Origin: a virus
IMG/VR virus record: IMGVR_UViG_3300024054_000036
Location: 1 to 36,482 of that record
DNA: 36,482 nucleotides
Direction: 5' to 3' (one strand)
How positions within the stretch are numbered: position 1 is the first letter of the stretch; every line of letters starts with the position of its first letter. Below the pieces are notes generated by a model. The model saw only the letters and a program-made list of their open reading frames with translations, made no database searches and was not told the DNA's origin. This document shows, piece by piece, positions 1 to 36,482 of this stretch. The translations under genes were made by a program, and so were the position numbers.

Positions 1-1
1 C

Positions 2-238
2 AAGGATTATACTTGCGACCGATGCGGCAAAGTGATAGATAACCCGACCCGTTATGAGGCCATCTGGGTTGGTTACACCTACGACATTACCAGCGACACG
101 CCGGACGACTTCATCGACACACAGCACAGCGACCCGGTTCCCGACCAGCAACGTTCATGGACATGCGAACATTGCGGCGACGAGGTTTCGGAAGAACTCG
201 CACAGCGACTTGATACAGTCACCAAAAACACTGCATGA
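2..238 (+). CDS. Zinc-ribbon-like small protein, 5' end outside the window
   Basis: The reading frame is open from base 2, so the gene begins upstream of the window. A GTG at 32 exists, but the codons before it add a CxxC pair (Cys-Asp-Arg-Cys) that pairs naturally with the later CEHC motif, so the full protein is probably a two-knuckle zinc ribbon. The middle is acidic, rich in Asp and Thr. The stop overlaps the ATG of the next gene (ATGA), showing translational coupling. No function can be assigned. Small zinc-ribbon proteins of this kind are common in phage early regions. Confidence 0.6.
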   Translation, partial: KDYTCDRCGKVIDNPTRYEAIWVGYTYDITSDTPDDFIDTQHSDPVPDQQRSWTCEHCGDEVSEELAQRLDTVTKNTA

Positions 239-540
239 ACGAAAAAGAATACGCCCGACGATTCGCATCCCTCGGCGGCCAGGCGAGAGCATCAAAGCTC
301 TCGCCAGAACGTCGCAGCGAGATCGCCGTACACGCCGCAAGCAAGCGCGTCTACAAGAAAGCCCCACCATGCAAGAAATGCACGCACGGCATCCAAGACC
401 ACCGCTGGATACCGCGCGCACGCGGCAAGTGCTCGATTGCGGGTTGTGACTGCCCGCGCTACGCGCCACAAACCCCATTACCGAAACCCGTGAACCCGCA
501 CATCGGCCGCGCGCGCACTACGCCGTCGCGTCGTCGATAA
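235..540 (+). CDS. Small basic protein with GGQARA motif and Cys cluster
   Basis: This 101-residue protein starts in an ATGA overlap with the gene before it. Residues 13-37 carry the pattern LGGQARASKLSPERRSEIA, a short module known from many phage and plasmid proteins of unknown role. Residues about 46-75 contain CKKCTH, then a Cys pair and CDCPRY, a likely zinc site. The tail is Arg/Pro-rich. It ends convergently with the leftward gene at 518-1249, overlapping it by about 23 bases. The role is unknown; nucleic-acid binding is a reasonable guess from charge and zinc residues. Confidence 0.6.
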   Translation: MNEKEYARRFASLGGQARASKLSPERRSEIAVHAASKRVYKKAPPCKKCTHGIQDHRWIPRARGKCSIAGCDCPRYAPQTPLPKPVNPHIGRARTTPSRRR

Positions 541-1249
541 AATCATTGTAACCCATTGTGTCCCTCCGCTTCCGTGCATATTTCGCCAACGTCTCGGCAT
601 CCTCGACAGTCGCGCCGCTCGCATGTTTGTCCTTTACGAGCAAAAGAGCATTGCGCAATTCCCTTGGCACTTCGTCGAGAAAATTGACGCCCGCAATGAG
701 CCGATTCTGGCGCAACAACGGCATATGCGCCTCGCGCCCATAGAAGCCAAAATCAGGCACGATAACCGTCCCGCGAAAATGCGCCATGAGCATGAACGCC
801 AGCACCTTTGCGTCGAACTCCGCCAACTCCGCGCGATTTATCCGCGCCAGTATCCTGCTGCGAGGATTGAACGAAAACGGCGCATCGGTACACAGCACCC
901 TGCGCAGCACGGGAGATTCGAGAATATCCCCGACCAGCCGCGCTACTTCCTCGCTATAGACTTTCAGTTTATCGAACCGAGTGCCTTGTCGCAGGACAGG
1001 TACAAGGTCAATCCGTCCATTGCGTACTGTGAGCGTCGTCTCGCCTTGCGGATAAGCGGTGTAAATGACATTCGCCAGCATCCTGGCGTTTTCGTAGGTG
1101 ATTCCTTTGAGGGGATTGAAACAATGCTCGCGCGGATCAAAAATACGCGACCGCGCCACCTCGGGCACTTCGTCGTCGATGTATAAAAACCCGCCTTCCT
1201 TCGGCAGCGGTATCCGTTTTGAAAGTCCTATGAATAAGGCATTCGTCAT
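518..1249 (-). CDS. Degenerate conjugative-ATPase-like protein
   Basis: This leftward protein has 243 residues when started at the ATG at 1249; an upstream in-frame ATG at 1309 would add 20 unlikely Arg-rich residues. No Walker A loop is visible. The order of motifs resembles the second half of the TraG-like ATPase at 8538-11573: an IFDPxxHCFNPL stretch (compare LDPxxxxxALNLFDPF there), then a hydrophobic strand ending VIVPDFG where a Walker B Asp-Glu would sit, then a helix pair ending in EDAETLAKYA (compare YDDAQKMARDMG). I infer a diverged, probably nucleotide-binding-defective relative. A different fold is possible. It lies alone on this strand, about 165 bases downstream of the small cluster at 1415-2058. 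Confidence 0.45.
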   Translation of the reverse strand: MTNALFIGLSKRIPLPKEGGFLYIDDEVPEVARSRIFDPREHCFNPLKGITYENARMLANVIYTAYPQGETTLTVRNGRIDLVPVLRQGTRFDKLKVYSEEVARLVGDILESPVLRRVLCTDAPFSFNPRSRILARINRAELAEFDAKVLAFMLMAHFRGTVIVPDFGFYGREAHMPLLRQNRLIAGVNFLDEVPRELRNALLLVKDKHASGATVEDAETLAKYARKRRDTMGYNDFIDDATA

Positions 1250-1414
1250 GGGCGGGACGCAGCGCAGCAAGGCAGAGCGCGCATCTCGTACACGATGCCT
1301 TGGGGCCACATACCCGCCGCGAAAAAGAGCAGGCTGTCTCTATTCTACAGCATCAACCCTAAAGCGCGTGCCCATTCTTTCCAGGATTGTTCGGTCATGA
1401 TTTCCCAGTCACTG

Positions 1415-1597
1415 TCAAGCGTTATTTGTAATGTCTTCTACTGTTATTTTAAGTTCTGCGCTATCCCATCGTATAGTTCGTCCAGCACCTAAGTTCTCTG
1501 TGAGTAGAAAATAGTAAATAGGCGTTTCGTCAATTGCTTTTCTTTTTGCAATGATGTGTCCTACTGTGTCTCCGAGTCTGTTTTTATCTTCTTTCAT
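1415..1597 (-). CDS. Small hypothetical protein
   Basis: This is a 60-residue protein with no recognised domain; the middle is aromatic and hydrophobic (PIYYFLL). Its ATG lies three bases after the TAG of the upstream gene in the TAG-CGT-ATG junction seen repeatedly in this genome, which strongly supports the start and co-translation with 1601-1927. It is the last gene of a three-gene leftward cluster that begins with a ribbon-helix-helix protein. Confidence 0.5.
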   Translation of the reverse strand: MKEDKNRLGDTVGHIIAKRKAIDETPIYYFLLTENLGAGRTIRWDSAELKITVEDITNNA

Positions 1598-1600
1598 ACG

Positions 1601-1927
1601 CTACTTCTTATTCTCTGGTAATCCTTTCGCTAGGGATGCTTGGAAGTCATACAAAGCATTTCTATTCCCCTCATGCCAATCTTTCGGGTAGTTTGTATGA
1701 GTCCTCTCTATTTCTAGGTGAATTCTTATTTTCTTCTCCGCCCACTTTGCTATCCTCTCCCGCTCCTCCTCCTTCGCCGCCTCTGCGACGAGGCGGCAGG
1801 TTTCGGCGTTGAAGGCTACAAGGTCAGCATAGCCTCGTTCTATTTCGTACCCGCTATAGTCGAAACTCGCGTTCCAAAAATCACGGAAATCTGTCGCCCG
1901 TTGTTTGATGATGTCTTCTACTTTCAT
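1601..1927 (-). CDS. Hypothetical charged helical protein
   Basis: This 108-residue protein starts in an ATGA overlap with the upstream ribbon-helix-helix gene. It is helical and highly charged, with an EEERERIAKWAEKKI segment around residues 52-66 that could form a coiled coil. Similar AAKEEERERIAKW segments occur in many phage proteins of unknown role. It is co-transcribed with 1924-2058 and 1415-1597. No function is assigned. Confidence 0.55.
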   Translation of the reverse strand: MKVEDIIKQRATDFRDFWNASFDYSGYEIERGYADLVAFNAETCRLVAEAAKEEERERIAKWAEKKIRIHLEIERTHTNYPKDWHEGNRNALYDFQASLAKGLPENKK

Positions 1928-2058
1928 ACACGCTTAAACCTTTCCGCAACAACCTGTGCAATGCTCGTACGGCGTTTACGGGCAATATTGATAATCTTCT
2001 CGTAAGTTGAAGGATACAGGCGTGCTATCGCTGTGGCCTTTTCTAGTTCCTTTGCCAT
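1924..2058 (-). CDS. Ribbon-helix-helix (CopG/Arc-like) DNA-binding protein
   Basis: This is a 44-residue protein. An N-terminal strand (KATAIARLYPSTYEKI) is followed by two helices with the typical RRTSIAQVVAERF turn, matching the MetJ/Arc/CopG ribbon-helix-helix pattern in which the strand reads the major groove as a dimer. Its stop overlaps the next ATG (ATGA). As the first gene of the leftward cluster, next to a DnaA-box-like site and a large structured region, it is a candidate autoregulator. The family call is fairly safe; the target is unknown. Confidence 0.65.
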   Translation of the reverse strand: MAKELEKATAIARLYPSTYEKIINIARKRRTSIAQVVAERFKRV

Positions 2059-2099
2059 GCAAGTAGTAAAGCATACTGTCTATATTTTGTAAACGGCAG

Positions 2100-2108
2100 T
2101 TATCCACA
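2100..2108 (+). promoter_or_regulatory. DnaA-box-like site TTATCCACA
   Basis: This is an exact match to the consensus DnaA box, just upstream of the leftward ribbon-helix-helix gene and beside the structured region at 2166-2453. A single box is weak evidence for an origin, and another perfect copy lies at 13394-13402. Confidence 0.3.
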
Positions 2109-2165
2109 TATTACACTTGCGTTTACTTTGGGAGATGCTACCATGGCTGCAGTAGAACCTTGACA

Positions 2166-2453
2166 CCTCCCATCCCCTCGCTCGCCGCTGTGCAGATCGA
2201 CCACCTGTGCGCGAGTGTGCCCGGCGGCTGCCGAGGGTGTGGGAGCAATAGCGCGTCGTGAAAATCGGCGGCAAATCGAGATAGTTCCCGTGTTGCCAAG
2301 GCGGACAGTGAGCCGCGCGCCCTACGGGACGGCCCTTCCTCAGGCTTCGTGCGCGAAGCGGAGAGGACATTCCTACGAGTCAAACCTCGCTGGCAACACA
2401 GGGACTATCTCAAATCGTGGAGCGTAGCCGGAGGGGTGTCGTTCGGAACGACA
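2166..2453. repeat. Non-coding region with three stacked inverted repeats
   Basis: The 550 bases between 2059 and 2609 hold no convincing gene but are rich in inverted repeats. Stem 1 pairs 2167-2180 with 2232-2245 (12 of 14 positions). Stem 2 pairs 2278-2298 with 2391-2411 (19 of 21, plus one G-U), enclosing about 90 bases that contain a further small hairpin around 2344-2359. Stem 3 is a short hairpin at 2439-2453 (GTCGTT / AACGAC). The mismatches retain pairing or leave single bulges. This could be a structured RNA, a cruciform or a replication element; the sequence cannot decide. Confidence 0.5.
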
Positions 2454-2609
2454 GTGCTGTAGCAGGCGCATATCCTCACTTCAATTGCGAGGTATCAGCA
2501 TTTCCGAACCCCTCACCGCATACGCTTCACGTCTTATCACGACCCTTTTCCACCGCTGTCGTTGCCAGTCGTGACGACGGCAGTGGAAAGGGAATTAGAC
2601 AAAATCATT

Positions 2610-2741
2610 ATGGATTCAGAGAAACCAGTCATCACCGTCGGCGTAGATTATGGCACGGGTGTTTCTGTAGAAGTATTCGCAAAACAGCACGACGATAGAA
2701 CGATTGAAATTATTGACGTTATAGAAACAAAAGAAATATGA
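2610..2741 (+). CDS. 43-residue protein with VGVDYGTG motif
   Basis: This is a short gene, MDSEKP... to ...ETKEI, whose stop overlaps the ATG of the next gene (ATGA). Residues 7-22 (VITVGVDYGTGVSVEV) resemble the first beta strand of RNase H-like or actin-like folds, where an Asp follows a hydrophobic strand, but the rest of such a fold is missing. It may be a stand-alone small protein or a remnant of a larger nuclease. Coupling to 2738-2956 supports expression. Confidence 0.5.
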   Translation: MDSEKPVITVGVDYGTGVSVEVFAKQHDDRTIEIIDVIETKEI

Positions 2742-2956
2742 CCCCGCTCTACTCATTCACCGACGCCCGCTGCGACAGCCAGCGCGCGCTCGACGAATAC
2801 CGCGCCAACAAAATCATCAAGCGTTGGTATCCCGTCATCATGGCAGCCGCTATCGCCACGTTCCCTTTGTGGGGGCTGTGGATGCTGGCGAAGCACCCCG
2901 CTAGCATCGGACTGGCGGTAGCGTTGCCGATTATCAGTACTAACGCATTCGTATGA
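2738..2956 (+). CDS. Small membrane protein, two hydrophobic segments
   Basis: This 72-residue protein has a soluble start of about 30 residues, then two hydrophobic stretches (about residues 32-50 and 56-71) separated by a short KHP turn, suggesting a membrane hairpin. It is linked at both ends by ATGA overlaps to the 43-residue gene and to 2953-3531. No family is recognised; early phage membrane proteins of this size often modify the host envelope, but that is speculation. Confidence 0.55.
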   Translation: MTPLYSFTDARCDSQRALDEYRANKIIKRWYPVIMAAAIATFPLWGLWMLAKHPASIGLAVALPIISTNAFV

Positions 2957-3531
2957 AAGCATCATCAAAAGTCACACTCGATTCCGCAATAGACGAATGC
3001 AATCTCGACTACGAGAATAGCAATATTCGTTTCAAACAATTCGACCCTGTCAAGCACTTTGGTGCTGGATGGGAAATCATCGAAGACATGGAGAAATTGC
3101 CCGATAATTGGAGCCCTGCAAACTTCGCACTCGTCTCGACGCTCAAGGCAGGTGAGGAGTGGATTTCGAGTGAAGAAGCACGCAGACGTCTCGAAGGTAA
3201 GCCACTCCTCGGCGGCCGAGCGCTGCAATACTTCCTCGATAACCCTTCAGCATTCCCGTCAAATTGTGAAAACAAAGTAGTATTCTTCGATGCGATGGTG
3301 CTGCGCAGCCCGAGCGGCTACCGCTGCGTGGTCTACGCGTGCCGGATCGTTGCGAGGGTGGTCGTGTGCTACCGCTGGCTCGACAACGGTCGCGTCGCCG
3401 GCGGCCCCTCCGCGCTCCTCGCAAGCACTTCCGACACTCTATCTTCCGGCACTCTGACCCTTGAGTCCTTGGACGCTCGTGTCAATGCACTGGAAGCATG
3501 GCGCGAGTCAGTCAAAGACCAACTCCTATGA
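2953..3531 (+). CDS. Hypothetical protein with C-terminal coiled coil
   Basis: This 192-residue protein is translationally coupled at both ends through ATGA overlaps. The first 110 residues are mixed and acidic, a central part around residues 111-140 is hydrophobic and strand-like (VVFFDAMVLRSPSGYRCVVYA), and the end (LESLDARVNALEAWRESV) has the heptad spacing of a short coiled coil, probably for oligomerisation. No known domain is recognised. It is part of a four-gene unit, 2610-3767. Confidence 0.55.
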   Translation: MKASSKVTLDSAIDECNLDYENSNIRFKQFDPVKHFGAGWEIIEDMEKLPDNWSPANFALVSTLKAGEEWISSEEARRRLEGKPLLGGRALQYFLDNPSAFPSNCENKVVFFDAMVLRSPSGYRCVVYACRIVARVVVCYRWLDNGRVAGGPSALLASTSDTLSSGTLTLESLDARVNALEAWRESVKDQLL

Positions 3532-3767
3532 CCTACGACCCCGAAAACCTGCCAGACGACCCGCAAATCGACCGCGCGGCGGATGACTTGCACGACGAGG
3601 AAACTGCGAAATGCCTCGTGTGTGGTTGTGTCTTCGTGCGTTCTACAGAACCATCACGTCGATATGTCTCGTGTCCCGCACACTCGTTCGGAGAACTTGT
3701 TAGCGACGAGGAAGAACGGGAGGAGGAAGACCCGGACGCCTACCACGACGAATACCAAGATTATTGA
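3528..3767 (+). CDS. Small acidic zinc-binding protein
   Basis: This 79-residue protein is started at the ATG at 3528 because it forms the ATGA overlap with the gene before it; an earlier in-frame ATG at 3498 lies inside that gene. Residues 28-50 hold CLVCGCVFV and, further on, YVSCPAH, a CxxC...CxxH zinc knuckle. The C-terminal third is almost entirely Asp/Glu. The function is unknown; a DNA-mimic or protein-binding tail is possible. Confidence 0.6.
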   Translation: MTYDPENLPDDPQIDRAADDLHDEETAKCLVCGCVFVRSTEPSRRYVSCPAHSFGELVSDEEEREEEDPDAYHDEYQDY

Positions 3768-3769
3768 TC

Positions 3770-3781
3770 TAAAATAGAATT
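3770..3781 (+). promoter_or_regulatory. Leaderless-type -10 (TAAAAT-N6-ATG)
   Basis: TAAAAT at 3770-3775 ends exactly six bases before the ATG at 3782, so transcription would start at or next to the A of the start codon. No Shine-Dalgarno site exists. It belongs to a set of nine such sites in the window. Confidence 0.5.
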
Positions 3782-3991
3782 ATGGACGACTACGAAATCA
3801 CGCTCGCACGGGAGGCAGGACTGACCGTTTGCACGAAGACCGACGGCACACCCGACCTCGACGAAGACGGCAGCCCGCAATTCATCGGCACCAGTCAACA
3901 GTGGCAGGAGTTCGCGCGCCTATCAGAGACTGCCGAGCGCACCATGAGATTCTATCGCCCTTACCAACTAGAAAAAGACGAAATCTTCTAA
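3782..3991 (+). CDS. Small acidic hypothetical protein
   Basis: This 69-residue protein has no recognised family. It is acidic, with TDGTPDLDEDGSPQFIGTS in the middle, resembling a loop between strands, and ends in a helix. It follows a leaderless-type promoter and lies just upstream of the SSB-like gene, so it may belong to the same transcription unit. Confidence 0.5.
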   Translation: MDDYEITLAREAGLTVCTKTDGTPDLDEDGSPQFIGTSQQWQEFARLSETAERTMRFYRPYQLEKDEIF

Positions 3992-4033
3992 ACCGAAACC
4001 GTAAACTGTTACCCCGATAATCAACTCACTACT

Positions 4034-4630
4034 ATGGCAATGATTCCCCCGAAGAATAAGAGCTTCGATCCCGTCCCAGCAGGCAACCACGTCGCACGCC
4101 TTTACGACATCATCCATGTCGGCACTGTCCCGACGACCTATCAAGGACAGGAGCGCATGAGCGACCAGGTGCGGCTCACGTTCGAACTGTGCAACGAGAC
4201 AAAGGTGTTCAAGGAGGGCGAGGAGCCGCGCCCGTACTCAATCTCCACGAGTTTCATGACGTTCTCGATGGGCCAGAAAGCAAACCTGCGCCGTCTCATA
4301 GAGGGAATGCTCGGAGTCGCGTTGCATGACAACGAAGCAGACAGCTTTGATTTGGAGCAGTTGCTTGAACGTCCGTGCCTATTGAACGTCGTACACACAG
4401 AATCAAACGGCAATACCTACGCCAATATCAAAGGTGCATCTCCGCTTCCGAAAGGCATGACTGCGCCGCCGCAGTTCAATGCGCCTCGCAAGTTCGAGAT
4501 CATGGAGGCGACCAAGGAGCAGATAGAGGCATTGCCGCAATTCATCCGCGAAAAGGTTTATGCATCGAACGAGTACAAACTGCGTTTCGAGAAACCTGAC
4601 GTTGATACGAACGCAGATGTTCCGTTCTAA
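4034..4630 (+). CDS. SSB-like single-stranded DNA-binding protein
   Basis: The protein has 198 residues. The N-terminal two-thirds is beta-rich with strands consistent with an OB fold (HVARLYDIIHVG, QVRLTFELC, and a later ANIKGASPL), and the protein ends in an acidic tail finishing DVPF, the hallmark of SSB tails that recruit partner proteins. This pattern is known from phage SSB-like proteins placed next to recombination genes, and a NinB-like gene follows nearby. It has no Shine-Dalgarno site; the start context is ACTATGG. I infer a role in phage replication or recombination; it is not a close relative of E. coli SSB. Confidence 0.6.
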   Translation: MAMIPPKNKSFDPVPAGNHVARLYDIIHVGTVPTTYQGQERMSDQVRLTFELCNETKVFKEGEEPRPYSISTSFMTFSMGQKANLRRLIEGMLGVALHDNEADSFDLEQLLERPCLLNVVHTESNGNTYANIKGASPLPKGMTAPPQFNAPRKFEIMEATKEQIEALPQFIREKVYASNEYKLRFEKPDVDTNADVPF

Positions 4631-4658
4631 TGCGGCTCGCCGCACTAATCTAAAAATC

Positions 4659-4670
4659 TAAACTCAAACT
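4659..4670 (+). promoter_or_regulatory. Leaderless-type -10 (TAAACT-N6-ATG)
   Basis: TAAACT at 4659-4664 is followed by six bases and the ATG at 4671. The small palindrome TGCGGCTCGCCGCA lies just upstream at about 4630-4645 and could end the SSB-like transcript. Confidence 0.4.
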
Positions 4671-5108
4671 ATGGACACCGAACAAAAGACAGTTGGCATT
4701 GCAATCAAGAATCGCTGGACGGGAGAAATTATCTTCCAGAGCACCAAGACGACAGTTCGCGGTGCAGTGCTGGAGGCGATAGAGCAAGCCAGTGAAAAAG
4801 GCGAACGCGCCGACCTCACCGGCGCCGACCTCACTGGCGCCGACCTCACCGACGCCAACCTCAACTTCGCCACCCTCTCCGGCGCCACCCTCACCGGCGC
4901 CACCCTCTCCGGCGCGGACCTCACCGGCGCCAACCTCACTTTCGCCGACCTCTCCGGCGCCGACCTCACGCGCGCCAACCTCACGGACGCCAACCTCACG
5001 GCAACGACGCTCTACCTCGGCTCGATTAACAAAAACTTCGAGGCGCTGTGCAAGGCAATCAAGACGATTCGTTGGAACGGGAACACAGGCGCTGACTTCG
5101 TTGAGTAG
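4671..5108 (+). CDS. Pentapeptide-repeat protein
   Basis: This 145-residue protein has an N-terminal alpha/beta part of about 45 residues ([15 protein letters not shown]...), then some 13 tandem A(D/N)LTx pentapeptides (about residues 47-112) that fold as a right-handed quadrilateral beta-helix, and a C-terminal helical cap. Some family members mimic DNA and protect gyrase; most have no known role. The repeat DNA is highly regular (GCC-GAC-CTC-ACC units), so recent expansion is likely. It lies between the SSB-like and NinB-like genes and has its own promoter. Confidence 0.85.
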
Positions 5109-5113
5109 TGCGT

Positions 5114-5542
5114 ATGTTCCGCGCGCAGATCGTCAACGGCAATCTGAAGTTCGGCCCGCGCGTGCTCGATAAGTTCAAGGAATGGATGGCAGGGCAGGAG
5201 GGGAAGTTCGTCAAAATCGAGCTGGACATTCCCCTCCGCTCGAACCAACAGAACCGCTACTACTGGATGTACCTTGCAATCATCGAACGCGAGACGGGGG
5301 AAAACGCCGACGACTTGCACGAGTTCTTCCGTCGCAAGCTGCTGCCGCCAGAATGGAAAACGATACGCGGCGAGGAAGTAAAACTGCCGCGAAGCACCAC
5401 GACGCTCGATAAATTCGAGTTCGGAGAATACCTCGACAAAATCTCCGCGCTGACAGAGATACCGTTGCCGAATCCAGAGGACGCGGGCTACTTCCCGAAT
5501 TATCCGTATGTGCCGAATTACAACTTACAAAAGAGGTCGTAA
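5114..5542 (+). CDS. NinB-like recombination protein
   Basis: This 142-residue protein starts at the ATG at 5114 in the CGTATG context; a GTG at 5108 overlapping the previous stop is an alternative. Its RSNQQNRYYWMYLAIIERETG segment (about residues 37-57) matches the conserved region of lambda NinB/Orf family proteins, which bind single-stranded DNA and help recombination mediators load. A basic FFRRKLLPPEWK stretch follows. The position after an SSB-like gene supports a replication-recombination unit. Confidence 0.65.
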   Translation: MFRAQIVNGNLKFGPRVLDKFKEWMAGQEGKFVKIELDIPLRSNQQNRYYWMYLAIIERETGENADDLHEFFRRKLLPPEWKTIRGEEVKLPRSTTTLDKFEFGEYLDKISALTEIPLPNPEDAGYFPNYPYVPNYNLQKRS

Positions 5543-5573
5543 CCGCATCAACGTATGACCACCATCAAAGCGT

Positions 5574-5873
5574 ATGCAAAAGATTGCAGACCTTTTCGGC
5601 AACCGCACCGCACCGCCGAAACAAAGAAGGAGATCAAGCGAACGCGGCGACTTGCTCGAAGAGTTCCTCATCGACCTCTTGAAAGAGTGGGACGCCGAGA
5701 AGTACGGCAAACTGACCATCCAACGCCTGTCGTGGAAACTGACCGGCATACCGACACGCGACCTCTATGCATTGCGCTCGAAGTGCAATGACGCGAAGCG
5801 GCGTGGCTACTCGTTCGCCAAGACATTCTTTTGGGAGATCAAGTCAAAAGAAAATGCGGCGGATGATTCTTAA
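5574..5873 (+). CDS. Small basic hypothetical protein
   Basis: This 99-residue protein is mostly helical and basic. After an Arg-rich N-terminus comes LLEEFLIDLLKEW and then a segment (residues about 45-80, TIQRLSWKLTGIPTRDLYALRSKC) that resembles a helix-turn-helix of small phage DNA-binding proteins. It is the last gene before the attachment region; a perfect palindrome follows its stop by three bases. Confidence 0.5.
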   Translation: MQKIADLFGNRTAPPKQRRRSSERGDLLEEFLIDLLKEWDAEKYGKLTIQRLSWKLTGIPTRDLYALRSKCNDAKRRGYSFAKTFFWEIKSKENAADDS

Positions 5874-5876
5874 TCT

Positions 5877-5899
5877 GTTGTGCACATATCGTGCACAAC
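5877..5899. promoter_or_regulatory. Perfect palindrome GTTGTGCAC-N5-GTGCACAAC
   Basis: Two 9-base arms lie around ATATC, right after the stop of the preceding gene and 35 bases before the tRNA fragment. It lacks a T-tract, so it looks more like a binding site for a dimeric protein (repressor, excisionase or integrase accessory factor) than a terminator. Confidence 0.4.
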
Positions 5900-5933
5900 T
5901 TTCTAGGGCATTTCGCTAAGTGATTGAAAGTAT

Positions 5934-5978
5934 TGGTGAGCGCGGTGGGGATCGAACCCACGACCACCTGATTAAAAG
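5934..5978 (-). other. Attachment-site core: 3' part of a tRNA-Lys(UUU) gene
   Basis: Read on the minus strand, this is a clean tRNA 3' half: anticodon loop CTTTTAA with anticodon TTT (5974-5976), stem strand TCAGG, five-base variable loop, T-arm GTGGG-TTCGATC-CCCAC (5945-5961), acceptor strand CGCGCTC, discriminator A and CCA. The 5' half is absent: the bases beyond 5978 do not pair with the anticodon stem and no D-arm follows. Integrases of this family recombine within tRNA 3' ends, and an integrase starts 145 bases away, so this is the att core (attP if the phage is circular, attL or attR if integrated). Confidence 0.75.
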
Positions 5979-6005
5979 TAACAAAATACAGGGGTTGCGC
6001 TGGTA

Positions 6006-6024
6006 TCCATATCGCTCCATATCG
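6006..6024 (+). repeat. Two direct repeats TCCATATCG, 10-base period
   Basis: Copies at 6006-6014 and 6016-6024 are on the same helical face between the att core and the integrase. They are candidates for integrase arm-binding sites. Confidence 0.35.
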
Positions 6025-6122
6025 GACGCATCACTTTATTTTCCTTGCATTTCCTCGCGCGTAGGAGTCCCATACCGACCTTACCGCGCCACCACAACAC
6101 CCAAAAAGTCGGAGCACAATCG

Positions 6123-7196
6123 GTGCATAAGACGCGCCTTACAGACATGGCGATCCGCGCCATGCAGCCGCCGGCCAAAGGCAACGTCGTTCTGTGGGAT
6201 GACGTGGTAACAGGATTCGGCGTCCGCTGTTCGCAGGGCGGCACCAAGAGCTACTTTCTCATGTATGGGCGAGAGCGCGCCCGCCATCAGATCGGGCGTG
6301 TCGGCATCATCTCGCTCCAGGACGCCCGGGCCGCCGCAAAAAAGTTCTTGGCGGAACGGACGCTCGGCAAGCGCGATGCCCCGGCGTTCAAGTTCCCCGA
6401 GGCGGTCACTCTATTTCTCGAATCGCAAGACCATCTGCGCCCCACGACGATGAGCGACTACAAACGCATCCTCAAAAGCCGATTCGAGAAACCGCTGCGG
6501 CATCTCACGCTCACAGAGGTGCAGACACACCACATCGCCACGATACTGGACAAGCTCAAAGACAAGCCCGGCGAGCGGAAATACGCGCATTCGGTCATCA
6601 GGCGGTTTTTCACATGGGCGCGCTCTCGTCGATATCTCGGGCATTCGCCGGTCGAAGGTCTTGAAGCGCCGCGTGCGCCGAAGAACCGCTCTCGTGTCCT
6701 ATCCGATGACGAACTTCGGAAGGTTTGGCAGGCCCTCGGAGACGACACCTATTCGGTCATCGTCAAGCTGCTCATTCTCACCGGCCAACGCTTGCGTGAG
6801 GTCGCCTACATCGAACAGAACTGGATAGACGCCGGTTATCTCACCATACCGGCAGAGCGCGCCAAGAACGGCAGAGAGCATCGGATCAAGGTTCCCGACC
6901 TTGCGCTCCCACTCCTCGCAAGGGTGCGGCCGTTCAAAGGGTGGAGCAAAGCCAAAGCGCGCCTCGACCGCTTATCGGGTGTTACCGGCTACCGCATTCA
7001 CGACCTGCGTAGAACGTATAGCACCACGATGCAGCGGCTCGGCGTTCGCCTTGAAGTCACTGAAAAACTGCTGAACCACGTCAGCGGAACACAGGCCGGC
7101 ATCGTCGGCGTCTATCAGAAATACGATTGGCAGAGCGAGTGCGATGACGCCGTTACCCGATACGAGACGTTCCTCAAAACCCTCTTAGCCGCCTGA
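6123..7196 (+). CDS. int: Tyrosine integrase, P4-like family
   Basis: This is a 357-residue protein when begun at the GTG at 6123, which has CGGAG upstream and leaves exactly the usual KTRLTDMAIRAMQPPAKGNV start; an ATG at 6045 would add 26 unrelated residues. Domains: an N-terminal arm-binding DUF4102-like part (WDDVVTGFGVR...TKSYFLMYGR), a core-binding helical domain (about residues 95-175), and a catalytic domain with the first Arg in TGQRLREV, the HDLRR box near residue 292, LLNHVSG, and the nucleophile Tyr in GVYQKYDW near residue 329. All catalytic positions appear intact. It lies beside the tRNA-Lys att core and upstream of an AlpA-like excisionase. Confidence 0.9.
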   Translation: MHKTRLTDMAIRAMQPPAKGNVVLWDDVVTGFGVRCSQGGTKSYFLMYGRERARHQIGRVGIISLQDARAAAKKFLAERTLGKRDAPAFKFPEAVTLFLESQDHLRPTTMSDYKRILKSRFEKPLRHLTLTEVQTHHIATILDKLKDKPGERKYAHSVIRRFFTWARSRRYLGHSPVEGLEAPRAPKNRSRVLSDDELRKVWQALGDDTYSVIVKLLILTGQRLREVAYIEQNWIDAGYLTIPAERAKNGREHRIKVPDLALPLLARVRPFKGWSKAKARLDRLSGVTGYRIHDLRRTYSTTMQRLGVRLEVTEKLLNHVSGTQAGIVGVYQKYDWQSECDDAVTRYETFLKTLLAA

Positions 7197-7249
7197 TTGC
7201 CAACTCCGAGGCCGAGTAATAACCTCCTCTTTTTTTATGGGAGGGAGAA

Positions 7250-7423
7250 ATGGCGCACACCGACTATTGCCTGCGGTGCAAGAATAACAAGTCAGGCACA
7301 CCGATTTTCGAATGCCGCAAGTGCAAGACGCCATTTTGCGAAAAGTGCGGGGCCGATAGATTCCACGACGTGTGCCCGAAATGCAGCACCGACCAAGCAA
7401 AGCGCATCGGGAATATCAAATAA
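7250..7423 (+). CDS. 57-residue double zinc-knuckle protein
   Basis: This short protein has four CxxC-type pairs: CLRCK, CRKCK, CEKCG and CPKCS, enough for two zinc sites. It follows the integrase with a strong GGGAGGGAG ribosome site; a CCTCC at 7224-7228 could pair with that site and hide it. It resembles small treble-clef or B-box-like proteins in mobile elements. The role is unknown, with protein or nucleic-acid contact likely. Confidence 0.6.
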   Translation: MAHTDYCLRCKNNKSGTPIFECRKCKTPFCEKCGADRFHDVCPKCSTDQAKRIGNIK

Positions 7424-7535
7424 GCGTCATGGTGCGGTATGTGGATATTGCCGCCGCCGCGATTCCCGCATACCTTTTAGCTGCCCGCCGGGTATCCTGG
7501 TGTGCGTTGCAACGCCCCAAAAACAGGGGATTGCG

Positions 7536-7760
7536 ATGCAGATCAAGAAGCTACTGGTGAGCCGCAAAGGACTCCGCGACATGGGTATCCCGTTGTCGTT
7601 CACGCAAATCGACCGCCTCGAAGCGAGGGGCAAGTGGCCCAAGCGGGTCAAGCTCGGCGATTCTCGGCTGTCGCGCGTTGCGTGGTTCCACGACGACGTG
7701 GTTGCTTGGGTCAAGGAGCGTGCGGCGAAAACAAAGCCGTTGACTGACGACTTCTGTTGA
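7536..7760 (+). CDS. AlpA-like excisionase / transcription regulator
   Basis: This 74-residue protein has the MerR/AlpA winged-helix layout: SRKGLRDMGIPLSFTQIDRLEARGKWPKRVKLGDSRLSRVAW with the conserved Trp-Pro-x-(K/R) wing and a DVVAWVKER final helix. AlpA-type proteins pair with P4-like integrases to control excision, which fits the integrase just upstream. The start is the ATG at 7536 with a weak AGGGGA site. A good terminator follows directly, closing the int-xis unit. Confidence 0.8.
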   Translation: MQIKKLLVSRKGLRDMGIPLSFTQIDRLEARGKWPKRVKLGDSRLSRVAWFHDDVVAWVKERAAKTKPLTDDFC

Positions 7761-7766
7761 TGGGCA

Positions 7767-7802
7767 CCCTCGCCGTGTCCAAGCGGCGAGGGTTTTCTTT
7801 TT
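7767..7802 (+). terminator. Rho-independent terminator
   Basis: A perfect 9-base stem (7767-7775 with 7784-7792, CCCTCGCCG/CGGCGAGGG) with an 8-base loop is followed by TTTTCTTTTT. Confidence 0.85.
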
Positions 7803-7815
7803 CATGGGGGCACAG

Positions 7816-8538
7816 ATGAATCTCTTTACGTTTATGGGCGGTATGTTGAAGGTTCTTTTTGGAACCGCAAAAGTGACGTATCACGTCGGAAAGTTTGCCG
7901 CAGAATCAGCCAAGGACTCATACGAACGTCGTCAGGATATGAGGCAATTCAAGGCACAACTAAAAGACAAATCGCCGATGTTGGAAGATTTATTGACCCC
8001 TGTCGATTACCTCAAGCTCGCCAAACGCCATGCCGACAATGCATGGTACATGATAAAACAAGACTACAGTATCCACGGCCAAGAATCTTTCGACTTGCTC
8101 AAAGAGATATTGGACATCGGCGTGAACGCTTCCGCCGCATTCCATCGTGATCCTGATTGTACTTTCGAGGACAGCAAAGAGACTGTCACTGCAAAGGGAC
8201 TCCTTGCAGAGTCAAATTTCTTGCTCGGCTGTTATTACCACTACCAGACCTTTATTCAGTCAGCAGAGTGGAACCGCAAGCAGACGCACAAGGAGCATAT
8301 CAAAGGACTGAACGAAGCCCTCGCGCATATCAAGGACTCGCTCGACATCATGCCCCTCTCGGCTGCGTATCTGAAAGCGGCAGTGATTTACGAGGAATTA
8401 TACGACCGCGAAAATGCCGTGGCAATGCTCACCGCAGGCGTCAAAGCATTCCCAGATAACATTGACCTGCGCGAGGAATACAACCGCTTCCGCAACGACC
8501 GCACGGCGGGCGTCAAACCGCGCGGGCTGTTCGGATAG
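7816..8538 (+). CDS. Helical repeat (TPR-like) protein
   Basis: This 240-residue protein is started at the ATG at 7816, which places GGGGGC at ribosome-site distance; an ATG at 7804 is the alternative. The first 25 residues are hydrophobic (FTFMGGMLKVLFGTAKVTYHVG) and may bind the membrane or a partner. The rest is helical pairs, with SLDIMPLSAAYLKAAVIYEELYDRENAVAMLTAGVKAFPDNIDLREEY near the C-terminus reading as TPR repeats. Its stop overlaps the GTG start of the TraG-like gene, so the two are co-translated and probably work together. Confidence 0.6.
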   Translation: MNLFTFMGGMLKVLFGTAKVTYHVGKFAAESAKDSYERRQDMRQFKAQLKDKSPMLEDLLTPVDYLKLAKRHADNAWYMIKQDYSIHGQESFDLLKEILDIGVNASAAFHRDPDCTFEDSKETVTAKGLLAESNFLLGCYYHYQTFIQSAEWNRKQTHKEHIKGLNEALAHIKDSLDIMPLSAAYLKAAVIYEELYDRENAVAMLTAGVKAFPDNIDLREEYNRFRNDRTAGVKPRGLFG

Positions 8539-11500
8539 TGGACTGGATCGGGCACCTCAAACCCGACCCCAAAGCGCGTTTCGATAGAGCGAAAGCACTC
8601 TACGACGCCTATCCACTCACGATTCCCTACAACACGCGCCGTCACTCTATGGCGACGCTTAGCATTGCGTTCGGAGATGGCAACTTCGACCGGCGGATCG
8701 CCCGCATCCTGCGCCCTGTCATAGAGCAAATGTTCGAGCGCGAGGGGTACTTCAACCCCGAGGAACCCTACTACCACGACAACGGCCTCGACCTTGATTT
8801 TTTGTACCGCGAGCAGGAGGAGCACCTACAGCACCTCACCGACCACATTATGCCCGCCACGGAGTCGCTTGCACCTTTTCTCGGCTACATCGCGCGGTTC
8901 TTGAAAAGCGGCACCGGCACGCACGTCCCCCTCATAGAATTGCTCGACTGGCGGCGCGTCATTCTCAACATCACCCGTATGCTGCGCGAGGAGCCGCTGT
9001 TCCCGAAACACAGCACGATACTCACCAACAACATATTGCGCGTATCAAGCGTGACGGCCGAAACACTCACGCCGAAAACCAAAATCATCATGCCCACGGA
9101 CTACCAGGGCACACCCGCACAAGCAGTCCACGCATACCTACAGGGCACGCCATTCGAGGATTTGCTTATGACGTCTGTCCCATTCACGATTGACGATGAA
9201 GTGCGGTTTTCTCACGCATGGGTACTCGGCAGTTGTTTGCGCGGCGATACGAAAATCTACGACCCTATGTCGGACACGACAGAAACCATTGCCGCTCGTT
9301 GCGAGCGTGGTGTGGCGTTCCATGTATTCTCGCTCGATACAAACACGGGCGAGCTTGTGATAGCGAAAGCAAACGCGCCGACGCGGTTTACGCGGCAACC
9401 GATGATTCAGCTTTCTGACGGCACAAGGCACATCGTCGTAACGGCGAAACACCGTGTTTGGAATGGGCGGCGATACGTTTCCGTTGACCGGCTGCTTTCA
9501 TCGCGGCGTATCCATCTGCCGACCATTTCGGACAACGCCCTTTCAAGGTTGCGGCAAGATGCGCGGCGTTATTCGCAAACAGGCGCAGATTGCTTGGACG
9601 GTTATCGTTCCTCTTTCCATTTACGTGGTCTACAACCTCATGCGGCAACAGATAGCGGCCGAGTTTTTTCTCCATCACAAGACGGTGTTCTCGAACAAAG
9701 CTCTTTTTCTTGCCACGGCCGTCAGGGTGTCCTGGACGATAGACCAGCACATACCCGTCAGCATCAAGCCGACGGCCGCCTTTCCATGCGGGGTTTCGCT
9801 CTCCTATGGAGTAGTACGCTTTCCCGCGTACTTCGATGCCGTTCTGCTTTAGGAACTTTGATACCGTCTTATACGTTGTCCCTTCCGCTCGGCATATTTC
9901 ACCGATTGACTCGCCTTTTTTATATCGGCGCAGGATATTCTCAACCAACTCTTGCGACGAAAGGTCTCTGTTACCAATACCATGTAAACCAGCGTCACGA
10001 ATATAAACGCCTACTGTCTCCGTCTTGCATCCGACCTCAAGAGCTATTGTTTTATAATCGTAACCAAGTTTGTGACCCGTCAAAATACCAGCAATCTGCT
10101 TTTCCGTTAGTTTTTTTGTCATATACCGATACTACCACATGGACGGTACTACAGGCATCGGACGCTGTGTATTATGATTTTCACGTCCCGATCTATAACA
10201 ACTATCTTGCAGAGGGCCTCATTCATCATAATTCTGGTGCCGGCAAAAGCACACTCCTAGAGCGTCAATTCCTCGACGACATCGAGCGCCCCGACAAGCC
10301 CGCTATCATTGTCATTGATCCTAAAGGAACGATGATTGACCGTTTGTCGCGCCTCGCCGTCTTCCACCCCGAGCATGGCCGGCACCGCGACCGGCTCGTC
10401 ATACTCGACCCGCAGCGCGACCCACCGGCGCTCAACCTCTTTGACCCGTTCACCAAGCGATTCCATCTCTACAGCAACGAAGTGAAGCGGCAGGTTGAGA
10501 ACACGACCATCGGGCTGTTCGAGTACATCTTCGCCTCGAACGATATGCCGCTGACGCCGAAGCAGGGCACCTGCTTTTCCATGTGCGCCCGTCTGCTCTA
10601 TTCCATGTCCGGCAGCACGATGGAGACGTTCCTTGACCTCTTGCAGGACACCCGCACGTTCGACGAAAGCCCGTTCAAACAACATATCCTGCGCCAGCCG
10701 CCCATAGTGCAACGATTCTTCCGTGAAGCGTTCTACCACAAGTCCGAGTACGGCGAGACGAAGCGCCAGATCGCAAACCGCATCTACGACATGCTCGCCT
10801 CGCAGCAATTCGCCGCCATGTTCATGGCGAAGCGTAGAAAGTTCGATGCGTTCGATTGCCTACAGCAAGGCAAGATCGTGCTCGTTTCATCCCCCATCGC
10901 CTCGCTCGGCGTGGACGGCAGCACTATGTTTTCCCGCACTATCTGTTCGATGATTCTATCGGCAGCGTTCGAGCGCATCGCCCATCCGAAGCACACTTGG
11001 CGACCGGCGTTCTTGATGATCGACGAGGCGCAGGTCGTCATGGACGAAGTAGTGACGCAGCGGCTCTTGCAGATGGCACGGGAGTTCCGCGTCGGCGTCA
11101 CTCACGCTCACCAACAGATCAAAGGGCAGTTGTCGGAAGCCCTGTTCTCGACGCTCTCGGCGAACACGGCAATCAAATACTGCGCCACCCGCTCATACGA
11201 CGACGCGCAGAAGATGGCCCGCGACATGGGCCAATGCGACCCCTCATTCATCCTCGGACAAAAGGTGCATGACGGCCACGCGCACTTCGCGTGTCATGTA
11301 GACGGCAAGACCTCACACCCCGTCTCCATTGCCGTTCCTATCGGCGGCATATCGAAACAACCGCAGATGACGCGCGACGAGCACGAACGATTGTTGGAGC
11401 GCAATCGGCTGTTGGTAGCGGCAGAAGACGAGCCGATGCCGTCATTCTCTCCCGCCCCAGAAACACACAACGCCCCAGCAGAGGATAAAGGGGCGTCGCG

Positions 11501-11573
11501 CGTTCCGGTTTCCCAACCAGCCGAAGCTGATACGCCTAGTATACCAGACGACGATGACGGTTGCACATGGTAG
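8538..11573 (+). CDS. TraG/VirD4-like ATPase interrupted by an intein
   Basis: The precursor has 1011 residues and starts at a GTG overlapping the previous stop. Residues 1-232 and 566-1011 are the host protein (678 residues after splicing). Joining them rebuilds GSSGAGKST, a complete Walker A loop, followed by VIDPKG and LNLFDPF, typical of VirD4/TraG and related DNA-pumping ATPases, and a Walker B LMIDEAQ near residue 827. No membrane segments are seen, so it is a soluble coupling or packaging-type ATPase. Residues 233-565 are an intein placed between Ser232 and Ser566. The tail is Pro/Asp-rich. The neighbours (helical-repeat protein, replication-relaxation protein) match plasmid and ICE modules. 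Without splicing the P-loop would be destroyed. Confidence 0.85.
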   Translation: MDWIGHLKPDPKARFDRAKALYDAYPLTIPYNTRRHSMATLSIAFGDGNFDRRIARILRPVIEQMFEREGYFNPEEPYYHDNGLDLDFLYREQEEHLQHLTDHIMPATESLAPFLGYIARFLKSGTGTHVPLIELLDWRRVILNITRMLREEPLFPKHSTILTNNILRVSSVTAETLTPKTKIIMPTDYQGTPAQAVHAYLQGTPFEDLLMTSVPFTIDDEVRFSHAWVLGSCLRGDTKIYDPMSDTTETIAARCERGVAFHVFSLDTNTGELVIAKANAPTRFTRQPMIQLSDGTRHIVVTAKHRVWNGRRYVSVDRLLSSRRIHLPTISDNALSRLRQDARRYSQTGADCLDGYRSSFHLRGLQPHAATDSGRVFSPSQDGVLEQSSFSCHGRQGVLDDRPAHTRQHQADGRLSMRGFALLWSSTLSRVLRCRSALGTLIPSYTLSLPLGIFHRLTRLFYIGAGYSQPTLATKGLCYQYHVNQRHEYKRLLSPSCIRPQELLFYNRNQVCDPSKYQQSAFPLVFLSYTDTTTWTVLQASDAVYYDFHVPIYNNYLAEGLIHHNSGAGKSTLLERQFLDDIERPDKPAIIVIDPKGTMIDRLSRLAVFHPEHGRHRDRLVILDPQRDPPALNLFDPFTKRFHLYSNEVKRQVENTTIGLFEYIFASNDMPLTPKQGTCFSMCARLLYSMSGSTMETFLDLLQDTRTFDESPFKQHILRQPPIVQRFFREAFYHKSEYGETKRQIANRIYDMLASQQFAAMFMAKRRKFDAFDCLQQGKIVLVSSPIASLGVDGSTMFSRTICSMILSAAFERIAHPKHTWRPAFLMIDEAQVVMDEVVTQRLLQMAREFRVGVTHAHQQIKGQLSEALFSTLSANTAIKYCATRSYDDAQKMARDMGQCDPSFILGQKVHDGHAHFACHVDGKTSHPVSIAVPIGGISKQPQMTRDEHERLLERNRLLVAAEDEPMPSFSPAPETHNAPAEDKGASRVPVSQPAEADTPSIPDDDDGCTW
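9388..10122 (-). CDS. HNH homing endonuclease encoded antisense inside the intein
   Basis: The protein has 244 residues. The N-terminal half carries two helix-turn-helix modules (about residues 6-45 and 55-98, the second with GESIGEICRAEGTTYKTVSKFLK). The HNH domain spans about 120-185: EHRLVMEKKLGR, then LLPHEVVDHVNGKRNDNRPSNLRLF, with all conserved His/Asn positions. A Cys pair (CALC) lies near the end. The gene fills the space between the intein splicing blocks, and its last 40 codons overlap block B on the other strand. An extended -10 lies six bases before its ATG, giving independent expression. It probably cuts intein-less copies of the ATPase gene. Confidence 0.85.
   Translation of the reverse strand: MTKKLTEKQIAGILTGHKLGYDYKTIALEVGCKTETVGVYIRDAGLHGIGNRDLSSQELVENILRRYKKGESIGEICRAEGTTYKTVSKFLKQNGIEVRGKAYYSIGERNPAWKGGRRLDADGYVLVYRPGHPDGRGKKKSFVREHRLVMEKKLGRYLLPHEVVDHVNGKRNDNRPSNLRLFANNAAHLAATLKGRCPKWSADGYAAMKAAGQRKRIAAHSKHGVSPLRRCALCRQKAESSVAA
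10129..10137 (-). promoter_or_regulatory. Extended -10 for the antisense HNH gene (TGG-TAGTAT-N6-ATG)
   Basis: On the minus strand TGGTAGTAT ends exactly six bases before the ATG at 10122, matching the leaderless pattern of other genes here. It lies at the edge of the codons of the intein C-terminal splicing domain. Confidence 0.5.
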
Positions 11574-11606
11574 TGCATAGCAACCGTTACGGCACCGCCA
11601 TGCGCT

Positions 11607-11621
11607 TGGTATCATGTGTGT
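11607..11621 (+). promoter_or_regulatory. Leaderless-type extended -10 (TGG-TATCAT-N6-ATG)
   Basis: TATCAT at 11610-11615 with TGG before it is followed by six bases and the ATG at 11622. No Shine-Dalgarno site is present. Confidence 0.55.
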
Positions 11622-12590
11622 ATGGAAACTGTAGAAATAGCAGCGAAGAAGAAACGCGCATCTCGGCTCTCGCGCAAGAGCGATGCACGACACATCGTCA
11701 CTCACCGGCAGTTGACACACCTTGAAAAAGACGTGCTCAAGTACGCCGCGCGCTTCCCGTTCATCACGAACAACCATCTCGCACACGCGCTCGGCCGCCA
11801 GAAACTCCGCCGCGTCGTCCAGACGCTCAAGGACGAGCGCAACGACTACATGGACTTGTGCAAGTACCAGCGCGACCATTTCTTCCAGCAATTTATGAAC
11901 GCCGAGCTTGCGTACGGCGTGACTGCAAAGACCCGCGAGATGCTCGCCGACAAGGGCTATTTTGTCCACACAAACGAGTTCTCCGGCTCGTACTTCTACC
12001 ACACGCTCTTTTCGGTTCAGCTGCGTTCCTCGTTCGACATAGCCGCCGCACAAATCGAGGACGTGGACATAATCTCATGGCACGAGATAGCGAAAGACCC
12101 GCGCGTATCCCGCGCCGCTTTAGAGGGCGACCGACCAAACCATTTCAAGATTCCTCCGAACGTGCGGACGCCGAACGGCGCGCACTCGCTCATTCCCGAC
12201 TGCTACCCGTTCATCGTAAAATCAAACAGCAAAGCATTCCCGTTCCTCGGGATAGAAGCCGACATGGGCAGCGAATCTGTATCGGTGACCATCCGCTCGA
12301 AACTCATCTACTACTCCCACATCCTACAGAACGACCTGCACAAGACACTGTACGGGTTCCCGAAAGCGTATGTCGCGTTCTTCGCCAAATCGAAGCCCCG
12401 CATGATGAACATGCTGGCGGAAGCAGAAAAAACAGTGCCGGAAAAACTGCGGCCGTACTTCCTGTTCATGCACACGATTGCGCCCGGTGACCCTGAAGAT
12501 AACCCGCTCGCAACAGGGTATGCAGTGACCGATGAATATCTGCGCCCCGGCCACAAGCCGCTGTGTTTGTATGAAGAAAGTGCCGGCTAA
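11622..12590 (+). CDS. Replication-relaxation family protein
   Basis: This 322-residue protein starts at the ATG at 11622, fixed by the leaderless promoter. An N-terminal winged-helix part (HIVTHRQLTHLEKDVLKYAARFPFITNNHLAHAL...RRVVQTLKDE, about residues 22-75) is followed by the longer domain typical of Replic_Relax proteins: LTAKTREMLADKGY-type segment, then PDCYPFIVKSNSKAFPFLGIEADMG, where an acidic residue ends a strand as in PD-(D/E)xK-like cores, and YSHIL...YGFPKAYVAFFA. These proteins occur beside TraG-like ATPases on plasmids and integrative elements and have been linked to replication initiation. A role in replication or mobilisation of this element is inferred. Confidence 0.75.
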   Translation: METVEIAAKKKRASRLSRKSDARHIVTHRQLTHLEKDVLKYAARFPFITNNHLAHALGRQKLRRVVQTLKDERNDYMDLCKYQRDHFFQQFMNAELAYGVTAKTREMLADKGYFVHTNEFSGSYFYHTLFSVQLRSSFDIAAAQIEDVDIISWHEIAKDPRVSRAALEGDRPNHFKIPPNVRTPNGAHSLIPDCYPFIVKSNSKAFPFLGIEADMGSESVSVTIRSKLIYYSHILQNDLHKTLYGFPKAYVAFFAKSKPRMMNMLAEAEKTVPEKLRPYFLFMHTIAPGDPEDNPLATGYAVTDEYLRPGHKPLCLYEESAG

Positions 12591-12600
12591 TCGCCGGCAC
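12580..12600. terminator. Hairpin between convergent genes
   Basis: GTGCCGGC (12580-12587) pairs with GCCGGCAC (12593-12600) around a 5-base loop that contains the stop of the replication-relaxation gene. It lies where two convergent genes meet and lacks a T-tract, so termination is likely but not certain. Confidence 0.45.
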
Positions 12601-12787
12601 CCTCATTGTCTTTCCACGGCACGAGCAGCGCGTCGCCGTTCCAATTCGTAGGCACCACATTGAGCTTCAACGAAAGCGCACGTTCGCCTTTCGCCGTCGT
12701 CTCGAACGCGACGCCGAGCGTATGCCAAAAATCGCGCTCATCTTTGAACACCACCTTGTACGCAGGTTTCCTGTCTTTCGCGGCCAT
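12587..12787 (-). CDS. Small beta-rich hypothetical protein
   Basis: This 66-residue protein is started at the ATG at 12787, which has a strong AAGGAGGTG site; an ATG at 12811 adds eight residues and loses that spacing. The pattern YKVVFKDERDFWHTLGVAFE...ALSLKLNVVPTNWNGDALLVPW fits a small beta-sheet protein. Such proteins are frequent in Patescibacteria and mobile elements and have no known role. It is transcribed divergently from the zinc-finger gene at 12841. Confidence 0.65.
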   Translation of the reverse strand: MAAKDRKPAYKVVFKDERDFWHTLGVAFETTAKGERALSLKLNVVPTNWNGDALLVPWKDNEGAGD

Positions 12788-12803
12788 GTGCCACCTCCTT
12801 GCT

Positions 12804-12818
12804 TGGTACAATGTACCA
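12804..12818. promoter_or_regulatory. Symmetric bidirectional promoter TGGTACAATGTACCA
   Basis: The 15-base palindrome (arms of 7, one central base) reads TGG-TACAAT on the plus strand and TGG-TACATT on the minus strand, so one sequence provides an extended -10 for both divergent genes. Both downstream genes have a Shine-Dalgarno site and a leader of roughly 15-20 bases. It may also be bound by a dimeric regulator. Confidence 0.55.
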
Positions 12819-12840
12819 CGGAGAAACGAGGGAGGTTCCC

Positions 12841-13293
12841 ATGACCAAAGTGAACTTCGATGCGCTCAAGCAATCGGTGAACATCGCAGACCTGCCGCAA
12901 TGGCTCGGTCTTGAAGGGAAGTGGATAAACGACGACCAGTGGCGCGGACGCTGTCCCACATGCAACAAGACAGACCGGGACATCGTGATCACCAAGAGCA
13001 AGAGCGCATTCTACTGCCATGCGTTCAAGAAAGGCGGCGACGCAGTGTATCTCACGTCTCATTGCAAAAGGATCGGACAAGTAGACGCAGGAAGGGAGTT
13101 GACGCGCGCGTTCCTGAAACCGCAACAGCCGCCCGAAGAAGAGCGGCCATCGCAGGAACCGCCAGCGCACGCTGACACACCGAGCATAGCACGCGATCTT
13201 GCCGTCGTCGCGGAGAGCATGACAGCGGCGCAGCTGCGAAAGCTCGCCGACACGCTCGACGCAAAAGGGTACGACCGCGTTACGTTCATTTAG
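12841..13293 (+). CDS. CHC2-type (primase-like) zinc-finger protein
   Basis: The protein has 150 residues, with the start at the ATG at 12841 behind GAGGGAGGT. Residues about 10-75 match the DnaG/CHC2 zinc-binding domain: an N-terminal helix, then WRGRCPTCNKTDRDIVITKSKSAFYCHAFKKGGDAVYL, with the Cys pair, Cys-His pair and the KGGD turn. There is no Toprim or helicase domain; the rest is a Pro-rich linker and a helical tail (MTAAQLRKLADTLDAKGYD). It could bind replication start sites for a primase acting in trans. It follows the replication-relaxation gene and is closed by a terminator. Confidence 0.75.
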   Translation: MTKVNFDALKQSVNIADLPQWLGLEGKWINDDQWRGRCPTCNKTDRDIVITKSKSAFYCHAFKKGGDAVYLTSHCKRIGQVDAGRELTRAFLKPQQPPEEERPSQEPPAHADTPSIARDLAVVAESMTAAQLRKLADTLDAKGYDRVTFI

Positions 13294-13316
13294 GGGGCAC
13301 ATCGCCCCCTTTTTTA
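13292..13316 (+). terminator. Rho-independent terminator
   Basis: AGGGGGC (13292-13298) pairs with GCCCCCT (13304-13310) around ACATC, followed by a T-run. The stop codon of the zinc-finger gene lies at its left edge. Confidence 0.85.
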
Positions 13317-13829
13317 TTCGAAACACAAATCCCGCCTTTCGGCGGGTTCGTGTGTGCGGGTGACACCCCTACATTATACACGCCCTTTCCAAGTTATCCA
13401 CATCTTGCTCGCACAACCTGTTCATAATTCTGCGCTACAGTATCCATAACGCAGTGCGGGTGAACCTGAGATAACTGCGAGATCAAAGTCATTCTCGGGA
13501 TGGCATACGGCGACGCGGCGGGGACGCTGACGAAGCGAAATGTCAAAACCAGTGCTATGTCTTGTGTTTCGGGCACTGATGAAAAAAACAGGCGTGACGA
13601 ACGCTAGGGGTTCACAGGAACCTGCAATCGAAACAGAAGCGCGCGAAAAAGAATCGGACACGCGCTCTCACTCAAACCGGCAACACAGCGGGTTATGGCT
13701 CCGGCTCTGCAACAGGGACACTATTTCTTGGCTCTACTAAGCCATTTCTACACCATGCCACCACATACCCGCCGTTACGAGAACGCACGTTTTCGTCTAC
13801 GACTCATTGCATGGAAAGGAGACGGCATC
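13317..13829. other. Gene-poor stretch with hairpin and DnaA-box-like site
   Basis: I see no convincing gene in these 513 bases. A hairpin with stem CCCGCC/GGCGGG lies at 13331-13346 with partial pairing of its flanks, a TACATTATA promoter-like run follows near 13371, and a consensus DnaA box (TTATCCACA) lies at 13394-13402. A short frame from about 13570 to 13740 is Ser/Arg-rich and has no codon or start support. The stretch could hold an origin for the plasmid-like module, or be decayed coding sequence. Confidence 0.35.
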
Positions 13830-14009
13830 ATGGATTTGCAGGCACAAATCACTCGCGTGCGCGAATTGATGCAGCAACGCGCGAACATCGACAAAGAGTT
13901 GGCCGGTTACAAGGAACTGGCCGACATCCTCAAACCGAAGGTGGCGAGGAAGAAACGCAAAGTGAAAACCGAAACGCCTCCCGCCTCTCAAAACACGATG
14001 AAGATGTAA
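13830..14009 (+). CDS. Small coiled-coil protein
   Basis: This 59-residue protein starts at the ATG at 13830 behind AAAGGAG. Residues 3-32 (LQAQITRVRELMQQRANIDKELAGYKELADIL) have heptad spacing of a coiled coil, followed by a very basic stretch KVARKKRKVK. No family is recognised. It is the first of a run of small genes with Shine-Dalgarno sites. Confidence 0.55.
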   Translation: MDLQAQITRVRELMQQRANIDKELAGYKELADILKPKVARKKRKVKTETPPASQNTMKM

Positions 14010-14024
14010 AGTGGAGACACCGAC

Positions 14025-14171
14025 ATGCAACCGAACACTTATAGCGAATATCCAACACAACGCTACAACCACTATTCGCTTAAAGTAGAACCAGCCGACC
14101 TCGTCGTGCTCTGTATTTTCGCGGCGGTCATCGCATTCTACATCGACCGCAAGTACCCGCGCGCAAAGTAA
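14025..14171 (+). CDS. 48-residue single-pass membrane protein
   Basis: The protein has a hydrophilic Tyr-rich start and one hydrophobic helix (ADLVVLCIFAAVIAFYI, about residues 26-42), then a basic tail, suggesting N-out/C-in placement by the positive-inside rule. A GGAGA site precedes the ATG. The length and layout are holin-like, but nothing ties it to lysis. Confidence 0.5.
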   Translation: MQPNTYSEYPTQRYNHYSLKVEPADLVVLCIFAAVIAFYIDRKYPRAK

Positions 14172-14240
14172 ATGAGTGAGATGCACATGGTACGATTCCA
14201 CTTAGAGGATACTGACCCTCGACGTGGAGATCACGCATGA
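14172..14240 (+). CDS. Possible 22-residue leader peptide
   Basis: A short frame begins directly after the membrane-protein stop and ends in an ATGA overlap with the next gene. A TGGTACGAT extended -10-like motif lies within it, so it may instead be the promoter region of 14237-14467. Confidence 0.25.
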   Translation: MSEMHMVRFHLEDTDPRRGDHA

Positions 14241-14467
14241 GCATCGCTGACGAATCGGATGCACCGGAAGCATCCGTGACCGACTACGTTGGCGTCCTTG
14301 CTTTCGTGGTCGATAACTTGGAAAGGGCAAACTGTGAATCTGCTACAGCGATTGATGCGATCAGCGGAACCAATCTGGTCGCGGCTGATTACCATCTTCG
14401 ACGAATGGCGGCGCACGTTCGCGCAGCGCTAGGCGCTTGGAGAGACATGAAGAAGCCGGGCAAGTGA
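14237..14467 (+). CDS. Small hypothetical helical protein
   Basis: This 76-residue protein is predicted all-helical with an acidic start and the segment SGTNLVAADYHLRRMAAHVRAALGAWRDM. No known domain is recognised. Its stop codon falls in the loop of a strong hairpin that ends the transcript. Expression probably comes from the small-gene run upstream. Confidence 0.5.
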   Translation: MSIADESDAPEASVTDYVGVLAFVVDNLERANCESATAIDAISGTNLVAADYHLRRMAAHVRAALGAWRDMKKPGK

Positions 14468-14479
14468 TTGCCCGGCTTC
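14452..14479 (+). terminator. Strong hairpin at gene end
   Basis: A perfect 12-base stem GAAGCCGGGCAA / TTGCCCGGCTTC lies around GTGA, which contains the stop codon. Only a weak T-rich tail follows. Confidence 0.6.
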
Positions 14480-14500
14480 CTTACGTAGTACAATGTGACC

Positions 14501-14575
14501 GTGGCACCCGCCCGCCACACGCGGCTCACCGCCGCACTTTCCCTCCCGTTGAGCAATGCTCCGGGAGGGCCTTTT
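14501..14575 (+). ncRNA. Candidate small RNA between a promoter and a terminator
   Basis: A GTAGTACAAT promoter-like -10 (TACAAT at 14489-14494) and a good terminator at 14541-14575 frame about 75 bases with no open frame. The body contains a GCGGC-TCACC-GCCGC hairpin. This is an inference from the two signals only. Confidence 0.3.
14541..14575 (+). terminator. Rho-independent terminator
   Basis: CCCTCCCG (14541-14548) pairs with CGGGAGGG (14562-14569), followed by CCTTTTC. Confidence 0.65.
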
Positions 14576-14605
14576 CATCGACGTGGTATGATTCAGCAAG
14601 GAGAC

Positions 14606-14740
14606 ATGCAAAGAGAGGGCAGATACCGGCCTGTGACTTCCTGCCGATACCGTAAACGGGAAGAGGAGCGCGTTGCGGCCCCGAATGGGAACAAACTGGC
14701 GCGCGCGGCGATACTCAACGCGATGCAAATTCGCATATAG
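14606..14740 (+). CDS. 44-residue basic protein
   Basis: A small Arg-rich protein follows an AAGGAGA site, with a TGGTATGAT extended -10 (14584-14592) only a few bases further up, so the leader is extremely short. No family is recognised; a nucleic-acid-binding peptide is possible. Confidence 0.45.
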   Translation: MQREGRYRPVTSCRYRKREEERVAAPNGNKLARAAILNAMQIRI

Positions 14741-14879
14741 GCCGGTCGGTATCTGCTCTTTGCCAACCACCGAAGCATCCGGCGCAATTTGATACACTGA
14801 TTACAGGTGCCCCTCGCACTTCAGCGCGCCGTGTCGTGTGCTGTATGATATAATCAATTACGTTACCAATTAGCTTGCG

Positions 14880-14923
14880 GCTGTTGAGATGAACCTACTC
14901 GCAAGCGGGTTCATCTCAACGGC
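14880..14923 (+). promoter_or_regulatory. Perfect 13-bp hairpin upstream of HNH gene, with alternative pairing
   Basis: GTTGAGATGAACC (14883-14895) pairs with GGTTCATCTCAAC (14908-14920) around a 12-base loop. The loop contains CGCAAGC, which can pair instead with GCTTGCG at 14873-14879. A TATAAT lies about 35 bases upstream. The two structures exclude or constrain each other, so this may be an attenuator or translational control of the endonuclease. Confidence 0.5.
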
Positions 14924-14932
14924 ATCCAATTT

Positions 14933-15451
14933 ATGGATGAAATTTGGAAGGATGTGCCCGGATACAAAGGGCATTACCAGGTCAGCAACACAGGCAAAAT
15001 TCTTTCTCTAAAGAAGAGCAGTCCGCGTCTCATGAGACCTGGACTAACGCCTGATGGGTATTTTCTCTGTTGCTTGCAAGCAACATCAATGGAGAAGAAA
15101 AGAGAATATAAATATTTGCATCGCCTTGTCGCCACCGCATTCATCCCCAATCCATCAGAGCATAAAATCGTCAACCATATTAACGGAATTAAGACGGATA
15201 ATCGAGCAACAAATCTAGAATGGTGCGACGTAAAATACAACTGGGATCACGCGATTCGCATAGGAATAATCCCAGATCAGAAAGGTCAGGGGAATTTCTC
15301 AAGCAAGCTAAAAGAGCGTCAGGTTATAGAGATAAGACGGCTCCATTCTGAGCAAGGTATGCGGCTTAAAGACATCGCAGCAAAATTCTGCATATCTCCA
15401 TCGACTGTATCTAACATAGTAAATCGGCAGAGGTGGGCGCATGTCGCATGA
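14933..15451 (+). CDS. Free-standing HNH homing endonuclease (NUMOD4-HNH)
   Basis: This 172-residue protein has an N-terminal NUMOD4 motif (IWKDVPGYKGHYQVSNTGKI, residues 4-23), an HNH domain with HRLVATAFIPNP and IVNHINGIKTDNRATNLEW (about residues 63-97), and a C-terminal helix-turn-helix (LKDIAAKFCISPSTVSNIV, about 145-163) for site recognition. It has no Shine-Dalgarno site and is lower in GC than its neighbours, as expected for a mobile gene. It sits between small genes rather than in an intron or intein; intron boundaries are not visible. Confidence 0.9.
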   Translation: MDEIWKDVPGYKGHYQVSNTGKILSLKKSSPRLMRPGLTPDGYFLCCLQATSMEKKREYKYLHRLVATAFIPNPSEHKIVNHINGIKTDNRATNLEWCDVKYNWDHAIRIGIIPDQKGQGNFSSKLKERQVIEIRRLHSEQGMRLKDIAAKFCISPSTVSNIVNRQRWAHVA

Positions 15452-15485
15452 TATCCTTAACTGCGGACTCTTTTAGGAGGTTCGC

Positions 15486-15686
15486 ATGTTGGATAATCGA
15501 CCCCGCGTCTATGCGCTCGCCAGCTACACGGTAAAGAAGCGGCCCGGCGGGTGGTACTACCGCAAGACCGACAGCGACGCGGAATGGCGTGGGCCGTACA
15601 GTAGCAAGGTTAGTGTTTCGCTTATGATTTCGCGTCAACTCACTCGTGAAATCATCCGACGCGACCGCCCGATGGAGGTAGCATGA
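15486..15686 (+). CDS. Small basic hypothetical protein
   Basis: The 66-residue protein is preceded by a perfect AGGAGG. It is rich in Arg, Lys and aromatic residues (TVKKRPGGWYYRKTDSDAEWRGPYSS), reading as a short WYYR beta sheet and a helix. It is coupled by ATGA to the next gene. The GWYYRK...W.GPY pattern resembles small phage proteins of unknown role. Confidence 0.55.
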   Translation: MLDNRPRVYALASYTVKKRPGGWYYRKTDSDAEWRGPYSSKVSVSLMISRQLTREIIRRDRPMEVA

Positions 15687-15868
15687 GAGCACGCTTCATC
15701 ACCATCGACGGCCGGAAGTATCTATGGGCTGAAATCCTAAAACTTCGGCGCGAACAGAAAAGGGAAGCGAAGAAAGCGCAACTTGCCTTGTTCGAGCTTC
15801 GAGAGGACAGTCGGCCGACGACTCAAAAACATGCCGACGGCCGATATTCCGAGCCGACGCTGTTCTAA
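15683..15868 (+). CDS. Small basic helical protein
   Basis: This 61-residue protein is coupled to the previous gene. RARFITIDGRKYLWAEILKLRREQKREAKKAQLALFELRED suggests a beta hairpin followed by a long basic helix. The C-terminus ends in EPTLF, reminiscent of the short hydrophobic peptides that bind the sliding clamp (QxxLF type), although the Gln is missing. A terminator-like hairpin follows. Confidence 0.5.
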   Translation: MRARFITIDGRKYLWAEILKLRREQKREAKKAQLALFELREDSRPTTQKHADGRYSEPTLF

Positions 15869-15873
15869 TCACG

Positions 15874-15902
15874 AGCCTCGCCTACGGGCGGGGCTTATTT
15901 CA
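15874..15902 (+). terminator. Terminator-like hairpin
   Basis: AGCCTCGCC (15874-15882) pairs with GGCGGGGCT (15887-15895, one G-U) around TACG, then TATTT. It marks the border between the small-gene block and the phage late region. Confidence 0.6.
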
Positions 15903-15917
15903 TGGTAAAATCCCAAT
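15903..15917 (+). promoter_or_regulatory. Leaderless-type extended -10 (TGG-TAAAAT-N6-ATG)
   Basis: TGGTAAAAT ends at 15911, six bases before the ATG at 15918. It opens the HNH-RusA gene pair and probably the run toward the terminase genes. Confidence 0.6.
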
Positions 15918-16160
15918 ATGTGTAAATGTACTCCTGAAATCAGAACACCGTGGTGCGGCAAGCCCGGATGCGAGATGCCGAAACAAGAAAAGCATGAGCA
16001 CGAGTTGCAATATGTTGGCGCTATTGTCACGCCAGAAACCTGCATAAAATGCGGTGACCGCTTGATTGCGAGCGAAATTGAGATAATCGGCACGTTCTAC
16101 GAAGTCGGCGGATATTGTGAGAACCAAAAATGTGATCGTTTTCTCGTCCTTGTTGTATGA
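15918..16160 (+). CDS. Small zinc-binding protein
   Basis: The 80-residue protein has three Cys groups: CKC...WCGKPGC near the start, CIKCGD in the middle and YCENQKC at the end, fitting one or two zinc sites with beta strands between. Its mRNA appears leaderless. Coupled by ATGA to the HNH-like gene, it may assist nucleic-acid processing, but no family is recognised. Confidence 0.6.
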   Translation: MCKCTPEIRTPWCGKPGCEMPKQEKHEHELQYVGAIVTPETCIKCGDRLIASEIEIIGTFYEVGGYCENQKCDRFLVLVV

Positions 16161-16459
16161 AGCGCGGAAACCTCCGACGCCCTATCCCCGAACACATCCG
16201 CGCCCAGCTCGACGCAGACCCCGAATATCATCGCTGTGCTCTTTCTGGCATCGGATACTGCGATGGCCGCATCCAGTGGCATCACTACCTCAAGGTAGCC
16301 GGACGCCGCACCGATGACCCCGAAGGCATCATTGCACTCTGCGAGCATCACCATGACAAGGAGTCGCTACACAAGGCAGACCTCGATCGTATTCTCATGT
16401 CCCGTGTCACACCGGAATTACGAGCCAAATACCCTCGCGCCATATGGCCTCGAACCTGA
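16157..16459 (+). CDS. HNH-like nuclease / phage DNA-processing protein
   Basis: This 100-residue protein contains CALSGIGYCDGRIQWHHYLKVAGRRTDDPEGIIALCEHHHD (residues about 27-67): a Cys pair, the WHH core and a closing LCEHHH typical of compact HNH nucleases with a structural zinc. HNH proteins next to terminase genes are needed for DNA packaging in many phages; lambda NinG-like roles are an alternative. It overlaps the following RusA-like gene by 16 bases. Confidence 0.65.
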   Translation: MKRGNLRRPIPEHIRAQLDADPEYHRCALSGIGYCDGRIQWHHYLKVAGRRTDDPEGIIALCEHHHDKESLHKADLDRILMSRVTPELRAKYPRAIWPRT

Positions 16460-16788
16460 TCGTCCTCGACATCCCCGAGAAAGTGTCCGCCAACGCTTTT
16501 TATGCCGGGATGCACTGGTCAAAGCGCAAGAAACTCGCAGACCTCTACCACGCCGCTCTCATCGAGCACCGCGCCAAGCGATTCAAGACCCCCGCGCATC
16601 TGACATTCACCTTCACGTTCAAGGGCAGACCGCTCGACGCCAGCAACACATTCGCAATGGCGAAGATGCTGGAGGACGGGCTTGTGAGATGGGGGATATT
16701 GCCGGACGACAACCCCGATTGCGTCGCGAGCATCAAGGTTCAGTCGCAGAAAGGGGGGAAGGATACGGTTAGTATACTTGCGGCGTGA
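16444..16788 (+). CDS. rusA: RusA-like Holliday junction resolvase
   Basis: This 114-residue protein shows the RusA pattern: an N-terminal strand and helix (SANAFYAGMHWSKRKKLADLYHAAL), LTFTFTFKGRPLDASNTFAMAKMLEDGLVRWGILPDDNPDCV with the conserved Asp residues (about 68, 84, 91 and 95 region) that bind metal, and a final strand. RusA cleaves branched DNA before packaging, consistent with its place directly upstream of the terminase genes. The length is normal for the family. Confidence 0.8.
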   Translation: MASNLIVLDIPEKVSANAFYAGMHWSKRKKLADLYHAALIEHRAKRFKTPAHLTFTFTFKGRPLDASNTFAMAKMLEDGLVRWGILPDDNPDCVASIKVQSQKGGKDTVSILAA

Positions 16789-16794
16789 GTTGCA

Positions 16795-16803
16795 TGGTAT
16801 AAT
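16795..16803 (+). promoter_or_regulatory. Extended -10 TGG-TATAAT for the terminase operon
   Basis: This is a consensus extended -10, 33 bases before the small terminase ATG. No Shine-Dalgarno site follows; the ATG is preceded by a T-run. Confidence 0.6.
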
Positions 16804-16835
16804 CAAACTATCAGCTATTGATATTCTGATTTTTT

Positions 16836-17123
16836 ATGGCGAAAGGTGACGGACGAGGCGGCGCACGCAAAGGCGCAGGGAAGCCAAAAGGATACAAAGC
16901 ACCTCACACGCTTGAGGCAATGGCCACAAGAGCCGCCTTTATAAAAAAGGTGGAAGAAAATCTTGATAACATATTCGCCTCGCTCCTTACCGAAGCGAAA
17001 AAAGGCAACGTCCAGGCCATCAAAGAATTACTTGATCGCGCATGGGGCAAACCACCGCAAGCACTCACTGACCCGAACGGCGGCTCTCTCAAGATCGCGG
17101 CTGTCGCCATCTCTCTCGAATGA
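16836..17123 (+). CDS. Terminase small subunit-like protein
   Basis: This 95-residue protein begins with GDGRGGARKGAGKPKGYKAPHTLEAMA, the Gly/Lys-rich GGARKGAGRP-type start of many phage packaging proteins, followed by helices (RAAFIKKVEENLDNIFASLLTEAKKGNVQAIKELLDRAWGKPPQ) as in small terminase or terminase-associated proteins. It is shorter than typical TerS. An ATGA overlap couples it to the large subunit. Confidence 0.65.
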   Translation: MAKGDGRGGARKGAGKPKGYKAPHTLEAMATRAAFIKKVEENLDNIFASLLTEAKKGNVQAIKELLDRAWGKPPQALTDPNGGSLKIAAVAISLE

Positions 17124-18460
17124 AACTGGAGATTGCCGCAAGCAAGGCATACGAGCGTCTTTGGAAAAGCGACAAACGCTACATCATCCTCATGGGCGGT
17201 CGTGCAGCAGGACGCTCCTACGCCGCTTCGCAGCACGCCCTCGCGCACCTCACGCAGACAAAGACACCATTCCGTGCTGCGCTTATGCGTCTCGTCCACG
17301 CGGACATCCGCAATTCGAGCTGGCAGGAGCTTCAAGACCGTATCGCCCAGTACGATCTCTACGGTGTCATCTCGTCTTCCGACAGCATGATGACCACCGA
17401 ACATGGCTTGCAGAGCATCAACGCCGTCGGCTTCCACAAATCGAGCGGCGACCGATCCGCAAAGCTCAAATCGCTCGCAGGATTCACGCACGCCTACGTC
17501 GAAGAAGGCGAAGAGATAGGGCAACACGACTTCCGGCAACTCGACGACTCGTTACGCGCTGAAAAGTCGCAAGTCGTCATAACGATGAACACGCCTTCAG
17601 TTTCGCACTGGATGGTGCAGCGGTGGTTCGATACGTCGCAGGTCGAAGGGTTGCCGGGCTTCTACACCCTATCTTTGAAGCCAAGCGTCCAAGACGTTGA
17701 GTTCATCTTCACGACGCACGAGCACAACACACATCTCCCCGAAGACGTGCACCGACGCTATGAGGCTTACAAACAGACAAACCCCGCCTATTACTGGCAG
17801 ATGGTACGCGGCCTGTGTCCCGAGGTGACACTCGGCAAGATATTCTCCGACTGGCGCGTCATCGACACCATTCCACATGAAGCACGTCTTTTGGGCTATG
17901 GGCTCGACTTCGGCTATTTCCCAGACCCTGACGCCATCTTAGCTGTCTACTACTACGACGGCGGCTACATTCTCGACGAAAAGCTCTACCAGACCGAGAA
18001 CAGCCCCGAACGGCTCATAGCGACATGCAGCGGACTGCCGAAAGCGCCATTCATCTGTGATACGAATGAACCGCGCATGATCGCTTCGCTGCGTTCCGGC
18101 GGCATCTCGATAATCGAAACCGAAAAAGGAAAGAGCAGTGTGGATTACGGCATCAAGCACATGCAGGGCCTCCGCATCTCCTACACCCGCCGCTCTGAAA
18201 ATATCGACCGCGAATACAAGAATTACGCGTGGCTCATCAAGAAGCTCGCCGATGACAAATACGAGAACATGCGCGTGCCTGATCCGCAATGTGCCGACCA
18301 CCTCATGTCAGCAGCACGCTACTTCCTCACAAGGATGGTGCGCCCGAAGACCGAGAGCGACACATTCCGCACCTCCGCAGCATCACACGCGGCGAGCGCG
18401 GCAGCAATCAAGCATCGCGTCCTCAAAGAGCACAAGGTATCCCCAAGCAGAGCCGTTTGA
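17120..18460 (+). CDS. terL: Terminase large subunit
   Basis: The protein has 446 residues, the normal length for Terminase_3/PBSX-like enzymes. The ATPase domain has Walker A GGRAAGRS (residues 26-33), where the usual Lys is Arg, and a Walker B/catalytic segment AYVEEGEEI (about 125-133). The nuclease domain is RNase H-like with Asp263 (GYGLDFG), Asp314 (FICDTNEP) and Asp393 (CADHLMSAARYF). It powers genome packaging and cuts concatemers. It is coupled to the small subunit and followed by the portal gene. Confidence 0.9.
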   Translation: MKLEIAASKAYERLWKSDKRYIILMGGRAAGRSYAASQHALAHLTQTKTPFRAALMRLVHADIRNSSWQELQDRIAQYDLYGVISSSDSMMTTEHGLQSINAVGFHKSSGDRSAKLKSLAGFTHAYVEEGEEIGQHDFRQLDDSLRAEKSQVVITMNTPSVSHWMVQRWFDTSQVEGLPGFYTLSLKPSVQDVEFIFTTHEHNTHLPEDVHRRYEAYKQTNPAYYWQMVRGLCPEVTLGKIFSDWRVIDTIPHEARLLGYGLDFGYFPDPDAILAVYYYDGGYILDEKLYQTENSPERLIATCSGLPKAPFICDTNEPRMIASLRSGGISIIETEKGKSSVDYGIKHMQGLRISYTRRSENIDREYKNYAWLIKKLADDKYENMRVPDPQCADHLMSAARYFLTRMVRPKTESDTFRTSAASHAASAAAIKHRVLKEHKVSPSRAV

Positions 18461-18473
18461 CTTTACCAATTAG

Positions 18474-18488
18474 TGTTATCATACGCAT
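18474..18488 (+). promoter_or_regulatory. Leaderless-type extended -10 (TGT-TATCAT-N6-ATG)
   Basis: TATCAT at 18477-18482 is followed by six bases and the portal ATG at 18489. The upstream TTACCAATTAG also occurs near 14863. Confidence 0.55.
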
Positions 18489-20219
18489 ATGGCAGAACGT
18501 CCATCGCTCGAATACAAAGACTTGTACGCCCGCCTTGATGAAGACGAGAAGAATTACCGCACCAGCACGATCAAGCTCTGGGACAGCATCGACTTCTCAC
18601 AGTACGAGACTCTGAAGCAGGCCGGATATTTCATTCTCTCCCGCTACATGAGCGGACAGACCGACGAACTGGGCCGCCTGAAACCGTTTCGTCAACTCTC
18701 GAACGGTGTCGTCGAGATCGAGTTCCGCGCAAAGAACATCGACCGCGCACATATCAGCTACAAGGCCACCGACGGCGATTACGGTTTTGCGCTCGCAGTC
18801 CGCAAGGAATTGCAAGAGTGGATGGAGGTGTCAGACTTCGGCACCTACATCGACGACTACCAGCGCAAGAAGGCGCAGTTCGGCACCACCATCACGAAGG
18901 TGAATGAGTACGATGACAGCCTTACGTTCACCGTCTGCGACTGGCAGAACCTCATCGTAAACCCGCGTGACATCAAGAACGGCGACATCGCCGAGGACAG
19001 GGAAATGACCCTGCGCGAGCTGGAGGATATGCGTGGCAAGTGGGACGACGTGGACAAGGCAATCGACGCTGCAAAGTGCGAGAAATACGACAAGAACGGC
19101 AAAGCCGTCACCGTGCGCGATGGTCAGGGCTACTTCCGCGCGTCCTACTTCACCGGCGACGAAAAAGACACAGACATCAAGCTCTACTACTTCATCTGCG
19201 CCGTCATCAACGAGAAGAAGTACCTCATGCACTACCACGAGCTGAAAAAGCCCGTGTATGTCGTCTCCCGACCTCGCAAGAAGATAGAGGGCCGCTCGCT
19301 CGGCATGGGCATCATCGAGGAATTGTTCAATCCGCAGATTTTCACGAATGAATCCGTCATCGCGGAAAAGTTCGCAATGGACATCGCCGGGAAGGTCATC
19401 ACCGCGACCAACAAAAAGACCCCAATCCCTTCCGCGTTGCAGCTCTTGGACGGCGAGATCATCGAAATCGACAAGCAAGCCGGTGAATACTTCGAGCCGA
19501 TCGCGCTCGGCGCTGGCGTCAACTTCCCCGAGTTTCAGAAACAGATAGACAATTGGTTCAACATCACGCAGTTCGACCAGTCCATCACCGACGCACTGCG
19601 CGGTGAATCATCGTCGGCACCGTTCGCAGCACAAGCGCTTCAGAGTGCACAGTCATCGTCAATCTTCAACAAGCGCCGCGATAACGACAGCTTCGACCTC
19701 ATTGACATCATCAACGACTATGTGTTCCCGCATATAGCCAACAAAATCGCAAAGGAACATAAGCTTTCCGTCTCGTTTTCACAGACCGAGGCGCAGTGGC
19801 TCGCGGAAGCGATAGGCGAAAAGAAGAAGGCGGACGCGCTGCTTTCCTCGCCGCTTGATGATCTCATCGAAATGGGCGTGCCGCAGGACGAACCTGTCGA
19901 GGTGAAAAGCGATGCGCTTCTTCACATCCCCAAGGGCTACATCACCGTCGAGAAGATAAACGCGAAAGGCCGTCTCTACATCACCAACGAGCAATCCGAT
20001 GACCAGCAGCTCATCAACACGCTCCTGATGAAGTTCAACAATCTCGCCCCAGAAGACCCCGGCCGCGAAGACATCGTGAATCAGATCATGGAGCTTGCTG
20101 GCGTGTCGCCTGCTTCTTTCGCAAGGAAGACAGGTGGCGGCGTAGTGAAAGCCAAGACACAACCAAAGAGCGCGACGGAATCGACCATCGAGAGCGCGCT
20201 CCCTGAAGGACAGGTATGA
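18489..20219 (+). CDS. Portal protein
   Basis: This 576-residue protein is placed directly after TerL and before scaffold and coat genes. Its content fits large podovirus-type portals: an N-terminal helical wing, a GDYGFALAVRKELQEWMEVSDFGTYIDDYQRKKAQFGTT segment, a beta-rich middle (VCDWQNLIVNPRDIKNGD), and a stem-crown part with GRSLGMGIIEELFNPQIFTNE. I call it mainly from length, order and overall pattern. It is coupled by ATGA to the next small gene. Confidence 0.8.
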   Translation: MAERPSLEYKDLYARLDEDEKNYRTSTIKLWDSIDFSQYETLKQAGYFILSRYMSGQTDELGRLKPFRQLSNGVVEIEFRAKNIDRAHISYKATDGDYGFALAVRKELQEWMEVSDFGTYIDDYQRKKAQFGTTITKVNEYDDSLTFTVCDWQNLIVNPRDIKNGDIAEDREMTLRELEDMRGKWDDVDKAIDAAKCEKYDKNGKAVTVRDGQGYFRASYFTGDEKDTDIKLYYFICAVINEKKYLMHYHELKKPVYVVSRPRKKIEGRSLGMGIIEELFNPQIFTNESVIAEKFAMDIAGKVITATNKKTPIPSALQLLDGEIIEIDKQAGEYFEPIALGAGVNFPEFQKQIDNWFNITQFDQSITDALRGESSSAPFAAQALQSAQSSSIFNKRRDNDSFDLIDIINDYVFPHIANKIAKEHKLSVSFSQTEAQWLAEAIGEKKKADALLSSPLDDLIEMGVPQDEPVEVKSDALLHIPKGYITVEKINAKGRLYITNEQSDDQQLINTLLMKFNNLAPEDPGREDIVNQIMELAGVSPASFARKTGGGVVKAKTQPKSATESTIESALPEGQV

Positions 20220-20443
20220 CACAAGACAAACTGAAATCATTTCACGACGACGACGCCATGATGAAAGCCGTGGAGTCGTTCTTTGCCGAGTACCTGTCCG
20301 ACGAAGCCGTCAAGCGTGTGTTCCGAAAGGAAGATACGCACGCGCTTGCAGAAGCGCGCGACGTGCTTCTCAAAGGTTTTACCAAATTGCGAGAACGCTA
20401 CGGCGTAGACCGCAAGGCGGGAAACCCGAACAGGGGATTATAA
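20216..20443 (+). CDS. Small helical late protein
   Basis: The 75-residue protein is helical and acidic-to-basic (DDAMMKAVESFFAEYLSDEAVKRVFRKED...), translationally coupled to the portal gene. No family is recognised; it may be a portal accessory or head protein. Confidence 0.5.
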   Translation: MTQDKLKSFHDDDAMMKAVESFFAEYLSDEAVKRVFRKEDTHALAEARDVLLKGFTKLRERYGVDRKAGNPNRGL

Positions 20444-20460
20444 GTTATCAAAATAATCGT

Positions 20461-20922
20461 ATGACCAAGAAAGAGATCACCGACAAGCTTGACGCATACG
20501 GCGTGCAATACGACCCGGAGGCACACGTCAAGACGCTTGAAAAGCAGCTCAATGAGCACGAGGCGGGGCAAAACAGCGTGCCACCGGCAGGGCAGGTTGA
20601 CGAGTCGCATCCTACTACCCAGCAAGAATTGAAAGCACCACAGCCGGATGTGCCGGAACCCAAGCCACGCGGCACCGGCTCGCGCTACCGTTCGCAGCTT
20701 TCACTGCGCTTCGCCGATCGCACCGAGGCGCACAACTACTACCTGACCATCGACGAGGCCAACGCACTGGAAGCATATGTGAACAGCGTGAAGGCCGAAG
20801 CAGGTGACGTTTCATTCATCCTTATCTACCGCAACGAAAAGCCGGTCTCGAAGATCACCGGCTTCGTTTCCGAGGAACAGGCCGCGATGCTCACCGAGTA
20901 TCTGAAGGTGGGCACGATGTAG
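20461..20922 (+). CDS. Late protein with HeH/SAP-like N-terminus
   Basis: In this 153-residue protein, residues 1-32 (MTKKEITDKLDAYGVQYDPEAHVKTLEKQL) match the HeH/LEM-like helix-extended loop-helix motif found at the ends of phage head proteins. A Pro/Gln-rich linker follows, then an alpha/beta domain (about 78-153). It lies between portal and scaffold, so a head-assembly role is plausible. The start context is CGTATG with no Shine-Dalgarno site. Confidence 0.55.
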   Translation: MTKKEITDKLDAYGVQYDPEAHVKTLEKQLNEHEAGQNSVPPAGQVDESHPTTQQELKAPQPDVPEPKPRGTGSRYRSQLSLRFADRTEAHNYYLTIDEANALEAYVNSVKAEAGDVSFILIYRNEKPVSKITGFVSEEQAAMLTEYLKVGTM

Positions 20923-20962
20923 TAGTTATCAACACGCTTGCGTAGAGCAGGCGTATGGTAAG

Positions 20963-20971
20963 TGGTAAGAT
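20963..20971 (+). promoter_or_regulatory. Extended -10 TGG-TAAGAT before scaffold-coat genes
   Basis: The motif lies in the 100-base gap before the scaffold gene, giving a leader of about 45 bases. A dedicated promoter for highly expressed head genes is plausible. Confidence 0.4.
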
Positions 20972-21023
20972 ATTAGTAACCGAGAGGCGTACTCTGACAA
21001 ACGCGTAACACTAGACGCTCACT

Positions 21024-21566
21024 ATGACAACTGAGCAAGAAACGCAGGAGACCGTAGAGGTACAGGAGACTGATACCACCACGGACACCGAGCAAGAAAC
21101 GCAGGAGACGGCACCTGCCGCAGAAGAAAAGCCGGACACGGATTATCGGGGAAAGCTCAACGCCACTCATCGCTTCCTTGAGAAGGAAGGATACGTCTTC
21201 AAAGACGGCAAGTGGCACAAGGTCGAGAAACCCGCAGAATCCAAGCCCGTTACAAACCAAACCCCGGCAGAATCCGGTCTGACCCGCGAAGAAGCAGTCG
21301 CCTACGCGCAGGGTCTGTCCGAGGAAGAGGTGGAGTACGCCAAGAAGGTCAAGTCCGTCGAAGGACACAAGACCTTGCAGGACGCCATCAAATCCTCATT
21401 GTTCACTCACTGGAAAAAAGACCGCGAGACGGAGCAGCGCAATAAACAAGCGCAGCTAGCACCGTCAAACGGTTCCGGCGGCGGCGCTCGAAAGACGCTC
21501 GCCACACCAGGTCTCACAAAAGAAGAGCACGCAGCTCTTGCTCGCGAGAGAATGAACAAGCGGTAG
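21024..21566 (+). CDS. Putative scaffolding protein
   Basis: This 180-residue protein is very acidic at the N-terminus (Glu/Thr/Gln-rich), helical in the centre, and basic at the end (EEHAALARERMNKR), a charge layout common in scaffolds whose C-terminus binds coat. It lies immediately upstream of the coat gene. A 20-base perfect direct repeat (21033-21052 and 21090-21109, 19-codon period) duplicates TEQETQET in the acidic part. Confidence 0.65.
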   Translation: MTTEQETQETVEVQETDTTTDTEQETQETAPAAEEKPDTDYRGKLNATHRFLEKEGYVFKDGKWHKVEKPAESKPVTNQTPAESGLTREEAVAYAQGLSEEEVEYAKKVKSVEGHKTLQDAIKSSLFTHWKKDRETEQRNKQAQLAPSNGSGGGARKTLATPGLTKEEHAALARERMNKR

Positions 21567-21593
21567 CATGTCGGGTTCTCAAGATAGAACCCT

Positions 21594-22484
21594 ATGGCAT
21601 TAGGAACCGATCATTTCACGCCCACCGACCTCGCGGAGTACATCCCGGAGGTATGGGGCACGCGTGTCAATGACTTCTATCGCCCGAAGCTCAAGTTCGC
21701 AAACTTCTTCACCAATCGTTCTGACGAATTGGCAGAAGGTGGCGACACGCTTCACACTCCGAACCTTTCAGAGATGACGGCGAACGCGAAAGTCAACGGC
21801 TCGCAGGTTACTCTTAACAGCCCGACGTTCACCGGCGTCAGCCTCGTGGTTGACCAGTGGTTCGAGGTTTCCTTCCTCATCGAGGACAAGGAAGCCGCGC
21901 AGGTGAAGAAGTCACTCAACACGCAGGAGCGCATGATGAAGAATGCGGCGCACACGGCGGCCAAGAAATTGGAAACCGCCATCGCCACGCTCTTCCAGAG
22001 CTTCAGCGTTTCGGTTGGCTCCACCGGCGTTGCCCTCACCGCAGCCGTCGTCCTTCAAGCGATTTCCTCGCTTGAGAGCGTCGATGCGGACTACGAGGAG
22101 GCAGCATGGCTCTTGCACCCGAAGACCTACTGGGTTGACCTCGTCACTCTTGACCGTTTCGCGCTCGCCATCAACACGGCAGATGCAGCGAACCCGGTCA
22201 TGAAGACCGCCCCGTACATGATCCACGGCCGCCCCGTCCTCACTTCGACGACGGTGACCAAGATCAACACGAACGCGGACTACGCAGGCGCTCTTGCGGT
22301 GCCGGATGCGGTTCACTGGGCCACCAGCCCGCTTCCAGGTGCACGTGACCAGTTCGGCGTGCGCCTTCAGGCGAGCTACATCCAGGAATACCTGGGCACG
22401 CTCGTCACGGCGGACTTACTCTACGGCGTCATCGAGAACCGTGACGCGGGAGGCATCCGTATCGTCTCGAAGGTCGCAGCCTAA
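21594..22484 (+). CDS. Major capsid protein (HK97 fold)
   Basis: The 296-residue protein is well-balanced in composition with no Cys. It has the expected coat order: an N-arm (TPTDLAEYIPEVWGTRVNDFYRPKLKFANFFTNR), an E-loop-like GGDTLHTPNLSEMTANAKVNG, a spine helix (QERMMKNAAHTAAKKLETAIATLFQSF), the P-domain (WLLHPKTYWVDLVTLDRFAL) and RPVLTSTTV near the end. The pattern is typical of P22-type and related phage coats. The position after the scaffold supports the call. A strong hairpin follows it. Confidence 0.8.
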   Translation: MALGTDHFTPTDLAEYIPEVWGTRVNDFYRPKLKFANFFTNRSDELAEGGDTLHTPNLSEMTANAKVNGSQVTLNSPTFTGVSLVVDQWFEVSFLIEDKEAAQVKKSLNTQERMMKNAAHTAAKKLETAIATLFQSFSVSVGSTGVALTAAVVLQAISSLESVDADYEEAAWLLHPKTYWVDLVTLDRFALAINTADAANPVMKTAPYMIHGRPVLTSTTVTKINTNADYAGALAVPDAVHWATSPLPGARDQFGVRLQASYIQEYLGTLVTADLLYGVIENRDAGGIRIVSKVAA

Positions 22485-22490
22485 CCTTGT

Positions 22491-22529
22491 GGCCGCACTC
22501 CGCTCCTTTACAGGGGCGGGGACGCGGCC
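22491..22529 (+). terminator. Long hairpin after the coat gene
   Basis: GGCCGC (22491-22496) pairs with GCGGCC (22524-22529), continued by CTCCGCTCCT (22498-22507) with AGGGGCGGGG (22512-22521, two G-U) around TTAC. It has no T-tract. It may trim or stabilise coat mRNA or reduce downstream transcription. Confidence 0.45.
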
Positions 22530-22557
22530 GGAAGGCATTACAAACTCACTTTCCATC

Positions 22558-22893
22558 ATGGACATCTACAAGATCGAACGCACCGTAGGGACAAGCGCGG
22601 CGAACACCGCACAGACCGTCTCTACCGCGACCGGCGCACGCAAGCGTGTCATTTCCGTGCATGTCGCGTACAGCGCCGCACCAACCCAGGCAGGCGTCAC
22701 CGTCACCCTCAATTCCGGCGCTGGCGCGGGTTACGACACGCTTCTGACGACCGGCACCGCAAACGCGCAATACACTTCGTACTTCCCGCAAGACCTCTAC
22801 ATCCTCACCGATGACGTGATTGACGTAGCAGCTCCCGCAGGCGGCGTCGGCATCACATCGAGCATCAGCATTTATACGCAAATCGTCGAATAG
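22558..22893 (+). CDS. Small beta-rich head/decoration-like protein
   Basis: This 111-residue protein starts at the ATG at 22558, the first ATG clear of the hairpin. It is rich in Thr, Ala, Gly and short strands (RVISVHVAYSAAPTQAGVTVTLNSGAGAGYDTLLTTGTANAQYTSYFP), suggesting a beta-sandwich. Placed right after the coat gene, it is a candidate decoration or head-completion protein. The call rests on composition and position only. Confidence 0.5.
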   Translation: MDIYKIERTVGTSAANTAQTVSTATGARKRVISVHVAYSAAPTQAGVTVTLNSGAGAGYDTLLTTGTANAQYTSYFPQDLYILTDDVIDVAAPAGGVGITSSISIYTQIVE

Positions 22894-22896
22894 CAT

Positions 22897-23085
22897 ATGT
22901 CAGACATCGCCGTATCAGTCTCACAGAATCCGAAGCGCGAAAGCGTCCTCATCAACCCCTACGGCCGCGCAGCCGATACGTTCGACCAGAACACCGGTAG
23001 GACGACCGAGGGCAACAACGTCTTAGCAGTAGGCGCATCTTCGCGCGAAGCACTCGCAAAACACTATGGGAAACGAGCAGTCTAA
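22897..23085 (+). CDS. Small late hypothetical protein
   Basis: The 62-residue protein is joined to the gene before it by TAG-CAT-ATG and overlaps the next by about 20 bases. It has no clear domain (VLINPYGRAADTFDQNTGRTTEGNNVL). It is probably structural or assembly-related from its place between coat and adaptor genes. Confidence 0.5.
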   Translation: MSDIAVSVSQNPKRESVLINPYGRAADTFDQNTGRTTEGNNVLAVGASSREALAKHYGKRAV

Positions 23086-23473
23086 GACATACGAGCGTGT
23101 CATCGAGGTGGATAGCGACGCTATCCGCTCCATGATCGCAGAGAAGGTCGCCCTTGCCGAAGAAGGGCAGGCGTACCAGCGCGAAGCCGAGGAGCTTGAG
23201 AAACAGCACAAGGCAATCGTAGAGAAGATGCACGATGTTGCGGACAAAATCCGCACCCTTCAAGTCGAGCGCATCATGCCGGAAGTCCGCACGCTCGTTG
23301 AAGACAAGCTCACTGCCTACGAAATCCCGACCACGACCGAGATACGCGACGGCAAGACTGTCGTCGTCGTGCATGATCTCGTAGAGCTGTACAAAGAGCG
23401 TTTCAGTGACTGGAATAAATGGGAGACGCCGTTGCCAGGCATGAAGAAGAAAGAGGAAGAGCCAAAAGAGTAG
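23066..23473 (+). CDS. Coiled-coil late protein
   Basis: This 135-residue protein has a long amphipathic helix over about residues 15-85 (DAIRSMIAEKVALAEEGQAYQ..EELEKQHKAIVEKM), then a beta hairpin with KTVVVVHDLVELY and a Lys/Glu-rich tail. It may be a head-tail assembly or scaffold-like protein. The start lies inside the preceding gene. Confidence 0.5.
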   Translation: MGNEQSKTYERVIEVDSDAIRSMIAEKVALAEEGQAYQREAEELEKQHKAIVEKMHDVADKIRTLQVERIMPEVRTLVEDKLTAYEIPTTTEIRDGKTVVVVHDLVELYKERFSDWNKWETPLPGMKKKEEEPKE

Positions 23474-23476
23474 CGT

Positions 23477-24226
23477 ATGCAGTATAACGAAACCACAAAC
23501 AAATCAGGACTCATGCAAGCGTGTGAGTTTTGGTGTGGTTTCCCCGACACCGGCATCACCGGCGACACGTTCTTGAAGCAGCAGTTTACCGTGCGCCTCA
23601 ACGCGGGTTTCGAGATGATACTGCCCTCGCTTCTCTCGCGCTCGAAGGCCGTCAAGTTCGACGACCCGAACAACGCAGACCAACCCGTAGGCACATTCAA
23701 CATTGTCAGCGGGACGCACGACTACGCGCTCACTGAAGACGATAACGGCCTCGATATCCTCAACGTGGTGTCGCTTGCTATTCTCCCGACTTCGTCAGCG
23801 ACCGAATATGAGACATTGACCCAGTTGACCCTAGACGACCCGCGCGCGCAGCGTGTTATGTCTCCCAACCCGTCAGACGTTGGCGTTCCGACTCACTGGA
23901 TGAAGCGCGGAAACACGGTCTACCTGTACCCGCAGCCCAATTACGCTGCCACCGCAGGCGTCAAAATCGCTTTCGAGCGCGAGCAGACGTACTTCACGAC
24001 AAGCGACACGACGAGAGAGCCGGGTATCCCAAAACCATTCCACGAGCTTCTTGCGCTCTATGCCTCGTATGACTGGATACTCGTCAACAAGAGCGACAAT
24101 GCAGTGCTCATTTCACGCGTCGAGGCGCGGATCGCGCGAAAGGAACGTGACCTCGGCATCCTCAACGACAAACGGCACCCGACGCGCAAACGCATCGCGG
24201 CAGCTGCTTGTACGAGGAGCAGATGA
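23477..24226 (+). CDS. Head-tail adaptor / tail tubular protein A-like
   Basis: This 249-residue protein starts in a TAG-CGT-ATG junction. The strand-rich middle with VPTHWMKRGNTVYLYPQPNY (about residues 138-157) is typical of the P22 gp4 and T7 gp11-like adaptor family, where a beta domain precedes helices; PGIPKPFHELLALYASYDWIL (about 182-202) is the conserved helical end. These proteins form a ring under the portal in short-tailed phages. The tail is basic. The call is good at family level. Confidence 0.7.
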   Translation: MQYNETTNKSGLMQACEFWCGFPDTGITGDTFLKQQFTVRLNAGFEMILPSLLSRSKAVKFDDPNNADQPVGTFNIVSGTHDYALTEDDNGLDILNVVSLAILPTSSATEYETLTQLTLDDPRAQRVMSPNPSDVGVPTHWMKRGNTVYLYPQPNYAATAGVKIAFEREQTYFTTSDTTREPGIPKPFHELLALYASYDWILVNKSDNAVLISRVEARIARKERDLGILNDKRHPTRKRIAAAACTRSR

Positions 24227-24256
24227 TTATCAAGATTATCCAATAACTAACTTACT

Positions 24257-24694
24257 ATGGCAACTTTCAACAAAGTAAACGACTTCGTCGAGAATTACGG
24301 CGAGGTCATGGACGTAGACGGCGACACGTTCATCGTCGCGCTCTCGAACACTGCACCGGCATCGGAGACGAACAACCCGACGACCGACACAAAGGGCGTG
24401 TTGGCGAACGTCACGCAGATCGCGTACACGAACCTGTCCGCGCGCACGCTCACGCTTTCCTCGTCGGCACAAGCGAGCGGCACTTACCGCGTGAAGTTCA
24501 ACGACCTTGTGCTCACCTCGACAGGAGGCAGCACCGGCCCGTTCCGGTACATCTACATCTATGATGACACGCCGACCTCTCCGGCCGATCCGCTCGTCTG
24601 CTACTACGACTACGGCAGCGCACTCACGCTCGCGAACGGCGAGTCACTCACCATCGACTTCGACGCAACGAATGGCCTGTTCAGCATCGCGTAG
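24257..24694 (+). CDS. Small tail/structural protein
   Basis: This 145-residue protein is beta-rich, with the MATFNKVNDFVENYGEVMDVDGDTFIVALSNTAP start that occurs in many phage tail proteins near fibre genes, and strands through to TIDFDATNGLFSIA. The exact role is unknown. A TAACTA-N7-ATG sequence upstream is close to the leaderless pattern. Confidence 0.6.
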   Translation: MATFNKVNDFVENYGEVMDVDGDTFIVALSNTAPASETNNPTTDTKGVLANVTQIAYTNLSARTLTLSSSAQASGTYRVKFNDLVLTSTGGSTGPFRYIYIYDDTPTSPADPLVCYYDYGSALTLANGESLTIDFDATNGLFSIA

Positions 24695-24714
24695 TTCATG
24701 ACTGCTGCACGAGT

Positions 24715-26034
24715 ATGGCAACCGTAGAATACCTTGTCGTTGCAGGTGGCGGCGCAGGAGCAGGAGGCACATCCCCTGGCACAGGCGGTGGTGGAGGAGG
24801 AGGTGGAGGTGTACAACACGGCACGTCGCTGTCTGTCACATCTGGTGCGTATACTATTACTGTAGGCGCTGGAGGCGCGGCGACTAATAATAAAGGTAGC
24901 AACGGTAGTGACTCTTCTATCGGTGCATTGGTAACTGCAAAAGGTGGCGGTGCTGGCGGTAGCGCAGCAGGAACCGTGACTGGTAACAATGGTGGTTCTG
25001 GCGGTGGCGGTGGAAGCAACCCTAGTGGAAGTGGAAGCACCTCTGCGGGCACAGGCACAGCAGGACAAGGAAGTAATGGTGGGGGTGGTAACAATGACTG
25101 GTGTCGTGGCGGAGGAGGCGGTGGTGGTAGTGCTACTGGTGCCGCCGCAACAACAGGTGCCGGAGGTAAGGCGGGTGACGGTGGAAGTGGTACTACGTCT
25201 TCTATTTCTGGTTCCGCCGTGGTTTATGGGTCTGGTGGCGGCGGGGCAGTCGGGGGTGGGAATAGCGGAACAGGAACTGGCGGTTCTGGTGCCGGCAACG
25301 GTGGAAATTTTGGTGCAGGAACCAATGGAACTGCGAACCGTGGCGGTGGTGGAGGAGGTTCTGGCGGGAGCAGTACAGGTGGTAGTGGTGGTTCAGGCAT
25401 TGTCATCATCCGCTACCACACTGACGGAAGCGACGGAGTATCAACGTCGTCTACTGGCGGTACGATAACAACTAGTGGTGCATATACAATTCATACATTC
25501 ACGAGTAGTGGTACATTTACTGCTGTTTTAGCCGGTGCTGTCATGACTGCGGCCGCAGGCTCCTTCATATTCACCGGCATTGCCGCCAATGTTCTAGTCT
25601 CACGCAAGCTCACCGCCGATACCGGGCCATTCACGCTCGCAGGCGTATCCGCAAATCTCCTCAAAGCGTCGAAGCTCACCGCAGAGACCGGATCATTCGT
25701 TCTCACCGGCGTATCGGCGGCCCTCTCCAAGGGCTACGTCATAACCGCAGCCGTAGGTTCATTCGTTCTCACCGGCGTGTCGGCAACTCTCACGAAAGCA
25801 TCTCTCCTAACAGCCGACACCGGCACATTCACGCTCACTGGCATCTCGGCGAATCTCAACCGGGCGTTTCGCATGACGGCGGAGACAGGCGTGTTCACGC
25901 TCACCGGCGTTGCAGCCATCATCCGCGAGCGCGCCGGACGCATAACGAACATCACTAAAAACGCTGCCACCGGTTTTGCGAACAAGGCGAAGAATGCAGC
26001 CGCGTCGTTTATAAATATCAGCAAAAGCACCTAG
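24715..26034 (+). CDS. Glycine-rich tail fibre protein with 24-residue repeats
   Basis: The 439-residue protein begins VEYLVVAGGGAGAGG and runs as a Gly-rich domain to GGSGIVIIRYHTDG (about residue 238), a pattern of phage fibre tips that fold as polyglycine helices and bind host surfaces. A short link (TSGAYTIHTFTSSGTF) follows, then six tandem repeats of about 24 residues of the form LTAETGSFVLTGVSA (about residues 281-410), probably beta strands, and a helical end. Receptor binding is likely. The Gly-rich DNA is strongly skewed and creates spurious antisense frames. Confidence 0.75.
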   Translation: MATVEYLVVAGGGAGAGGTSPGTGGGGGGGGGVQHGTSLSVTSGAYTITVGAGGAATNNKGSNGSDSSIGALVTAKGGGAGGSAAGTVTGNNGGSGGGGGSNPSGSGSTSAGTGTAGQGSNGGGGNNDWCRGGGGGGGSATGAAATTGAGGKAGDGGSGTTSSISGSAVVYGSGGGGAVGGGNSGTGTGGSGAGNGGNFGAGTNGTANRGGGGGGSGGSSTGGSGGSGIVIIRYHTDGSDGVSTSSTGGTITTSGAYTIHTFTSSGTFTAVLAGAVMTAAAGSFIFTGIAANVLVSRKLTADTGPFTLAGVSANLLKASKLTAETGSFVLTGVSAALSKGYVITAAVGSFVLTGVSATLTKASLLTADTGTFTLTGISANLNRAFRMTAETGVFTLTGVAAIIRERAGRITNITKNAATGFANKAKNAAASFINISKST

Positions 26035-26037
26035 CGT

Positions 26038-27429
26038 ATGGAGTACATAACGATTGACAGAAAAAACTTCCTTGCAGGAGCCACGACTTCTTCCGAGAGC
26101 GCGGACGGCGGTTTCGCGCCTGAATCCTACAATCTCAATCCAGCCTACAAAGCGGGTGTGATGTATGGAACGTCCACCGCTGTTGCGACAACTGGTGACA
26201 CTCCTACGGGAAAACTCATCGCCTCGACATCAGCTCAACTAACTACTCCTGAGAGTTTTCTTATCAGCGACGATCATAAGATTTACACATTTTATTCCGA
26301 TGCACTCACGTTGACGGCGACGCTCGCAACCAAGCAGTTTGAAGAAAGAGTCTCATCTATCATCCCGTTCGACGGCTATTTCGTCGCTCCTACAAGCGTG
26401 GCTGGTCGGGATATAGTAAAGATTAATAATAACGGTACTATCGCCACAGAGACATGGTGGTCTGTTACACTTGGCATGGGGGCTTCTTTGAACACCGATA
26501 CTACAGATCGCCCGCTTCTTGTGTATAACAAAAATCTCTATGTGGGCGATGGGTACAAAATCCGTAAAATCACGCCAGCTCTTGCCGTCTCAACGTCGCT
26601 CGTACTAGACGGATTAGACAACATCACTGCCTTCGGCGAAGACCCGGCGACCGGCTATATGCTCGTTGCATTCCAGAAAGCTATAAAGAATTCGTATATC
26701 AATAAAAGCGCACCAAGCTATATCGGCCTTTACGACGGATCATCAGCGACATTTGCACGGATCGTGCCCGTACAAGGTAAAATCCTCGCATTTTTCCCCG
26801 TCGGTGGCACAGTATACGTTGCATATCAGCAGAGCATCGGTATTTGGACGGGGACGGGCATACAGTTCCTACGGAAACTTCGCAGAGCAATATGGTTTCC
26901 GAGCGAACAGCTGCGATCTGACAAATTCGCTTCGGTCGGCACGACGCTTTATTTCGTTGACAAAGACGAGATCGTGGCATTCGGAGAGATAGAACAAGGA
27001 CAGCGTTCATTCCGTACCATCTACCGCGCCGAGAACACTATCGGAATGATACGTGTCAACGATTTGGAGCTCGTCTACTCGTATCAAGGAAACATGAAGC
27101 ACATTGACGTCACATCAGTATCCGCAGGCACATATTTTCAGTCGTTGCGCTACTACGCACCTGACCGCATCGACATCAAGGAAGTGGAAGTTACCTACGA
27201 TAACGCCGTCACCGCCGGACTCACCACTGCGACAGCCACCATCCTCGACGAGGAAGATACGGCGCGCTCTGTCTCGATAAAAAACTCGTCGTCATCGACG
27301 AAACGCGTGCTCTCCGGCCGATACAGCGGCCCGCCGACATTCTCATTCACTTTGCAGCTTTCGCAGACCAGCGGCGCGTATGGCTGGCGGCGCATCCGTA
27401 TCGGCTATCTGCCTGCAGGCAAAAAATGA
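26038..27429 (+). CDS. Beta-propeller-like tail nozzle protein
   Basis: This 463-residue protein contains repeated strand units with aromatic turns (FDGYFVAPTS, KNLYVGDGYKIRKI, GYMLVAFQKA, GTVYVAYQQSIGIWTG, TTLYFVDKDEIVAFGEI), consistent with a propeller. T7 gp12-like nozzles are beta-propellers that follow the adaptor gene, which matches the order here with a fibre gene between. The junctions are TAG-CGT-ATG before and TGA-T-ATG after. The role is inferred from fold-like pattern and order. Confidence 0.55.
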   Translation: MEYITIDRKNFLAGATTSSESADGGFAPESYNLNPAYKAGVMYGTSTAVATTGDTPTGKLIASTSAQLTTPESFLISDDHKIYTFYSDALTLTATLATKQFEERVSSIIPFDGYFVAPTSVAGRDIVKINNNGTIATETWWSVTLGMGASLNTDTTDRPLLVYNKNLYVGDGYKIRKITPALAVSTSLVLDGLDNITAFGEDPATGYMLVAFQKAIKNSYINKSAPSYIGLYDGSSATFARIVPVQGKILAFFPVGGTVYVAYQQSIGIWTGTGIQFLRKLRRAIWFPSEQLRSDKFASVGTTLYFVDKDEIVAFGEIEQGQRSFRTIYRAENTIGMIRVNDLELVYSYQGNMKHIDVTSVSAGTYFQSLRYYAPDRIDIKEVEVTYDNAVTAGLTTATATILDEEDTARSVSIKNSSSSTKRVLSGRYSGPPTFSFTLQLSQTSGAYGWRRIRIGYLPAGKK

Positions 27430-27430
27430 T

Positions 27431-27694
27431 ATGACACCGGAACAAAAAATAACGCAGCTCGAAATGCAACTCGCCGATTTGCGGTCGAAACTTGAGCTAT
27501 ATCGGCAAGTATTCATGCAAGAGGGACGACTGACGTACATCTCGGACGCAACAGAAGTCACCAACAAGCTCGCCACCACGCCGGGACTCTGGCACGAGCG
27601 CATGTTCATCGACGGCAACTCATCTCCCAAGCGCCTCTATGTGTTCACCGGCGAAAGCGCGAGCGGCACCTGGAGATATTCGGCATTGACCTAG
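27431..27694 (+). CDS. Small coiled-coil/beta late protein
   Basis: This 87-residue protein is started at the ATG at 27431, one base after the previous stop; an ATG at 27380 lies inside that gene. Residues 2-28 (EQKITQLEMQLADLRSKLELYRQVF) form a coiled coil; the rest has the pattern PGLWHERMFIDGNSSPKRLYVFTG, resembling a small attachment or chaperone domain of tail proteins. Confidence 0.55.
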   Translation: MTPEQKITQLEMQLADLRSKLELYRQVFMQEGRLTYISDATEVTNKLATTPGLWHERMFIDGNSSPKRLYVFTGESASGTWRYSALT

Positions 27695-27705
27695 TAAACA
27701 TACGT

Positions 27706-27717
27706 TACAATACAACT
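27706..27717 (+). promoter_or_regulatory. Leaderless-type -10 (TACAAT-N6-ATG)
   Basis: TACAAT at 27706-27711 is followed by six bases and the ATG at 27718. Confidence 0.55.
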
Positions 27718-29265
27718 ATGGCGACCAATCTTTACGAATACTACGCATCGCAGGGCAAGACACTCCCGAGCTTGACGGAGCGCCAGTCAATCGCGCAGCA
27801 GGCAGGTATCAGCGGCTACGCTGGCACCGCCGACCAGAACACCCAGCTTCTTGCTCACCTCCAAAAGACCGCCCCTGCGACGCCAGTACCATCAAGCACC
27901 GCCACGAACCTCGAAGACCTCGCACGCACCGGCAAGATCACCACGACACCGCCGGCTGCTCCCGCTTTTGATTTATCGAAAGAGCTTGCCGACTTCACCG
28001 CTCCCAAGAAACCGACCGAACAAGACATCCTGGCAGACCCTGCCGTGCAGCAGCAACAGAATACGCTCAATGAGATCACCAAGCAGCTCAATCTCTACAC
28101 CATCCAAACCGAACGCTTGAAAGATACAGCCCTTGACAGCGGCTACACCACCGGCTTCGGTTCTGCCGCAGCAGCTCGCACCGCGAAAGACCGCGCCTAC
28201 GATGCGATGGTGCTTGCCGCTAATGCAGACGCTATTCGTGGCAACCTTTCCCTCGCCGAAACACGGGCCGAGCGTGCTTTGCAGATCAAGTATGACACCG
28301 CCACAGAGCGCATCCGGCAGATACGCGGCGACATCATCAAGAACTACGACACCTTCACTGCGGGTGAAAAGAAGCTTGCACTCGCACGCCTCGAAGAACT
28401 GGACAGCAAGGATGCGTTCGTCGCCAACGAGCGAGAAAACGCGAAAGAGGTCAATAAAATCATGCTCACTGCCGCGCAGAACGGCGCGGACACTGCTACG
28501 TTGAACCGTATCCGCTCTGCTTCTAGCTTCAATGACGCGATCACCATCGCCGGTTCTGCACTGCAAGACCCGAAAGCAAAATACCAGCTTGAAGCCGCAC
28601 GACTCGACAATATTCTAAAGCGCGAACAAATCGCCACAGCTCAAAAACAGCGCTCTCTACTCGGACAACCAACAAATGAACAACAGAAAGCTCAAATAGA
28701 AGCATTGAAAGAGGCGCTGTCGTCCGTTCCTGTCATGCAGGACAAGATAACACTAGTAGACGCACTCAAGACACATCCAGGTATGTCATCGCGCGTCGGC
28801 ACTTCGGTCTACTCGCGTGGCACGCCGAGCACTCTCGGGAAAATAGCAGCATTCTTCGTCGGTGCCGGTGGCACGCAAACTAGCGCCGCAGCAGACAATC
28901 TGAGCGGCGCTGGACAGGAGTTCGCCGGCAGCATCCACAAACTCACCGGCGGGCTTACGCTCGACAATCTCATCGCAGCGAAAGAGCGCGGCGCGACATT
29001 CGGCGCACTTTCCGAAGGCGAACTCAAGATACTCGCTGACTCTGCAACTGCTCTCACCGACTGGGAAATCAAGGACAAGAATGCTAAGGGTACAGGCTAC
29101 TGGGATATCGACGAAGTATCATTCAAAAATGAGCTTGATACCATCAAGATGCTCACACGACGCGCACTCGAAAAATCGCAGACCACCATATTCACCCCCG
29201 AAGAGCAGGCAGTCCTGGACACCATACAGGCGCTCGATACTACCAGCCCAGCAAACTACTACTAG
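27718..29265 (+). CDS. Large helical internal/ejection-like protein
   Basis: The 515-residue protein starts LYEYYASQGKTLPSLTERQSIAQQAGISGYAGTADQNTQLLAHLQ, a peptidoglycan-binding-like or structural helix pair, then a long helical centre with Gln/Ala/Lys-rich segments and a Gly/Ala-rich stretch near residues 365-400 (IAAFFVGAGGTQTSAAADNLSGAGQEF). Two such proteins follow the nozzle gene, which fits ejected internal proteins of short-tailed phages. It has its own promoter. The role is inferred from size, composition and order. Confidence 0.55.
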   Translation: MATNLYEYYASQGKTLPSLTERQSIAQQAGISGYAGTADQNTQLLAHLQKTAPATPVPSSTATNLEDLARTGKITTTPPAAPAFDLSKELADFTAPKKPTEQDILADPAVQQQQNTLNEITKQLNLYTIQTERLKDTALDSGYTTGFGSAAAARTAKDRAYDAMVLAANADAIRGNLSLAETRAERALQIKYDTATERIRQIRGDIIKNYDTFTAGEKKLALARLEELDSKDAFVANERENAKEVNKIMLTAAQNGADTATLNRIRSASSFNDAITIAGSALQDPKAKYQLEAARLDNILKREQIATAQKQRSLLGQPTNEQQKAQIEALKEALSSVPVMQDKITLVDALKTHPGMSSRVGTSVYSRGTPSTLGKIAAFFVGAGGTQTSAAADNLSGAGQEFAGSIHKLTGGLTLDNLIAAKERGATFGALSEGELKILADSATALTDWEIKDKNAKGTGYWDIDEVSFKNELDTIKMLTRRALEKSQTTIFTPEEQAVLDTIQALDTTSPANYY

Positions 29266-29268
29266 CAT

Positions 29269-30828
29269 ATGGCTTTCGACACAAAAGAACAGGAGATTAT
29301 CACTTGGGGCGTCAAGAACGGCAAGACCAAACAAGAGATCACAGACGCACTCGTCCGCTACCGCACCGGGGCAGGCCCGGTAACACAGCAAACAGAACCA
29401 GCAACGCAGACAACCAAGCCTGACTCTCCGGGCTTCGCGGATAATGTGAAGAAAGACTTTGCCGACCGCGTTGACACTGCATCCAATGCTATCGTGTCCA
29501 GCCAACACCCAGTGAGCAAGGTGCTCCAGACCATTGGCGAGGGAGCCGGATTCATCGGCGATGTCACCATGCGCACGCTCGGAGCAGTCACGCCGCAGCC
29601 CGTGAAAGATGCGCTTTCGAGCGCAGCCGGCGCAGTTGCAGACACACAGCTCGTCCAAGACACTGCTTCAGCATATCAGGAGTGGCGACAGAAGCACCCA
29701 GAAGCCGCCGCGAATCTCGAAGCCATCGGCAACATCGCGTCCATTCTGCCTATCGGGAAAGTCGCTAAGACCGGCGCAGACGCAACTGCATCTGTTGCGA
29801 GCAGGATCAAGAGCGCCACTATCCCGAAACTTCCCGATCCACCGTCCGGTGCATTCAAAGCAATCGGCAATATAGCAAGTGATATTGCCCCCAAAGCACC
29901 TGGCCTTCGAGACAAATTCGTTGCTCGCGCTTTCGGCTTGTCACCTACAACCGACATAGCGAACATAAAGAAATCTACCGGCAACGACATCGGTGAGTTT
30001 CTTGCGCGGTACGACCTCATCAAAGACACACCGGACGAGACGCTATCAGCGCTGCAAAAGTTCCACAAAACCAGCTACAACGACGTGCGCGACGCAGTTG
30101 CTCTCGTTGACGACCGTTTCACATTTGCCGAAGTTCCTGAAATGGAAAAAACCATCGACTTCCTCATAAAAGATTTCAAGGGCCGCTCATCGACCGAGTT
30201 CACAGATGCCGCCGAGCGCCTGGCACAAATGAAGAAGCGCGGCGACTTCGATTTGCTCGAAGGCCAGGAAGTGAAAGCCATGTTTGACCGCGTGGAGAGT
30301 ATCTACAAAAAAACCGGTGACGTTCGTGAGGCACTTTTAGCCCAAGACAAGGCGAATGTCGTCACACCGCTTCGCAGGTTTATCGAAGCTCGCGTCAAAG
30401 AGGCCACCGGCATCGACATAAGACCAATCAACAACAACACACAAACTGCCAAGGCAATCTCTGATGCTATAGAGCTTCGCGCAGGCAAATCAGACACTAG
30501 CTCATTCGCATCATTGGGTGACCTTTCAGCCCTCGGATTTGGTTCTGTCCTCAATCCAGCAGGCGGCGTTGCTGCGCTTGGCGTGAAAAAGATATTTGAA
30601 AGCGCTCCCATGCAGCTTCGACTCGCACGTTTCTTCGCAGGCAAAGCAGACGACCTCAACGGCCTTTCAGCCGCAGAATTGAAGTCGATTCAGGAACAAA
30701 TCCGCAAAGAATTGTTCGACGCGATTCAAGATGACAAAGTGATCCAGACAACTCCGGCCACAAAAAGTACAACAGCTAAAACTCCCATAAAGAAAACAGT
30801 ACCACCGAAGGCTGCGAACAGCAAATAG
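29269..30828 (+). CDS. Second large internal/ejection-like protein
   Basis: This 519-residue protein is joined by TAG-CAT-ATG to the previous gene. It begins TKEQEIITWGVKNGKTKQEITDALVRYRTG, a short helix-turn-helix-like unit, then a Thr/Pro linker and long helices; Ala/Gly-rich stretches (PQPVKDALSSAAGAVADTQ, GFGSVLNPAGGVAALGVKKIF) could insert in membranes. The C-terminus is Thr/Lys-rich. Its similarity in layout to the previous gene suggests both form the DNA-ejection conduit. Confidence 0.5.
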   Translation: MAFDTKEQEIITWGVKNGKTKQEITDALVRYRTGAGPVTQQTEPATQTTKPDSPGFADNVKKDFADRVDTASNAIVSSQHPVSKVLQTIGEGAGFIGDVTMRTLGAVTPQPVKDALSSAAGAVADTQLVQDTASAYQEWRQKHPEAAANLEAIGNIASILPIGKVAKTGADATASVASRIKSATIPKLPDPPSGAFKAIGNIASDIAPKAPGLRDKFVARAFGLSPTTDIANIKKSTGNDIGEFLARYDLIKDTPDETLSALQKFHKTSYNDVRDAVALVDDRFTFAEVPEMEKTIDFLIKDFKGRSSTEFTDAAERLAQMKKRGDFDLLEGQEVKAMFDRVESIYKKTGDVREALLAQDKANVVTPLRRFIEARVKEATGIDIRPINNNTQTAKAISDAIELRAGKSDTSSFASLGDLSALGFGSVLNPAGGVAALGVKKIFESAPMQLRLARFFAGKADDLNGLSAAELKSIQEQIRKELFDAIQDDKVIQTTPATKSTTAKTPIKKTVPPKAANSK

Positions 30829-30831
30829 TAT

Positions 30832-31071
30832 ATGGAAGACCGTCTCAACAAGCTCGAACAGATCATCGCCGAGCATATCAACGACCACGCCAAGACCGAT
30901 GCGAAAGTGGACCAGCTTCTCATCTTTGCAGGAAAAGCCCAGCCAGTCGTCGATGCATGGAGCGGCGCGGGTACGCTCGCATCCATCGTTCGTTCGCTGG
31001 CAAGCGTCATTGTCGCAATCGGCGCTGTGTGGATAGGCATACAATGGGTCATCAAGCAGGCGTTACAATGA
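30832..31071 (+). CDS. XhlA-like membrane protein
   Basis: This 79-residue protein starts with a coiled coil (MEDRLNKLEQIIAEHINDHAKTDAKVDQLL), then a turn, and one membrane helix at the end (about residues 54-74, SLASVIVAIGAVWIGIQWVI). This order matches the hemolysin XhlA family of phage lysis accessory proteins. It lies two genes before the lysin. The junction is TAG-TAT-ATG. Confidence 0.65.
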   Translation: MEDRLNKLEQIIAEHINDHAKTDAKVDQLLIFAGKAQPVVDAWSGAGTLASIVRSLASVIVAIGAVWIGIQWVIKQALQ

Positions 31072-31099
31072 TTGCATAGCAGCCAATTCACTGTCCTTT

Positions 31100-31267
31100 A
31101 TGTCGTACGACGTGTGCGAATTATCTGGGAAGAATTGTTACCCGAGCGAACGTGCAGCCAAGAAATATCGCAACATCAACGAACGCGTGCGCAATCGAAA
31201 ATTTCGCGTCTACCGATGCCGCCATTGCCACTCATACCACCTTACCAGCGTACCCTATTTCAAATGA
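31100..31267 (+). CDS. 55-residue zinc-ribbon protein
   Basis: This short protein has CELSGKNCYPSERAAKKYRN and, at the end, VYRCRHCHSYHLTS, the YxCxxCxxxHLTS signature of a known family of tiny phage zinc-ribbon proteins of unknown role. Its TGA lies three bases before the lysin ATG, matching the stop-N3-ATG rule. Confidence 0.65.
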   Translation: MSYDVCELSGKNCYPSERAAKKYRNINERVRNRKFRVYRCRHCHSYHLTSVPYFK

Positions 31268-31270
31268 TAT

Positions 31271-32317
31271 ATGTCCAATGAATATCTGAATGCCGCTCTA
31301 CCCGACACCCGACCGCAGAAAGAGCGCGACCGCGATTACTACACCGCCGAGATCGCCGCCGCTCCCCTCTCAAGGCCGTATCAGAACCCGAAACCGACGA
31401 CGACCGCGGCGACCATCTATTCGCAGGAATACACCGGCTCTTGCGTCCCTCACGGCTTCCTGACGCAACTTGAGTACGAGGGGCTTATTCCGAAAGAAGG
31501 CATCTCGCAACTTCGCGCATATCGGAAGCGGGCAAACTACCCCGCCGCAGGCAGCGGTGCCGTGGACATGTACACGAAGATAAAGAGCGGGCAGAGCATA
31601 TATGCCGACTGCCCCACGCCAATAGGCGTCAACGACTCCTACGCCAATGCCTTGCCGCAAATGCCGGGTACTTCGCTCGTCAAGGACTTCTCCTACTACC
31701 AGTACAAGAATCTCGCGGAAGTCCCCTACGACATCGCCGCAGGAAAAGCCGTCGCGCTGTTCATCTACGCCACGGAAGCGGAATGGGCGCGCGAGTACGT
31801 CGAACCGACCGACGCCGTTTCACTTGAAACCGCCTACATCCGTCATTGTGTCTGCCTCATTCCTACCGGTGACTTCACCGAGAACGGAAAGAAGTGGCTT
31901 GCCGTGCATGACAGTGCAGCGTTCGGTGGCCGACATCTTCGCCACATCAGCGAGGAGTTCCTGTTCAAGCGCGCGTTCTTCGCGTCGAAGGTGCACGCGA
32001 ACGACAAAACACCTACGCCGCCTATCTCATACACACCTCCGAGCGCGCCGTGCTCATTCGGCATGTCAGCGCTTCCCGTCCACAATCTCCAAGCATACCT
32101 AGCCGACAAGGGCTACCTCGACGCAAAGCACGTCACCGGCTACTACGGCGCGATCACCGCGAAGGCGGTGCTCGTCTGGCAGCTCGAACGCTGGGAGGCA
32201 TGGAAAGACAAGGGTGGCGTGAAGCATTTGCTCGACCTCAACGGCCACTACTGGGGCGACGTTTCGATCGCCCTCATCAAAAACGCTCAATCGCCCGCTG
32301 TCGAAGGCGATTCCTAA
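31271..32317 (+). CDS. Endolysin: papain-like peptidase plus peptidoglycan-binding domain
   Basis: In this 348-residue protein, residues about 40-230 form a C1-type cysteine peptidase: the nucleophile Cys58 in EYTGSCVPHGF, the His192 in AYIRHCVCL and the following WLAVHDSAAFGG with the Asn/Asp position at 214. Residues about 264-335 (LQAYLADKGYLD...VTGYYGAITAKAVLVWQLE) are a PG_binding_1 domain. It would cleave wall peptides at lysis. This architecture is unusual among classical phage lysins and resembles proteins of Patescibacteria. The holin follows 14 bases later. Confidence 0.75.
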   Translation: MSNEYLNAALPDTRPQKERDRDYYTAEIAAAPLSRPYQNPKPTTTAATIYSQEYTGSCVPHGFLTQLEYEGLIPKEGISQLRAYRKRANYPAAGSGAVDMYTKIKSGQSIYADCPTPIGVNDSYANALPQMPGTSLVKDFSYYQYKNLAEVPYDIAAGKAVALFIYATEAEWAREYVEPTDAVSLETAYIRHCVCLIPTGDFTENGKKWLAVHDSAAFGGRHLRHISEEFLFKRAFFASKVHANDKTPTPPISYTPPSAPCSFGMSALPVHNLQAYLADKGYLDAKHVTGYYGAITAKAVLVWQLERWEAWKDKGGVKHLLDLNGHYWGDVSIALIKNAQSPAVEGDS

Positions 32318-32331
32318 AGTTCACATCAACT

Positions 32332-32610
32332 ATGGAAACCATCCTAACCATCATCATCGCCAGCGGCATCCTCGGCTTCGCGGCTAACTGGTTCGTGAAT
32401 ATCGCAAAGAAACTGCGCGACATCGCAGAAGTTGAACGCCTCGATCCGCGCATCGTCAACGCTGTCGTGTCGCTCGTGCTCGCGTTCGTCACCATCATCG
32501 CAGGCGGCGATGTCAGCCAGCACGAACTACAGGCCGCTTTCGAGGTGCTCGTGACCGCCGGACTGTCGTTCGGCGTCGCGCACTTCACGCACCGGGCAAA
32601 CAGCATTTAG
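32332..32610 (+). CDS. Holin-like membrane protein
   Basis: The 92-residue protein has three hydrophobic stretches: residues 3-19 (ILTIIIASGILGFAANWF), about 43-58 (VNAVVSLVLAFVTIIAGG) and about 69-83. It lies directly after the lysin and before a terminator. The layout matches small phage holins that release lysin through the membrane. Confirmation is only by position and hydropathy. Confidence 0.75.
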   Translation: METILTIIIASGILGFAANWFVNIAKKLRDIAEVERLDPRIVNAVVSLVLAFVTIIAGGDVSQHELQAAFEVLVTAGLSFGVAHFTHRANSI

Positions 32611-32631
32611 GAGCCACCACGAGCACGAAAC

Positions 32632-32659
32632 AGCCCGGACATCACATCCGGGCTTTTTG
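32632..32659 (+). terminator. Rho-independent terminator ending the late region
   Basis: AGCCCGGA (32632-32639) pairs with TCCGGGCT (32647-32654) followed by TTTTTG. On the minus strand it overlaps the end of the 58-residue gene. Confidence 0.85.
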
Positions 32660-32818
32660 TTCCAGCGGTTTGTCGAGAATCGCAATACGTTCGACCGTCC
32701 GTACTTCCTTTTTTACGCGCTCGGGCAGTATCTTCCCTTCGCGGATCAAGCGATACACCTTCTGCTCGGACACCCCATATTTCTGCGCGTATTTGTACAC
32801 TGGAATAAAATCACTCAT
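32642..32818 (-). CDS. 58-residue MerR/excisionase-like HTH protein
   Basis: A short leftward gene: DFIPVYKYAQKYGVSEQKVYRLIREGKILPERV is the helix-turn-helix and turn of small excisionase/MerR-type DNA-binding proteins. It overlaps the end of the DUF559-like gene by eight bases (ATGAGTGA). It is the last gene of the leftward block. A candidate regulator of the late terminator region or the nuclease gene. Confidence 0.65.
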   Translation of the reverse strand: MSDFIPVYKYAQKYGVSEQKVYRLIREGKILPERVKKEVRTVERIAILDKPLEQKARM

Positions 32819-33278
32819 AGTCAGATTCGATAAATCTTTTAAAGTCCACCGGAAACAATGTCCCTATCTCCCATTGTGCTCTGCGCTCTTTCACTACCTC
32901 GTCAATCAGGAACTTGTAGAACCGCGCTTTTTCCCCGAACACGTCTCTGTCTTTTACGCGGATCGTCACCCAATTCGACGACCCAAGATACCTATCTCGT
33001 ATTCGATCCTTTCGCGCCATCCTGTCATTCTCGTGGCTATCTCCATCGACCTCGATTGCGACCCGTTCATTCAGGAACGCAATATCGATCACGTACCTCT
33101 CACCAACCGGGTGTTGTCGCTGGAAGTCCACACCAAGCCTATAATCGAGCGTTTCGAGCATTTCGATAACACGCTTTTCGTTGCGACCTGCCATCGAATC
33201 TTTCCATGCTTTCTGATGGACTTGTTTCTCGAAAAAGTGCGCTCTTGATAAATCGGATGCATATATATTCTTGTGCAT
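32811..33278 (-). CDS. DUF559/Vsr-like PD-(D/E)xK endonuclease
   Basis: This 155-residue protein carries the core RNEKRVIEMLETLDYRLGVDFQRQHPVGERYVIDIAFLNERVAIEVDGDSH, containing the catalytic Asp (VIDIAF) and Glu-x-Asp (IEVDGDSH) of the DUF559/Vsr-like fold, followed by the NWVTIRVKDRDV strand. Start at 33278 is supported by TATTAT six bases upstream; an internal ATG at residue 29 is possible. Nucleases of this type act in repair or in breaking down host DNA. It is AT-rich at the 5' end relative to the window. Confidence 0.7.
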   Translation of the reverse strand: MHKNIYASDLSRAHFFEKQVHQKAWKDSMAGRNEKRVIEMLETLDYRLGVDFQRQHPVGERYVIDIAFLNERVAIEVDGDSHENDRMARKDRIRDRYLGSSNWVTIRVKDRDVFGEKARFYKFLIDEVVKERRAQWEIGTLFPVDFKRFIESDYE

Positions 33279-33284
33279 AAATAA

Positions 33285-33290
33285 ATAATA
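33285..33290 (-). promoter_or_regulatory. Leaderless-type -10 (TATTAT-N6-ATG), minus strand
   Basis: On the minus strand TATTAT lies exactly six bases before the ATG at 33278, in an AT-rich stretch. Confidence 0.5.
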
Positions 33291-33425
33291 ACTTTTATAG
33301 TTACATTTTCAAAGTTAGTTATCAACAGGCAGAGCAGAACGCCTCGGATATGACATCTGGGACGTTCTTGTCATTTTCGACTCACACGCGCGATTTTCAT
33401 TTTTGCGCATGTTTCAACAAAGCCA

Positions 33426-33656
33426 TTATTTAACAGTCCACGCAAATCCTTCCTTTTTCAATTGCTCGGCTTCCTCGTCCGACAGGAACAAAACCGGCGA
33501 CCCTACATCATCATCCTTACCCTTGTACGAACGGTCTATGCGCGGACAGAGCACCAACTCAAAACCATGTGTCTGCCGGTGTTCATCGTGTACGAGCACA
33601 TACTCGCTCGCTTTGAACCAGAATGCTGCCTCAACGCCGCTGCGATCTATTTGCAT
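33426..33656 (-). CDS. Small hypothetical protein of the replication operon
   Basis: This 76-residue protein reads as a beta-rich domain (FWFKASEYVLVHDEHRQTHGFELVLCPRIDRSYKG) and a short C-terminal helix (LSDEEAEQLKKEGFAWTVK). Its ATG follows the previous stop by four bases. No family is recognised. It ends the leftward operon that starts at 35038; a hairpin-like repeat AGAACG...CGTTCT lies downstream near 33330-33372. Confidence 0.55.
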   Translation of the reverse strand: MQIDRSGVEAAFWFKASEYVLVHDEHRQTHGFELVLCPRIDRSYKGKDDDVGSPVLFLSDEEAEQLKKEGFAWTVK

Positions 33657-33660
33657 ACTT

Positions 33661-33765
33661 TTACATAAACCCCGCTACCACCCATATCACGAACACCACG
33701 AACGACAGCGGAACGCCCACGAGCAAGAACATGAAGATCAGTAATTCCCAAGGGTTCTTTTTCAT
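33661..33765 (-). CDS. 34-residue membrane peptide
   Basis: MKKNPWELLIFMFLLVGVP... is one long hydrophobic helix after a basic start. It begins three bases after the preceding TAG (TAG-GGT-ATG). Tiny membrane peptides in phage operons can affect host membrane processes; the role is unknown. Confidence 0.55.
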   Translation of the reverse strand: MKKNPWELLIFMFLLVGVPLSFVVFVIWVVAGFM

Positions 33766-33768
33766 ACC

Positions 33769-34329
33769 CTACGCAGTCATGTTTCTTTCCACGAACCGAA
33801 GCGCCCACGCGCCAAAAGCAGCTCGCGCTCGGTGCACACCATCGCTGCCTGTATCTGCGTCCTTTTGCTGTATGGCTTTTGATAATTCATCTTTGGTGAA
33901 GAAGCATGTAGGGCTTGCGACGTGGAACGTCGGGTGTGCTACGAAGAATCGTTCCTGCGCCTCGCGCACTTTCGGTATCTCGTCCTCAGACAACGGACGA
34001 CCGCGAAGCGCCTGCGATACCATGTTCATCATCGCCACACTCTGCGCGCGCTCTCTTGGTTGCAGATCGAGCCGACGTTGACGGTATGCTCTAAAATCAC
34101 CGTTCATCCGCTCCAGGTCTTCAATGCCTCGCCTCTTGCGCTCTGCCTGGTTCGGGTCAGATGCATTCGGGATGATTGCCTTGATGGATGCCGCTTCGAC
34201 AAGCATCCCGTCTATGTCAATGCGACCGCGAATACTGTCGCTCTGCCATTTCGCCGCGAGTATCGCTCCCTTGGCATCGCTGATATACGCAGGCTCAATA
34301 TCTCCCTTGAACACTATTTTATACGACAT
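33769..34329 (-). CDS. Hypothetical protein of the replication operon
   Basis: This 186-residue protein is started at the ATG at 34329, which overlaps the end of the initiator gene by 11 bases. The N-terminal third is beta-rich (YKIVFKGDIEPAYISDAKGAILAAKWQS...GRIDIDGMLVEAASIKAIIP), the rest helical with an Arg/Gln-rich centre and a conserved-looking PTCFFTKDELSKAIQQKD. No known domain is recognised. Tight overlap with the replisome-organizer gene suggests it acts with it, perhaps in helicase loading. Confidence 0.55.
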   Translation of the reverse strand: MSYKIVFKGDIEPAYISDAKGAILAAKWQSDSIRGRIDIDGMLVEAASIKAIIPNASDPNQAERKRRGIEDLERMNGDFRAYRQRRLDLQPRERAQSVAMMNMVSQALRGRPLSEDEIPKVREAQERFFVAHPTFHVASPTCFFTKDELSKAIQQKDADTGSDGVHRARAAFGAWALRFVERNMTA

Positions 34330-35038
34330 ACAGATCAACTTTACGCTTGATAATTTCATCTTCCCACTGCCGATGTTTCAAGTACCGCTCCGGGTCTTTT
34401 ACGAACCCGCGTTGCCACTTGTCATCTTCGGCGAGCCGTTCCGGTATGTCTTTCAGTGTCGCAGCGCGATCTTCGGCTGATAGTTTCTTCCACTGCGCGA
34501 ACGCGGCGGCCTTCCCGGCACGCTTGGGATACAGAACCCAGAAGGCATCAAAGTCATCGGGGTATGTCGGCCGTTTCTTCGATGTTGTCCCCTCTCCCCT
34601 CTCACCCTCTGCGCTTTGCGCAGGAGTGTTACTCTCCTTACCTAACCTAACCTTACCTAACCTAACCTCGGGTGCCAACTGGTTGCCATTTGGTTGCCGT
34701 TCTGTATACGAACCATTTTCCTTTACTCTTAGCGATGCTTTTTCATCCAAATATTTTGTCTCATGGTAGCGGTCTTGTCGTATGAGATTGTGGATACGCC
34801 AATGCTTTATGACAACTACCCCATTCTCGAATGCAAGAATGAACCTCTTTACGAGTAGCACTTTCAAATCATCGTCATTGCCGCCAACCATGCGGAGTAT
34901 TTTTTTTGGATTCCCAACAAACCCGTCATCATCTGCCCTCATCGCAAGATGGAAATAGAGCAATTGCGATCCTTGCCCCATATCTAGGAACGCATCGCTA
35001 TCTACTATCTGCGGACTAAACATCCGACGCTGTGCCAT
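34319..35038 (-). CDS. Phage replication initiator / replisome organizer-like
   Basis: The 239-residue protein starts MAQRRMFSPQIVDSDAFLDMGQGSQLLYFHLAMRADDDGFVGNPKKILRMVG, a hallmark N-terminal winged-helix segment of phage replisome organizers that bind the origin. A variable linker follows (LGKVRLGK repeats and Glu/Gly-rich), then a C-terminal domain with DFDAFWVLYPKRAGKAAAFAQWKKL, typical of proteins that recruit helicase. It is the first gene of the leftward operon, preceded by a structured leader with a pseudoknot-like arrangement. Confidence 0.8.
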   Translation of the reverse strand: MAQRRMFSPQIVDSDAFLDMGQGSQLLYFHLAMRADDDGFVGNPKKILRMVGGNDDDLKVLLVKRFILAFENGVVVIKHWRIHNLIRQDRYHETKYLDEKASLRVKENGSYTERQPNGNQLAPEVRLGKVRLGKESNTPAQSAEGERGEGTTSKKRPTYPDDFDAFWVLYPKRAGKAAAFAQWKKLSAEDRAATLKDIPERLAEDDKWQRGFVKDPERYLKHRQWEDEIIKRKVDLYVV

Positions 35039-35040
35039 AC

Positions 35041-35109
35041 CTCAAACGCTATAAAGAGCCGCCGACCGGACAGTAAGCGGCTCGTGATAAAGTTTGAGAT
35101 TGTCCGGTC
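35041..35109 (-). promoter_or_regulatory. Structured leader of the replication operon (alternative stems)
   Basis: Three pairs of complementary segments overlap here. CTCAAAC (35041-35047) pairs with GTTTGAG (35092-35098), GAGCCGC (35056-35062) with GCGGCTC (35077-35083), and GACCGGACA (35064-35072) with TGTCCGGTC (35101-35109). The third pair crosses the first two, so it forms a pseudoknot or an alternative structure. The first pair covers the bases just before the ATG, including GAGG. This is the layout of a translational switch. Confidence 0.55.
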
Positions 35110-35191
35110 TCATTCCGCAAGCATACCACCTGTGAACAACACCTCATCACCTCGACCTGTGGATAGCGCACGATCCGTCAGTACGCCGCGC

Positions 35192-35203
35192 TACCATGCA
35201 AGC
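35192..35203 (+). promoter_or_regulatory. Leaderless-type -10 (TACCAT-N6-ATG)
   Basis: TACCAT at 35192-35197 is followed by six bases and the ATG at 35204. A DnaA-like TGTGGATAG lies at 35158-35166. Confidence 0.45.
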
Positions 35204-35380
35204 ATGGCCCTCATCTACCACGCTGACGGCTCGATAGAACGCTCAAACGACGCCGCGTACTACAGCGACAAGAAACCTGTCATTGTCCGTAAGGCAGACT
35301 GGCGCACCAAGACCGACGAGGAGATAGAAGCAGCACAGCACGACCCCGAGACAGCAGCCGATCGCTGGCACTCATCGTGA
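35204..35380 (+). CDS. Small acidic hypothetical protein
   Basis: This 58-residue protein is started at the ATG at 35204 with a leaderless-type promoter. It reads as a beta hairpin (MALIYHADGSIERSN...KKPVIVRKADW) then an acidic helix (DEEIEAAQHDPETAADRW). It diverges from the replication operon. No family is recognised. Confidence 0.55.
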   Translation: MALIYHADGSIERSNDAAYYSDKKPVIVRKADWRTKTDEEIEAAQHDPETAADRWHSS

Positions 35381-35399
35381 AAGCTGCTCTGCCTCAAAC

Positions 35400-35445
35400 A
35401 TAGGGCTTGGCCTCCGGCTTCGCTCGCTACTCTATCAAGCCCTAT
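35400..35445 (+). repeat. Hairpin downstream of the 58-residue gene
   Basis: ATAGGGCTTG (35400-35409) pairs perfectly with CAAGCCCTAT (35436-35445) around a 26-base loop. It has no T-tract; it is the first of several inverted repeats in the gene-free stretch 35381-35907. Confidence 0.45.
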
Positions 35446-35493
35446 ATCCCTGCCTTTCTGTCAATAGCCCAATGCTAGCACTATCAAGCACTT

Positions 35494-35804
35494 CCGCCAC
35501 TGCCGTCGTAGGCTATCCAGCCCCGACCCAATATGATTCTACGGTCAATACTAAGGAGAGGGTGAACCCAAAAACTAAAAGACATCTCGCTCTGGCCGAG
35601 CGGGGGCGGATCAATCCAACGGACACGTTATTCGCAGAAAACGAACACGCGCCGCTTCGCTCTGCGCGTCCGTTTTGCCTCATAACGTGTCCGTTGTCCT
35701 TTACCGTATATCGGAACTTGTCCGATATACGGGGGCAATGCCGTAGAATCATATTGGGTCGGGGCTGGCTGCGCATCCGCGCACACCCCCTCCGGCAGTG
35801 GCGG
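35494..35804. repeat. Large nested inverted-repeat element, gene-free
   Basis: The 527 bases between 35381 and 35907 hold no credible gene but fold on themselves. A perfect 28-bp stem pairs 35517-35544 with 35741-35768. Outside it 35494-35505 pairs with 35793-35804 (12 of 12). Inside it are a small hairpin at 35588-35602, a perfect 15-bp stem (35617-35631 with 35682-35696) whose interior closes as ACGCGC (35647-35652) with GCGCGT (35664-35669), and a perfect 12-bp hairpin at 35704-35732. The result is a multi-branched structure of about 310 bases, a strong candidate for a structured RNA or DNA element. No terminal duplication or transposase is visible. Confidence 0.7.
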
Positions 35805-35863
35805 TCAGTGTTGACAGTACGGCACTATCGACGCCGCACCTGTCTTTTGCTTGCAAGTAAGCA

Positions 35864-35881
35864 AACATTATATACAATGTT
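35864..35881 (+). promoter_or_regulatory. Palindrome over a TATACAAT promoter-like site
   Basis: AACATT and AATGTT arms flank ATATAC, overlapping a TATACAAT -10-like run upstream of the gene at 35908. It is a plausible operator-promoter for the early genes that run off the right end. Confidence 0.35.
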
Positions 35882-35907
35882 GTCATTACCAATTATCAAT
35901 ACATCGT

Positions 35908-36081
35908 ATGCAATTCCTCGTATTACTCAATCCCGCAACGGCAGTCTGTCACATCCGCATCATTCAGGATGACTTGGAAGCGGAGGCACAAGCCGAAGCC
36001 CTCGCAATGAAGACGGGCGCAACGCTTTCAAATTGCGAGTGGATGGCAGCCACAGACATTGATATTCAATCTTTCGCGTAG
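35908..36081 (+). CDS. Small early hypothetical protein
   Basis: This 57-residue protein is started at the ATG at 35908 (CGTATG context, TATCAAT upstream). An N-terminal hydrophobic strand (MQFLVLLNPATAVCHIRII) is followed by an acidic helix rich in Ala and Glu. No family is recognised. The junction to the next gene is TAG-CGT-ATG. Confidence 0.5.
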   Translation: MQFLVLLNPATAVCHIRIIQDDLEAEAQAEALAMKTGATLSNCEWMAATDIDIQSFA

Positions 36082-36084
36082 CGT

Positions 36085-36219
36085 ATGGACGACTACCAGT
36101 TGCAAGCAGCCCGCGACCTCATCGAGTTCGCCCGCGAAGTCAAATACAACGACGCGCGCTTCTCGCCGAAGGAAGTCAATGCCGCGGCAGACATATTAGA
36201 AGACTATCTCGACAACTAG
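36085..36219 (+). CDS. 44-residue helical protein
   Basis: MDDYQLQAARDLIEFAREVKYNDARFSPKE... is entirely helical and acidic, flanked on both sides by TAG-CRT-ATG junctions, which gives good support for its expression. No function is assigned. Confidence 0.5.
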   Translation: MDDYQLQAARDLIEFAREVKYNDARFSPKEVNAAADILEDYLDN

Positions 36220-36222
36220 CAT

Positions 36223-36482
36223 ATGCATGGCGTAATAGAAATCAAAAGCAATGGTAGTAAATGGTACAGGGAGCAACCAGATAAAATCGAAAAACTTTTC
36301 GAGCGCCTCGACCAGTATCAACTCGACAAACGATATACGCGCGCAATCACCAATGGTAATAGCCGCACCTACCGAGGCAATTTCATCGAACTGTCAGCCG
36401 TTTTCCAAGTTGGTGTTTTGGTCGGAAGCCAAGCCGACAAAGCACTAGCCGCACTTTTTAAGAAAAATCGCGCACGAAAAGT
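36223..36482 (+). CDS. Hypothetical protein, 3' end outside the window
   Basis: This frame is open to the last base (86 complete codons). It begins HGVIEIKSNGSKWYREQPDKIEKLFERLDQYQLDKRY, with a beta hairpin then a charged helix, and ends in a basic helix (KALAALFKKNRARK). No known domain is seen. It starts after TAG-CAT-ATG. Confidence 0.5.
   Translation, partial: MHGVIEIKSNGSKWYREQPDKIEKLFERLDQYQLDKRYTRAITNGNSRTYRGNFIELSAVFQVGVLVGSQADKALAALFKKNRARK

Follow-up and report, generated by a model that had tools for sequence, protein, structure and literature searches.

How can an intein that interrupts the ATP-binding loop of a phage ATPase be mobile when its endonuclease is encoded on the opposite strand? 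The question is raised by a 36,482-nucleotide stretch of DNA (hereafter the window), positions 1 to 36,482 of the IMG/VR virus record IMGVR_UViG_3300024054_000036, which derives from a tailed phage. An open reading frame (ORF) of 1011 codons with a GTG start (plus strand, 8538-11573) encodes the precursor of a TraG-like P-loop ATPase, and an ORF of 244 codons (10122-9388) runs antisense within it, both exactly as described in an earlier note on this DNA. The features of the locus and of its phage neighbourhood are collected in Table 1. We consider it very likely that the window contains a mobile intein with its homing endonuclease encoded on the opposite strand.

Table 1. Positions of the intein locus and of other phage genes in the window
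Feature	Position	Strand	Evidence
Tyrosine integrase	6045-7196		
N-extein of TraG-like ATPase, ends ...HAWVLGS (first Walker A residues)	8538-9233	+	ORF; homologues contiguous over junction
Intein, 333 aa, Cys1 ... His332-Asn333	9234-10232	+	ORF/translation; family-invariant C1, H73, D315, N333
Hint N-terminal splicing region, residues 1-100, block B TAKH at 9441-9452	9234-9533	+	AlphaFold pLDDT 91-98 to residue 90, 75 in 91-100; predicted Hint fold
Antisense HNH homing endonuclease gene, 244 aa; C-terminal tail overlaps Hint-N coding sequence including block B	9388-10122	-	ORF, Pfam, PHROG, relatives, model
Sense reading of HNH gene, open, predicted disordered loop, about residues 101-295	9534-10118	+	pLDDT 33-54, almost no secondary structure; 0 stops
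HNH catalytic region EHRLVME...VVDHVNG..N..SNLRLF	9577-9690	-	Invariant columns E145, H146, R147, H166, N174, N178 in 24-26 relatives
Two helix-turn-helix units of HNH protein	9844-10104	-	Pfam HTH_38/HTH_58; model helices 7-43 and 57-93
Hint C-terminal splicing region, residues 296-333, blocks F and G	10119-10232	+	pLDDT 94-98 from residue 301; weak PF14890 and TIGR01443 matches
C-extein, SGAGKST... and remaining TraG-like P-loop ATPase	10233-11573	+	35% / 30% identity to intein-free plasmid homologues
Terminase large subunit (Terminase_3)	17120-18460		
SU10-type adaptor	23477-24226		

The insertion point was established by comparison with intein-free homologues of the ATPase, which are plasmid-encoded and come from Sulfitobacter (WP_259956302, 30% identity) and Methylomagnum (pRS11DPr5, 35%). 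Protein alignments with both are gap-free over the window junction, at ...GSGHGKT..., and splicing would therefore restore the Walker A motif GSSGAGKS, which bears out the site that the earlier note had proposed. The ATPase gene is followed by a replication-relaxation protein gene (window 8538-12590), a pair shared with a Sulfitobacter plasmid (L005) and present here within a phage genome that has an integrase and a terminase. The window's own terminase has an atypical P-loop, GGRAAGRS, and is without an intein; relatives of the element reside mostly inside terminases. When either the window ATPase or its intein was used as the IMG/VR query, the sole match was a single contig, 100% identical, so that the window offers no variants for comparison.

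The intein comprises precursor residues 233-565, from a Cys codon at 9234 to an Asn codon at 10230, with Ser at position +1. It starts with CLRGDTKIYDP, has VVTAKHRVW as block B, in which the TAKH His is intein residue 73, and ends in VYYDFHVPIYNNYLAEGLIHHN, followed by SGAGKST. All the class 1 splicing residues are present (C1, TAKH with H73, HHN and Ser+1), and C1, H73, D315 and N333 are invariant among 50 related inteins. Recognition of the intein depended on family profiles, single-sequence searches being too weak: Pfam reported only a C-terminal Intein_splicing match below the cut-off (E 0.006), and a single-sequence PDB search with the intein returned mostly leucine-rich-repeat noise. 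The family profile, in contrast, matches solved inteins (DnaB intein 1MI8, E 6e-24), and an AlphaFold model, built with an alignment of the 50 related inteins, matches the Mtu RecA intein with a Z score of 20.5 at 1.7 Å over 137 residues. Thus the profile check suggested earlier gave a weak result with the single sequence and a strong one with the family profile and the model, both of which agree with the assignment to Hint-type inteins that had been made from the splicing signals. The pLDDT exceeds 90 at residues 1-90 and 301-333 and is mostly below 50 in the loop between them, such that the intein is predicted to be a Hint fold around a disordered, antisense-derived loop of about 190 residues. 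No endonuclease domain was found by Pfam in this sense loop; its predicted disorder likewise agrees with the earlier view that the canonical, in-frame endonuclease is missing from the sense frame.

The antisense protein matches PHROG 10730 (E 4e-28) and Pfam HNH_3 (4e-9), and these matches, together with HTH_38/HTH_58 and the invariant residues, uphold its description as an intact HNH protein with two helix-turn-helix units. Its AlphaFold model has a mean pLDDT of 87; in a Foldseek search with this model helix-turn-helix proteins ranked first and I-HmuI was a weak match (E 0.5), while as a plasmid query the window HNH found distant matches only. With respect to its expression, a promoter scan of the window gave a count of promoter-like sites not above chance, and there is no clear Shine-Dalgarno sequence at the window HNH start; across the class an SD-like sequence precedes the start of 29 of 68 HNHs, against 16 expected. 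It could be argued that the element is an inactive remnant, in which the HNH is dead though the intein splices, or in which splicing is gone and the ATPase lost, given that homing endonucleases often decay and that related inteins contain truncated or residual antisense HNHs. The window HNH, however, retains the family-invariant residues and the intein retains C1, H73, H332, N333 and Ser+1, and we regard a remnant as unlikely.

The arrangement is not peculiar to this locus. A search of IMG/VR with the window HNH yielded 432 relatives, and nearly all of the best 80 are antisense within one long ORF. After a second search had been added and duplicates removed, the closest HNH relatives in IMG/VR comprised 111 distinct nested antisense copies, equivalent to 68 clusters at 70% identity, and 29 other relatives, nearly all free-standing HNHs, which served as controls. 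Inteins make up 67 of the 68 nested clusters, mostly in phage terminases and nearly all splitting Walker A, the exception being a methylase (L111) without recognisable Hint ends. In 57 spanning ORFs Pfam identified Intein_splicing (47 ORFs, best 2.8e-15), Terminase_6N (19) and Terminase_3 (6), with AAA_24, helicase, primase, SMC, TraG-D or MCM domains as single cases. The insertion point, in 56 inteins checked at both ends, follows Walker A residue 4 in 48, residue 7 in two, residue 3 in one and residue 2 in two, among them the window; the other three lack a strict Walker A match, two of them resembling degenerate P-loops (SCKT, TQKT) and one ending in TGKS. The layout recurs, therefore, in at least 67 divergent phage lineages and represents an unrecognised class of mobile element rather than a one-off. 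Thus the layout for which the earlier note knew of no described example is real, but it is not singular, belonging to a widespread class in which the antisense frame is always the same. In a tree of the HNH proteins the nested copies cluster together, and the tree supports neither one origin nor several. One further ORF (L211) has two Hint-N matches, and possibly represents two inteins in one ATPase.

Every nested copy that was examined over the whole HNH ORF uses this one antisense frame, with no stops, in which sense codon position 1 lies opposite HNH position 1, sense 2 opposite HNH 3 and sense 3 opposite HNH 2. In the same copies the remaining two frames nearly always contain stops, up to 21. 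Permutation of the codons predicts 301 sense stops in the 67 intein clusters, versus 0 seen, and 154 in the 29 control HNHs, versus 140 seen; of 22 cellular HNH relatives L111 alone is open in the shared frame. In the window itself, recoding the HNH with synonymous codons would be expected to introduce about 4-6 sense stops, versus the 0 seen, and the fraction of recoding trials with a stop-free sense frame was 5e-5 with window codon usage and 0.8% with permutation of the gene's own codons. The proposal that the sense frame is kept open therefore holds beyond chance, both by recoding of the window and by the stop count across the clusters. These data also bear on the possibility that the gene is really fractured, in which case sense translation would stop or be unproductive and the halves, separated by a free-standing HNH gene, would act in trans as a split intein. 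Such a form is present in one relative (L202/L148), and L197 may be a second, but the split layout was not found in the window, where the sense frame is open over all 1011 codons; with no sense stop there or in the 66 other clusters, against the 301 expected, a fractured gene is very unlikely here. As the sense frame is open, splicing is expected to occur in cis.

Constraint in the two frames, a comparison that the earlier note had proposed, was assessed in 20 independent close pairs. Position 3 of the HNH codons takes 523 of the 846 substitutions, and 61% of substitutions are synonymous in the HNH, against 26% expected under neutrality, whereas 17% are synonymous in the sense frame, against 29% expected; a sense stop would arise from 4.3% of the HNH-synonymous changes. 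This pattern indicates that the HNH is under purifying selection and that nothing more than an open frame is required of the sense loop, its peptide not being conserved. The opposite interpretation takes the antisense HNH ORF for a by-product of coding bias and assigns the function to the sense loop, for instance as a cryptic endonuclease or a regulatory domain. Sense and antisense ORFs do often coexist in GC-rich DNA, and at L029/L150, a free-standing HNH in such DNA, both strands are open. Against this, HNH profiles recognise the antisense protein at 4e-28, the substitutions conserve the HNH and not the sense reading, the sense loop is predicted to be disordered and mini-inteins without the loop exist; a by-product is thus extremely improbable.

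The layout is also present in the terminase large subunit of nine isolated phages: Pseudoalteromonas phage PHS3, the Pectobacterium phages Ymer, Abuela, Taid, Pappous, Sabo, Koroua and Amona, and Dickeya phage Setonix. Pseudoalteromonas phage AL provides the empty-site partner of PHS3, its TerL gene lacking exactly 900 bp, and the limits of the PHS3 insertion are the Cys codon and the Asn codon. The exteins of the two phages are 94.9% identical in DNA (404/409 residues in protein), and in the first 308 bp there are two differences only, both synonymous and both directly at the insertion edge, a pattern that fits homing with co-conversion. This presence/absence pair is likewise consistent with cleavage of the intein-free allele by the HNH at the insertion site. 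Since the terminase is essential in tailed phages, the terminase inteins of these isolates very probably splice. The two-strand layout also explains the misannotation of such genes: because of its intein, the PHS3 terminase (KX912252; L095 1661-3787) is annotated in GenBank as truncated, and the Pectobacterium phage terminases (L093 1586-3850, L094 1086-3350) appear there as 'hypothetical protein'. Other queries of isolate phages returned none with the L147 intein and a single match with a mini-intein, the DnaB helicase intein of Planktothrix phage PaV-LD.

A search with the splicing domain, independent of the HNH, identified 74 complete P-loop inteins with both ends, of which 53 have an antisense HNH, 21 have none and 0 have a sense HNH, although this survey was ranked by similarity to one member and its proportions are not population frequencies. 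Lengths are 130-159 aa for the HNH-less mini-inteins and 269-396 aa for the full forms. Roughly eight of the 53 are short, at 142-192 aa, and have a truncated or residual antisense HNH. In an AAA ATPase gene (L202 1-2007 and L148, both on contig IMGVR_UViG_3300049489_001113) the sense frame is interrupted: a 146-aa IntN ends at a stop and is followed by an antisense HNH, which has its own Shine-Dalgarno sequence, and by a 37-aa IntC, also with its own, which starts at an ATG behind AAAGAGGT. The sister of this copy in the HNH tree is the nested L142 (100/78), and the locus is probably a natural split intein of the antisense-HNH family. A possible second split-intein locus is L197 (1-773), where an HNH is antisense to the Hint-N end, the sense frame is broken and the contig ends. 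From the one complete case it appears that the continuous form can be converted to a natural split intein, and the HNH-less minis, the HNH remnants and the fractured locus together suggest a life cycle, the mini-inteins being either ancestral or forms that lost the HNH. Most copies appear to be inherited as a unit of intein and antisense HNH. The invasion of a mini-intein by a free-standing HNH gene, as first put forward for the window, thus describes an origin that may be ancient.

We propose the following model for the window. The whole gene would be translated in the sense direction to give the 1011-aa precursor, in which the intein ends (residues 1-100 and 296-333) would fold as the Hint domain, while the peptide read in the sense direction from the HNH gene would form a disordered loop at the position where other inteins hold an in-frame endonuclease domain. 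The Hint domain would splice in cis. The HNH enzyme would be produced separately, from the antisense strand, and would presumably cut the DNA of intein-free P-loops, repair then copying the intein and the HNH gene into the break. With homing and splicing divided in this way, selection would preserve the HNH codons and the Hint ends and keep sense stops out, with no hold on the amino acids of the loop. Because the loop would only have to stay open, a stop together with an internal start could generate a natural split intein, as at L202, and the class would thus be a source of split inteins. The broader view, that this is a large undescribed class of inteins with the two functions on opposite strands in one fixed frame, which moves by way of Walker A coding DNA between non-homologous P-loop ATPases (terminases and DnaB-like, TraG-like, AAA, SMC-like and MCM-like proteins) and gives rise to split inteins, is to our mind evenly poised.

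Inteins are thought to have gained mobility by the in-frame fusion of an endonuclease into the splicing domain. In the elements described here the two jobs are on separate strands, and selection holds the sense frame stop-free through an entire foreign gene, a clean natural example of antisense double coding: the sequence matters on one strand, whereas the other is required only to be open. The origin of split inteins and of fractured genes becomes testable, and dozens of new P-loop inteins, including the HNH-less minis and the 37-aa IntC, are possible tools. A search of the open full-text literature, which excludes most subscription journals and bioRxiv, turned up no intein with an endonuclease encoded antisense within it.

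Fractured genes, in which a free-standing endonuclease gene separates the two halves of a split intein, were reportedly described by Dassa et al. in 2009. They resemble the elements studied here in the separate endonuclease gene between Hint halves, but differ in that the sense frame here is open, L202 being the fractured state within the antisense-HNH family. Canonical mobile inteins with an in-frame LAGLIDADG or HNH endonuclease, including LAGLIDADG inteins in the P-loop of mycobacteriophage terminases (PMC5050341), share the Hint domain, the P-loop insertion and the endonuclease coding sequence between blocks B and F; in these the endonuclease is fused in frame, whereas here it is on the opposite strand and the sense loop is without one. 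In the ShiLan domain an HNH is hidden in another frame of an insertion in a phage methylase, in which no splicing domain was found (PMC11855218). As in the window, the HNH, which is related in sequence to that of the window, is concealed in a host-gene insertion that is itself open; in ShiLan, however, it is on the same strand, while here an antisense HNH is combined with a complete Hint domain. Two bacterial loci resemble this insertion: in a Nitrospira MAG (L111, VGWY01000134.1) an HNH is antisense, in the same open frame, inside a 989-aa DNA methylase ORF, as an antisense counterpart of the ShiLan insertion, and in a Cloacimonadota MAG (L107 292-2458, SOKM01000278.1) an HNH occupies another sense frame of a DNA methylase ORF, in a ShiLan-like manner. 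Group I introns also contain antisense homing endonuclease genes, which are expressed and active (PMC9548176), and are thus likewise self-splicing elements with an endonuclease gene on the opposite strand. RNA splicing, however, needs no open sense frame, whereas an intein does.

Follow-up and report, generated by a model that had tools for sequence, protein, structure and literature searches.

A nested hairpin element, with pairing far beyond chance, was confirmed at positions 35494–35804 of the phage DNA analysed here. As far as the collections searched can tell, the element is an orphan. Our tentative and weakly supported reading is that it may be a structured, phage-specific RNA, transcribed leftward as the leader of the replication operon.

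The window, meaning the whole stretch of DNA that was analysed, is the complete IMG/VR record IMGVR_UViG_3300024054_000036, 36,482 bases in length and classed as linear. Judged by its genes, the phage is temperate and tailed. Genes and ORFs referred to here are the following.

6045–7196: integrase
17120–18460: terminase large subunit
21594–22484: major head protein
34319–35038, minus strand: DnaD-like helicase loader, first gene of the leftward operon
35204–35380: 58-aa ORF between the DnaD-like gene and the rightward ORFs

The element lies within an 870-base interval, bounded on the left by the leftward DnaD-like gene and on the right by the first of the rightward ORFs (35908); these ORFs are small and unannotated, and the record ends at 36482. 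This setting agrees with the original prediction, in which the element was placed between the replication operon and the early genes. The region had also been described as having no open frame, which does not hold, since two ORFs cross the element (166 aa, 35472–35972, plus strand; 87 aa, 35513–35776, minus strand); both look like chance frames, as checked by family models only. No relative of the small neighbour proteins was found in the phages searched, nor of the small protein encoded at 35908–36081 in the viral contig set. Elsewhere in the genome, a 1011-aa protein (8538–11573) resembles TraG/VirD4/HerA-type ATPases, with an intein apparently inserted at the Walker A motif; read by eye, it runs ...LGSC-LRGDTKIYD ... 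LAEGLIHHN-SGAGKST..., its family matches begin only at residue 566, and it is followed by a Replic_Relax-like protein. A pentapeptide-repeat protein (4671–5108) adjoins a NinB-like recombination protein.

Nested inverted repeats of 12, 28, 15 and 12 bp were found where they had been predicted within 35494–35804, all of them 100% complementary, and 5-bp hairpins were present as well. The parts of the element and the signals around it are listed below.

35041–35109, minus strand: leader of the DnaD-like gene, with interlocking repeats of 9, 7 and 7 bp
35400–35445: separate hairpin left of the element, 10-bp arms, also with GCGAAGC in its loop on the minus strand
35478–35485, plus strand: left copy of the 8-bp direct repeat GCACTATC, a possible target duplication
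35494–35505/35793–35804: P1, outer 12-bp stem, with imperfect pairing running outward to about 35484/35814
35517–35544/35741–35768: P2, perfect 28-bp stem inside P1, 196 nt between the arms
35588–35602: P3, small 5-bp hairpin inside P2, seen in the folds
35617–35696: P4, stem inside P2, with a 15-bp perfect outer part (35617–35631/35682–35696) and an imperfect inner part in which the motif AACGRACACG is repeated; minus-strand apex GCGAAGC (35654–35660)
35704–35732: P5, hairpin inside P2, 12 bp perfect (35704–35715/35721–35732), 5-base loop
35770–35783: small 5-bp hairpin on the right side between P2 and P1 (arms 35770–35774/35779–35783), read from the sequence and paired in the folds
35822–35829, plus strand: right copy of GCACTATC, a possible target duplication
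35847–35864: operator-like palindrome TTGCTT-N6-AAGCAA right of the element, the sole copy in the window

The claim that arms of this length are very unlikely by chance was upheld. When the whole window was dinucleotide-shuffled 40 times, arms found within 330 bases reached 14 bp at most, and arms of at least 12 bp numbered 7 in the window against a mean of 0.7 in the shuffles. Folding of 35480–35815 as RNA, one of the checks proposed, gave z-scores of −12.9 for the plus strand and −15.1 for the minus strand, and none of 100 shuffles matched these values. Fold energies were −194.3 kcal/mol for the minus strand and −179.5 kcal/mol for the plus strand, and the greater stability of the minus-strand fold favours a leader RNA. 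Of 150 controls in which the four perfect stems were kept intact and the remaining 202 bases were shuffled, 149 folded less well than the actual sequence on the minus strand and 142 on the plus strand. Pairing is therefore also contributed by sequence beyond these stems, which is a further point for a leader RNA. Against it, the difference between the strands was reached by 19 of the 150 fixed-stem controls and is not significant, and the fold of the same region as DNA was equally extreme (z −13.2 and −15.9). The additional pairing thus seems to lean to the minus strand, without being decisive.

The four perfect stems comprise 67 Watson-Crick pairs and zero G-U pairs, which is unusual in a conserved RNA and counts against the leader reading. 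Over the whole fold, the share of G-U was 5/121 pairs on the plus strand and 10/131 on the minus strand, compared with 325/2996 in shuffles. Such a low share is partly expected, the perfect arms having been selected for, and the lack of G-U in the perfect stems is as compatible with a DNA-level or recent origin as with an RNA.

Two further checks, for copies elsewhere in the contig and for covarying homologues, gave nothing: the element is single-copy in its own record, and no homologue was obtained by blastn, patterns or a single-sequence covariance model in the sets searched. Rfam 15 returned 0 matches at the gathering cutoff over the window and 0 at E values up to 1 over 34990–35960. By blastn, there was no match to the element in phages and plasmids and no copy at E 0.001 in 46 phage records reached via DnaD relatives together with MW202577.1, the best match there being 23 bases long and at chance level (E 0.018). 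The whole element was also not found in 379 genomes of the phylum to which genomes G046 and G047 both belong, nor was any match to it found in two orders (3 and 9 genomes). Exact patterns for the 28-bp stem (22 bases), for the paired arms and for the motif common to locus L175 (see below) each gave 0 hits over the viral contigs. The covariance model (35586–35735), a weak one made from a single sequence as two identical rows and run without a positive control, had the window as its sole hit in 100 sources and gave 0 hits in 45 records. No description of this element was found in one open-access literature collection, which need not hold all publications.

When the DnaD-like gene was used as a profile, 72 genome loci and 80 of 581 viral loci were listed; in a candidate phylum the gene was present in 1 of 286 genomes, namely G047 itself. 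Among the matches listed (153 loci), the best inverted repeat scored at most 22, against 28 in the window, and in 13 near relatives the score did not exceed 15 over the 1300 bases preceding this gene. Relatives with the same DnaD gene are, among the matches listed, without the element, so the operon does not generally need it; this argues against a leader RNA. Further whole or near-whole contigs had best scores of 26 (MW202577.1, 30164–30276) and 23, both simple pairs. MW202577.1 (44–47%) and G007 (45%) are the closest phages by terminase. In the former, a distantly related phage, the repeat at 30164–30276 is a near-perfect 29-bp inverted repeat with a 55-base loop and promoter-like sequence. 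In another relative (L005, 3705–3825), a perfect 12-bp inverted repeat with 97 bases between its arms lies about 180–300 bases before the DnaD-like gene.

Two short matches were obtained in the 379 genomes. The apex of P4 matched genome G143 (locus L175) at 30 of 33 bases by a tRNA-Val gene, with E 1.9e-5 for that genome and about 0.007 over 379 genomes; a 16-base core occurred in 1 of the 379, and nothing in its surroundings folds like the element. This match is an unproven lead only. The second, 21 bases in G098 (E 9e-4, 379 genomes), is likewise unproven and at the level expected by chance over that number of genomes. In L175 (1310–1636), from a small bacterial genome, the tRNA-Val gene is followed by a perfect 20-bp hairpin and then by a 24-base hairpin, and a 16-base repeat of the tRNA-Val 3′ end, 167 bases on, gives the locus the look of a small insertion at a tRNA.

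If the element is a leader RNA, leftward transcription would start from the palindrome-bearing divergent region near 35850–35900, and the element would be copied as minus-strand RNA some 450 nt upstream of the DnaD-like replication gene. The outer 12-bp and 28-bp stems would then enclose an inner multi-branched domain. A long perfect double-stranded RNA stem is of the type cut by RNase III, and the 28-bp stem may be cut in this way or may keep the leader in a fixed shape. Together with a second, switch-like hairpin at the DnaD start, the element would set the amount of replication protein.

This reading is consistent with the position of the element before the leftward operon, the first gene of which carries a structured leader of its own, and with the lone operator-like palindrome on the right side of the element. 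In the DnaD leader (35041–35109, minus strand), the interlocking repeats were reached in only 2 of 3000 mononucleotide shuffles, and the start region GTTTGAGGT-ATG lies within the most stable fold. The repeats resemble a two-state leader switch, and because such repeats and such a fold occur at the DnaD start, RNA-level control of the operon is plausible. Counting against a leader RNA are the lack of a homologue in the searched sets and of any promoter above chance level, since by the element 1 was found against 1.2 expected; the weak promoter-like hexamers overlapping the palindrome on both strands are also at chance level. It is improbable, although conceivable, that the element stands for an undescribed class in which a 28-bp clamp closes a multi-branched domain and, with a start-site switch, meters the replication protein, possibly in phages of Patescibacteria-like ultra-small hosts.

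Among known RNAs, the put RNA of phage HK022 would be comparable, if the leader reading is right, as a structured cis-acting RNA in a phage early-operon leader (PMC9378689). As described in that source, put is about 70 nt long with two stem-loops just downstream of the early promoter, whereas the element is about 310 nt long, has a 28-bp perfect stem and has no link in Rfam; in size and shape it does not match an antiterminator of the put type (PMC9378689). A retron or DRT non-coding RNA was rejected, no reverse transcriptase family being present in the Pfam matches listed (25 of 29 families), and the PADLOC match to RT_UG29 is the DnaG-type zinc ribbon of the ORF at 12799–13293, not a reverse transcriptase. 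GOLLD and ROOL RNAs occur in a phage setting and are larger than this element. They are described as large, ornate RNAs (PMC12286853), which the element resembles in its large fold with many branches and in its location where phage genes are sparse. Unlike these RNAs, it had no Rfam match even at a permissive threshold, and its stems are without the usual G-U pairs.

A close rival of the leader RNA, although somewhat unlikely in itself, is a MITE-like non-autonomous insertion in a gene-free control region, the hairpins of which would be its own ends and inner palindromes. Such an insertion would have no phage function, or only side effects such as promoters or RNase III sites. Terminal inverted repeats including the perfect 28-bp arms, a small size without a credible gene, and absence from the relatives searched all agree with an insertion. 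Flanking target duplications had been named as support for a mobile element, and the outcome was mixed: the 8-bp repeat GCACTATC at 35478 and 35822 has a probability of about 1% by chance, since of 5000 placements made at random with the same spacing, 47 had a repeat as long or longer, but its copies do not adjoin the repeat ends: between them and the perfect outer arms are 8 and 17 bases. No exact direct repeat was found directly at the element ends at the four boundaries tried. Also against an insertion, the record holds one copy, and none was found in the 46 related or comparison records (E 0.001), in phages or plasmids, or, as a whole, in the 379 genomes of one candidate host phylum. No transposase family was present among the matches listed for the 66 ORFs (25 of 29 Pfam families), and on these matches a transposon with its own transposase was rejected. 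Correia elements are shorter than this element. Like Correia/NEMIS-type and other MITEs, it is a short intergenic sequence that carries no credible gene, has inverted ends with perfect or nearly perfect complementarity and can fold into a hairpin, as far as these features are described in PMC2649163, PMC2229807 and PMC10969869; it differs from them in being single-copy, in having no target duplication adjoining the boundaries tried, and in its extra nested stems. For Correia elements, RNase III binding and effects on the expression of neighbouring genes have been reported (PMC2649163), so elements of this type may join the leader and insertion readings.

Third in rank, and rather unlikely, is a hairpin or cruciform acting at the DNA level by binding a phage or host protein, for example a regulatory hairpin extruded by supercoiling at a divergent promoter region or a primosome loading site on single-stranded DNA. 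The perfect arms without G-U would suit such a structure, and both strands fold as DNA. The sequence GCGAAGC forms an unusually stable DNA mini-hairpin; it is present at the P4 apex and, on the same strand, in the loop of the hairpin at 35400, which is in favour of a DNA hairpin, but it occurs 17 times in the window. The arms of P2 are 196 bases apart, and arms at that distance extrude poorly as a cruciform; a likely origin elsewhere, inside the DnaD-like gene, also speaks against it. Phage N4 offers a precedent, in that its supercoil-extruded hairpins are able to drive early promoters and, as here, inverted repeats lie by early genes and could extrude as DNA; the N4 hairpins are, unlike the element, short with a heptamer centre (PMC4496689). 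N4 has a virion polymerase, and none of the N4 type was seen among the search matches here, in which that family was not specifically sought.

The original prediction had also offered replication or resolution as a role, and this was disfavoured. A replication origin or an attachment or resolution site is very improbable for the element, even though it lies by a replication gene and inverted repeats are common at such sites. Iteron-like DNA, made up of GGTTAGGTTAGGTAAGG and GGCAACCAAAT repeats, was found at 34632–34698, inside the DnaD-like gene and outside the element. The GGTTAGGTTAGGTAAGG DNA was matched in 118 of 153 loci (among the matches listed), in phages of very different hosts, and loci such as L091, L050 and L086 showed 89.6–91.8% identity there over 61–67 bases. 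This DNA is likely the replication origin; origins inside replisome-organizer genes are known from lambda O and Tuc2009. Relatives among the matches listed keep the DnaD gene without the element, which is a further point against an origin there. An attachment site was rejected for the element, since a tRNA-Lys(UUU)-like 3′ half, CCA included, was read by eye at about 5930–5985 (about 5948) on the minus strand beside the integrase and is the probable attP; with up to 3 mismatches allowed, none of the 286 genomes searched in a candidate host phylum had this site. Neither a protelomerase nor an HUH family was present among the Pfam and PADLOC matches listed for the 66 ORFs, and a protelomere was rejected on the former ground. 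Least probable of all, and hardly to be expected, is an assembly artefact: the element is in one record only, and two contigs from the IMG/VR samples 3300044996 and 3300044511, near-identical to the window (99.99% and 99.96%) over 13813–28457 and 7120–25231 in the parts examined, both end before it, but one fold-back gives one mirror, and four nested repeats that are unrelated to one another and differ in their spacers make such an artefact unlikely.

If the leader RNA is real, the known controls of phage replication would be extended by a large structured RNA, in a phage group little studied by experiment. If the element is instead an insertion, it would represent a small mobile element of nested hairpins, present in a phage in a single copy. 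In both cases, very strong non-random structures can be orphans in present collections.
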